This document shows positions 1 to 41,500 of a stretch of DNA of 41,500 bases, in pieces. Source of the stretch: a virus; the IMG/VR virus record IMGVR_UViG_3300032046_000071, positions 1-41,500 of that record; one strand, 5' to 3'. Every line of letters starts with the position of its first letter. Position 1 is the first letter of the stretch. The notes beneath the pieces are model-generated. The model was given only the letters and a program-made list of their open reading frames with translations, made no database searches and had not been told where the DNA came from. The position numbers and the translations under genes are program-made.

Positions 1-105
1 TTTTTATCCGTTGTCTTGCATTCCCACAAATGCATAGTTTTAGGGTCATAATTTCCATGTATGGGATTATGTAAAACTGCTAACAATGGATGCTCGTAGG
101 CATGT
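1..105. repeat. Terminal direct repeat, left copy
   Basis: These 105 bases are identical to 41396-41500. Joining the two ends restores a continuous reading frame for the gene crossing the junction (221 down to 1, then 41395 down to 41038; 193 codons including the stop). This is what a circular contig or a circularly permuted or terminally redundant phage genome looks like. The related copy at 601-705 differs at many positions, so the match is not a mis-join between paralogues. Whether it is a physical terminal repeat or an assembly overlap cannot be told from sequence. Confidence 0.9.
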
Positions 106-221
106 ATCCAACCTTCTGAACACAATTCCCCCTCCCCGCTCGCTTTATGGGTTACATTCTTTCCCCATTGACAGTTATTTTTTGTTTGGTTTTTAGCGTC
201 AGTTAATTTATACAGTTTCAT
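1..221 (-). CDS. Ala/Trp-repeat family protein, copy C, N-terminal part (continues at 41500)
   Basis: This is the 5' part of the gene that crosses the window ends. The ATG at 219-221 follows an AAGGAGA ribosome site and opens a frame starting MKLYKLTDAKNQ. It runs off position 1 and continues in frame at 41395 to the stop at 41038, giving 192 residues. The N-terminal half is a compact globular domain shared with the copies at 282-883 and 35673-36275, with conserved GWIHAYEHPLLAVLHNP and TMHLWECKTT segments. It resembles small phage proteins of the DUF7666 type; that link is from memory and not verified. The function is unknown. It lies directly downstream of copy A, and the two form a tandem duplication. 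Confidence 0.85.
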   Translation of the reverse strand, partial: MKLYKLTDAKNQTKNNCQWGKNVTHKASGEGELCSEGWIHAYEHPLLAVLHNPIHGNYDPKTMHLWECKTTDK

Positions 222-281
222 TTTTTTGTTCTCCTTTTTCTTTTTATTTTATCTTACCAGTATAAAAAATAAAAAAGTTCC

Positions 282-883
282 TTAAGAATAATGCATCGCT
301 TTTTCTGCTATCTCTATCAGGTTTATTCCTCTATCCGACGCCATCTCCGCACTCGCTACACTCGTTGCCGCCATCTCGCCGCCGCCCTCGCCGCCGCCCA
401 CGCCGCCGCACTCGCCTCTGCCCTATCCTTGCCTGACAACCAGTTATCAGCCCACTTATTCCATGATTTTTCATGATATACCTTTTTAGCACACAAAATC
501 CCGTACGCAATTCTCTGGGTTATATTTATAGCAGGTAACGGTATCTGTTTTTTTGTTGTCAAATTCCGAACCCCAAGTTTTAATTGCCCATCACGTTTAG
601 GGTTTTTATCCGTTGTCTTGCACTCCCACAGATGCATAGTTTCAGGGTCATAATTCCCATGTATGGGATTATGTAGGACGGCAAGTAACGGGTGCTCGTA
701 GGCATGTATCCAGCCTTCTGAACACAATCCCCCTTTCCCGCTCGCTTTATGGGTTACATTCTTTCCCCATTGACACTTATCCCAAGTTTGGTTCTTTTCG
801 TCTGTTAACTTGTACAGTTTCATTACAGACTTCGTGTTTTTTTTCGCTTTCATGTCCACTTTGTTTGTCATATTGCATTTCAT
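282..883 (-). pseudogene. Ala/Trp-repeat family protein, copy A, frameshifted in its repeat tail
   Basis: The first gene of the early operon belongs to the same family as copies B and C. A start at 883 has a good AAGGGGG site and adds about 20 basic residues before the family's usual MKLYKLTDEKNQ start at 823, which has no clear ribosome site. The open frame ends early at 356 with an Arg-rich RWRQRV tail. The normal family ending (INLIEIAEKAMHYS) is present at 282-326 in another frame. Compared with the sister copies, one base is missing near 377, where the siblings read GGCGGAGATGG and this copy reads GGCGAGATGG. Restoring it would give a full-length protein of about 180 residues from 823. 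The shift may be a real slippage or phase-variable state, a decayed gene, or a sequencing or assembly error in GC-rich repeat. Confidence 0.75.
340..422. repeat. GC-rich coding minisatellite of copy A
   Basis: This is a run of GCC/CGC-based units, extremely GC-rich against an AT-rich genome. It encodes the Ala-rich tail of copy A on the minus strand. All three minus-strand frames stay open over much of such tracts (Ala-rich, Gly-rich or Arg-rich), so indels switch tail chemistry. Matching tracts lie at about 35716-35876 and 41086-41213. Confidence 0.8.
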
Positions 884-910
884 TTTTTTATTCCCCCTTT
901 TATTTACCTA

Positions 911-992
911 AAAAACAAGGGAGAGTGGCAAGCCCGGCTCGTTTAACGGCTCGGGGGGTAAACCATTGCAATGGTTCTCGCCAATCTCTCCC
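911..992 (-). ncRNA. Structured leader RNA ending in a terminator-like stem
   Basis: On the minus strand a GGGAGAG/CTCTCCC stem (919-925 with 986-992), extended by TGGC/GCCA, encloses a perfect 16-nt palindrome AACCATTGCAATGGTT and a short GC-rich element. It is followed at once by TTGTTTTTT. That is the layout of a multibranched RNA ending in a Rho-independent terminator. It lies between the strong promoter at 1100-1128 and copy A, so it could be an attenuator, a riboswitch-like leader or a stable phage small RNA. I do not recognise the family. Confidence 0.55.
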
Positions 993-1077
993 AGTTGTAG
1001 ACAAAAATAGCAGGGATAGAATTATTATGATTCCGATTTCCCTGCTTCAAGTTAATCAACATTTTATTCATACCCAT
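943..1077 (-). CDS. Possible 44-residue leader peptide
   Basis: The ATG at 1077 lies 9 nt after a GAAGGGG ribosome site and just downstream of the consensus promoter. It opens a 44-codon frame that ends at 943-945. The frame runs through both RNA hairpins of this leader, so translation could control their folding. The peptide has no domain I recognise. It may equally be a chance frame across a structured RNA. Confidence 0.3.
   Translation of the reverse strand: MGMNKMLINLKQGNRNHNNSIPAIFVYNWERLARTIAMVYPPSR
1001..1045 (-). terminator. Hairpin plus T-run in the early leader (possible attenuator)
   Basis: GCAGGGA and TCCCTGC (1010-1016 with 1039-1045) form a 7-bp stem extended by an inner GAAT/AUUC pairing. 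It is followed on the minus strand by TATTTTTG. It sits only about 50 nt after the predicted transcription start, so it would act as an attenuator for the early operon rather than as an end-of-operon terminator. Confidence 0.5.
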
Positions 1078-1099
1078 TTTATTTTACCCCTTCACTAGT

Positions 1100-1128
1100 A
1101 TTATACTTCTATTTCCAGGTTTTGTCAA
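1100..1128 (-). promoter_or_regulatory. Consensus sigma-70 promoter for the early operon
   Basis: The minus strand reads TTGACA (1128-1123), a 17-base spacer, then TATAAT (1105-1100), an exact match to the sigma-70 consensus with ideal spacing. It points toward copy A and, across the circle, to the recombination and replication genes. A run of T lies just upstream and may act as an UP element. The predicted start is near 1093. Confidence 0.85.
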
Positions 1129-1133
1129 TAGGT

Positions 1134-1190
1134 AAAAAAAAATAGTAGACAAAACTAATATCAGCTAATATTAGCATGGCTAACTATTTT
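1134..1190 (-). terminator. Weak hairpins after the holin gene
   Basis: Downstream of the holin stop the minus strand carries TTAGC-CAT-GCTAA and an overlapping CTAATAT/ATATTAG stem followed by TTTTG. A longer T-run ends near 1135, immediately before the early promoter. The stems are AT-rich, so termination of the late operon here is plausible but weakly supported. Apart from these hairpins, the promoter and the leader elements, the gap 884-1214 holds nothing I recognise. Confidence 0.35.
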
Positions 1191-1214
1191 TTTTATGATG
1201 ATAAAATTAGAATC

Positions 1215-1523
1215 CTAAGCTGGTTTTGTTCCATCTAGTTTTTCGATGGCTTCACCGATCTTATCTATTATCTGATCATCAAGTTTCGTAGGAGTAAACT
1301 TAACTATACTTCTGCCAGCAATGTAAATACCACATAAAATAGTTACAGCAAGAGCTGCGGTAGATGCGGGTATCTTATCCGCAATCCCTCCTACAATTTG
1401 CACGATTACACTTACGATTAAAACCAAGAATTCAGAAGTGTTTTTACCTTCTTTCATTTTTTTCACCTCCTTTAAAATTTTTAAAATTAGTAAAAACTTT
1501 TTAATTTTTTCCTTTATGCTCAT
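1215..1523 (-). CDS. Holin with two likely start sites
   Basis: This is a small membrane protein of the lysis cassette, translationally coupled to the amidase gene by an ATGA overlap. Two hydrophobic segments (about residues 33-52 and 55-78 of the long form) are separated by a short loop, followed by a charged, Lys/Asp-rich tail, as in class II-type holins. Two starts are well supported. ATG 1523 follows GGAGA, and in-frame ATG 1457 (codon 23) follows an excellent AAAGGAGGTGA site at 1464-1474. The long form adds a basic 22-residue N-terminus. Such dual starts are known in holin/antiholin pairs such as lambda S. That the long form is the inhibitor here is inference. The family is not recognised beyond topology and position. 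Confidence 0.7.
   Translation of the reverse strand: MSIKEKIKKFLLILKILKEVKKMKEGKNTSEFLVLIVSVIVQIVGGIADKIPASTAALAVTILCGIYIAGRSIVKFTPTKLDDQIIDKIGEAIEKLDGTKPA
1464..1474 (-). promoter_or_regulatory. Internal ribosome site of the holin gene
   Basis: The minus strand reads AAAGGAGGTGA, followed by a short A-run and ATG at 1457-1455, in frame with the longer holin. This is one of the best Shine-Dalgarno matches in the window. It suggests that the 80-residue short form is the main product. Confidence 0.7.
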
Positions 1524-2080
1524 ATATTCTCCTTTATGAATTCAAAAACTAAATATGCGACTCTATTCTGATTATTTTCATCAGCTAAAAATAAAGCGTC
1601 ATCCTTATTCTGCAAAAATCCTAATTCAACTAAAACTGCTGGCATGATGCTATTTCTAAGAACAAAAAAAGAACCTGCTTGAATCTTTCTATCAATTGTA
1701 TATTTTAATGAAAGAAGTTTTTCTTGTAATTTTTTAGCCAAATTTTTACCTGTATTAGAGTTTTTAAAATACCATGTTTCCACCCCCCTTACCTTTTCAT
1801 TTAAGGCATAATTACAATGTATAGAAATAAATAATTTAGCTTTACTATTATTGGATACCCGAATTCTATCAGGCAACCCAATAAAACGATCCCCATACCT
1901 AGTAAGTATGTAACCAATTCCATGATTGGCACAAAACCAAGCAACTCTATTAGCTACTTCCAAATTAATATCCTTTTCAAGCAAACCCATATATCCTTGA
2001 TTATACTTTTCACCTGTTTTTAAACCCCAATCTGAACCGCCATGACCAGGGTCTAAAATAACTTTAAAATCTTTAAACAT
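1520..2080 (-). CDS. N-acetylmuramoyl-L-alanine amidase endolysin (Amidase_3)
   Basis: This zinc amidase cuts the bond between N-acetylmuramic acid and L-alanine in peptidoglycan to release phage at lysis. The 186 residues are essentially one Amidase_3 domain. Expected metal and catalytic positions are visible: His in DPGHGG near residue 13, Glu in LLEKDINL near 35, His in SIHCNY near 88, and the catalytic Glu in VELGFLQN near 152. There is no signal peptide or cell-wall-binding domain, so export relies on the adjacent holin. The ATG follows GGAGAAATAA, directly after the upstream stop. Confidence 0.93.
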   Translation of the reverse strand: MFKDFKVILDPGHGGSDWGLKTGEKYNQGYMGLLEKDINLEVANRVAWFCANHGIGYILTRYGDRFIGLPDRIRVSNNSKAKLFISIHCNYALNEKVRGVETWYFKNSNTGKNLAKKLQEKLLSLKYTIDRKIQAGSFFVLRNSIMPAVLVELGFLQNKDDALFLADENNQNRVAYLVFEFIKENI

Positions 2081-2290
2081 TTATTTCTCCTTTGGTAAAA
2101 AAGTTCCAGTAATATCAATTCTTAAAAAAAGAGTTTTACCTTCAGGTACCTCAATTTCAACTTTTTTGGAACCTTCTTCTAAAATTGATTGATTCCTTTT
2201 CAAAGTTAATTTTTCCTTTTCTTCTAATTTTAAATTGATTATCTCATTAATAACTTCCTTAGATGGAATGATACTCGCACTTAAACCCAT
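2081..2290 (-). CDS. Small hypothetical protein upstream of the endolysin
   Basis: This 69-residue protein has a strong GAAGGAGGT site before ATG 2290. It has a Glu/Lys-rich middle and a C-terminal half that looks like a beta strand pair (residues 45-65). No family is recognised. It sits between the tail-fibre-like gene and the amidase and is probably co-transcribed with both. A small structural or lysis accessory role is possible but not shown. Confidence 0.7.
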   Translation of the reverse strand: MGLSASIIPSKEVINEIINLKLEEKEKLTLKRNQSILEEGSKKVEIEVPEGKTLFLRIDITGTFLPKEK

Positions 2291-2313
2291 AATACCTCCT
2301 TCAAGACCGGAAA

Positions 2314-3171
2314 TTAAGGTTCCGGGCTATCTATAGTAAAAGTTATTACTACTCCTAAAAGATAAACATCGTTAGCATTATCGTTAGGGGTGATAGTACA
2401 ATCTAAAGCATATATGTATCCTGAATTGTCTATTCCGGGATTGGTTATTGTTGTATCTTCCACCGAATGAATACCGGTAGTTGCATTAGAATTCATAGTG
2501 GCCATAGTAGAAATTGCTCCGGTTGACAGAGTTTGTCTCATAAGAGATATTGCACCTGCCGCAGCTGCATCATCTCTGTACCACCATGCTTTAACAGAAG
2601 TAATAGTTGCACCATGAGGTAAATCATTAATCGGAGCCGAAACAAATAAAGAGCCCGCTGGGGATCCTCTTTTAACATCGGACCAAGCTATATTATAATC
2701 TTGCGAGTCATTAAGTGGCACAAAAGTTGGTGGGGCAATCGACCGATATCTTGTAACCGAAGGTGTATATCCAATATGTTTTCCACTACCTTGATTTGAT
2801 ATAGTTAATACACTATAAGTACTCGCAGCATTACTTTCCTGAAAAGTAACCAAGGGATTAGCACCAGCTTCAGCTAAATTTCTGGAAACAATTAAACCTC
2901 TACCATTAGAAATATCCGAAGAAACTGTCATACCATACTTTGCAGTTATAGATATTGCAGAAGAAGTAGTAGACTCACAATCTATACTTAATGCATTAGC
3001 ATTATGGTTCATATCCAAAGTGAGAAGATCTGCAGCAGCACTCGATGTGATAGTCTGACCAGAAATATTATTTCTGATAAACATAGCATCATTTTCTGCA
3101 AGAGCATCCATCTGTTGCCAAGTAAGTAACCCTTTGTAAACAAAAGTTGAAGTTAAATCTGTATATGCCAT
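2314..3171 (-). CDS. Putative tail fibre or receptor-binding protein
   Basis: The 285-residue protein lacks a signal peptide and is rich in Ser, Thr, Ala and Asn. The N-terminal 50 residues look like an attachment segment. A repetitive beta-rich middle (about 50-140) and a C-terminal beta-sandwich-like domain follow, the latter with the WWYRDD segment near 195. Its place at the end of the tail-tip block, just before the lysis genes, is where fibres and receptor-binding proteins are usual in siphoviruses. The assignment rests on composition and position, not on a recognised domain. Confidence 0.55.
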   Translation of the reverse strand: MAYTDLTSTFVYKGLLTWQQMDALAENDAMFIRNNISGQTITSSAAADLLTLDMNHNANALSIDCESTTSSAISITAKYGMTVSSDISNGRGLIVSRNLAEAGANPLVTFQESNAASTYSVLTISNQGSGKHIGYTPSVTRYRSIAPPTFVPLNDSQDYNIAWSDVKRGSPAGSLFVSAPINDLPHGATITSVKAWWYRDDAAAAGAISLMRQTLSTGAISTMATMNSNATTGIHSVEDTTITNPGIDNSGYIYALDCTITPNDNANDVYLLGVVITFTIDSPEP

Positions 3172-3187
3172 TTTAGTTTACCTCAAT

Positions 3188-3388
3188 TTATTTTATTATA
3201 TCTTCTCCAAACCATCTACAATGCAAACATTTATCCAAATTTATATTTTGTTCTCCAAATGGACAATCCGGCGATTCAATTTCCTTTTTTAAAAACTTTA
3301 ATTCTTTATAACAATAATAAATTATCTCTAATTTTGTTTTTAAAGTTTTACTTAAATTTGGGAAATCTTCTGCTATAGTCCGTTTCAT
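3188..3388 (-). CDS. Small Cys-containing hypothetical protein
   Basis: This 66-residue protein has an SD-led ATG at 3388. The C-terminus holds C-P-F-G and C-L-H-C motifs (about residues 42-57), compatible with a small metal site. Such short proteins are common between tail-fibre genes, sometimes as chaperones. No family is recognised. Confidence 0.6.
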   Translation of the reverse strand: MKRTIAEDFPNLSKTLKTKLEIIYYCYKELKFLKKEIESPDCPFGEQNINLDKCLHCRWFGEDIIK

Positions 3389-3403
3389 TTATTTCTCCTT
3401 TAT

Positions 3404-5059
3404 TTAAAAAAGATAATATCGAGGATCGGAAGTTGCCCCAGTTTGAGATAAATAACAAAACTGTTTATCCGAAGCGCTAGCCGAATCCCAACTAGCATTC
3501 TGCGGTGACAAACCATCACCTTGACCTACCGAAGAACCAAGAAATGACCAGTTTAATCCTATGGTCCCGGTATTAGATACTGACAGAGTAATTTGTTTAG
3601 GTGTAGCCTCAAAATCTTTGGATATGGAAATAACTTCTAAAAGTTTTTTAGTAAAAGATGATCTAGTATCTGTAAAACTTATTATTTTACCAAGATCAGT
3701 TCTTATGCCATCCAATCCTGTTTCAAATTCCAATTCTAATGGCGGAGCGCCATATTTATCTATGATTTTATCAGCAAAATTTCTTTGCGCTGAATGATTT
3801 GCGGAATACCAATATAAATCTTCAAATATAAAAGGATTGCGTATTCCGTAAATTGATATAGAAGTCGAATTGCTTGCTGAATAAAGATCGTTAGTCTGTT
3901 CACTAGCATTAGACCATGCAGTAGCATCGCTTTTTTTACATTTTACTGTAACCGAATTTATCATATTTGAAGTAGCTCTTGTACCATTTAGAGAAAAAAC
4001 CTTCTTGTCATCAGAGAATTCCTGAACAATTAAAGAATTTCCAAAGGTCGGTCGATAAGCAAATAACGATATCCTACCTGATGTATCAGTTGTTATTGTA
4101 CCCAAAAAGTGCAGTATAATTTCCTCTAAGCACTCAGCTGCATTTTTATCGTAAGGGACATACCCCGATAAATTATCTGATACTGCAGATAATGCTGTAG
4201 AAAATGAAGAATAATTAATATCCGTATTGCTATCGGTTTGAGTGGAATCAAAAGCAAATACACTACTACTAAAATTTTCTATAGCACCTGTATCCCAATT
4301 TTTGCCAGTCAAAATAGACCAGATTATTTTAACTGGATTAGTTAATGTCCATTTAGGATAATTAATAGTAGAAAAAGTAAAACTATCACCTACTAACCAG
4401 TTAACGATACCAACTGTTAAGGTAAATCTGATACCTCTTGCAGAATGTATAAATTCGGTTCCGCTGGTGGCGGTACCTACCAGGCCAGAAACCGAACCTG
4501 TTACTGTAAAAGTTGCCACGCCATCGCCACCGCCCAAGTTACAAGTTAATGTCCAATTTTCAGCTTTAACATTTGAAGGATAAGTTGCTACTTCGGAGCA
4601 AACGCCATTGCCTGTATTTGAACCTGCAACCGGTACAAGACTATTAGGAAAAGCGTTAATATCTTCATCAATTAATCTTTGTAAAATATCTTGTGCGTGA
4701 ATGTAACATATTTGGTCTTCAAAATCCAATTCTACATCTTTAATAAACATAATAGATTGAGTTTTATAGCCAATAGAATGGAATCCTATTAAAAACTTTA
4801 TTTTCTTGCCAATATATAAATTATTTTGAATTATATTATCAAATGTTCCATCTGAATTTTCAAATGAATACCTTGTATCCGAAGCAGTTATTTTATCTGC
4901 TTCTCTTTCCTTTTCCTGATCAAAAGTGCCTCCACCTAAATAATAATCGGTAAAATCTGTCCAAACTCCGGAACTTACTTCTATTTCTATTTTATCCAGA
5001 GGTTTAGATCCAATTTCCTGATCAGAAAAATCTCGCCAATAATCATTTAAAACTTGCAT
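3404..5059 (-). CDS. Tail-tip / baseplate protein
   Basis: The 551-residue protein is encoded downstream of the tape measure. Residues 1-120 resemble the N-terminal part of tail-tip hub proteins (DKIEIEV, then a bipartite beta-rich region). Residues about 150-235 are a Gly/Thr-rich inserted beta domain. The rest returns to a hub-like fold with KDVELDF and LLEVISISKDF strands. The order tape measure, two distal proteins, large tail-tip protein, fibre is typical of siphovirus tails, and this gene fits the tail hub or adhesin platform. No peptidase motif is visible. The family assignment is from context. Confidence 0.6.
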   Translation of the reverse strand: MQVLNDYWRDFSDQEIGSKPLDKIEIEVSSGVWTDFTDYYLGGGTFDQEKEREADKITASDTRYSFENSDGTFDNIIQNNLYIGKKIKFLIGFHSIGYKTQSIMFIKDVELDFEDQICYIHAQDILQRLIDEDINAFPNSLVPVAGSNTGNGVCSEVATYPSNVKAENWTLTCNLGGGDGVATFTVTGSVSGLVGTATSGTEFIHSARGIRFTLTVGIVNWLVGDSFTFSTINYPKWTLTNPVKIIWSILTGKNWDTGAIENFSSSVFAFDSTQTDSNTDINYSSFSTALSAVSDNLSGYVPYDKNAAECLEEIILHFLGTITTDTSGRISLFAYRPTFGNSLIVQEFSDDKKVFSLNGTRATSNMINSVTVKCKKSDATAWSNASEQTNDLYSASNSTSISIYGIRNPFIFEDLYWYSANHSAQRNFADKIIDKYGAPPLELEFETGLDGIRTDLGKIISFTDTRSSFTKKLLEVISISKDFEATPKQITLSVSNTGTIGLNWSFLGSSVGQGDGLSPQNASWDSASASDKQFCYLSQTGATSDPRYYLF

Positions 5060-5063
5060 AAAT

Positions 5064-5549
5064 TTATCCCGAAACTGTATATCTTAATGATGCAAAAAGA
5101 AAATGTGCATCACCTGTCATATTATCACCAGCATCCCCAGGAACTCTTCGCAACCAAAGTTGTATTATTTGTGCAGGAGATAAACCCGGTGAAGTTATAG
5201 TAATTGTAGCTTTATTCAAATTTCCTGCAGCTGTTGTATCTGTAGCAGAAGTAATTGACCAAGATAAAGAAGGACCTCCAGCAAATCCATCTGCAACCGA
5301 TACCCCTCGAATAAGAGTCCCCCATACTACAGAACCTGAAGTGGCACTAGCAGCCATCCAATAAATATCTAAATACATATTTCCTGAATCATAATACTGA
5401 TCGTGTTTAAAAATCCAGTCTGCATTTTGGGTGAATGTATCATTAAAGTCAATCCTTTTGTAAGATGGAGTCCCTGAAACTGATGTTATAGTAGCTGGAC
5501 CAGTAAGAGGTACAAAAGCTGAATTCGGATCTAATAAAATTTCTGGCAT
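5064..5549 (-). CDS. Tail-tip accessory beta-sandwich protein
   Basis: This 161-residue protein with a GGAGG-led ATG is predicted from sequence to be almost wholly beta strand, with Trp/Tyr-containing strands typical of jelly-roll or carbohydrate-binding modules (for example the YYDSGNMYLDIYWMA stretch near 50-65). It lies between the Fn3-containing distal protein and the large tail-tip protein, so it is probably a virion tail component. The fold assignment is inference. Confidence 0.5.
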   Translation of the reverse strand: MPEILLDPNSAFVPLTGPATITSVSGTPSYKRIDFNDTFTQNADWIFKHDQYYDSGNMYLDIYWMAASATSGSVVWGTLIRGVSVADGFAGGPSLSWSITSATDTTAAGNLNKATITITSPGLSPAQIIQLWLRRVPGDAGDNMTGDAHFLFASLRYTVSG

Positions 5550-5551
5550 TT

Positions 5552-6205
5552 TTAAACCTCCGTAAAAACTAATAAATTATCACCGGGAGTATCAAATTGT
5601 GGAATTTCGGAAAACATAACTTCCCAGATTAGATATACATAGTCATTTAAGAGTTGGTTATTAATCCTTGTTGCCAAGTAAAAAGATATATGACTATTAT
5701 AAAATCTCATTATTTCTGCTTTTTGATTATTGCCAAGATAGGACCGGCTTAAATCTAAAGTTATATTATCATTAGTAATGTATTGTTCAGAAATAAATTT
5801 ACCTTTACGATTACGACGAAATGCTTCCCATTCATGAACAGGTTCTATTCGATATGACATTGGTTGTAGTTCCAATATATAGTAATCACTTATAGATGTT
5901 TTATTAATAAGCATCCAAGAAGTAGCTGAAATATCACCTGCTAAAGAAGTATTTATTGTAAAAGAGGATACTTCACGGTAAGGTTGCCAGGAACCGGAAA
6001 CATAAGGTTTCCATCTCCAATAACGTTTACCATCACCAACAGCAGTATAACTTGGATTAGTTGAAGCGGTGAAAGTAGAATATTCAACTGTCGCCCTAAA
6101 ATCTAAATAATTCTTGGAAACTTCAATATAATAATTTGTAGCACCTGTAACCGGATTCCAACTTAGACTTATACTGGTATCATTTTTTAGGACTTCATTT
6201 GCCAT
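5552..6205 (-). CDS. Distal tail protein with N-terminal fibronectin III-like domain
   Basis: Residues 10-85 fit a fibronectin type III module (LSWNPVTGATNYYIEVS, then RYWRWKPYVSG). Residues 100-217 resemble the distal-tail fold of siphovirus tail tips. The start overlaps the tape-measure stop by one base (TAATG), so the two are translationally coupled. Its place immediately after the tape measure is the usual site of the Dit-type protein. Exact family membership is not certain. Confidence 0.6.
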   Translation of the reverse strand: MANEVLKNDTSISLSWNPVTGATNYYIEVSKNYLDFRATVEYSTFTASTNPSYTAVGDGKRYWRWKPYVSGSWQPYREVSSFTINTSLAGDISATSWMLINKTSISDYYILELQPMSYRIEPVHEWEAFRRNRKGKFISEQYITNDNITLDLSRSYLGNNQKAEIMRFYNSHISFYLATRINNQLLNDYVYLIWEVMFSEIPQFDTPGDNLLVFTEV

Positions 6206-7929
6206 TAAGTTCTCCCAATGAAAGATTCACCTGTTCTCCTAAGCTCACGTTGTAAAGCAGGTTTTAATCGTCTTCGGATAAGCCTATCCCATTTGGTATC
6301 ATCTGCTTCAACAAAATTGCCATTAATTTGAATTGTAATATTCGGAGTACCACGACCCGATATCAAGCCCCCTCGGGATGCTTGTTGTCGTTGAGTTAAT
6401 ACCTGTTCTCCTCCATGTACCATCGCCAATGTTGGTTGTCCTAAGGGCCCGGGAACCATGCCACCATGTTGAAAGCCCAGTAACCGCCCGAGTACACCAA
6501 ATCCACCACCGAGGATTCCTGTTATGCCTTTTAGAACTATTGTCAAAGCTTCTGCTATACCTGTTACTCTTACAATTTCATCTGCTAAAATTTTAAGGAC
6601 TCGTTCACGTACAAAATTTCCAAAAGCTTCCCATGTAGATGCCCAATTTCCGGCACCTCTTGCAAAGATACCTGATATTTCCTCTTCCATTTGCGCAACT
6701 TCAACAACTTCCTGTAACCTTAATTCACTTCTAAAAGTCATTAATGCAATATCAATAATTTTTCTTTTTTCTGCGGTTGTGCCAGCCTGCAAACTTTCCT
6801 TTTCAAGAGCTGATATAACTTCATATAAATCTAATTCACGTAATTGTCTTCTAAAATTATAAACATCTATTAATTGTTTAGCATCTTCCTTAATAGATTT
6901 TTCTCGAGCTTCAACTTCAGCTTCTTGCGTTTCTTCAATTCGTTTTTGCCATTCTTTAGAATTTTTAACTCTAACTTTTAATTTATCTTTTTCCTCTTTT
7001 TCTGTAACTTTAGTTCTGTCTTTCGCTGCCATTTCTTCTATTTTTAAAATAGATTCAGCCATTAAACTCCATGTATCAGTAGATTTTTTACCATGTTCGG
7101 ACATTATTTTTATTATTTCTTTGTAATTTGAAGTTAAGGCTGCTGGAATAATTCTAATAAGTTCAACTATACCATTAGTTGTTTCTGCAACAACTCCTGA
7201 TATACCTATAGCCACTCTACTTAAAGTTGGTAACCATTCTTTTAATAAAGTAATTATTGTTATTAAGGCAGGTAGTAAATTTTCACCTAGAGTTTCACTT
7301 AAATCACTAATTGTATTTTGAAACTGTTTAACAGGTCCTACTCCCGACCTTGCTATTTCTTCTGCTAATCCTCCAAAATTTGTTTGCATAACTTCCAAAA
7401 CTGCATTAAAACCATCACTTTTAAGTTTGGACTCATCGACTATTAACCCATATCTTCTCAAAAGACTGGTTTCTCCGGATGCAGATTGACCGACTATACG
7501 AAAAGCTGTTTGCAAGTCTATATTCATGGCAGAAGCGAAGTCTAAAACTAAAGGAGTAACCTTCTTGACAGCATCAGCCTCCAATCCCATAGCCAAAGCA
7601 AAAGCTTGACCCGATAGTATTGCTTCATCGGCAAAGGTTGTTAGCTCCTGCAAATTTGAGGCTTGTTTAATAAAAGAAGCTGAAATTTCTTCAGAAAATT
7701 TACCTTGGGATCTCAAAGCACCATTTAATCGAGTTACAGCTAATTCTTGATCCATATAGGCCTTGATAAGAGTCTGAAAACCCTTTACCAAAGCACCCAC
7801 AGTTAAAACCTGGCCTAAATGTTTAAAAATTGTAGTAAGTTCTTCTGTGGAATTTTTGACCTTAGCAGTTTCCCGGCTTACTTGATCTCCGCCGGTTGCT
7901 CTTAAAATTATCTCAAGTATGTTTGCCAT
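6205..7929 (-). CDS. Tape measure protein
   Basis: This protein sets tail length and is threaded inside the tail tube. The 574 residues show the usual plan. A helical N-terminus is followed by a phage-minor-tail type helical domain around residues 40-215 with repeated Ala/Ser/Gly. Hydrophobic segments lie near 215-260. A long charged coiled coil (about 285-400) follows, then a Gly-rich C-terminus with the HGGMVPGPLGQP and VHGGEQVLT motifs typical of tape measures. It is short for the family, so a short siphovirus tail is expected. It starts directly after the tail chaperone. Confidence 0.9.
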   Translation of the reverse strand: MANILEIILRATGGDQVSRETAKVKNSTEELTTIFKHLGQVLTVGALVKGFQTLIKAYMDQELAVTRLNGALRSQGKFSEEISASFIKQASNLQELTTFADEAILSGQAFALAMGLEADAVKKVTPLVLDFASAMNIDLQTAFRIVGQSASGETSLLRRYGLIVDESKLKSDGFNAVLEVMQTNFGGLAEEIARSGVGPVKQFQNTISDLSETLGENLLPALITIITLLKEWLPTLSRVAIGISGVVAETTNGIVELIRIIPAALTSNYKEIIKIMSEHGKKSTDTWSLMAESILKIEEMAAKDRTKVTEKEEKDKLKVRVKNSKEWQKRIEETQEAEVEAREKSIKEDAKQLIDVYNFRRQLRELDLYEVISALEKESLQAGTTAEKRKIIDIALMTFRSELRLQEVVEVAQMEEEISGIFARGAGNWASTWEAFGNFVRERVLKILADEIVRVTGIAEALTIVLKGITGILGGGFGVLGRLLGFQHGGMVPGPLGQPTLAMVHGGEQVLTQRQQASRGGLISGRGTPNITIQINGNFVEADDTKWDRLIRRRLKPALQRELRRTGESFIGRT

Positions 7930-7931
7930 AG

Positions 7932-8351
7932 TTATTTTCCTTTAAATAAAGGAGATATTTTCGCTATTTCAGTTAAAAGAAAAATTTTCATGTCCAATGA
8001 TAGATAACTAAAAGGTAGTTCATCATCTTTAATATTTTCTTTGCTATTTATTAACTTAGGGTAAGTAACCCCTTTAGTTAGTAATAACTCACATAAAGAA
8101 TCATTGCCACCAGATAGAAGTTGCTGGCGAACATTTTCACCTGCTATTCTTGCTGATTCCTCTACACTTTGTCCTTTTGATATTTCTAGCATAACAGATT
8201 TTATTAAATCATCACTAAATAAATCTCTGGGTATCAACGGCCTAATCTTAAATTTAATTTTCGGTTTTTTGTTATCACCTTTATCCACTTCGAAATAAAC
8301 GATTTTCTCTTCTTTTGTTATTGCTTCTAAAAAATCATCTTTATATCCCAT
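7932..8351 (-). CDS. Tail assembly chaperone-like protein
   Basis: This mostly helical protein of about 139 residues lies between the tail tube-like gene and the tape measure, the standard position of the tail assembly chaperone. I take ATG 8351, preceded by AGGAG with 5-nt spacing; an upstream in-frame ATG at 8390 would start inside the terminator hairpin. I see no second overlapping frame that would support the -1 frameshift common in this gene. Assignment is by position and general character. Confidence 0.6.
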   Translation of the reverse strand: MGYKDDFLEAITKEEKIVYFEVDKGDNKKPKIKFKIRPLIPRDLFSDDLIKSVMLEISKGQSVEESARIAGENVRQQLLSGGNDSLCELLLTKGVTYPKLINSKENIKDDELPFSYLSLDMKIFLLTEIAKISPLFKGK

Positions 8352-8361
8352 ATTATCTCCT

Positions 8362-8404
8362 AAAAACAAAATAGGGAGAATAGACTTCAAAAATCTATTC
8401 TCCC
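8362..8404 (-). terminator. Strong Rho-independent terminator after the tail tube gene
   Basis: A perfect 11-bp stem GGGAGAATAGA/TCTATTCTCCC (8394-8404 with 8374-8384), with a 9-nt loop, is followed on the minus strand by TATTTTGTTTTT. It lies between the abundant tail tube gene and the chaperone/tape-measure genes. Partial termination here would make the tube protein in excess. There is no obvious new promoter after it, so read-through seems to be required. Confidence 0.8.
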
Positions 8405-8446
8405 GAAACGGCTTCTTAACATCGCTCCCTTATTTCGAAGAAAATA

Positions 8447-9862
8447 TTAAGCGTAAGTGCTTGTATTATTCTGCAAAGTTATCTTTGCCATACTAGCTAA
8501 AGTAGAATCATATTCTACCTTCATGCCAGTTGCTACTCTTAAAGGACCAGGTCCTCCAACATTAATTGGATATGTTAAAAATAAAACTCTTGGTAAATAA
8601 ACCGCTAAATCGTAATAATGAGCTCCGGTTATAGCTGCACCGTGGAACCATAGCAGCCATTCTCTGGTAGTCCAACCTTGGAAATAAGTAGAAAAATCGG
8701 TAATTTGCTCCGGAATAATGGTCCGAGAAATAGCTCCGGTTCTATAAGCATCACTCTCTATTCTATAAATCGTATTTGTTGTATTAAGGGTCGGTGTAGG
8801 AACTAAACCATTTGAGAATGAAAAATTTAAGTCAGTTGAAAGACTATCTGCAATAAATATTTTATAAGTCGAACCAGTAGCAACATTGACAGTCCAGTTA
8901 GGACTTATAGTTAAAGTATCTGCGGTATTTGAGGAAATCTTCCTTATCTGATTCGGTCCTGTACCCCCTGTAATATATACAAGATATCCGGAGTAAGCGT
9001 TCACTGTCCAGGCAGCTGCGGTATGCACAAGAGTTGTAGCTGAACCTCCAGTGGCAGTTCCTGAAGTTGCAAGACCTACACCAAGTGTTAAATTATCCCA
9101 AGTAAAAGGGCTAGTTACGGGTAAATTTGGGGTGGTCTCAGTAATATTTGTGGTAGTTTTACCTAACCAACTTGCTGTTGCAGATAAAATCTTAGCTCCT
9201 GTAGCAATATTAAATGCTAAGTTATTTATAACACAACCCGAATAACGAAATGCAGGTGTTGTACCAGTTAAATCCTTATGAGACTCAATACTGTAAGAAG
9301 GAAGAACTGAATTCTCGGGGCCATCTAATATTTCATACGTATCAGTAGAAACAGCGGCAGGAGAAGTGGTAACAGTAATAGTCGTCGCAACTGTATCAGT
9401 AATATAGCCATAAGCCCCGGCTCCAGTTCCAGTTTTTACGTGAACCCAACGACCATTATGCTGATCAACACTCCAAGATTTAGTTGAATCAATTATTTGG
9501 GATCCACTTGTTCCCGCAGTTGCAGTTCCAGTATCTCTAGCCCTTGTAGCCAAAGCCGTGTATACATGAGTATAGGATCCAGTGTTATCTGTAGTTTCTG
9601 GAGAACCAAAAGCGGATCTAAGAATATAACCAAGGCCAGCCGGATGAACTTCATGTACTGTATCACCTGTTACAGTATTTAAACCTTCAATATTATTAGA
9701 TTCAAACCTTCTTGCTAATAAAGAAGCAGGAATTAAATCTTCAATTGCATGAGTTAATGTCTCTGAGGTATACGGTAAATAAGCTGTAGCCCCAACACCT
9801 GTTCCATAAACAGTTTCCTTTCCAAAACCTAAATGTGTTAATTTTCCTGTAGTTCCGCCCAT
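8447..9862 (-). CDS. Major tail tube-like protein with two inserted beta domains
   Basis: This is a 471-residue protein with a TAGGAGGG-led ATG. Residues 1-105, 180-260 and 340-471 form a body resembling phage tail tube proteins (HLGFGKETVYGTG near the N-terminus). Two homologous beta modules are inserted at about 108-180 and 264-340, each with an S/A-x-W strand, a GTGA/GTGP turn and a T-x-T-V-S/T strand. The same module occurs once in the capsid protein. Its place before the chaperone and tape measure, followed by a strong terminator, supports the major tail protein. The inserts are probably exposed on the tail surface. Confidence 0.7.
   Translation of the reverse strand: MGGTTGKLTHLGFGKETVYGTGVGATAYLPYTSETLTHAIEDLIPASLLARRFESNNIEGLNTVTGDTVHEVHPAGLGYILRSAFGSPETTDNTGSYTHVYTALATRARDTGTATAGTSGSQIIDSTKSWSVDQHNGRWVHVKTGTGAGAYGYITDTVATTITVTTSPAAVSTDTYEILDGPENSVLPSYSIESHKDLTGTTPAFRYSGCVINNLAFNIATGAKILSATASWLGKTTTNITETTPNLPVTSPFTWDNLTLGVGLATSGTATGGSATTLVHTAAAWTVNAYSGYLVYITGGTGPNQIRKISSNTADTLTISPNWTVNVATGSTYKIFIADSLSTDLNFSFSNGLVPTPTLNTTNTIYRIESDAYRTGAISRTIIPEQITDFSTYFQGWTTREWLLWFHGAAITGAHYYDLAVYLPRVLFLTYPINVGGPGPLRVATGMKVEYDSTLASMAKITLQNNTSTYA
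8843..9073 (-). repeat. Inserted beta module, second copy in the tail tube gene
   Basis: This encodes residues about 264-340 of the tail tube-like protein. It shares with the other two copies the pattern SGTAT-G-S, an aromatic A-W-x-V-N-A-Y strand, GTG turn, I-S-S-N-T and S/T-x-Y-K-I ending. It is a protein-level repeat and only weakly conserved at DNA level. Confidence 0.6.
9323..9541 (-). repeat. Inserted beta module, first copy in the tail tube gene
   Basis: This encodes residues about 108-180 of the tail tube-like protein, with TGTATAG, a STKSWSV strand, TGTGAG turn, a TTITV strand and STDTYEI ending. It is closest in pattern to the module in the capsid protein at 19890-20108. Confidence 0.6.
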
Positions 9863-10065
9863 TATTTTTCCCTCCTATTTTTTTTAACTTTTTCTTCTTT
9901 TGGTTGAGATTTATCAGATTCTGATATTACAGCAGGTTTTGCCAATCCCTGTAGTATCAGAAGTTCAGCTAATTCATCATTAACTTGAACCTCTCTTCCC
10001 TTTTTAAAAATACCCAAACCTACAATTTCCTTTTCTTCTTCTCCATTCCAAGTTATTCTCATCAT
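9862..10065 (-). CDS. Small hypothetical protein of the neck/tail region
   Basis: The chosen ATG at 10065 sits 9 nt after GGAGG, giving 67 residues; an upstream ATG at 10083 lacks a ribosome site. The N-terminal 45 residues look like a small beta/helix domain (IVGLGIFKKGREVQV) and the C-terminus is a Lys/Glu-rich tail. Short proteins of this kind, which bind or cap connector rings, are common next to tail tube genes. A very similar plan (small domain plus Lys-rich tail) is seen at 18095-18304. The function is not known. Confidence 0.65.
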   Translation of the reverse strand: MMRITWNGEEEKEIVGLGIFKKGREVQVNDELAELLILQGLAKPAVISESDKSQPKEEKVKKNRREK

Positions 10066-10069
10066 GTCT

Positions 10070-10522
10070 TTAAGCCTCCACATAAGATATTTCCTCTGTT
10101 GTCTCCAATCTTAATTCTGTATAATGACATAAGACTGCGCCAAACATTCTTGGTTCTATTATATTGACCTGAATGAATGAAGTGGTTAAAACCAAACCAT
10201 CCAAAGTTGGTTTTTCCCTAAATTTACTTCTAATACTTTCAATTAGTTCCTGAAAATTATGTTCAGATGCACCCGCTGCATCTAAAGAATAATAACCACG
10301 AATTATCCAAACTGTATTTGCATTGGTTCTTAAACTTGCTTCCTGAATTTCAGCTACTGAAAAACGACTAATAGTCCAAGCATTAATTTTACTACCAGAA
10401 GTAAATGCGGTTTTAAAACCAGATTCTGACCTCTCCAATCTATCATAGTCATAAACTTTTCCTATTCCTGTGGCAGTATTAAGAATAGCCTCAATTTTAT
10501 CTCTAACTGTAGAATAACTCAT
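10070..10522 (-). CDS. Tail terminator / tail completion protein
   Basis: This 150-residue alpha/beta protein starts with MSYSTVRDKIEAIL and contains a WIIRGYYSLDAAGASE segment, typical of the tail terminator fold that caps the tail tube. It overlaps the upstream gp10-like gene by four bases (ATGA). Gene order connector, gp10-like, terminator, tube is the classic neck order of siphoviruses. Confidence 0.65.
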   Translation of the reverse strand: MSYSTVRDKIEAILNTATGIGKVYDYDRLERSESGFKTAFTSGSKINAWTISRFSVAEIQEASLRTNANTVWIIRGYYSLDAAGASEHNFQELIESIRSKFREKPTLDGLVLTTSFIQVNIIEPRMFGAVLCHYTELRLETTEEISYVEA

Positions 10523-11007
10523 TCATTCCACCTTTTAATAATTCTTTCCGCTGTTTTATCTAAAATTTTTTGTACTCCTTCCTGAGATAAATTAAAAGCT
10601 CTTTTGAACATCCAGTGCGGTTCAACACCTACTCTGGATATCTTTCTAGCTATTACTTGTAATACAGCATATAATTCTTTACCTTGCAAACCAAGTTTTA
10701 ATCTAACCCAATCTGCTAAATTTGCATAATTGGGTATGTGAGGAGGTCTGCCTGTTTCTATAAAACTGGAGTAAGGTAACGCAGTTCCAACAATACCATG
10801 CAAATTTAAACCACTGCCACGAATTTCTGTATCAATGGAATTAGCAAGATTTCCGGAATGTACCGGAGTACCTCTTTTAACCAACGCAAGAATAAAACTT
10901 GTTGCCTCTTGAAAAGCCTTTCCAAGCTCTTCTTCAAAGATTGATAAAGCCTTGTCAGGATCCTTAAGCATTAAACCTTCAATTTTAATTTCCGCTGTAT
11001 ATTCCAT
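10519..11007 (-). CDS. HK97 gp10-like neck protein
   Basis: The 162-residue protein has the features of the HK97 gp10 family of head-tail joining proteins: a helical N-terminus, ALVKRGTPVHSGNLANSI near 42-60, a VGTALPYSSFIETG segment near 77-90, and a helical C-terminus. Family proteins carry the same P-V-x-x-G-x-L and Y-x-x-x-x-E-x-G signature. It is coupled to the tail terminator gene. Confidence 0.8.
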   Translation of the reverse strand: MEYTAEIKIEGLMLKDPDKALSIFEEELGKAFQEATSFILALVKRGTPVHSGNLANSIDTEIRGSGLNLHGIVGTALPYSSFIETGRPPHIPNYANLADWVRLKLGLQGKELYAVLQVIARKISRVGVEPHWMFKRAFNLSQEGVQKILDKTAERIIKRWNE

Positions 11008-11703
11008 TTATCTTGTCCAGTCAGGATGTGTCAACCTTGACAAACCCAGTTCATTATAAGCAAGATCAAATTCCTTCATAGCTGAAGCTGCTGAAATTTC
11101 TGGAAACATAAAATCCATATATCTTTTGAGTAAATCTTTAGCTCTTGAAGCCCATATATCGGACTTATCACGATAAGCTACTGCATCGGCCCCGATAGTT
11201 GAATCTTTTAATTCAGCATAACGATTTGCAATAGCCGCACCGCAAAAAGATGCAGCTAAAATACAAAAAGCTCCAAAATCGTTGCTATAAACCGTCGAAG
11301 TTTGAGTAGTAATCGAATGCGGGCCGGTATATAGTACTCTTATAGTATACCCCGAAGTAGGCGAAATATCAAGAAACCTTAAATATTTAGCAGATGCAGT
11401 TTCATAAATAGTCCACTCTTCAAACGGAATTTCATTCGGTACCTGATACTCTCCTGCTGGATATTCAACTTTTAATATTTCAGAAAATCCATCAGACCAA
11501 TAAGGGAAATTGGTAGCATTAATAGCATAATCATAATCCCCATTAGCAGAAATATCAACAACATCTTTAAAAGGTTTGTTCTTCGAGTACATTTGTGTAG
11601 CTTCACTCTGAATAATAGAATCTATATTTCCAGAAGTAAGAACTGCATCAGTATCCTGAAGTATTCTATCAACAGCAGCATTATAATCTGAAAGTACTGA
11701 CAT
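11008..11703 (-). CDS. Head-tail connector / adaptor protein
   Basis: This 231-residue protein has a helical N-terminus, a central beta-rich domain (DISANGDYDYAINATNFPYW and a YTIRVLYTGPH strand) and a helical C-terminus. That matches the plan of phage adaptor proteins that sit below the portal. The ATG at 11703 has a GGAG site. It begins the neck module immediately after the exported-protein cassette. Confidence 0.65.
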   Translation of the reverse strand: MSVLSDYNAAVDRILQDTDAVLTSGNIDSIIQSEATQMYSKNKPFKDVVDISANGDYDYAINATNFPYWSDGFSEILKVEYPAGEYQVPNEIPFEEWTIYETASAKYLRFLDISPTSGYTIRVLYTGPHSITTQTSTVYSNDFGAFCILAASFCGAAIANRYAELKDSTIGADAVAYRDKSDIWASRAKDLLKRYMDFMFPEISAASAMKEFDLAYNELGLSRLTHPDWTR

Positions 11704-11705
11704 TG

Positions 11706-11963
11706 TTACTCCACACTTTTAAGAATTAAAACTCCGCTTAAAACTTTAGATTCGGGTACTTTGAAATCAAAATCTTTGAGATCAGCAGGGGTTATTTTAA
11801 AATAACAAGAAGCTCCTGGCTTAACTACAACTATTCTTGAACCAGCTGGAAGTTCAAACTTGTAATCCATACTTGATCTTTTGCGTTCCTGAACTAAAGC
11901 AAAACAAACTAATGAAATAAACATAATAATTGAAACTAAAAAATAGATTTTAAAGAATTTCAT
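11706..11963 (-). CDS. Small membrane-anchored or exported protein
   Basis: This 85-residue protein starts with a Lys-Phe-rich N-terminus and a strong hydrophobic segment (residues 7-23), either an uncleaved anchor or a signal peptide. A short beta-rich extracytoplasmic domain follows (about 33-85). ATG 11963 follows GGAGGG. It is the last gene of the exported cassette and is unlike any neck or tail protein I know. Confidence 0.65.
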   Translation of the reverse strand: MKFFKIYFLVSIIMFISLVCFALVQERKRSSMDYKFELPAGSRIVVVKPGASCYFKITPADLKDFDFKVPESKVLSGVLILKSVE

Positions 11964-11973
11964 TCGTCCCTCC

Positions 11974-12276
11974 TTATTTCCTCTTATAATTATTTTTTAT
12001 TTCCATTAAAGATTCCCTAATATCCCTGATACTTGTAGCTAAATCCTTGGTATTCGATTCTACATTTTTAAACTTTTCCTGAAATCTAACTTCCTCTCGT
12101 TTTATTTCCTCTATAACTATTTTTATCTCATCTATTCTACCCCATATTACTTTCTGCTGTTGACTTAACATACAATAACTTTTATATATCAAATATAAAC
12201 CAAAGAGCGAAAATAAACCAACAGATCCACCAGAATAACCAACTACTTTCAGTATTTCCATAAAATTAATTTCCAT
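11974..12276 (-). CDS. Membrane-anchored coiled-coil protein
   Basis: The 100-residue protein has one transmembrane segment (about 12-32, with SGGSVGLFSLFGLYLIY) followed by a highly charged coiled coil to the C-terminus. This plan is shared with some small holins and with membrane-tethered spacers. It overlaps no lysis gene, and a holin already exists at 1215-1523. It sits inside the exported cassette, so I leave the function open. Confidence 0.6.
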   Translation of the reverse strand: MEINFMEILKVVGYSGGSVGLFSLFGLYLIYKSYCMLSQQQKVIWGRIDEIKIVIEEIKREEVRFQEKFKNVESNTKDLATSIRDIRESLMEIKNNYKRK

Positions 12277-12277
12277 T

Positions 12278-14374
12278 TTAGAAAGTTACCATAAGTGCCT
12301 TTCGTTTTTTTGTAACTGCACCGGTTGTTGTTTGTCCTGAAAAAATACCTGAAGCTTCGCTCCAAAGTCCTTGTTCATCTGCAAGCCATACATTAAAGTA
12401 ATACGTTGTTGAATTACTTAACCCTGTAACTATACGCTTTTGACTTTGTGAAGCAACAACACTTGTGCTATATTCCACCCAATACATATTCTGATAATCG
12501 TTCCATACACCTGTACTCCATTCTACATTATACGACGTCCATGTTGTCCATTTTATTCTATACCATCCGTTTGTTATGTTACCAGAACCATCGTCATCAC
12601 CAGAGGCTGTCCATGATAAATTTATATTTCCCGCTGATGAACCTGTTACTGCCTGTTTTCCACTAACAGCATTTGGCGAACTCTGGTCAAGTGTATAACT
12701 TAATGGATATGAAGATATTATTATATCGTCCATATAATAATCATCAAATATCATTCCTACCACTCCAGCCCCATGAACCCCTATATCTGTTTTCCCCCAC
12801 CCTGTTGTCATTGCACTACAATCAAGACTATCAAAATCTCCCATAGATATAGAAGTTCCATCTATCCAATAATCGCAATCTGTAGATGAAATCGGATAAT
12901 TAAGTTTCCCTACTGCTGTAAACCATGTATTGGGATTGTGTTTTATATCCGAAGCAAGATACGTAAAAGCACCACCATCCCATCCTCTAAATACAGTCGT
13001 TGGTCGAGAATTAACATCCCCACCAACCCATGTTTCTGACGATACTTGTGTATAGAAATAATATGTCGGACCATCAGCATCACCAAAGTTAAAATAGCTG
13101 GTATCTAATTCACTATGTAATTGATCCCACAAACTTGAACCAATATAAACTGACATTCTAAAATAAACAGTTGCTGTTGGAGTAAAATCTCCGTATAGAA
13201 TAGCAAGGTCATCACTTGCAGTTGTATCAACACCTCTAAGAGAACATGCACCGTTTCGTTTTATTGTTATATCATTATATATTGTAACCCCTGTTTCAAG
13301 CGATGCACTATCCCATTTACCGGCGGGAGTATTTCCTTTTAAAGTGGCTGTAGGTGGTCTGTTAAAATCATCATAAAATAATGGAGTGGGGTCAACCCCT
13401 CTGAATGTTGAATAATTATCTTTAGTCATTATTTTACCACTTGTACTTGTTATATCCCATGCGAATACAGTATATGTTACATCTCGTAATGTTGCTGTGC
13501 TGAATTTTAATTCAACCGCTTTATCTGTTGCTCGAACTGTAACTGATGATGGGTTTCTTGAACCATTCTGTAACGGTGGAGATATTATATAATTAGTTAC
13601 AGCCGAGCCAAGAGGTGTATCTGTAAAGTATACTCTTACAGTATCTGAACTAAAAACTGATACAGAGAATACACTAAGCTTTGAAGCATCATATAACGTT
13701 TCTACTTCACTATCGGTCTTCGCATAATTCCATACTGCCCAGTCGTCATATATAGCATTCGCCGCTTGAACCCCCGACCTATTTGTAAACAAATGAGATT
13801 GTTCCTCATCAATTCTTACTGAATTATTAGTTACCGTCTTACTTGCAACCATTACAGCATTTATGTATTGTTTAATATTATTCCCTCTACTGTATGTTGT
13901 CACAAAGTTATACCATACATTCGAACTTAAAACAGTTCCGTAGTGATATAAAACAAGGTTACCACCGATTTCATTTGCTAACTGCATTCTTAACTTTTTA
14001 TCTGGTACTTCATATTGCAAGAAGTGTGTATATCCTGGGCCGCATTGAAAAAAGTATGTATCAGCTGGCGGTGCTGAAGTAAATTTTACCCAAAAAGAAA
14101 AAGTAAAAGTGCTAACACCATGTAAATTGAATGTATTTGATGAAGTTACACAATTAGTGGTTATACCTTCAAATGATTTTATACCATTGCCCCACTTACC
14201 TGTAACCCAATTTACCCCTGTTAATGTTACTGTATCATAACTTACGCAATCAAAAGTATTTGTGCCAGAACCTTCATCAAAACTCCACTTTCTTATTAAA
14301 CCAGGGTCATTGCACGCAACTTGTGCATATAATGTTGTTGGTATAAACAATAATATAAACAATAATTTTTTCAT
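12278..14374 (-). CDS. Secreted LamG / Fn3 protein
   Basis: This is a 698-residue protein with a clear Sec signal peptide (basic start, hydrophobic core, cleavage after LYAQ). A laminin-G/concanavalin-like domain follows (about 27-230; IRKWSFDEGSG, then FTFSFWVKF and IYDDWAVWNYAKTD). Next are a beta domain (about 235-330) and a second lectin-like domain (about 330-560). A fibronectin III-like module near the C-terminus (about 585-685) is marked by LSWTASGDDDGSGN and TYYFNVWLADE. The modules suggest glycan or surface binding outside the cytoplasm. A signal peptide is unexpected for a virion protein, which would have to stay in the cytoplasm. The start overlaps the upstream stop by ATGA. Confidence 0.8.
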   Translation of the reverse strand: MKKLLFILLFIPTTLYAQVACNDPGLIRKWSFDEGSGTNTFDCVSYDTVTLTGVNWVTGKWGNGIKSFEGITTNCVTSSNTFNLHGVSTFTFSFWVKFTSAPPADTYFFQCGPGYTHFLQYEVPDKKLRMQLANEIGGNLVLYHYGTVLSSNVWYNFVTTYSRGNNIKQYINAVMVASKTVTNNSVRIDEEQSHLFTNRSGVQAANAIYDDWAVWNYAKTDSEVETLYDASKLSVFSVSVFSSDTVRVYFTDTPLGSAVTNYIISPPLQNGSRNPSSVTVRATDKAVELKFSTATLRDVTYTVFAWDITSTSGKIMTKDNYSTFRGVDPTPLFYDDFNRPPTATLKGNTPAGKWDSASLETGVTIYNDITIKRNGACSLRGVDTTASDDLAILYGDFTPTATVYFRMSVYIGSSLWDQLHSELDTSYFNFGDADGPTYYFYTQVSSETWVGGDVNSRPTTVFRGWDGGAFTYLASDIKHNPNTWFTAVGKLNYPISSTDCDYWIDGTSISMGDFDSLDCSAMTTGWGKTDIGVHGAGVVGMIFDDYYMDDIIISSYPLSYTLDQSSPNAVSGKQAVTGSSAGNINLSWTASGDDDGSGNITNGWYRIKWTTWTSYNVEWSTGVWNDYQNMYWVEYSTSVVASQSQKRIVTGLSNSTTYYFNVWLADEQGLWSEASGIFSGQTTTGAVTKKRKALMVTF

Positions 14375-14907
14375 GGTGTGCTCGTATTTACCTTATATAA
14401 ATTCCAATCTTTATTTTTAATATCTGGTTTATAATACTCATGCCATATTATATCTACATCTTTTATATAGGTCTGCCCTGTTTGCATATCATGGTAAACT
14501 TTTTCGTATAAAGTGTATAACTTTCTAATCTTTGAAGATGATAAAGTGCTTATTAAATAATCATAATCAGAATCAAACATAACAATCATCCTTGTAGTCG
14601 AACCGTCAAATTTTAAGTCTCCTGTTCTCCAGCTATTTACAATAGCAACTGCAGAAGTCGAATTATATAATTGAGTGAACCTTCCCGATGGTTGTTTATT
14701 AGTTATGGTTGCAGGTATAATTGTGTCTTTAAATAATAATTTGTTGGTAGATGTAAGGCTTGATAAATAAACCAAATATCCGCAACTTATAGCTTTCGTA
14801 GATACAATAGGATTGAAAGGTGCTGTTGAAGGAAGTATAGGTGGTTTTCCTTGCGAGCATAATTTTGATGTAAATAATAATATGAATAAAAATAAATATT
14901 TTTTCAT
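14371..14907 (-). CDS. Secreted hypothetical protein
   Basis: The 178-residue protein has a typical signal peptide (MKKYLFLFILLFTSKLCSQG) and then a mature domain with two Cys-free beta-rich halves. The C-terminal third is rich in Tyr, Asp and Lys. No domain is recognised. It is coupled to the LamG gene by a 4-base overlap, so the two are probably made in similar amounts and may act together. Confidence 0.65.
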   Translation of the reverse strand: MKKYLFLFILLFTSKLCSQGKPPILPSTAPFNPIVSTKAISCGYLVYLSSLTSTNKLLFKDTIIPATITNKQPSGRFTQLYNSTSAVAIVNSWRTGDLKFDGSTTRMIVMFDSDYDYLISTLSSSKIRKLYTLYEKVYHDMQTGQTYIKDVDIIWHEYYKPDIKNKDWNLYKVNTSTP

Positions 14908-14916
14908 TCTATTGTT

Positions 14917-15411
14917 TTATAACTCTTTTCCTTTAAAAAAAATACTTTTTAGTTTTTTAAATATCAAATAAATTGCCCCTAAACTTAATATAAAAGCTGA
15001 TAACCAAGAAGGTAAATTGCTAATTTGAGTTGATTCCATATTTTTAACCGGTTGGATTATCTCGGTATCATCTACAACTAATTTATTATCAATATATTTT
15101 TTAAAAGATTTTTCTATTCTTACATTGCCTGGAATTGACTTATATAAAACTAACTCTTGCTTTTCTATAGTCAGGAAAGGTGAATTATACTTTTCAAGAG
15201 CTTTGATATTTATAGTTCCATGAACAGCATGGCTCGATAAATTAACTCCTGTAAAATTTATATCTATATTGGGATTTGAACTAGATAAATTAATTCCTAT
15301 AATATCTTCAACCCCCGCATTAGTTAAATCCATTTTCCCTAATGGTTCCTTACAAGAGTTTAAAGATATTATTAATATAATTATAAAAAAAAATATTATT
15401 TCGTTTCTCAT
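14917..15411 (-). CDS. Putative lipoprotein with C-terminal membrane segment
   Basis: The 164-residue protein starts with a hydrophobic segment ending in the lipobox-like LNSC (Cys at residue 20), so lipid modification by the host is likely. The middle is predicted beta-rich. A second hydrophobic stretch (about 130-150, WLSAFILSLGAIYLIF) is followed by a basic tail and would cross the membrane again. Small phage lipoproteins often block superinfection, but that role here is only a suggestion. ATG 15411 overlaps the upstream stop (ATGA) and has an AGGA site. Confidence 0.65.
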   Translation of the reverse strand: MRNEIIFFFIIILIISLNSCKEPLGKMDLTNAGVEDIIGINLSSSNPNIDINFTGVNLSSHAVHGTINIKALEKYNSPFLTIEKQELVLYKSIPGNVRIEKSFKKYIDNKLVVDDTEIIQPVKNMESTQISNLPSWLSAFILSLGAIYLIFKKLKSIFFKGKEL

Positions 15412-15890
15412 TTATATCCTTGTAAATAAATTACTCTAACTTTTTTTGTACTATCCAAATACCTTATGTCGGGGTACGAATATTGAGGTTCTATTAATTG
15501 ATGTTTACGTTCGCTATTTATATAATAACCTTCTGCATGACTTGTACCATCTGGTTTGGTATAATGTATAAAACCAACACAAATACCTAACCGCTTTCTG
15601 CTAATATAGGCGGCAAAGTCTAAAGCAAAGTTATCACAATCAAATAATTCGCTATATTTTGTATTTTGAAGTTTTCTCCAGTTACTCCATTCTGCAAATA
15701 AATTCTTGATTAGGTCATCTGTAGGTAACCTGTATTTCAAATCTGGCAATACATAACCTCCAGGTAAAATAGGCTGTATTAAAGCCGCTACTTCAGATCT
15801 TTGCAATTCCGATAATTTGCTTACATCATAAGATTTTAAATTATTTAAAATGGATTTTGCGCCATAAATAACATAATCAATTAAATTCAC
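15408..15890 (-). CDS. MOA-C-like cysteine-protease-fold protein
   Basis: This 160-residue protein has no signal peptide. Its GTG start at 15890 follows an AGGAGG site. The C-terminal half has a DCDNFAL motif (Cys 85), a TSHAEGYY motif (His 118) and LIEPQ (about 132-136). That is the Cys/His/Glu pattern of the papain-like C-terminal domain of the Marasmius oreades agglutinin family, which is found in many phage and bacterial proteins. If active it would be a cysteine peptidase or transglutaminase-fold enzyme. It is the only gene of the cassette without a signal or membrane segment. Confidence 0.6.
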   Translation of the reverse strand: MNLIDYVIYGAKSILNNLKSYDVSKLSELQRSEVAALIQPILPGGYVLPDLKYRLPTDDLIKNLFAEWSNWRKLQNTKYSELFDCDNFALDFAAYISRKRLGICVGFIHYTKPDGTSHAEGYYINSERKHQLIEPQYSYPDIRYLDSTKKVRVIYLQGYK

Positions 15891-16601
15891 CTAATTTCCT
15901 CCTGCAGTATTTTTCCAACCTTTAAAATATAGGCCTACATTATATCCAGCATAGGTACTGCCAACTGCAGTTATGCTTATCCTTATCCGCTGGCTCATAG
16001 GTATTGTAGTTGTAGAAACAACAACATCACCTCTATCTTGTCCATCGGCTATTGATGGACTTCCATTTAAAATGTAATTATTAGATTCATCTGTAACCAA
16101 AAATGTTAGATTTGAACCGGAAGGCTTTCCTATGCTAGAAGAATAAGCTCTACAAGAAGTTAAAGTAAAAGTTGAAGGAAACATAAACTCAATAAAATCA
16201 TTAACTTCAGCAACAGACGAAAAAATTATATTAAAAGCAATAGTACTTGTTGCTACAGTAGACTCAAGGTTTCCTATCCTTGTATTTTGTGTAACACTTG
16301 ATATATCTGCATCATCTAATCTTGTTTCGTGCTCAGAAGCTGTTCCGATTAACTGTTCCAAGTCGAGGTGTATTGCTGTAGAAGTGGTTTCCAGATTAGT
16401 CAACCTTGACTTGCTTGAAGCAGACTCACTTGACCACACTTGGCTGGAAATATCTACGTTATCAAGCCTGCCCTCATGAACTGCTATGTCGGCCCTGGCT
16501 TGAGTATCCTCACGAAGAATAGAATTTAAACCTGAAGGTGCTTCCGCAAACAGATAAGAAATATTTAATACAAAAAATAAAATTAAAATAACCTTTTTCA
16601 T
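15891..16601 (-). CDS. Secreted protein with coiled-coil stalk
   Basis: The 236-residue protein has a signal peptide ending near LFAEA. A coiled-coil region with two related units follows (about 35-130; HEGRLDNVDISS and HETRLDDADISS), then a C-terminal beta-sandwich-like domain (about 125-236). A stalk plus head domain resembles a trimeric adhesin or a short fibre. With a signal peptide it would act outside the cytoplasm. AGGTGAT precedes the ATG. Confidence 0.65.
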   Translation of the reverse strand: MKKVILILFFVLNISYLFAEAPSGLNSILREDTQARADIAVHEGRLDNVDISSQVWSSESASSKSRLTNLETTSTAIHLDLEQLIGTASEHETRLDDADISSVTQNTRIGNLESTVATSTIAFNIIFSSVAEVNDFIEFMFPSTFTLTSCRAYSSSIGKPSGSNLTFLVTDESNNYILNGSPSIADGQDRGDVVVSTTTIPMSQRIRISITAVGSTYAGYNVGLYFKGWKNTAGGN

Positions 16602-16618
16602 ATTTTATCACCTTTTCT

Positions 16619-17653
16619 TTATTTTATAGTTCGTATAACATACTGCATTGTTGAGGTTACAGCTAATTCTGATAATTGAAAAGTTACAGCTACAGGATAC
16701 TCTATTTTATCTGCAACACTGTCTCCATGTGATAGATAAATTGGATCCCCTATCAAAGGAAGTTTAACTTGTGAATAAGTAGAAGTGTCCCCATTGTTTT
16801 TATAGAGAAAAGAATATCCAGAAACTTTATCACTAACTGTTATGGTTGCACTAGTAACTCCTGTAAGTTTTCCAGCTGTACCGGAACTAATTAAAACTGT
16901 TTGGCCAGAATACAGAATTAGAGGACTGTCCATATGAACCGTAGGTCTAGCACAAAGTGAAGTATTAGTTTCTATGGTACTGAGACTTGATTGTGCTGTA
17001 GAATCAGGATAATCCGTAGGAAAATTATCTATATGAGCAGTTGGTCTTTGGAGTAATGTAACCTGACTTTCTGTTAAATAGGAAGTAGGCTTTTGCAACA
17101 AAGTCATCTGACCATCGGGTAAAGGAAAATCGCTTATATCATTATGTACAGTTGGTCTTTGCAGAAGCTCAACTTGACTTACTGTTAAGTAAGTTGTTGG
17201 TTTCTGAAGTAGTATAACTTGGGAATCTGGTAGGGGAAATTCGGAAATATCAAGATGTGAAGTCGGCCTCTGCAAAAGTTCTTGCTGACTATTTGTTAAA
17301 TATACAGTTGGTTTTTGCAATAATTCAACTTGGGAAACAGTTAAATAAGCAGTAGGATTCTGTATTAAAGTCATCTGAGTATCTGGTAAAGGAAAGGTTG
17401 AAATATCATGATGTACTGTAGGTCTTTGTAATAAATTAGCTTGACTTGTATTAATATAAACGGTAGTACCACCCGAACAACCAGCTATAGTTTTAAATGA
17501 ATCGGTTGCTGAATCAAAAGTAGCATTGATTATATCTGTAGGATCATAATCTCCGGTAGTAGCTGCAACAGTTGATCCAGTAGTATCTGTCCAAGCAAAC
17601 AATAAAGAATTAAAACTAAACAAGATTACAGCAAATAAAAGAATTTTTTTCAT
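16619..17653 (-). CDS. Secreted repeat protein (LLQ-PT repeats)
   Basis: The 344-residue protein has a signal peptide ending at LLFAW. Residues about 74-210 carry alternating 22-residue (LLQRPT-H-DIS-FPLPD-Q) and 15-residue (LLQKPT-YLT-SQV) units. The C-terminal domain is beta-rich. Regular repeats with a conserved LLQ(R/K)PT core suggest an elongated fibrous shaft. No family is recognised. The start follows GGAGGG, and the gene begins the exported cassette. Confidence 0.7.
   Translation of the reverse strand: MKKILLFAVILFSFNSLLFAWTDTTGSTVAATTGDYDPTDIINATFDSATDSFKTIAGCSGGTTVYINTSQANLLQRPTVHHDISTFPLPDTQMTLIQNPTAYLTVSQVELLQKPTVYLTNSQQELLQRPTSHLDISEFPLPDSQVILLQKPTTYLTVSQVELLQRPTVHNDISDFPLPDGQMTLLQKPTSYLTESQVTLLQRPTAHIDNFPTDYPDSTAQSSLSTIETNTSLCARPTVHMDSPLILYSGQTVLISSGTAGKLTGVTSATITVSDKVSGYSFLYKNNGDTSTYSQVKLPLIGDPIYLSHGDSVADKIEYPVAVTFQLSELAVTSTMQYVIRTIK
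17008..17434 (-). repeat. Alternating 22/15-residue coding repeats
   Basis: The coding repeat of the secreted repeat protein has about eight units, each opening with LLQ or LIQ, then [RKN]PT, and alternating long and short lengths so that the true period is 37 residues. The DNA of the units has diverged, so this is an old protein repeat and not a recent minisatellite. Confidence 0.75.
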
Positions 17654-17666
17654 TATATTCCCTCCA

Positions 17667-18035
17667 TTACTTAGTTTCTATATTAGCAGAAAATGTTACT
17701 TTAGGAGTTGAACTTCCTCCAACAGTATAAGCTATTCTCAACCAACCACTAAAATCAGCTTGACGATGACCCCCAAAAATTGCAGGTAAACTAGCCATAT
17801 CGGCATTAGTTATTTGAGTTTCTTGATAAACCGTCCTCCATTGATAATTGTCAACTCCTGGATCAACTGGAGAACATTGTAAAGAAACATCTAAAGTAGG
17901 TGAACCTGATTTTGCCGTGATATAGATAACAATCATAGCATATTCATAACTTGAAGCATTAATATAATTGCTATAACCGGACCCGGCAGATCTTTGAGCT
18001 GACGATAAAACTATGTTATTAACAAAGATTGACAT
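17667..18035 (-). CDS. Small beta-rich virion protein, probably head-associated
   Basis: This 122-residue protein, with a strong GGAGGAATAT site, is almost entirely predicted beta strand (YEYAMIVIYITAKSG, WLRIAYTVGG). It has no signal peptide. It lies between the small Lys-rich protein and the exported cassette, in the block behind the major capsid gene, so a head decoration role is plausible. No specific family is recognised. Confidence 0.55.
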   Translation of the reverse strand: MSIFVNNIVLSSAQRSAGSGYSNYINASSYEYAMIVIYITAKSGSPTLDVSLQCSPVDPGVDNYQWRTVYQETQITNADMASLPAIFGGHRQADFSGWLRIAYTVGGSSTPKVTFSANIETK

Positions 18036-18094
18036 ATATTCCTCCTGATATAATATTAAATTATAGCAGATAAATTATTTTTAAGAAAAATATA

Positions 18095-18304
18095 TTACTT
18101 TTTTTTCTTCTTATCAACCTTTTTATTAGATTTTGGTTGTTCTACAACAGGTTTTACTTTTGCAATATTATTATCTAATATTGAAATATCGAAATCCTCT
18201 TCTAACTCAAAAACATATTCTTCATTTTCAATAGATGTAGCACAAATACCTTTCTTTTCCAAAATCTCTTTAGCTTCTAAACTTTTTGTTTTGTAAATTT
18301 TCAT
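18095..18304 (-). CDS. Small protein with Lys-rich tail
   Basis: The 69-residue protein has an N-terminal alpha/beta half (MKIYKTKSLEAKEILEKKG) and a C-terminal tail with many Lys and Pro residues. This plan (small domain plus polylysine tail) also appears at 9862-10065. It may be a head or neck accessory protein. GAGGTAAGA precedes the ATG. Confidence 0.6.
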   Translation of the reverse strand: MKIYKTKSLEAKEILEKKGICATSIENEEYVFELEEDFDISILDNNIAKVKPVVEQPKSNKKVDKKKKK

Positions 18305-18326
18305 ATTCTTACCTCAAATTAAAATT

Positions 18327-18355
18327 AAAGTGAGGGAGTTTATCTCCCCCACTTT
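18327..18355 (-). terminator. GC-rich hairpin after the beta-helix gene
   Basis: AAAGTG-GGGAG pairs with CTCCC-CACTTT with single mismatches and a 5-nt loop. It is followed on the minus strand by TTAATTTT. The stem is strong but the T-run is interrupted, so it is either a leaky terminator or an mRNA 3'-end stabiliser for the abundant head transcripts. Confidence 0.55.
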
Positions 18356-18366
18356 AATCCGTTTAT

Positions 18367-19350
18367 TTACTTATTAGTTGCTAATCCACCACCAGCACTT
18401 GCTGCTGGAGCTACCATGTTAGCATACAGAATTCCCCTGGAATTCGAATCCCAATTTGTAGCAGAAGTACTACCAGAAACTGCTACGCAGTTCTGTAAAA
18501 TTATCTTCCTTGTAGGTGAAGCTATTACAGGAATACTGAATACCGTTGTTCCAGTATAAGCAGCATTAACTGAAGTATAAATGAACGAACAATCTCTAAA
18601 AATAGTGAATGAACCTACTCCATAACCATCCGTTAATTTAACTAGTGGATGATTTGTATTACTTTCAATCCGTCTTTGAATTATACAATAATCAAAAACG
18701 TTCCTTGAACTTTCACCATCGAATTCTAATTCAGCATTTTCAGCTGAACCAGCATCAATCGTATCCAAACCTATCACACAATTAACAAATCTATTTTCAG
18801 AAGCTCCATCTAAAAATAAAGATCTTGCATTAGCAGCATCGTTCGCATCATTTCCTATACCAGCAAAATGCACGTTTTCAAAATAGTTTCTATCTCCGGT
18901 TACCTGGACGTTAATCAAAGAAGTAGCATCATTTACTCCTTGAAAAATATAAAGGTTACGGAATGAACAACCTGTAGCAGTTATATTAATCAAAGGTGAA
19001 ATTCCAGTTGCTGTTGACTTCTGAAAGAGTCTTGCCCTCTGGCCAATCATTGTTGGCGCACAAACTCCTACAAAGTGGGTATAATCTTTATCCCATGTCA
19101 AAGTTGCTGAAAGTCCAGTTGGTGAAGATGTTGAAGCTAAATAATAAAGAACTTCGTTCTTTCCTGCTGCCAACAAATCCTCTCCAGCTGTAATTGTAGC
19201 TTTTGCTCTTGCCGGACTTTTACCATCATAAGAATCGCTACCATTAACTGGATCAACAAAATACGAATTGCCTCCAGTCATTAAACCCTGGGACCCTACT
19301 ACCGGTACCCCAAAACTTGAAACACCTTTAGGAAAATTAGTTAAACCCAT
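18367..19350 (-). CDS. Right-handed beta-helix virion protein
   Basis: The 327-residue protein starts with a short capsid-proximal segment, then YFVDPVNGSDSYDGKSP (about 30-46), a common opening of parallel beta-helix proteins. Successive rungs with N/D turns follow (SFRNLYIFQGV, NYFENVHFAGIG, NRFVNCVIGLD, NVFDYCIIQRR, TIFRDCSFIYT). There is no signal peptide. It is encoded right after the capsid gene, so it is probably a head fibre or decoration. Catalytic residues for a depolymerase are not evident. AAGGAGA precedes the ATG. Confidence 0.75.
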   Translation of the reverse strand: MGLTNFPKGVSSFGVPVVGSQGLMTGGNSYFVDPVNGSDSYDGKSPARAKATITAGEDLLAAGKNEVLYYLASTSSPTGLSATLTWDKDYTHFVGVCAPTMIGQRARLFQKSTATGISPLINITATGCSFRNLYIFQGVNDATSLINVQVTGDRNYFENVHFAGIGNDANDAANARSLFLDGASENRFVNCVIGLDTIDAGSAENAELEFDGESSRNVFDYCIIQRRIESNTNHPLVKLTDGYGVGSFTIFRDCSFIYTSVNAAYTGTTVFSIPVIASPTRKIILQNCVAVSGSTSATNWDSNSRGILYANMVAPAASAGGGLATNK

Positions 19351-19375
19351 ATTTATTTATCTCCTTGTCAGGAAT

Positions 19376-19469
19376 AACTCCGAATTTACGGAGTTACCAG
19401 CAGGAATCCAACCTGCTCTTACCCAAGTTGAAGGAAGAGCGGCATCCTATAACAGATGCCAACTCTTCC
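19376..19469 (-). other. Three tandem hairpins between the capsid and beta-helix genes
   Basis: The minus-strand RNA can form three successive stems. The first is GGAAGAG/CTCTTCC with an inner GGCATC/GATGCC (19433-19469). The second is AGCAGG/CCTGCT with a 7-nt loop (19399-19417). The third is AACTCCG/CGGAGTT (19376-19395). No T-run follows any of them, so they are more likely 3'-end stabilisers or processing sites for the capsid mRNA than terminators. Confidence 0.6.
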
Positions 19470-19484
19470 GTCCTATTCTTTAAA

Positions 19485-22049
19485 CTATACAGATGTTGCA
19501 AAGTTGGCATCAATACCTTTATTCTCAACTATTGCAAGTCCATATTCGAATCTTACTTTCCAACGTAGCCTATCATTTGTAAACACCTCACCAAGTGCTG
19601 GCTGATCCTGAATTACAAGTGTAGGTTCTCTCTGATCGTCGACATAACCGATTTCAATTATATCACCATCAGCTTTATCAATAGCTGCAAACCAATAATA
19701 TTGATAAGTCGACCCTGATATAAACGGACAATAAATCGGCTTTAAAGTCTTAAAATGCTCATTAGATGAATTTGTTGCATCTTCTGGATTCTTATCAGAA
19801 TTAAGTAATGAAAATACCTTACCTCTTAATTTTTCACCAAAAATTATGTAAGAAGCTTCCCATCCGATTATCTCATCATCATTCTGAGCTGTGGATATTT
19901 CGTACTTTGTATCAGTTGAAGGATTTGCTGTCCATGTCGAAACCGTCAGGGTTGTACCGTTATTGGAAGATATCAACCTAGTCTGACCAGCCCCGGTACC
20001 AGAAACAAGGCGCACATAATAATTCTGATAAGCATTGGTTGACCAACTTTTGCCAGAATCTACTATTGTTGTGCTTGAAGACCCTGTTGCTGTACCTGAT
20101 TCCTGCGCTGAACCTCTTTCCTTTGCAGTCGCTATTCTTGTCTTTGCATCTGCAAGCGAATCATATCCTAGTGCTGCTGTTGAATAGTTACCAAAAGTTG
20201 TTGAAAATACGGTTGTGTTTGTCGGAGTATAGGTACCATTTGCTAATAGCAAATTTGATATATCTCTTTCTCTTGTCCTTAATGCCGCAGTAGCTATTCT
20301 CTGAGGAATAGTTTTTACCAATCCCAGATCATCATTTTTAATTGTTTTTCTGGAAACTGATACATAACCACCCTTTGTTGCAGCTGTATATGTTGCTTCT
20401 TCATCTTTAGGTTCGTAAAGATCAGCATAAGCTGCATCTTCTGTAACGGTTGGAAGGGTACTATATCCGCCCCATTTCACCCTTTCTTGCTGCTTAAAGC
20501 TATCTATTGAAACTTCGGTTACTACCGGTGCAAAAATAAAAGATCTCTTCTTAAACATACGAGTTAACTTTCTTGTCATTGAGGTTCCAAGAGCATAAGT
20601 AAAATCTGATGTAGTTATCGCTTCCTGAAGCCTTGAAAAATGTTTCGACCTGTCTATTCCACCAGAAATTGAAGGATCCTCAGGATGAAAAGCCCTATAA
20701 GATTCTTTTAAACTCGTAAATTTACCAACTCCTTTAAATTTTTCAGGAACTTCAGCTTCATCATCAATCATCCTATCCATTGCAAACTGCATCTTATCTG
20801 ATTCGTCTGCAATAATTTCTAACTTAGACTGGCCCAAACCTCTAATTTTTCCACTTTCTGATAATTTGCCGAGAACTTCTTTTTCTTCCTTAATTGAATC
20901 TTCAACCTCATTTGCATCAAACACTCTGCCTTCAAATCTCTTTTTTATCTTATCTTTTACCACTTCCGGCAAATCAGATTTAGATAAAGATTCAATCAAA
21001 ACTGCTGAACAATGTGCTTTTTTTGTATCTTCCTGAACCTGAACTACAGACTTTTTTATTTCTTCAATTTGGTCAAATGTTTCTTTCATCTTTTTTTCCT
21101 CCTCCTCTTTCTTTTTCTTTGCTTCTTCGATATCTTTATCAGTCTTTGCTTCTTTAGGTGCAACTTGAGGATATCCATAGTATTTGGAAACTGAGGGATA
21201 ACCATACTGTTCAAGTTTAGACTTTAAAGCAGTTAAAAGTTCCATAGCTTCTACTTTTTTATCGCCCTTTAAAAGCTCTATTAATCTATCTAAAGTTGCT
21301 GCCATAAAAGGACCGCCTGCTTCTTCAATTTTAACTTCATCGGACTCAATTAAATACTTAATAAGCGAAATTTCCTGATCTGCAGTGATATTGTTTAAAT
21401 CCAAACCTTCAACAATGACTGCATTAAGGCTTTTTACTTTTTCAAATAACTGTTTAATCCACTCCATTTTATTGTCCTCCTTAATAAAATCTTTACTAGC
21501 AAGAAGTCTACAGAATTTGCCACCAGCTGCAGGATTAGTTACCAATGTAACTTCATTTATTGATTTTATATCTTCAACTCGCCAAACCTTTTTGCCATCT
21601 ATTTCATCTTCACTCAGAGTGCCATCACCATCAATAGAAAAACCAAGTAAGGATTTTACACCATTTTCCCAAGCTTCCTTAAGAAACTTTCTGAGCCACA
21701 ATGCACTCTCGGGAATATGAAATTTGGCTAATATTCCTTCCTTCGTCATTCCATTATCATCCTTAAAGGTTGTATACTTAGGTTCGCTATACCAACCTAC
21801 AATATTTTTCAAACAACCTCCAGGAATAACTTTACGTACAGATCCAGGTAAATGATTCCAAATCTTACCTTGAAACTCGTATGCAAAAGCTTTGGCATTT
21901 TCAAAAAGATTAACCGCCCTCTTTAATACCTCTGGCGGATAAAACTTTTTGTTTAGACTCGGGCCAGCTTGAATTAAAACTACTTCCCAATCTTTTCCTT
22001 CTTTATCTTTGGATTCAATTAATCGAGATGGTGAGTAAAAATTAAACAA
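19485..22049 (-). CDS. Prohead protease-scaffold-major capsid fusion protein
   Basis: This single 854-residue ORF combines three normally separate functions. Residues 1-185 are an S78/XkdF-like prohead protease with candidate catalytic His 66 (IWNHLPG) and Ser 138 (LLGFSID) and a VTLVTNPAAGG strand. Residues about 195-430 are a charged, helical scaffold or delta domain with an E/K-rich coiled coil near 305-345. Residues about 440-854 are an HK97-like major capsid protein with a beta insertion at 648-720. The ORF starts with TTG behind GGGAGG. A much stronger in-frame start (ATG 21467, Met 195) lies exactly at the protease/scaffold boundary. The likely outcome is a little full-length protein and much scaffold-capsid. 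The stop is TAG. Confidence 0.85.
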   Translation of the reverse strand: MFNFYSPSRLIESKDKEGKDWEVVLIQAGPSLNKKFYPPEVLKRAVNLFENAKAFAYEFQGKIWNHLPGSVRKVIPGGCLKNIVGWYSEPKYTTFKDDNGMTKEGILAKFHIPESALWLRKFLKEAWENGVKSLLGFSIDGDGTLSEDEIDGKKVWRVEDIKSINEVTLVTNPAAGGKFCRLLASKDFIKEDNKMEWIKQLFEKVKSLNAVIVEGLDLNNITADQEISLIKYLIESDEVKIEEAGGPFMAATLDRLIELLKGDKKVEAMELLTALKSKLEQYGYPSVSKYYGYPQVAPKEAKTDKDIEEAKKKKEEEEKKMKETFDQIEEIKKSVVQVQEDTKKAHCSAVLIESLSKSDLPEVVKDKIKKRFEGRVFDANEVEDSIKEEKEVLGKLSESGKIRGLGQSKLEIIADESDKMQFAMDRMIDDEAEVPEKFKGVGKFTSLKESYRAFHPEDPSISGGIDRSKHFSRLQEAITTSDFTYALGTSMTRKLTRMFKKRSFIFAPVVTEVSIDSFKQQERVKWGGYSTLPTVTEDAAYADLYEPKDEEATYTAATKGGYVSVSRKTIKNDDLGLVKTIPQRIATAALRTRERDISNLLLANGTYTPTNTTVFSTTFGNYSTAALGYDSLADAKTRIATAKERGSAQESGTATGSSSTTIVDSGKSWSTNAYQNYYVRLVSGTGAGQTRLISSNNGTTLTVSTWTANPSTDTKYEISTAQNDDEIIGWEASYIIFGEKLRGKVFSLLNSDKNPEDATNSSNEHFKTLKPIYCPFISGSTYQYYWFAAIDKADGDIIEIGYVDDQREPTLVIQDQPALGEVFTNDRLRWKVRFEYGLAIVENKGIDANFATSV
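19890..20108 (-). repeat. Inserted beta module in the capsid protein
   Basis: This encodes capsid ORF residues about 648-720 (SGTATGSSSTTIVDSGKSWS, then SGTGAGQ, TTLTVS and TDTKYEI). The same module occurs twice in the tail tube-like protein. It probably projects from the capsid surface. Confidence 0.65.
21465..21482 (-). promoter_or_regulatory. Internal ribosome site and start within the protease-capsid ORF
   Basis: The minus strand reads AAGGAGGA (21482-21475), seven bases, then ATG (21467-21465), in frame at codon 195. It is a near-perfect Shine-Dalgarno site in a coding region, at the end of the protease domain. It predicts a 660-residue scaffold-capsid product. Confidence 0.8.
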
Positions 22050-22578
22050 GCCAAACCTCCCTAAAATAAGAAAATTTATTTAAAATCTTTTCTTATATTT
22101 GAGAACTTTGGCTACTTTTGAGGTTATACCTCGTTGGCTAATCGTTCTTTAAGAAAAGAAATTCTAAAAATTTTACAAACTAATACCATTAAACCATTAA
22201 ACTAGGCTATTAAACTTTAACTTTAAAACTACAAAAAGGACCTGTTTCCAGGAATGAAAAACAAGAAAAATCATAATTAGCTTTTACTTTTGTGGCTCTC
22301 AAACCATTAAACTAAGAAAAGAACCCCATGTAGAAGGTTGCCAATAACCATTGCGTCTTCCGCACCCATACTACCTACTTGACCCAATTCATCTGGTTTC
22401 TTTCCCCTCTACATTAAGTAAAAAAGAAACCAGATGGTTTAGGTCAAATGATAGCTGGCGTTGTTTTTTGTTCAATAATGTATATTCATACAGTACCAGG
22501 CAGAACAACTTTAAAAAAACTTGCCCCATCTTTTTCTTGCGATTTATTTCATTTCAATGAACTCTATTACTTTATAGT
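22050..22578 (-). ncRNA. Long structured leader of the capsid transcript (possible large ncRNA)
   Basis: About 520 nt without a convincing gene separate the promoter at 22579-22607 from the capsid start. The RNA has a 23-bp near-perfect hairpin (22381-22445), a CCTG-GAAA-CAGG tetraloop stem near 22240, a GAGGT/ACCTC stem near 22120, and three copies of TAATGGTTT (two within 'TTTAATGGTTTAATGG' and one near 22300). It ends with the capsid ribosome site. It may be a regulatory 5' UTR or a distinct phage ncRNA in the size range of ROOL-type RNAs, to which I cannot assign it by eye. Confidence 0.55.
22381..22445 (-). other. Long imperfect hairpin in the capsid leader
   Basis: The arms 22423-22445 and 22381-22403 pair over 21 of 23 positions around a 19-nt loop. 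Within the 5' arm AAACC-ATCT-GGTTT followed by CTTTTTT could fold alone as a small terminator. The long hairpin and this small stem exclude each other, as in an attenuator. Confidence 0.6.
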
Positions 22579-22607
22579 TATATAACAAATAATTCTAATT
22601 TTGTCAA
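22579..22607 (-). promoter_or_regulatory. Sigma-70-type promoter for the capsid leader
   Basis: The minus strand reads TTGACA (22607-22602), a 17-base spacer, then TATATA (22584-22579). It lies just after the stop of the small gene at 22641 and points to the capsid gene. The predicted start is near 22572. Confidence 0.75.
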
Positions 22608-22640
22608 GTGGTTTTAAAAAATATTTTTTATTTCAAAAAC

Positions 22641-22856
22641 TCAAGTTTTTATTTTAACTAATTCTTTCGTCGGCACTTCATATATTCTTTCGCTAAATTT
22701 TACAACTGCAAGTTGTGGTATATCTATATCATAAAATGCTTTATCATCAACTACAAACAAAATTTCATGCGTGCCTTTATATGGCGGTCTTATTTCTATA
22801 ACTACACCTTCCATACCTTCCCAAGAAACTTTATCATGTATTTTTATCTTGTCCAT
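22641..22856 (-). CDS. Small beta-barrel-like hypothetical protein
   Basis: The 71-residue protein overlaps the end of the large multi-enzyme ORF by 23 nt and lacks a clear ribosome site, so it probably depends on coupled translation. Residues 5-30 (HDKVSWEGMEGVVIEIRPP) resemble a KOW or SH3-like barrel strand pair. No family is assigned. The gene ends just before the capsid promoter. Confidence 0.55.
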   Translation of the reverse strand: MDKIKIHDKVSWEGMEGVVIEIRPPYKGTHEILFVVDDKAFYDIDIPQLAVVKFSERIYEVPTKELVKIKT

Positions 22857-25800
22857 TTTTATTTAAAATCAATTTATGATTTTTAGTTGAAATTAAAGAA
22901 TAAGTAGAATTCTGATAAAATATTTCAACAGGAAATTTAAATTCATCCATATGAAAAGTAGGCATTTGTGTCGAACTTGAAATAAATTTTGTATCAGAAT
23001 CCTTTAATTCTTCTCCGGGCAACCTGCCTTTTGAAAATATCCAAATTTCTGATTTAGGATCCTCTCTTCTTAATACATAATATCCCTTAAGCAAATCACC
23101 ATTGAATTTAAAAGATTTAAAGAGATCAGAATCTTCAATTAATTCTACTGACGCGGTATCCTTTATATCCATAAAAACCGGTAAGCGTTCATTTGGATTA
23201 TCAAACTTTTCACCTTTACCCTCTCCTGGATAAATATTTTCCCATTGATCAAGATAGACTTTTTGCCCTTTTTTGAACCGAGCAAATGTTTCTTTTGTTT
23301 CAATTGTTTTGCCATCAGAATCTATAACCAAGTAACTACTACTATTTAATTTATCCCTAATTTCAACTTCTTTTAACTTGGCATCCTTCGGAGCTATACT
23401 GCCTTCAAAATCCATCCAACCAGTAAAATTATCATCTTTCGTAGTATCATAATCAATTTTAGAATATATAGCTGATACTTCTTCTTGCTTAGTGGGATCA
23501 CCATAAAATTCTCCTGAAAAATCCCATCTATCCAAGTAATCTTTATTCGAATCTATGAGTAATTCAAACCTGGAATCGGTCGCTGGCAAACCTCTTACAA
23601 CCTTAGGTCCCATCCACCAATGCCATCTTAAAGTAAACCTGCCCTTTGATTCAAGTATATTATCAAAATCTATTACTTCTTTTAACTCAATCTTCTTAGC
23701 ATTAATAAAACCTTGATTTATCAGATAATTGAAAGCAAGATCCAATCTTTTTATTTTTTCTGTTTTATCAAGTCCGCCAATCCACCATTTATGTTCATCT
23801 TTAATTCGTTTTTCCCATTCAGGGGGTATAGCCTTTTCACTATCTTTAGGTACATAATCTCGTTTATCTACTCTTTGTCTTTTAGATAATATATATGGTA
23901 GTTGATCTTCCATGTTAATCCAAGCTTGCCATTGACTAACTCCTTTAGGCGGCTTATCCCATTCTGGGGCTACACCTATAAGTCGTTCGACCATTCTGCC
24001 TTTAAAATGCTTCATATCAAAAAAGAATTCTTTAAAATAAGGTCTATTAACTCCGGGATACACCATACCTTCATCCATAGTAATAAATACACCTTCTTCG
24101 TATCGAGTGGCACCAACTGAACCAGGTGGGTATACAACTTCTCTAACATTCAACCATACCAGGGGTTGTTTAGCCTTAAAAGTCATAACAACTTTCTTAT
24201 TTGGGTCCATATCTGGCCTAAATTTACCTTCTTTAAATAATATAGTAGACCATTTCTTACCTTTTTCAATAGTATCAACATCCTCAGTAATCAAACCTTC
24301 GGGTAAATTAAAAATGGTCTCACCTTCAAGAAAACCATCTTGTTTCCTTCTAAAGTCTAAATGCGCAGATTTACCTCTAAAATGACTTATTAAAACAGCA
24401 TAGTCCTGCGGATAAGATTCCAGTTCTTGTTTTGCTTCATATATAGTAACACCATCTTTTGTAATATGTTTTTCCTGTAGAACCCTATTACGTTCAGCTT
24501 TAGATACTACTTCTTCTAAAGTATTAGCTTCTTTAGGTATCTCCTCAAGCGTGTTATCGATATCTATATATCTGGGTACCCATGCACTAACAGAATAAGT
24601 ATCTGTATTTTTATCTTCAATTAAATTTAATGTTTCAAATTCCACTGCAATTAAATCTCCTATTTCTTTTTTCTCATCAGTATTAAAAGTTGTGCCTACA
24701 CGAATATAATTTTTATTATTCATTTTAACTAAATCTTCTTCCTTGACTTTGTATTTACCCGGCAGTATACCATAATCATAATTAAATATTGTCTCCACTT
24801 TAGTAGTATTTCTTTTTAAAACTATACCATATAACAAAGCGTTATGGTGCCATTTAACCCACCCTTCTCTTGAATTGGTATCTAAATAATAAATTGAATT
24901 AGCTTTCTTAGCTACTATACCTTCAGACGCAACTTGTTTTTCAACAAAATCTAAATATTCTACAAGTTCCTTTTTAGAATGTGAAATTAAGTTTGGTACC
25001 AAATTTAACTTATATTTCAAATCTGGAATAGAAAATGTTGCCTGCTCAAATTTAATTTTATTTAAATATTCCTGCCGTTCTGATTCGTTTTTTTTATGCA
25101 GATCCTCGCCATTGTAATATAAACAAGTAAAAACATTTGTTACTATTTCTTTATCATCCGGTTCGCCTTTTTCATGCATATATCCTGCAACTGATTCACG
25201 AGGTTGATGTTTGCTTTCATGCCATTTTTCTAATTCTGTATCTAAAATAACATCATCTACATTTAATTTCTTTACTGCAGTGATAGTTGTAGGTAACCTA
25301 TCTGATAAATTTTCACCATCTTCTGACCAAATTTCTACTTTATCTTTGGATTTATATATAAAAGCTCTTAAACCATCATATTTTTTGGAACTATAAATAC
25401 CCTCTTTGTAATCTTCATCAGTAAATAATGAAATAAAAAACTCTTTTGTCATGCGCTCGCCAGGATTAGCAGCTCTCACCGGTTTTAGACCATAAAAAAA
25501 TCTAAACATTTCTATCTTATCTTCTTTTAAACTCAATTCAGCTTCTTGTCTTTGTTTTTCACCTGCTGCCCGAGCCTGCTCATAAAATCTTGTAGCAAAA
25601 CCGGGCTCCTCCAGCCCTACCTCTACAAACTGATTATGCATAGTAGGTACCAATGCAAGATTATATAATGGAAAATGTCGCCAGTTGGGACCAAAAGGTG
25701 AAGCATGCAAGCAAGGATATATGCCTGTAAGTTTCTTTATTAACCGATTTATTTTTATAGCAAAGGATGGATCTATATTTCTATCTCTAATTACTATATC

Positions 25801-27561
25801 TAAATCATTCGGTAACCGATTTTTTGCATATAATGTTGATCCTGTCCAGCTCATATAATTAGGTACTAAAACTATGTTACCTATTTTATCTATTTCGGAT
25901 TTTATATCTAAAACATATTTATCTAAGTTACTGGATTCGGCTAACCATTCTCTGTTCTTTTCAAACTTAAAATTAGATACTATTATCTCTTTATCCATCC
26001 TACGTCCTCGTGTTGCTATACCAAATAAAGTTGGCCGTTCTATGGTTTTAAAATGCCAGCCTTTATCTTCAAAAAACTTCTTGTGTTCCAAACTACAACT
26101 GACAATAAACTTACCTTTCACACCTTCCAGAAACTCTACAAAATCCTTTGTTTGAAAATCTTTACCTACGGGACCTTTCCATTGGACTTCATATGGTGGG
26201 TCGAAATAATAAAAAGTTTCTTTTGAATCATATCTTTTCAATTTTTTATAATCCGAATTAAATATCTTAACTTTTTCTAATCGTTCTTTAATTTTTTCTA
26301 AATTGGAAAATGCAGGTCGCAAACTTAATCCTAGCCGGGTAGGGGATATACTTTTTCTATCTCCAGAAAAACTTCCTTTTAAACCATATAAAAAATCCAG
26401 TAAACCAGGAATACCATGTTTATTGCTTTTCCATAGTTCTTTAACCCTTTCTTTTCTACTTATCCAATCAAAATCCTTGGATTTATCTCTTATTTTTTCG
26501 GAGTCCGATTCCTTCAGAGTTATCCAAGCATTATAAATTTGTGGATCTAAATCATTTATTATTTCTGTATCCGAAGGTTTCTTTTTAAATAAAATTATAC
26601 CACCACCTACAAATGGTTCTACATATATTTTATGTTCAGGAAAATATGATACTATTTCCTTTGCTATTAAACTTTTGCCCCCAGGACCGCTAAAAGGTTG
26701 TCTAATACCTTTTCTTAATAAACCCGAATAAGTTTCTAGTTCTTCTACTGGAATATAATCTAAATTTCTATCTTCAATTTCATCTGTTAGTAATATATAA
26801 GCATTAATAACTTCTTCATCTTGAGGATTGCTACCACGTTCTTTAAATATATCATAAATAAGTTTTAATTTATTTATTAGTTCGCTATCGGATTCGATAG
26901 CAAGTTTTTCTGCATCCCATTGTGCTGGATCAAAGTTTAACTGTTCTTTAATATCCAATTTATTTATAAAAGTTTGCACTCCCTGAGGCACAATAACTTT
27001 TAATGGTTCGGGCAAGGGAATAAAATCACGAATAGCATATATATAAAATGTTTTTGTATCAGACCACCATTTTAATCGTTCATCATCAGTAATTAAATGT
27101 TCTTGTTTTAGTTTATTAAATTCTTCAATATTAATTGCATAAGGTTCTTTTAATCTTATATAACCATACGCTTTTTTATCTGATACTAAAATATAAAAAC
27201 TGCCAACTATAAAAGACCTTGACTTAACTATTAGCTTCTTTTTACCAGTATAAATATATTCACCATGCGGTTCAACCAAATATATACCTTTTGAAATTAT
27301 ATTACTGAACACTTTTAAATAAAGTTCTTTTGCAGCTTCTGTCCAAGTTTCAGGATGAAATTCTACCTTACTTCTGCGTATTATTTCTTTTAAGATTTTT
27401 TCAGATAAATCTATTATTTCTTCCGCACTATATTTAAACTTACCTTGTAATTTAAGATTAGACCACCATCCTGCAACTATACGCCAATCATCTGATAGCT
27501 GCTCATCCGTCAAATCTAGTGGATTGTAAGTTTTTAAATCTTGTATTTCTAAAATTTTCAT
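22834..27561 (-). CDS. LigD-like multi-enzyme protein: ASCH-like, Dam, nucleotidyltransferase, ATP ligase, phosphoesterase
   Basis: This is a 1575-residue protein from ATG 27561, which overlaps the upstream stop (ATGA) and follows GGGGG. Residues 108-195 are an ASCH-like domain. Residues 285-535 are a Dam-type N6-adenine methylase (FSGPGGKS 290-297, FVGGG 317-321, DPPY 454-457). Residues 560-690 are a nucleotidyltransferase-like domain (GS 574-575, DLD 586-588). Residues 700-1000 are an ATP-dependent DNA ligase: motif I KYDGLR with Lys 727, EDG at 747-749, LDTELE 773-778, EGIVAK 880-885, WVKWH 901-905, then an OB fold. Residues 1050-1200 resemble the LigD 3'-phosphoesterase (His 1060, HLDFR 1067-1071). 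A possibly degenerate second copy lies near 1308-1350. All key motifs are intact. It could methylate, clean and seal DNA ends. An upstream in-frame start at 27600 is less likely. Confidence 0.85.
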   Translation of the reverse strand: MKILEIQDLKTYNPLDLTDEQLSDDWRIVAGWWSNLKLQGKFKYSAEEIIDLSEKILKEIIRRSKVEFHPETWTEAAKELYLKVFSNIISKGIYLVEPHGEYIYTGKKKLIVKSRSFIVGSFYILVSDKKAYGYIRLKEPYAINIEEFNKLKQEHLITDDERLKWWSDTKTFYIYAIRDFIPLPEPLKVIVPQGVQTFINKLDIKEQLNFDPAQWDAEKLAIESDSELINKLKLIYDIFKERGSNPQDEEVINAYILLTDEIEDRNLDYIPVEELETYSGLLRKGIRQPFSGPGGKSLIAKEIVSYFPEHKIYVEPFVGGGIILFKKKPSDTEIINDLDPQIYNAWITLKESDSEKIRDKSKDFDWISRKERVKELWKSNKHGIPGLLDFLYGLKGSFSGDRKSISPTRLGLSLRPAFSNLEKIKERLEKVKIFNSDYKKLKRYDSKETFYYFDPPYEVQWKGPVGKDFQTKDFVEFLEGVKGKFIVSCSLEHKKFFEDKGWHFKTIERPTLFGIATRGRRMDKEIIVSNFKFEKNREWLAESSNLDKYVLDIKSEIDKIGNIVLVPNYMSWTGSTLYAKNRLPNDLDIVIRDRNIDPSFAIKINRLIKKLTGIYPCLHASPFGPNWRHFPLYNLALVPTMHNQFVEVGLEEPGFATRFYEQARAAGEKQRQEAELSLKEDKIEMFRFFYGLKPVRAANPGERMTKEFFISLFTDEDYKEGIYSSKKYDGLRAFIYKSKDKVEIWSEDGENLSDRLPTTITAVKKLNVDDVILDTELEKWHESKHQPRESVAGYMHEKGEPDDKEIVTNVFTCLYYNGEDLHKKNESERQEYLNKIKFEQATFSIPDLKYKLNLVPNLISHSKKELVEYLDFVEKQVASEGIVAKKANSIYYLDTNSREGWVKWHHNALLYGIVLKRNTTKVETIFNYDYGILPGKYKVKEEDLVKMNNKNYIRVGTTFNTDEKKEIGDLIAVEFETLNLIEDKNTDTYSVSAWVPRYIDIDNTLEEIPKEANTLEEVVSKAERNRVLQEKHITKDGVTIYEAKQELESYPQDYAVLISHFRGKSAHLDFRRKQDGFLEGETIFNLPEGLITEDVDTIEKGKKWSTILFKEGKFRPDMDPNKKVVMTFKAKQPLVWLNVREVVYPPGSVGATRYEEGVFITMDEGMVYPGVNRPYFKEFFFDMKHFKGRMVERLIGVAPEWDKPPKGVSQWQAWINMEDQLPYILSKRQRVDKRDYVPKDSEKAIPPEWEKRIKDEHKWWIGGLDKTEKIKRLDLAFNYLINQGFINAKKIELKEVIDFDNILESKGRFTLRWHWWMGPKVVRGLPATDSRFELLIDSNKDYLDRWDFSGEFYGDPTKQEEVSAIYSKIDYDTTKDDNFTGWMDFEGSIAPKDAKLKEVEIRDKLNSSSYLVIDSDGKTIETKETFARFKKGQKVYLDQWENIYPGEGKGEKFDNPNERLPVFMDIKDTASVELIEDSDLFKSFKFNGDLLKGYYVLRREDPKSEIWIFSKGRLPGEELKDSDTKFISSSTQMPTFHMDEFKFPVEIFYQNSTYSLISTKNHKLILNKNGQDKNT

Positions 27562-28424
27562 GTCAGCCCCCATTCTTCCATATATGGTATTGATTGACAC
27601 CGGCAGTTTATCACGTTACCAGGGCTACCTGCTGGATCCCTGGGTTCCATTAATCGTTCACCGCTAACTATAAACGGTTCATTAACATCTTTAATTTGAC
27701 CGTGAACTTCAGAATGGTTCCATTTCGTCCTGGAAGGAAATATTTTTCCTTTATATAATGGCCTGACTCGTTCATCACGCGCTGTCCACCATTGTTTTTT
27801 TAATTCAGGAACTTTTTTTACTGCTTCTTCATCAGAAGATTGCCGGGATAAAGAATATACCCTGTTTATTTCAGTCCGTGTAATTATATCAGACCTGTTC
27901 ATATAACCTTTCTTTTTGGAAATCCCAATAATTTTATCAATATTTCTTGCTGCTTCAAAATTGTTTTCTCCTGTTAGAATACTTCGCCTTAAACTCCTGG
28001 CTATGTCATCTCTCATACTTGCCGTTAAATTTTTAACTAAATCTGCACTTGAAGATAAAGAAGCTATTAATACTTTATTAGTTATTATAGGCATATCAGG
28101 TATAATTTTTAATTCAGTTAAAATTTTACCTGATAAAGTTGAACCATCTTTAAATGATATAGTTTGATATCCAGTTAAAACATTATTCATTTTTGTTTCG
28201 AAAAATGTTATCTTGCTATCTACTTCACGTAACATAGATCTATAATATGCCATCCTAAACCTAGAAACTCCTTTTAAAGATTCGGAAATATCTAACCTGG
28301 TTTTCTTAAGTAAACCTAAAATCTCTTTGCTGGCAGATTTGGTATTTAAACTCAGTCTCTTAAGATTATCACGTATCCTTCTGGCAACCAACTGCCTTAT
28401 TTCATTTGCCGTCATTGGACTCAA
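27558..28424 (-). CDS. MuF / SPP1 gp7-like head morphogenesis protein
   Basis: This 288-residue minor head protein is encoded after the portal. The C-terminal MuF signature is clear: WWTARDERVRPLYKG (about 213-227), SEVHGQIKDVNEPF and PGNVINCRCQ near 268-280. The N-terminal two thirds are helical. I use TTG 28424, which overlaps the portal stop and sits 7 nt after GGAGG. ATG 28415 is the alternative but is too far from the site. Such proteins usually sit inside the prohead beside the portal and may be injected with DNA. Confidence 0.9.
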   Translation of the reverse strand: MSPMTANEIRQLVARRIRDNLKRLSLNTKSASKEILGLLKKTRLDISESLKGVSRFRMAYYRSMLREVDSKITFFETKMNNVLTGYQTISFKDGSTLSGKILTELKIIPDMPIITNKVLIASLSSSADLVKNLTASMRDDIARSLRRSILTGENNFEAARNIDKIIGISKKKGYMNRSDIITRTEINRVYSLSRQSSDEEAVKKVPELKKQWWTARDERVRPLYKGKIFPSRTKWNHSEVHGQIKDVNEPFIVSGERLMEPRDPAGSPGNVINCRCQSIPYMEEWGLT

Positions 28425-29842
28425 TATGTATCCTCCAAGTCTATAGTTGGATCTACAACTTCCACCGCTTCCCTTTTCTTACTATAAATATCTCTTAATT
28501 TGGGATCAATACCTTCTTCAACTTCAACCTTTTCTTCTTCTTTTTCAAGTTCAAGTCCAATCTGATTTAGTAAATGTTTAAAAACTTTACCAGCTACTGA
28601 TTGACTTACCCAACCTTCTTCACTAGCTACTGTTAACGAATTAGCTAAATTTATTAATGAACTTGAAATCATTTCAAGTTCCTTCTCCTCAATCCTGGGT
28701 ATATTTATTTGTACAGGAACATCTTTATGCTTTTCATCTAAATTTTTATGTAAAATGAATTGATGTATAACATATCGAAAAATATAAGACATCATGTATT
28801 TTAAATACCGTTGCCTAGATTTTAGTTGCTTTTTGGTTGCAAGGTCCATAGATAATGCTGTAGCTCGAGTTATGCCTTCAGCATCTGAAAACCAATGGCC
28901 AGGAAAACCTGACCCCGCAAGAAAATGGCTAAATAATAATTTTGCCTCTTTACTGGCATCATCTGATGCTAGTTCGGGTACCTTTATACTTAATTCGGTT
29001 TTTTCGTTATGACCAAAAACTGAACTAGGTTCTGGCAAAGTAAAATCCCGTAAATATGCCTTTATCTCCTCCGAACTCTTACCTTCCATTTTTAAATCAT
29101 ATATTATACGATTCATTATATCAGCTCGTTCAGCACGATTATATAAAAAGTTTTCATAAGCATCTAAACCATCTGCTAAAGGAAATAAATCTGACCTGCC
29201 TCGAGTTGCATTGCTAACATTATTTATAGTGAAAAAAAATGTTTCACCACGTAAGTATCCGTCATCTAAATTAATTATCTTCTTCTCAATTTCTTTTCCA
29301 GCTGGATCATTTGTATAATATAATTTTGTCCTAATTCTTGCATCATCTGTATCAGTTTCAATTTTACTAATTAATACCGGATCTAAATAACCTAACGTAA
29401 CAAAACCTGTATGCTCTTGCACAAATGTAGGATATACTTGTTCACCATATAATGATAATTCTAAAACCCATTGTTCTTGCTCTTTAGTTAAATTATTTGC
29501 ATCCCAAAAATTTCTTAATATATCGTATACTTCAGGAACTGAACAGGAAAAAGTTATACCATCACCTATAACAAAATCTTTATATCGTTCTATCATTCGA
29601 TGCGCTATACCATTCTTGTCATATAAAAAGTAGGATACCTTCTGCATTTTATATTGTTCTAATGGACTCAATTCTTTTATTGTAGCTTTTGTTATAGGCC
29701 GCCAACCTATATCTTCACGACCTATCGCGGGAGATTGTGATGATTCTTTTAACTTAGCTTTTAATTTATCAAACTTGCTATCTACTAAATTGTCTACCTC
29801 TTTTTTAAACATGCTCGCTGCTATTGCAGATATGAATCCCAT
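28421..29842 (-). CDS. Portal protein
   Basis: This is a 473-residue phage portal, forming the ring at the capsid vertex through which DNA enters and leaves. It has the usual plan: an N-terminal wing region with MIERYKDFVIGDGITFS (about 83-100), a central stem with GETFFFTINNVSNATRGRSDL (about 194-214), a crown-side helical region with KSRQRYLKYMMSYIFRYVI, and an acidic C-terminus. The start overlaps the terminase gene by 22 nt and has GGAGGAG. Confidence 0.9.
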   Translation of the reverse strand: MGFISAIAASMFKKEVDNLVDSKFDKLKAKLKESSQSPAIGREDIGWRPITKATIKELSPLEQYKMQKVSYFLYDKNGIAHRMIERYKDFVIGDGITFSCSVPEVYDILRNFWDANNLTKEQEQWVLELSLYGEQVYPTFVQEHTGFVTLGYLDPVLISKIETDTDDARIRTKLYYTNDPAGKEIEKKIINLDDGYLRGETFFFTINNVSNATRGRSDLFPLADGLDAYENFLYNRAERADIMNRIIYDLKMEGKSSEEIKAYLRDFTLPEPSSVFGHNEKTELSIKVPELASDDASKEAKLLFSHFLAGSGFPGHWFSDAEGITRATALSMDLATKKQLKSRQRYLKYMMSYIFRYVIHQFILHKNLDEKHKDVPVQINIPRIEEKELEMISSSLINLANSLTVASEEGWVSQSVAGKVFKHLLNQIGLELEKEEEKVEVEEGIDPKLRDIYSKKREAVEVVDPTIDLEDTY

Positions 29843-31623
29843 ATACTTCTCCTCCTTTTATATCTTAGTTTATCAAATCCTGCTCGTTGACTTGCATCTG
29901 CACTTGTTATTAAACTTGCTTCTATACCAGAATCCCTGGTACAATGCCAAACTACACCGGATACTGCATCAGCTGAATCTTTTGAACCACCAATTGGATG
30001 ATCTACTTTATCACCATCTAATTCTAATTCTAATAGTTCATTCTCCAACACTTCATCTATATAACAACGAAACCTATTTGTGTATATCTCTTCTTTCAAA
30101 CTATCTTGTTGCTGGATCTTGATAAATAATGTTTCTACTTTATACCCGCACCTTTCACATACCTGCGTTATAGCTCTTGCTGCCCATGTATCATAACTAA
30201 TAAGCTCTATATTAGGTATCCGACGAAATAAATCTTGCATGAATTTTACTACCTCTTCTATCTCTATTTCCTGACCGGAAACTTTAGGTAAGATACGATG
30301 TATTAAATCTATTGCTGTTTTACCTGTCTTTGTCTTATGACCCAAGGCTATTGCAAATGCATCATGATTTGAAGAAGGATCTAAATGCATGTAATATCTT
30401 ACTCCAGGCAATGGTTTGAACCAATCCTGAAACCTACCTTGTTCATCTAATGGATTTCTATATCCTTCATTTTGTGAAGTCTTAAATATATCCCGGACCC
30501 TATCAGGCATGGTATAATATTTTCCTGTAGAATAGCCTATCATAGAAGCTTTATCCCTTAAAAATTTACCTGCATTCTTGTCAAAATCGTCTTTATGTTC
30601 GACCGGTATATCTATACCTCGAAAATTAAATGTCTTACCAGTATACCTGTCCGGCTGCATCTCCCATTCTGACATCCAAAATCCTAACATAGATTTTATT
30701 TGTTTACATAATTCGTATTGCTTTACCATAAAACCTTTTGAATGTACTAAACTGGATATACATACTCTATGTCCTTCTTTGCCAAATGGGTCCGTAGACT
30801 TGCTTAATGCTTCGTATACCTCTTCAGCTGAGTATTTACCTGACCGGGTTGATACAAACCTGTCCAACTCATCAAATAATACTAGTTTACATGTCTTACC
30901 TACTAACGATGCCGAATTGGAATGACCGGATAACATTATTACATTTGTATCTTTAAAATGGTATGCATCACCTATAGCCCGGGGTCGCCTGGTTTTGAAA
31001 TAGGGCGACCGCTCCATACTTGCCTTTGTCTTTGCAAATATCGTTGTCCGTGCTTGCTCTGCATTCGTTGCTACATTGATTATATATATCTCCTCACCAG
31101 GAATAAAACCATAATGCTTACATATATCACCTATCTTGTATAATAAATACTCTTCTATTTGTACTATTAATGCCGCTAATGTTGTCTTACCACCTTTCAT
31201 GCCAATCAGTAATACTAATTCCTTGTAATCACCACCTTCCTCCCATGTCGTTTTTCCCTCCCTCTTTAATTGCCATAACCGCAGTTTCTCATCTTCACTT
31301 AACTCTAAATTGTAAAATGCTTTTAACATTAACCGTTGCATAAACTTCGGCTTTATAGGTAAATATTCATCACAAAATTGTACCGGATTCAAATCTAATC
31401 TTATTTCTTTTAACGGTTGGATTAACCGCAAATTATCCCAACTCGCTAATTCTGTTTTTACTTCACCACGTATATTTCGCTCATGAAAATAGTATAATGG
31501 CTTGCTTAAGTTCAGCCTTGCCATTATTTCCATCGGCCTAACACCATCTAATTTTAAATGCTTTATCTGGCTCTTTAATTCGCTTATCTCCTTACTTGAC
31601 CGCCGCTTTTCTATTATTGCCAT
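29821..31623 (-). CDS. terL: Terminase large subunit
   Basis: This packaging ATPase and nuclease has 600 residues. Residues 10-55 form a helix-turn-helix-like segment that may replace part of a small terminase. The ATPase shows Walker A GMKGGKT (141-147) and Walker B LVLFDE (247-252). The nuclease shows acidic residues at Asp 415 (MHLDPS), Asp 478 (SYDTW), Asp 541 and Asp 549 (DHPIGGSKDSADA). No obvious small terminase gene is present. The short gene at 31638-31952 is in its usual position but has no visible DNA-binding motif. The ribosome site is weak. Confidence 0.92.
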   Translation of the reverse strand: MAIIEKRRSSKEISELKSQIKHLKLDGVRPMEIMARLNLSKPLYYFHERNIRGEVKTELASWDNLRLIQPLKEIRLDLNPVQFCDEYLPIKPKFMQRLMLKAFYNLELSEDEKLRLWQLKREGKTTWEEGGDYKELVLLIGMKGGKTTLAALIVQIEEYLLYKIGDICKHYGFIPGEEIYIINVATNAEQARTTIFAKTKASMERSPYFKTRRPRAIGDAYHFKDTNVIMLSGHSNSASLVGKTCKLVLFDELDRFVSTRSGKYSAEEVYEALSKSTDPFGKEGHRVCISSLVHSKGFMVKQYELCKQIKSMLGFWMSEWEMQPDRYTGKTFNFRGIDIPVEHKDDFDKNAGKFLRDKASMIGYSTGKYYTMPDRVRDIFKTSQNEGYRNPLDEQGRFQDWFKPLPGVRYYMHLDPSSNHDAFAIALGHKTKTGKTAIDLIHRILPKVSGQEIEIEEVVKFMQDLFRRIPNIELISYDTWAARAITQVCERCGYKVETLFIKIQQQDSLKEEIYTNRFRCYIDEVLENELLELELDGDKVDHPIGGSKDSADAVSGVVWHCTRDSGIEASLITSADASQRAGFDKLRYKRRRSIWDSYLQ

Positions 31624-31637
31624 TTTGATTTAATATC

Positions 31638-31952
31638 CTAATACTCTGTTAGTATAAAATCTATATCTAACTCTCCATGTATTAGTAAACCATTATCTAA
31701 TATTATATCACATCTCTCTTCACTAAATATTACATCTTTAACCCTTCCACCTGTATATTCTCGCATCTTATCTATCCACTCCTTTACGTGATTCTCTTTC
31801 TGCAAATATATATCTTTACTTATTATTGAACCATCTTCAAAAACATAATCTAAATATCTGTCACTTAATGTTGCCCCTACAAACTTCTTCCCTTCTAAAT
31901 ACTTTTTAACATGGTTTATCTGATGCACATTATAGTCTTTTAAATAATTCAT
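31638..31952 (-). CDS. Hypothetical protein with an internal duplication, upstream of terminase
   Basis: The 104-residue protein is built from two similar halves. Residues about 25-47 and 69-95 share the pattern V-x-x-x-x-S-[DE]-x-R-x-D-x-[VI]-[FL]-[ED]-[DN]-G-x-[IL]-I. It holds the place where a small terminase often lies, but the sequence is beta-rich rather than helix-turn-helix. No ribosome site is visible. A TATAAT-like sequence lies just upstream of the ATG. Confidence 0.6.
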   Translation of the reverse strand: MNYLKDYNVHQINHVKKYLEGKKFVGATLSDRYLDYVFEDGSIISKDIYLQKENHVKEWIDKMREYTGGRVKDVIFSEERCDIILDNGLLIHGELDIDFILTEY

Positions 31953-32302
31953 TGTATTATACTATCATAAATGTTTTATTATACTTCTGCGATAAAAAGA
32001 GTAACTCTACCTTTTCTAAAAAAATATTTGGATTTTTCCCCTGCATATATTGGTTCATATTGGTTCCGATAATAATAATTATGTTAACTTAACTCCTTCC
32101 TGCTTAGTTTAAATTGATTTAAACTCAAATATCCTATTATATCTAAATTAATCATTTTAACGTTATACTTGCAACTTTTCATTTCCTAATCCTTTCTTTT
32201 ACTTTAATCTATTCAATATTCATTCAATCAATATTATATTATAGTATGTTACTACTACTACTACTATTATAACTAAGTTATAATAATATATTAATTAAAT
32301 AG
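31953..32302. other. AT-rich intergenic region
   Basis: This is 350 nt of very AT-rich DNA with no convincing gene. A 33-codon frame (31957-32058, minus) begins with an ATG and runs to TAA just before the next start, but its ribosome site (GGAAGGAG) is more than 25 nt away. Also seen are a palindromic GTTTAAATTGATTTAAAC near 32107-32124, a repeated TTGGTTC motif near 32050-32066, and a short ACT trinucleotide run near 32251. A TATAAT match lies near 31973, with a poor -35. The region could be a regulatory or packaging site, but nothing proves it. Confidence 0.4.
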
Positions 32303-32536
32303 CTAAGAGGAATAATAACAATCAGAACATATATAAGTTTTCTTAACATTTAATATATTATTTTCATCTTTAAACTTAGATTCTATTTTTCTTAAAGTGA
32401 TAGACCTAGGAATACCATCAATATAATGATATAGGATACCGGATACTCTATGACATTTAATACAGGAGAGATAACCTTGATTGATATGATCTTGAATAAC
32501 TTTCTTTTGAGAATCATCTAATTTAAAGATATGCAA
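32303..32536 (-). CDS. Small zinc-ribbon-like protein
   Basis: This 77-residue protein starts at TTG 32536, 7 nt after GGAGG. C-I-K-C (about residues 25-28) and C-S-D-C (about 70-73) would form a four-Cys zinc site, with a helical N-terminus. The function is unknown; such small ribbon proteins are often phage transcription regulators. It is the first gene after the promoter at 32558-32586 and lies upstream of the terminase block. Confidence 0.65.
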   Translation of the reverse strand: MHIFKLDDSQKKVIQDHINQGYLSCIKCHRVSGILYHYIDGIPRSITLRKIESKFKDENNILNVKKTYICSDCYYSS

Positions 32537-32557
32537 GTTAAGGCCTCCATTAATTTA

Positions 32558-32586
32558 AACATAACATAAAATATAATATTTGTCAA
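32558..32586 (-). promoter_or_regulatory. Promoter upstream of the terminase block
   Basis: The minus strand reads TTGACA (32586-32581), a 17-base spacer, then TATGTT (32563-32558), which matches four of six -10 bases. It shares ACTTGACAAA with the capsid promoter. It probably starts the terminase-portal transcript. Confidence 0.6.
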
Positions 32587-32648
32587 GTAAAAGTTAAATA
32601 AAAGCAAAAGATAGTTTAAATAATATAATTTATATTCTATATAAAATC

Positions 32649-32693
32649 AGTTATAAATATTAGTTATAACATTAGTTATAGCTATAATAGTTA
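32649..32693. repeat. AGTTATA repeats upstream of the late promoter
   Basis: Three AGTTATA copies (32649, 32662, 32674) are spaced 12-13 bases apart, with a fourth partial copy near 32689. They lie upstream of the promoter at 32558-32586 and could be operator sites. The base composition is so AT-rich that chance is possible. Confidence 0.35.
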
Positions 32694-32727
32694 AATAGGA
32701 TATAACTTAAAAGGACATGAACTTTAA

Positions 32728-32856
32728 TTAATCTTTGAAGCATTTAACAATTAAACCTAATTTCTTTTTCTTTCCTTTTTCATGGATAATAACAATTGGT
32801 AAGGATTTACTCTGGCAAGCAGTTAATGATACTTTACATTTTGATTTAGATTTAAT
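32728..32856 (-). CDS. Possible 42-residue protein with an ATT start
   Basis: An open frame of 43 codons follows the stop of the upstream gene in the same frame. It has no ATG, GTG or TTG, but an ATT at 32856 lies 9 nt after AGGAG. The product is basic and contains three Cys and a GKKKKLGLIVKC segment. It could be a real gene starting at ATT, a decayed 3' part of the neighbour, or chance. Confidence 0.35.
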   Translation of the reverse strand: MKSKSKCKVSLTACQSKSLPIVIIHEKGKKKKLGLIVKCFKD

Positions 32857-32868
32857 TGTAGTTATCTC

Positions 32869-33183
32869 CTATATATTTATATTTGAGACATCTTCAAATT
32901 TTCTTAATTTTTCATTATATATTTGATATCTTAATAATTCTGCACCACATTTACAAACCCATTCTTTATTTAGGACCATGCAAACCATTTCCATTTTACA
33001 TAAAGGACAGATTACAAATTGTTTACCAGTTATTTTTTTCCTAGTAATAGAGCAAGGTATAGCATTATATAGCAATCTATAGCATACTAGAGTTAAAACC
33101 ACGAAGCACCAAAAGAAGATAAGAAACAAAACATCAAACACATTGTAACTTTCAAGAAAAAAACCTGATAATGTATCATTCAT
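32869..33183 (-). CDS. Membrane-anchored zinc-ribbon protein
   Basis: This 104-residue protein has an N-terminal transmembrane segment (about 17-40, VLFLIFFWCFVVLTLVCY). A cytoplasmic four-Cys ribbon follows (C-P-L-C near 59-62 and C-K-C near 77-79). The start lies two bases after the stop of the small gene at 33186, so translation is probably coupled. The function is unknown. Confidence 0.6.
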   Translation of the reverse strand: MNDTLSGFFLESYNVFDVLFLIFFWCFVVLTLVCYRLLYNAIPCSITRKKITGKQFVICPLCKMEMVCMVLNKEWVCKCGAELLRYQIYNEKLRKFEDVSNINI

Positions 33184-33185
33184 AA

Positions 33186-33353
33186 TTATACTAATTCAAT
33201 CAATTTAAGGTCAACTAATTCTTTAACTAAATCATCAGCAACTTTATCATAATCTTTATCTTCCAGGAAGAAAAAATCATTTTGGGAACGTGAATTTCTT
33301 TCCAGGACATCTAAAATAACTTCATGTATAAATTCTTCTCTGTTTTCAATCAT
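33186..33353 (-). CDS. Short acidic helical protein
   Basis: A 55-residue protein starts at ATG 33353 with a GGGGAAC site nearby. It is strongly acidic and helical (MIENREEFIHEVILDVLE at the N-terminus, VADDLVKELVDL near the C-terminus). Short acidic phage proteins are often inhibitors or DNA mimics, but nothing specific shows that here. It is packed tightly against its neighbours. Confidence 0.65.
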   Translation of the reverse strand: MIENREEFIHEVILDVLERNSRSQNDFFFLEDKDYDKVADDLVKELVDLKLIELV

Positions 33354-33369
33354 TTTAATGTTCCCCTAT

Positions 33370-33570
33370 TTATTTAAACTCAACTATTTTAAAACAAATA
33401 TATTTTTTAAAGCTACGGCAATCCGAGGAATGGGAGCAAGTAATTTTATAGACATTTTTCTTTAAACATTCCCCCATATCATTAAATATATCTACATTTC
33501 TTTTAAAATCTTTACATTCAACTGTTTTAATTGTAATCCATTCTTTTAAATCCAATTTTAATTCATTCAT
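33370..33570 (-). CDS. Small Cys-containing hypothetical protein
   Basis: The 66-residue protein has a GGAGGGG site before ATG 33570. Five Cys residues are spread over the last two thirds (including C-S-H-S-S-D-C), compatible with a metal site. The rest is basic. The family is unknown. Confidence 0.55.
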   Translation of the reverse strand: MNELKLDLKEWITIKTVECKDFKRNVDIFNDMGECLKKNVYKITCSHSSDCRSFKKYICFKIVEFK

Positions 33571-33608
33571 GATACCCCTCCTTAATCCGATTCAACTTCG
33601 TTTCCCCT

Positions 33609-33788
33609 TTAATCTCTACAATGTCTCCTACCTTTTTTCCTCTCCTCGGGGTCTATAACCTCAACCCCATTAATATAATTTAATATCTTAATTCTACGTT
33701 TAGTATGCATAGGAGCATATACAATAATCTCTTCCCTTATCCATATTCCTTCCTTTTTGCCATTAACTATTTGATTTATCTTATTCAT
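33609..33788 (-). CDS. Short MORN/YwqK-like N-terminus protein
   Basis: A 59-residue protein starts at ATG 33788 with MNKINQIVNGKKEGIW, nearly the same N-terminal motif as the MORN-like gene at 34735-34956. After this motif the sequence diverges into a basic segment. It has no clear ribosome site. It looks like a member of a small local family that grew by duplication. Confidence 0.55.
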   Translation of the reverse strand: MNKINQIVNGKKEGIWIREEIIVYAPMHTKRRIKILNYINGVEVIDPEERKKGRRHCRD

Positions 33789-33801
33789 TTTTATAATAAC
33801 T

Positions 33802-34002
33802 TTATGTGATATATCTTTTAACTTCTTTTAAAATAGTTTGAGTTCTTTCTTTGTCTTTTGCAAATTGAACTATTACATCGGTTTTTGCTGAATGAAAAAT
33901 AGTTGTATTAGGTGCTAATTTATCATACCCCTTGAAAGAACCGATTTGAGCCACTTTTCTACCAAAAGCATTTGCAAGTTTTTTCATTTCATTTGGTTTC
34001 AT
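33802..34002 (-). CDS. Small hypothetical protein coupled to the methyltransferase
   Basis: The 66-residue basic alpha/beta protein overlaps the methyltransferase stop by four bases (ATGA). The middle reads PNTTIFHSAKTDVIVQFAKD. No family is recognised. The tight coupling suggests a partner or regulator of the methylase, though this is only positional. Confidence 0.6.
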   Translation of the reverse strand: MKPNEMKKLANAFGRKVAQIGSFKGYDKLAPNTTIFHSAKTDVIVQFAKDKERTQTILKEVKRYIT

Positions 34003-34682
34003 AATAATAACTTTAACTGCACCTTTTCCTTTTCTATTCTAGCCCTTGCTATTTGACAATACGCCTCGCTAATTTCAATACCAATAAATCTTCTATTCAT
34101 CTGGACACACGCAAGGGCGGTTGTTCCGCTTCCAATAAATGGGTCAAAGATTATATCATTTTCATTACTGCTTATTTCTATTAATCTTTTAAATAATTTA
34201 GTATTTTTCTGGGTCGGGTGTATTTTATCATTTTGAGCAGGGAACCTAAATACTGTATTTAGGCAATGTCCATTAAAAGTTGCATTTTTCTTTTTACCAT
34301 AAACTGCTTTTTCAATGCCACTTAAATATATATGTTCCCCGTTCATGGGGCTTGGGTTAGTTTTTTCCCATATAATCATTCTGGTTGAAATAGAAGACGC
34401 TTCTAATTTATCGAATATTTGGGAAATTTGTTTATATCCACAAAAAATATAAAAACTACCTTTGCAGATTCTGATAAAGCTTTTTAACATATCTTCAATA
34501 TCAAAGTTAACAATATCAGCATCCCCTTTATTCAAGTTTCTTAATCCACTTGAATTCCTATTTACTCCAGAATAAGGAATATCGGTCAAAATCATATCAA
34601 CGGAATTGTCAGGCATATCCCTCATAACAGTTAAACAGTCGGCACATATTATCTTGTTTTCAAATCCCTTTATTTTATTCAT
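33999..34682 (-). CDS. Orphan DNA methyltransferase, N6_N4 type
   Basis: This 227-residue amino-methyltransferase modifies adenine N6 or cytosine N4 using SAM. Motif IV is DIPY (34-37) rather than the usual DPPY. Motif I FIGSG (182-186) lies near the C-terminus, giving the beta-class order. The ATG at 34682 has a GGGAG site; the frame stays open upstream to a GTG at 34709. No restriction enzyme is nearby, so self-protection against host restriction is the likely use. A separate Dam domain occurs in the multi-enzyme protein. Confidence 0.88.
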   Translation of the reverse strand: MNKIKGFENKIICADCLTVMRDMPDNSVDMILTDIPYSGVNRNSSGLRNLNKGDADIVNFDIEDMLKSFIRICKGSFYIFCGYKQISQIFDKLEASSISTRMIIWEKTNPSPMNGEHIYLSGIEKAVYGKKKNATFNGHCLNTVFRFPAQNDKIHPTQKNTKLFKRLIEISSNENDIIFDPFIGSGTTALACVQMNRRFIGIEISEAYCQIARARIEKEKVQLKLLL

Positions 34683-34740
34683 CGTTATAATACTCCCACT
34701 GTCCCTCACTTAGCCCATTAACTATTTGGTTTATTCATTT
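34675..34740 (-). pseudogene. Frameshifted MORN-like fragment
   Basis: Starting with ATGAATAA, the sequence matches the opening of the gene at 33609-33788 but lacks about five bases. The motif NQIVNGLSEGQWEYYNDE is therefore in a different frame, with no start of its own. The same frame is continuous with the MORN-like gene, separated only by that gene's TGA. It looks like a decayed paralogue between the MORN-like gene and the methylase. Confidence 0.5.
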
Positions 34741-34956
34741 TCCTTTGACTATTAAACCATAAAACTCCCACGGCCTGTCTCGTTTTCCGTTGACATAGTG
34801 GCTTCTGCCCCGCACTTTGCCATCTGCCATATAAGATTCCCACCATCCCTCCTCCAGCCCATTGCAGTATAAACCCTTGCTTGAAGTACCATCGGGATAA
34901 TGAATTTCCCATAATCCTTCTCTTTTTCCATTAATCATCTGGTTAATCTTTTCCAT
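34735..34956 (-). CDS. MORN/YwqK-like repeat protein
   Basis: The 73-residue protein has an AAAGGGGG site before ATG 34956. It has about three MORN-like units with the pattern NGxxEGxW (NGKREGLWEIHYPDG, NGLEEGWWESYMADG, NGKRDRPWEFY). In bacteria such repeats occur in YwqK-type antitoxins and surface proteins; in phages the role is not known. It is one of three related N-termini within 1.4 kb. Confidence 0.7.
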   Translation of the reverse strand: MEKINQMINGKREGLWEIHYPDGTSSKGLYCNGLEEGWWESYMADGKVRGRSHYVNGKRDRPWEFYGLIVKGK

Positions 34957-34977
34957 TTTCTACCCCCTTTTTGTCCT

Positions 34978-35646
34978 CTATAAGCACCTTTTTATGATAT
35001 TGTAAAATGGGAATTCTTTAATTTTTACAGGATACTTTAAATTATCTTTTAAAAATATTGGTCTTTTAATTGCAGAATTTAAATCTAAAAATTTATCAAC
35101 CCATTCTTTTTTATGACACGGTTTCGGCGTCAATCCACCTATTATTATCCAATCCGGTAAAAGAAAATAAGAGGAATTTATTCTATCAAGTAATGGTTCT
35201 ATCGATAAAAATTTAATATTATCTCTTTTTATTCTTATAAAGTTTGCCACTCTTTTCCAATCTCCTATGCCCGTAACAGTAGCCCCTAAACAAACATTAT
35301 CGGGATATTTGTAATGCTTATATCCTTCAGGGTTTTTTGTTAAAAACATGAAAATATGTTGCGGGCATTGTTTTATTATATCTAATATATTCACTACATT
35401 AGACCGTCTCGCCCATTTTGCAAATAAATCTGTCATGCTACCTACAAATATTTTGGTACCGGATTTCTTTATTTTCAAAGGTTGTTCTAACCTTTCATCA
35501 TAATTAGTTATTATTTCAAATGGAATATCAGGTTCAAATCTTTTCCTAATTTTTCTTGCATAACAATATGGACAACCATTTTTACAACCCACAACAGGGT
35601 TCCAGGTAAAATCCGCCCAACCAATACTATTTTTTACATTATTCAT
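34978..35646 (-). CDS. Phage Gp37/Gp68 family protein (DUF5131), radical-SAM-like
   Basis: This is a 222-residue protein from ATG 35646 (TTG 35652 is possible). The Cys cluster CKNGCPYCYAR lies near the N-terminus. WADFTWNPVVGC before it and FVGSMTDLF and FLTKNPE after it are typical of the Gp37/Gp68 family. The CxxxxCxxC arrangement suggests a 4Fe-4S cluster. The reaction in this phage family is not established to my knowledge. It follows copy B of the Ala/Trp family. Confidence 0.8.
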   Translation of the reverse strand: MNNVKNSIGWADFTWNPVVGCKNGCPYCYARKIRKRFEPDIPFEIITNYDERLEQPLKIKKSGTKIFVGSMTDLFAKWARRSNVVNILDIIKQCPQHIFMFLTKNPEGYKHYKYPDNVCLGATVTGIGDWKRVANFIRIKRDNIKFLSIEPLLDRINSSYFLLPDWIIIGGLTPKPCHKKEWVDKFLDLNSAIKRPIFLKDNLKYPVKIKEFPFYNIIKRCL

Positions 35647-35672
35647 TTTCAAATCTCATCAAATAAAGTTCT

Positions 35673-36275
35673 TTAAGAATAAAGCATCGCTTTTTCTGCA
35701 ATCTCTATCAGGTTTACCCCTCTCGTCGCCGCACTCACCGCCGACCACGCCGCCATCTCCGCCGCCCACGCCGCCGACCACGCCGCACTCTCCGCCGCCC
35801 ACGCCGCCGCACTCTCCGCACTCGCCACCCACGCCGTCGTACTCGCCACCCACGTCGCCCTCGCCGCCGCCTCTGTCCTATCCTTGCCTGACAACCAGTT
35901 ATCAGCCCACTTATTCCATGATTCTTCGGTATACACCTCTTTTGCACATAGAATTCCGTAAGCTACTTTCTGTATAATGGTTATAGCAGGTAACGGTATC
36001 TGTTTTATTGTCGTCAAGTTCCGCACCCCAAGTTTTAACTGCCCATCACGTTTGGGATTATCTGTTGTCTTGCATTCCCACAAATGCATAGTTTCAGGGT
36101 CATAATTTCCATGTATGGGATTATGTAAAACTGCAAGTAACGGGTGCTCGTAGGCATGTATCCAGCCATCCGAGCATAAATTCCCTTTCCCACTTACCTT
36201 ATGGGAAATATTCTCTCCCCATTGACACTTATTCCAAGTTTGGTTCTTTTCGTCAGTGATTTTATACAGTTTCAT
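35673..36275 (-). CDS. Ala/Trp-repeat family protein, copy B (intact)
   Basis: This is a 200-residue protein from ATG 36275 behind AGGAGG. Residues 1-130 are the conserved family domain (CSDGWIHAYEHPLLAVLHNP, TMHLWECKTTDN, SWNKWADNWLSGKDRTEAA). Residues 131-180 are an Ala/Ser/Glu/Trp repeat in which Trp residues are spaced 4, 7 or 10 apart, a heptad-like pattern that would give an amphipathic helix or Ala-rich coil. It ends with INLIEIAEKAMLYS. It has a different place from copies A and C, next to the replication genes. The function is unknown. Confidence 0.85.
   Translation of the reverse strand: MKLYKITDEKNQTWNKCQWGENISHKVSGKGNLCSDGWIHAYEHPLLAVLHNPIHGNYDPETMHLWECKTTDNPKRDGQLKLGVRNLTTIKQIPLPAITIIQKVAYGILCAKEVYTEESWNKWADNWLSGKDRTEAAARATWVASTTAWVASAESAAAWAAESAAWSAAWAAEMAAWSAVSAATRGVNLIEIAEKAMLYS
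35716..35876. repeat. GC-rich coding minisatellite of copy B
   Basis: This GCC-based repeat encodes the Ala/Trp tail of copy B. It is the longest of the three tracts. The other two minus-strand frames are also open, giving Gly-rich and Arg-rich readings. Confidence 0.85.
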
Positions 36276-36351
36276 TTCCGACCTCCTATTATTTTTAAAT
36301 TTTTAATTCTAATTGTAAATTAAACATTTTATCAGCAGTAACTTTTTTTCT

Positions 36352-37077
36352 TCACATATCTATATTTTTATTCTCTATTAATTTATTTTTTAATAATCTT
36401 AAATCTTGTGCTGGAGTAACTATAGTATCACACATTTCAAATATCCTGGAAGCTATTCTATCAGAGAATAATTCACCAATTTGTTGTAAACTTAAATTTG
36501 AAGTTATAATAAATTTATTTTCTTCAAAATGATTTCTATGATTAATAACCCGATCCAAAATTTCAACAACAAATTCAGTAGGTCTTTCTGATCCCATATC
36601 ATCTAATATAATAAGATCTTTACTTAAATCAAAAATTATAGGTTCATAAGAATAACCGTTTTGAATAGCTTCTTTTAACTCTGCAAATATTTTTAAAGTC
36701 GAATTGAAGGTTGTTATTCTACCATATTTAAAAAAGTTTTCATAAGCAATAGCACATGCAAGATAAGTTTTACCTGAGCCAATAGTTCCTGTAACAAATA
36801 ATCCTTTATCATTATTAAAATAATTTTTGACTACATTCAAATATTTATCCGAAATTTTAATTTTTAAAAGTCTAGCTTGTCGGAATCTTTTAGGTATAGC
36901 CATCCAACATAATTTAGAATTACAGTTTAAGCAAACATTTAAATCAAATTGTTTACTTAAAGTATGTTGAAAAACTTCCATGTGACAGATATCACACTTT
37001 TGAATTTCAATCTTTCTCATTGCTAGAATATTTTCCTGATTTTGGGATAGGATGATTTTTTCTAAATTGAAACCCAT
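36352..37077 (-). CDS. DnaC-type helicase loader with zinc finger
   Basis: This AAA+ ATPase loads the replicative helicase on the origin. The start at 37077 has an AAGGA site and gives 241 residues; a downstream ATG at 37020 would also keep the finger. Cys 28, 31, 49 and 52 form an N-terminal zinc finger. Walker A is GTIGSGKT (97-104), Walker B LIILDD (155-160), and TSN at 192-194 fits sensor 1. It overlaps the initiator gene by 71 nt. With the initiator it forms the O/P-like pair. No helicase gene is present, so the host DnaB is the likely partner. Confidence 0.85.
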   Translation of the reverse strand: MGFNLEKIILSQNQENILAMRKIEIQKCDICHMEVFQHTLSKQFDLNVCLNCNSKLCWMAIPKRFRQARLLKIKISDKYLNVVKNYFNNDKGLFVTGTIGSGKTYLACAIAYENFFKYGRITTFNSTLKIFAELKEAIQNGYSYEPIIFDLSKDLIILDDMGSERPTEFVVEILDRVINHRNHFEENKFIITSNLSLQQIGELFSDRIASRIFEMCDTIVTPAQDLRLLKNKLIENKNIDM

Positions 37078-37846
37078 TAGCATTTCCTTTTTGTATATCA
37101 CAAGCTTTACGCATCCAATTATGTAAAAATTTAATTTTATCTTTTTTTCGTCTCGATGCATGAATAACTTCCCATGCATGAGCTAACTTAATTTCCTCAG
37201 CAATATTTAATTCTTTAAAAACTCGTTTCCATATAACAATCATTTCTGGCAGCATGCAAATTAATCTTTGATTTGTTTCATAAAGTTTAAGGCCCTTAAT
37301 CTCCTCTGGGATACTTAACGGTGACATCACGGTGTCATCACGGTGACCTAACGGAACACTTCCCCCTTCCCCCCGTAATCCCCCCAACCCCCCTCCAACT
37401 ACAGATAAAGATATATTCTTATTTATACTAGTATAGTCTATATACTTATTCTTAAGCCTATTATAAGAGTAATATAATTCATTATTTATTAAATTATTAT
37501 ATTTATTAGGGGGTTCTGGTATGATTGATTCAATTTCAGTATGATGAGGTTTTTGAAACTTATACCAGTTCAATATTTGCAAATATGACTTGCCATTAAC
37601 CTCATACCTTAGCAACCAGCCGCTCAAATTTGCGCCAGGATTGATTAAAAGGCTTTGGACGTCATTTTCTATGCCATCAGCCTCATAAGGCAAAATAAGA
37701 GCCTTTAACCGCTCAGGCCTATACTCCAGCCTTCCTTCTCTATCTGCCAGGCACCAAAGTCCAATGAAAACTAGCCGGGTCCTAAAAGGAAGTTTTCCTA
37801 ATTCTTCATTTGCAAAGAAACCGGGATGGATAGTTCTTGCTTTCAT
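37007..37846 (-). CDS. Replication initiator protein with internal origin
   Basis: The 279-residue protein has an N-terminal winged-helix-like domain (HPGFFANEELGKLPFRTRLVF, then LADREGRLEYRPERLK) of the phage replisome-organiser type. A low-complexity linker (about 150-185) with a Gly-rich stretch follows. The C-terminal helical domain (about 195-279) probably contacts the loader. The linker DNA carries the iterons at 37318-37361, as lambda O carries its own origin. ATG 37846 lacks a strong ribosome site. The upstream gap has two DnaA boxes. Confidence 0.8.
   Translation of the reverse strand: MKARTIHPGFFANEELGKLPFRTRLVFIGLWCLADREGRLEYRPERLKALILPYEADGIENDVQSLLINPGANLSGWLLRYEVNGKSYLQILNWYKFQKPHHTEIESIIPEPPNKYNNLINNELYYSYNRLKNKYIDYTSINKNISLSVVGGGLGGLRGEGGSVPLGHRDDTVMSPLSIPEEIKGLKLYETNQRLICMLPEMIVIWKRVFKELNIAEEIKLAHAWEVIHASRRKKDKIKFLHNWMRKACDIQKGNANGFQFRKNHPIPKSGKYSSNEKD
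37318..37361. other. Replication origin iterons inside the initiator gene
   Basis: Four tandem 11-bp units start with ACGG: ACGGTGACATC, ACGGTGTCATC, ACGGTGACCTA and a degenerate ACGGAACACTT. The period is exact. They lie in the linker-coding part of the initiator, next to a G-rich run and an AT-rich segment (about 37405-37510), the classical arrangement of a lambdoid phage origin. Confidence 0.75.
37362..37393 (-). other. Predicted G-quadruplex next to the iterons
   Basis: The minus (coding) strand carries four G-runs of 6, 6, 6 and 5, separated by 2, 5 and 2 bases (G6-TT-G6-ATTAC-G6-AA-G5). This fits a very stable quadruplex in both DNA and mRNA. Such runs are striking in an AT-rich genome and lie between the iterons and the AT-rich segment. 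Confidence 0.8.
37405..37510. other. AT-rich unwinding-element candidate
   Basis: This is a stretch of nearly pure A and T inside the initiator gene (TATACTAGTATAG, TATAATTCATTATTTATTAA and similar). It follows the iterons and quadruplex. It encodes the Asn/Tyr/Lys-rich linker of the protein. It is a natural site for initial melting. Confidence 0.5.
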
Positions 37847-37872
37847 TTTAATTTAGCTGTGAATAAGTAAAG

Positions 37873-37914
37873 TTATCCACAATTTTATCTTTTAACAATA
37901 GGATTTTATCCACA
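37873..37914 (+). promoter_or_regulatory. Two perfect DnaA boxes
   Basis: TTATCCACA occurs at 37873-37881 and at 37906-37914, both on the plus strand and 33 bases apart. Both match the strict DnaA-box consensus. They lie just upstream of the initiator gene, so host DnaA may help start or control phage replication. A weaker TTATCCAGG lies near 38042. Confidence 0.7.
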
Positions 37915-37937
37915 ATATTAATATGGAACCTGTTCTA

Positions 37938-38102
37938 TTAAAAATTTCCTTTTCTTTCATCCCTGCGATCCAAAGTAATAGACATAAAAATGCAAAATAT
38001 TATACCTACTATACTAACAGTAATGATTATATCTATTATCTTTATCCAGGTGGGGTACTGTATTAACTTAACAATAAATAACCTCGTTAAATATAAAATC
38101 AT
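37938..38102 (-). CDS. Short single-pass membrane protein
   Basis: This 54-residue gene overlaps the stop of the upstream gene (ATGA at 38102-38099). A hydrophobic segment covers about residues 22-42 (IIDIIITVSIVGIIFCIFM), preceded by a basic N-terminus and followed by a charged tail (LDRRDERKG). The start coupling is typical of this genome. The function is unknown. Confidence 0.65.
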   Translation of the reverse strand: MILYLTRLFIVKLIQYPTWIKIIDIIITVSIVGIIFCIFMSITLDRRDERKGNF

Positions 38103-38353
38103 TTTAATAACTCCATTTGTTCGCTATTACAGTTTTTGGGAATGTCATACCAATATTCATTAAATTCTTTATTTTCTCGTTTTTGTGATTTAATTGGAAA
38201 GCAAGCTCGCCTTAATTCATTCACTCTGGCATTGGCAGCATGGTCATTTGTTATAATACCATATAATTCTCTAAACTCATGACAAGCAATCTTCATTTCC
38301 GGATGTTTTTGTAACAACTCCAGGATCTGTTGTTTTACACTCTTCTTTTCCAT
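38099..38353 (-). CDS. Helix-turn-helix-like small protein
   Basis: The 84-residue protein has an AGGAGG site before ATG 38353. The middle (TNDHAANARVNELRRACFPIKSQ) and the YWYDIP end fit a winged helix of the type seen in small phage DNA-binding proteins (HTH_39-like). It lies directly upstream of the initiator region and could regulate it. It overlaps the upstream gene by 77 nt in another frame. Confidence 0.55.
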   Translation of the reverse strand: MEKKSVKQQILELLQKHPEMKIACHEFRELYGIITNDHAANARVNELRRACFPIKSQKRENKEFNEYWYDIPKNCNSEQMELLK

Positions 38354-38597
38354 TTGAGTTTTTACCTCCTGAGTTTGTTTCCCAATGCAAACAAATAAAA
38401 TCTTTTCCTACTAAAGCATAAGGAACCGTTTTAGTAACTTTGGTTAAATAAAAGTAAACACGATTTGTCTGCATATTTGGTATTATTGAAGTTCTTTCAA
38501 TAAGATTACACTCTCCAAAATCAGATAAAGCTAATAAATTATGGGTTCTAGGCACATAGTTCTTACAATATTGACATCGTTTAATCTGTTCTCTCAT
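38277..38597 (-). CDS. Zinc-finger-type hypothetical protein
   Basis: This 106-residue protein has a start coupled to the previous gene (ATGA). C-Q-Y-C near the N-terminus, a Cys near residue 30 and C-L-H-W near 70 suggest a treble-clef or ribbon site. The last 26 codons overlap the next gene and its ribosome site, so the C-terminus may be poorly constrained. Confidence 0.55.
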   Translation of the reverse strand: MREQIKRCQYCKNYVPRTHNLLALSDFGECNLIERTSIIPNMQTNRVYFYLTKVTKTVPYALVGKDFICLHWETNSGGKNSNGKEECKTTDPGVVTKTSGNEDCLS

Positions 38598-38782
38598 TTG
38601 GTTTTTTTATCTTCTTTATCCATTTTTTTTCTTTTAAAATACATTTCTCTAAAAATTTCAAGGAAAAATTGCCAAGCTTTAAATAGAATATAGAAGATGA
38701 AACAAAATATAAGTAATCTTAAGATTTCTGATAAATTCCAAAATATGCAACTAGTTATTTTCGTCATCCAAATAATTGCCAT
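38594..38782 (-). CDS. Small membrane protein
   Basis: This 62-residue protein has a long hydrophobic segment (about 20-42, LLIFCFIFYILFKAWQFFL) and a very basic C-terminus. It overlaps both neighbours. An alternative start at 38767 would shorten it by five residues. The function is unknown. Confidence 0.5.
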   Translation of the reverse strand: MAIIWMTKITSCIFWNLSEILRLLIFCFIFYILFKAWQFFLEIFREMYFKRKKMDKEDKKTK

Positions 38783-38966
38783 ATATTTGCATTTTAGTTA
38801 AATGTTTTGATTTAGAATATCTAACCAATTCTTTTTGATGACATGACCAACAAACATGTAAAAAGTTTCTATCATCTGATCCATTTATCGCAAAATCTTT
38901 TACATACAAAACAGAAATATCAGCTGAATTTGAACCGCACAATTCACATTTTACTTTTTCCGTAAT
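38751..38966 (-). CDS. HNH-like zinc protein with probable ATT start
   Basis: The conserved-looking part has C-E-L-C, then about 25 residues and C-W-S-C, with an intervening VLYVKDFAING and His residues. This resembles a short HNH or zinc-finger nuclease core. The only canonical start (TTG 38942) would remove the first Cys and has no ribosome site. ATT 38966 sits five bases after GGAGG and gives a product with both Cys pairs. I therefore propose ATT as the start. It overlaps the RusA gene by 23 nt. Confidence 0.5.
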   Translation of the reverse strand: MTEKVKCELCGSNSADISVLYVKDFAINGSDDRNFLHVCWSCHQKELVRYSKSKHLTKMQIYGNYLDDENN

Positions 38967-39327
38967 GGTATCCTCCCTGAATTTGTACTATCATTTCTTC
39001 TTCCTCACAATTATCCCTAATCTCAACTTCAGGAATATCAGATAAGACTTCTTTGCTATCATCTTTTAGAATTCCTTTATCCACCAGGGAATCTACCAGA
39101 TATTTTGGCTCATAATTTCCCAAATCTCTTTTTCGTTTTTTTGCAAAACATAAAATAACTTTTATTTTTGCTTTTTCAAAATTAAATTCTGGTATTCTGT
39201 TTATAAAAAGCATAACATCATATTTAAATTTCCTAATCCACATGTTTCTTTGTGCCCAATGCATGCTATCAATCTTATTCCTGGAAGGGTAAACAAAAGG
39301 TATTTTAATTGTAATAGTTTTTAGCAT
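38944..39327 (-). CDS. rusA: RusA-type Holliday junction resolvase
   Basis: The 127-residue endonuclease cuts recombination junctions and helps trim replicating concatemers before packaging. Family features: a basic N-terminal IKIPFVYPSRNKIDSMHW and the acidic catalytic region KRDLGNYEPKYLVDSL-KGILKDD (about 66-91), with the expected Asp residues at RDLGN, LVDSL and KDD. GGAGG precedes ATG 39327. It belongs with the Sak4/SSB pair as a recombination module. Confidence 0.88.
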   Translation of the reverse strand: MLKTITIKIPFVYPSRNKIDSMHWAQRNMWIRKFKYDVMLFINRIPEFNFEKAKIKVILCFAKKRKRDLGNYEPKYLVDSLVDKGILKDDSKEVLSDIPEVEIRDNCEEEEMIVQIQGGYHYGKSKM

Positions 39328-39529
39328 TGGACCTCCATTTTAAACCTATATCTTTATAAGTAGGCAATATACTTTTGCAAACCTTAGACTTATCGAAGTT
39401 TTCAAAGTGCCGTTTACGTAACTGATATACTTTAATATGCTCTACCAATAAAACACCAATAATTAAAAAAGGAAAAACTAATATCACAAAGAACAAGATA
39501 TACAGTATATTCTTTAATATCTCTAACAT
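39305..39529 (-). CDS. Small membrane protein
   Basis: This 74-residue protein starts at ATG 39529, just after a GGGGGG run; ATG 39541, directly after the previous stop, is the alternative. A hydrophobic N-terminal segment (about 3-29, NILYILFFVILVFPFLIIGVLL) anchors a basic soluble part. The function is unknown. Confidence 0.55.
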   Translation of the reverse strand: MLEILKNILYILFFVILVFPFLIIGVLLVEHIKVYQLRKRHFENFDKSKVCKSILPTYKDIGLKWRSNAKNYYN

Positions 39530-39541
39530 AAAACCCCCCAT

Positions 39542-39916
39542 TTAAAATGGAACTTCCTCATTATCCTCAGAAATAACATTTTTAAGTTTTTGCCTCTTTT
39601 TACCCGAACTGTCAACTTCATGGTAAACTTCGGCTTTAATTTTCATCCCTTTCGTAATATCTGGATCCCAATCGACTTTATCATCTTCATTTATTTCTCC
39701 GCCTGTAGCTAGCAGCAAATCTTTTGCTTCCCAGGGAAATAATAAGAAACTTGTTCTTTTCAAATTGCCAAGTTCATCTTTAAAAGCCATCCGCCAAATT
39801 CTAAAATGCGTTTTACCCGCTTTGCGTTTTTCAGGGATATCGGTTATTGTGAAAGAATAAGTTCCTTCTTCCAGCAACACCGGGCCCCGCCCTACATCAA
39901 CTGTTTCTTTAACCAT
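39542..39916 (-). CDS. SSB-like protein with acidic C-terminal tip
   Basis: This is a 124-residue protein from ATG 39916, which sits after GGAGG. The body is beta-rich (YSFTITDIPEKR, THFRIWRMAFKDE, KIKAEVYHEVDSSG) and resembles DUF669-type ssDNA-binding proteins. The end SEDNEEVPF is like the acidic-Pro-Phe tip by which SSBs recruit partners. It is encoded directly after the Sak4-like ATPase, a common pairing in phages. Confidence 0.75.
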   Translation of the reverse strand: MVKETVDVGRGPVLLEEGTYSFTITDIPEKRKAGKTHFRIWRMAFKDELGNLKRTSFLLFPWEAKDLLLATGGEINEDDKVDWDPDITKGMKIKAEVYHEVDSSGKKRQKLKNVISEDNEEVPF

Positions 39917-40979
39917 TTTGACCTCCTTTAACTTTTTTTTCCTTTTTAGTTTGTACCTGAACTTCACCATTTTTTATAGGAATTGCTATTTTCTTTATCC
40001 CTTCAAGTCCGGATTGAACTTGTTCAAGTGACATATTAGATATAGATGTCCAGGACGAAGTGCCAAAAATTTGTTTAAGAAGAGTTATCTTTTTGCTTTG
40101 ATCTTCCGCGGATCTTCCGGGATATCTTAATATTATTTCATCTTTAATTTCTTCAAGTGCTATATCCCGCTTCTTATACATATCAGAGAGAGATTTTTCA
40201 GAATGGAATAAACCATCGGATGTTCTTGTTAAATCCAGGACCTTATGGTTACCTTTTAAATTTAAACTTTCAATATGTGGTAGAACATGTTCAAAGGTTA
40301 CATTATCAAAAAACAAACCATTAATTTTATCCGATCTATCCTTAAGAATCCAAGCTCGATGTATCCATCCCGATCCTACTTTATCTTTATCTTTCCTGAC
40401 TCTTTCCATTTCTATTAAAAGTGAAGGTTCAAAGCCAGTTTCACTTTCAACTTTCATTTTTGTACCAGTTTTAACAAGCTCTTTTGCGCCATCTTCATCT
40501 TCCTGAAAATCCCAATCCCACCCGGCTCTTCCGCACATTATAATATGTAATTTTGAAATAAGATATAAATCGGTATACTGTCTCCATTCCTGTTTAATAG
40601 GCATCCAATCTTTTAAAGTTAAACGACTTCTATTATTTTTTCTTTGATAGGTTGAAACAAGCTCGTTCCAAAAATGAGTTATAGAATCAATAATTAATAT
40701 ATCACAACTCTTTTCAGCTTCATGCATAGTTTCAATTAAATCAACAAAAGCTCTTGATTTACAAGTTAAAAGGTCAAATCCTGCTTGCTGGAATGTAGGC
40801 AATACAAAATCTGAGCCAGTTTCGGTATCAAGAAATGCAATTGGTTTATTTGATTCGATGTACTTACCAAGTCCTATAGCAATCTTTGATGCTGAATAAG
40901 TTTTCCCGGTCCCTGCTAATCCTTGAATTCCAGCTTTAAGAAAGGCTGTTTCATTCTTAGCTTTTTGTAAAAGTTTCAT
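39909..40979 (-). CDS. Sak4-like recombination ATPase
   Basis: This 356-residue RecA-core ATPase of the phage Sak4/AAA_24 type is thought to load or help single-strand annealing. Walker A is GLAGTGKT (20-27), Walker B DILIIDS (about 93-99), and there is a central IIMCGRAGWDW. The C-terminal third is helical with a Lys-rich tail. AGGAGGTAAAAG precedes the ATG. It overlaps the SSB-like gene by 8 nt. Confidence 0.82.
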   Translation of the reverse strand: MKLLQKAKNETAFLKAGIQGLAGTGKTYSASKIAIGLGKYIESNKPIAFLDTETGSDFVLPTFQQAGFDLLTCKSRAFVDLIETMHEAEKSCDILIIDSITHFWNELVSTYQRKNNRSRLTLKDWMPIKQEWRQYTDLYLISKLHIIMCGRAGWDWDFQEDEDGAKELVKTGTKMKVESETGFEPSLLIEMERVRKDKDKVGSGWIHRAWILKDRSDKINGLFFDNVTFEHVLPHIESLNLKGNHKVLDLTRTSDGLFHSEKSLSDMYKKRDIALEEIKDEIILRYPGRSAEDQSKKITLLKQIFGTSSWTSISNMSLEQVQSGLEGIKKIAIPIKNGEVQVQTKKEKKVKGGQNG

Positions 40980-41037
40980 CTTTTACCTCCTTTTTCTTAT
41001 TTTTTTATCTTACCAGTATAAACCATAAAAAAGTTCC

Positions 41038-41500
41038 TTAAGAATAATGCATCGCTTTTTCTGCTATTGAAATCAGGTTTATTCCCCACTCCGCCGCCAT
41101 CGACGCACTCGTCGCCGCCATCTCCGCCGCCCACGCCGCCGCACTCTCCGCACTCGCCACCCACGCCGTCGTACTCGCCGCCGCCCTCGCCGCCGCCCAC
41201 GCCGCAGCCTCTGTCCTATCCTTGCCTGACAACCAGTTATCAGCCCACTTATTCCACACTGCTTCAGTACACACCTCTTTTGCACATAGAATTCCGTAAG
41301 ATATTCTCTGTGTACTGGTTATAGCAGGTATCGATATCTGTTTTATTGTCGTCAAGTTCCGAACCCCAAGTTTTAACTGCCCATCCCGTTTAGGTTTTTT
41401 ATCCGTTGTCTTGCATTCCCACAAATGCATAGTTTTAGGGTCATAATTTCCATGTATGGGATTATGTAAAACTGCTAACAATGGATGCTCGTAGGCATGT
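41038..41500 (-). CDS. Ala/Trp-repeat family protein, copy C, C-terminal part (starts at 221)
   Basis: This is the rest of the gene whose start is at 221. The frame runs in from the window end with the conserved PLLAVLHNPIHGNYDP and ends at 41038. The tail is Ala-rich with Trp at irregular multiples of about 3.5 residues and closes with GINLISIAEKAMHYS. The downstream spacer (TTAAGGAACTTTTTTAT, then TTATACTGGTAAG) is almost the same as after copy A, showing that the duplicated unit included flanking DNA. It is intact once the circle is closed. Confidence 0.85.
   Translation of the reverse strand, partial: HAYEHPLLAVLHNPIHGNYDPKTMHLWECKTTDKKPKRDGQLKLGVRNLTTIKQISIPAITSTQRISYGILCAKEVCTEAVWNKWADNWLSGKDRTEAAAWAAARAAASTTAWVASAESAAAWAAEMAATSASMAAEWGINLISIAEKAMHYS
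41086..41213. repeat. GC-rich coding minisatellite of copy C
   Basis: This is the GCC-based tract encoding the Ala/Trp tail of copy C. It shares segments with both copy A and copy B, which suggests exchange or expansion and contraction among the three. Confidence 0.85.
41396..41500. repeat. Terminal direct repeat, right copy
   Basis: These bases are identical to 1-105; see that entry. The unique genome is 41395 bases if the copies are one and the same. Confidence 0.9.

Follow-up and report, generated by a model that had tools for sequence, protein, structure and literature searches.

Ku is the partner of LigD in end joining. The survival of a linear phage genome during the first minutes is commonly attributed to anti-restriction proteins and the ligase of the host. 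An answer carried by the virus itself would be indicated by a conserved core in which ligase, 3´-end phosphoesterase and nucleotidyltransferase (NT) folds are tied to the portal and the prohead protease. In the 3´-phosphoesterase (PE) domain of LigD, His84 and Tyr88 are both needed for catalysis, and the domain also has ribonuclease activity (PMC8656161). Multidomain proteins of the polyvalent type, encoded among head genes, have been argued to accompany the DNA into the cell, and phage P1 offers a precedent: its DarB, which is part of the virion head and bears an adenine methylase, acts in cis to protect the phage DNA on entry (PMC5512222). The terms 'DNA ligase', 'LigD', 'ASCH' and 'XkdF' are all absent from the text of the latter paper.

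Here we describe a viral multi-domain protein that resembles both systems. Related proteins occur in about 70 distinct virus lineages, mostly next to genes for the head, and this suggests that equipment for DNA repair may be brought into the cell by tailed viruses themselves. A description of this family was not found in literature searches, among open-licence papers.

The multi-domain gene lies within the head cluster

The window, a stretch of 41,500 nucleotides that corresponds to positions 1–41,500 of the record IMGVR_UViG_3300032046_000071, contains the gene on its minus strand (22834..27561). The reading frame is open from the ATG at 27561 to the stop at 22834 and encodes 1575 amino acids, as the original prediction had stated; an alternative in-frame start (GTG at 27600) would give 1588 amino acids. 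The initial scans yielded five close relatives, which rules out a chance reading frame or a misassembly, and intact relatives exist.

The neighbouring genes, all on the minus strand, were assigned by Pfam and PHROG matches. The large terminase gene (29821..31623; phrog_9, 7e-10) is followed by the portal gene (28421..29842; phrog_10963, 5e-29), a MuF-like head gene (27558..28424; PF04233, 5e-13; phrog_2468), the multi-domain gene and a head protease-capsid fusion gene (19485..22049; PF25209, 1.5e-25; phrog_29592 and phrog_133), which places the gene between the MuF-type head gene and the capsid gene as proposed. The ATG of the multi-domain gene overlaps the TGA of the MuF-like gene in an ATGA, an arrangement of translational coupling that agrees with the coupling claimed before.

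Domain architecture

The domain order from the N- to the C-terminus is helical, ASCH-like, helical, Dam, NT fold, ATP-dependent ligase, OB fold, PE1 and PE2 (all coordinates in this section are on the minus strand). The N-terminal helical domain (residues 1–89; 27295..27561), with predicted helices at residues 19–39, 46–63 and 75–89, shares about 50% identity with two relatives, L004 and L005. The second helical domain (residues 203–285; 26707..26955) has predicted helices at residues 217–222, 225–241, 249–264 and 273–283. Between them lies the ASCH-like (PUA-like) domain (residues 90–202; 26956..27294), for which profile A7 matches 2dp9 (2.7e-5) and 1wk2 (2.5e-5) over nearly the full length; both belong to TTHA0113, an ASCH/PUA-like protein. 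The fold search with the N-terminal model gave weak ASCH matches. Because this model is poor (pLDDT 53) and the fold search returned no match at E <= 0.001, the assignment rests on the profile search, at which level the predicted ASCH-like domain is borne out.

The Dam-type (D12) adenine methylase (residues 289–540; 25942..26697) matches PF02086 from residue 293 (1e-18, far above the curated cut-off) and phrog_56 (2e-39), and contains the EPFVGGG and DPPY motifs. The NT-fold domain (residues 560–652; 25606..25884) is matched by the family NT profile (1.2e-29) and retains GS..DLD with N as the third acid. Its assignment, made earlier as nucleotidyltransferase-like, is supported by a G[GS]..DxD motif in nearly all relatives and by a weak Pol-beta-palm match in one of them, L016. 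The ATP-dependent ligase nucleotidyltransferase domain (residues 719–910; 24832..25407), which had been predicted around Lys727, matches PF01068 over residues 719–903 (7e-21, also far above the curated cut-off), in addition to PDB profile and fold matches. The profile match to archaeal ligases extends through the OB domain (residues 911–1002; 24556..24831). Archaeal and human DNA ligases are the best matches of the family core profile, the OB domain being included in the archaeal ones, and they are also recovered by the fold search with the predicted structure of residues 535–1575 (mean pLDDT 76.5; 85–96 over most of the ligase).

All the best 50 fold matches listed for the structure of residues 535–1575 are ligases, with PE domains absent among them, and the Pfam scan gave zero PE matches in the window reading frame. 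In contrast, the family profile of the C-terminal third matches the solved PE structures 3p43 (6.7e-7) and 3p4h (1.4e-4). Two PE domains are distinguished because 3p43 is matched twice, with its active-site half at PE1 and its second half closer to the C-terminus of the protein, and because at this second site 3p4h is matched by profile A6 from end to end. PE1 (residues 1046–1240; 23842..24426) carries the metal residues, while PE2 (residues about 1301–1528; 22978..23661) is a PE-like domain without them and had been overlooked. PF13298 matches on relatives stay below the family cut-off, including a weak one at the PE2 region of L020. The LigD-type 3´-phosphoesterase of the original prediction is thus confirmed by the 3p43 and 3p4h matches, the conserved metal residues and the sub-cut-off PF13298 matches on relatives.

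Kept and lost catalytic residues

The motifs of every catalytic domain had been described as intact, which does not hold for the NT domain, the ligase or PE1. In the NT domain the third acid is N in the window, against D in most of the distant relatives. The ligase retains Lys727, Asp729, Glu776, Glu880 and Lys885, and the Lys is invariant in 23 of 23 aligned sequences. However, motif IIIa reads FT instead of FD, motif V has His in place of its second Lys, and the RxDK of motif VI, present in the ANMV-1 and L021 types, is absent. The lost motif VI and NT third acid indicate that the NT and ligase domains of the window clade may be weak or inactive.

The metal residues of PE1 are strongly conserved wherever they could be aligned over the family (H1060 in 70/70, H1067 in 75/75 and D1069 in 75/75 sequences, with R1071 in 74/75). 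The position of LigD Tyr88 is W in 81 of 81 family sequences (W1136 in the window) and that of His84 is Q or E in 71 of 81 (Q1132). Near-copies were only partly removed from all of these counts. The Q/E and W replacements thus characterize the family as a whole. That the metal site is so strongly conserved argues for PE1 being an active enzyme, and the altered second shell argues for a different substrate or mechanism.

Distribution and head linkage of the family

Besides ANMV-1, the first scans recovered five close relatives in IMG/VR. When phage records were searched by tblastn with the full-length protein, Dam matches dominated the output; with a Dam-free query, ANMV-1 was the only core match among the matches listed, and a scan with ANMV-1 alone gave zero matches. 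The core profile identified 22 virus loci and five MAG contigs (Elusimicrobia, Omnitrophota, Methanosarcinales and Methanophagales), and the PE profile identified 77 loci, which collapse to 69 lineages at 90% PE1 identity and all carry PE by construction of the search. The ligase is encoded in the same gene in 36 lineages and in an adjacent gene in 22 (58 together), and was not found in 11. The two domains, where separate, are therefore still neighbours, and the case of scattered, non-conserved genes, which would have spoken against a multi-enzyme protein, was not encountered. In the searches that started from the ligase, PE was also present in the loci whose contig ran on, the degenerate L008 being the exception. 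The order NT, ligase, OB and PE1 is fixed when these lie in one gene (42 loci without and 6 with protease fusion, before collapsing).

Head markers (portal, protease or capsid) lie nearby in 53 of the 69 lineages, and 24 have a portal upstream together with a capsid, protease or fusion. An XkdF-type prohead protease is fused to the core in 19. These counts are lower bounds, as the marker profiles were built from a small number of seeds and the contigs are often short, which also applies to the 16 lineages in which no head marker was found. The ASCH-like domain of the window protein is 44% identical to the portal C-terminus of L021 and 43% to that of L023; a portal profile matched the ligase gene through this common domain, and the head-marker counts were made without that match. 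The upstream portals belong to several PHROG families (phrog_10963, 12, 146, 9232 and 113), and the ligase and OB tree follows the portal type, needing 3 changes, the minimum, versus a shuffled mean of 8.2. The head-cluster setting is therefore conserved over very different viruses and, with the protease fusions, goes well with the prediction made from the single locus. In most records the head-cluster ligase is the sole ligase. The 77-kb virus G007 has a second, conventional ligase at 57.9 kb, far from the head-cluster copy, so the latter is not simply its replication ligase.

Comparison with known systems

Like LigD, the window protein combines an ATP-dependent ligase, a 3´-phosphoesterase and a nucleotide-adding fold in one chain. 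The ligase KxDG motif is present (K727), and His42, His48 and Asp50 of the LigD PE metal site correspond to H1060, H1067 and D1069, with R1071 at the position of Arg52. In contrast to LigD, the protein has an NT fold where LigD has the AEP polymerase, the order is NT-Lig-OB-PE-PE, Q/E and W stand in place of His84 and Tyr88, and the genomic context is that of head genes. An AEP-type polymerase domain has no Pfam match in the window reading frame. Ku was found in none of 15 records, some of them fragments, in a search that recovered the B. subtilis control; the host may still supply one. Since Ku was not found, there is no implication of classical end joining (NHEJ), and the sealing of nicks and gaps or the joining of annealed ends is more likely. 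A plain LigD is ruled out by the failure to find Ku in these records, the lack of an AEP match and the altered PE residues, whereas the claimed LigD-like pairing of a phosphoesterase with a ligase, a nucleotidyltransferase replacing the polymerase, is borne out by the domain evidence.

The polyvalent proteins of phages and conjugative elements are likewise large, modular, encoded among head genes and proposed to be injected, and adenine methylases occur among them. The window protein shares with them at least two functionally different domains and a position among packaging and head genes. However, the core of its family is an end-repair module, and the linking domains of polyvalent proteins (zincin-like MPTase, SWI2/SNF2, ART, and MuF in the same chain) are absent from the window reading frame in the Pfam scan, with only the Dam theme in common. 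The family is hence neither LigD nor a listed polyvalent architecture and resembles both, with a PE subfamily recognizable by a distinct signature (Q/E and W), an additional PE that is non-catalytic and a domain common to portals and the enzyme. DarB also places an adenine methylase that acts on phage DNA in a virion head protein, a location that for the window protein would be by analogy, but its methylase is EcoKI/TaqI-like and accompanied by a SWI2/SNF2 ATPase and no ligase. The window methylase is predicted to be of the Dam (D12) class, with EPFxGGG, DPPY and PF02086.

XkdF-type prohead proteases (PF14550) are joined to the C-terminus of the core in relatives, whereas the window protease lies within a separate gene and has other family matches. 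MuF-fusion effectors differ in that the window MuF is a separate, overlapping gene and not part of the same polypeptide. Unlike a replicative phage DNA ligase, the window protein has no Pfam N-terminal DNA-binding domain, and its neighbourhood is head rather than replication. The one named record found for the family is ANMV-1, an ANME archaeal virus, whose AJP62006 ('ATP-dependent DNA ligase') is a true relative with the same core. AJP62006 is shorter (866 aa), lacks Dam and ASCH, and is annotated as a ligase only. Its gene lies between the portal and a protein that ends in a MuF-like zinc motif; the portal match (KP703175.1, 1913-3193; phrog_146, 2e-30) is annotated as 'MutT-like phage hydrolase'.

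Proposed role

The best reading, towards which we lean with modest confidence, is a head-associated protein of the polyvalent type that repairs and protects viral DNA and is delivered with the genome. The core (NT fold, ATP-dependent ligase, OB fold, metal-dependent 3´-phosphoesterase and non-catalytic PE) would clean and seal ends, nicks and gaps, and the exchangeable modules, Dam and ASCH-like in the window, would modify or recognize viral DNA. The protease fusions and the domain common to portals suggest that the protein is incorporated into the prohead beside the portal, from where it may exit together with the DNA; on entry, the genome would then be repaired, perhaps circularized, and methylated ahead of host nucleases. 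At the sequence level, the reading is supported by the domains, the conserved catalytic cores, the family-wide head linkage, the protease fusion and the failure to find Ku; virion location, delivery, substrate and timing we infer. Against it stand the motif losses of the window clade, the replaced His84 and Tyr88, and the lineages without a head marker. A broader statement, that in many tailed viruses, bacterial and archaeal, the capsid delivers a Ku-free, LigD-like end-repair machine that would process and ligate the entering genome, with exchangeable DNA-protection modules, is plausible but tentative; if true, it would constitute a virion-borne DNA repair system.

The main rival, which we regard as rather unlikely, is that a portal-linked enzyme mends nicks and gaps in concatemeric DNA during packaging and is not delivered to the next host. 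The position next to the portal and the ASCH-like domain common to portal C-termini fit this equally well, and for L008, where all that is left at this position is a degenerate ligase-like protein, an assembly role fits better than delivery. However, a methylase and further DNA-modifying modules would be of more use on DNA that enters a cell, and fusion to the maturation protease suggests that the protein sits within the prohead; the domain anatomy and the precedent of the polyvalent proteins and P1 DarB lead us to favour action on the entering genome. If the NT fold, PE, ligase-like domain and the 2H phosphoesterase of L020 acted instead on damaged RNA or signal nucleotides, the protein would serve counter-defence. 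The 2H-type domain, a weak RNA_ligase match in L021, the ribonuclease activity of LigD PE (PMC8656161) and the altered second-shell residues, which may mean an altered substrate, are compatible with such a role, but it is improbable given that the best ligase matches are DNA ligases and that DNA is the substrate of the Dam and C5-methylase-like modules.

An ordinary replication or repair ligase that lies among head genes by chance would explain why most records have this ligase only; the recurrence of the position over many lineages, the protease fusion, a ligase tree that follows portal type and the virus with a separate ligase make this very improbable. Least probable of all, and only slightly less so than chance placement, is a structural or scaffold-like protein with largely dead enzymes, as might be suspected from PE2, the window-clade losses and the degenerate L008, since the PE1 metal residues are invariant in at least 70 aligned sequences and the ligase Lys in all 23.

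Variable modules and individual relatives

The position of Dam varies among relatives: it is in the middle in the window protein and L004, at the N-terminus in L007 and L012, after the ligase in L029 and in two stretches in L083. Other relatives carry a C5-methylase-like module (L025), a 2H-type phosphoesterase domain (L020) or, by eye, a metallo-beta-lactamase-like module (L043). L014 (1316-5221) and L017 (6925-11722) have an N-terminal tRNA-guanine-transglycosylase/DpdA-like module, identified by eye, which would bring in the theme of 7-deazaguanine DNA modification. L045, whose PE is 56% identical to that of the window, keeps Dam and PE1 without NT and ligase. The L008 protein (8061-9389; 442 aa), between the portal and capsid region, reads KKNG for KxDG, and a PE match was not found in it. 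A Rhizobium phage annotation, 'DNA methyltransferase/prohead protease', was rejected as a relative of this kind, its 210 aa being too short for a methylase.

Several loci contain additional genes or insertions. The portal gene has an apparent intein in L012 (2980-5466; two portal pieces) and L007 (3-548; C-terminal splice end HSNT). In L026 (6519-11911; the same virus as L057), about 2 kb with a 388-aa reading frame splits the ligase domain, perhaps as an intron, intein or homing-endonuclease insertion. Staphylococcal-nuclease-like and HNH-like genes, both identified by eye, flank the ligase gene of L004 between MuF and capsid (7473-7811 and 12652-13233), and in L002 (6703-7239) and L005 (2246-2788) MuF is separated from the ligase gene by a conserved gene of about 180 aa.

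Elsewhere in the window, three paralogous gene copies (LAVLHNPIHGNYDPETMHLWECKTTD...) lie on the minus strand at 356-883, 35673-36275 and 41038-41481, two of them near the contig ends. A repeated domain (GTAT...SKSW...GTGAG...) occurs twice in a 471-aa protein (8447-9862, minus strand), which is matched by the family capsid profile, and once in the capsid protein (19485-22049, minus strand), so that one surface-type domain seems to be common to these two structural proteins.
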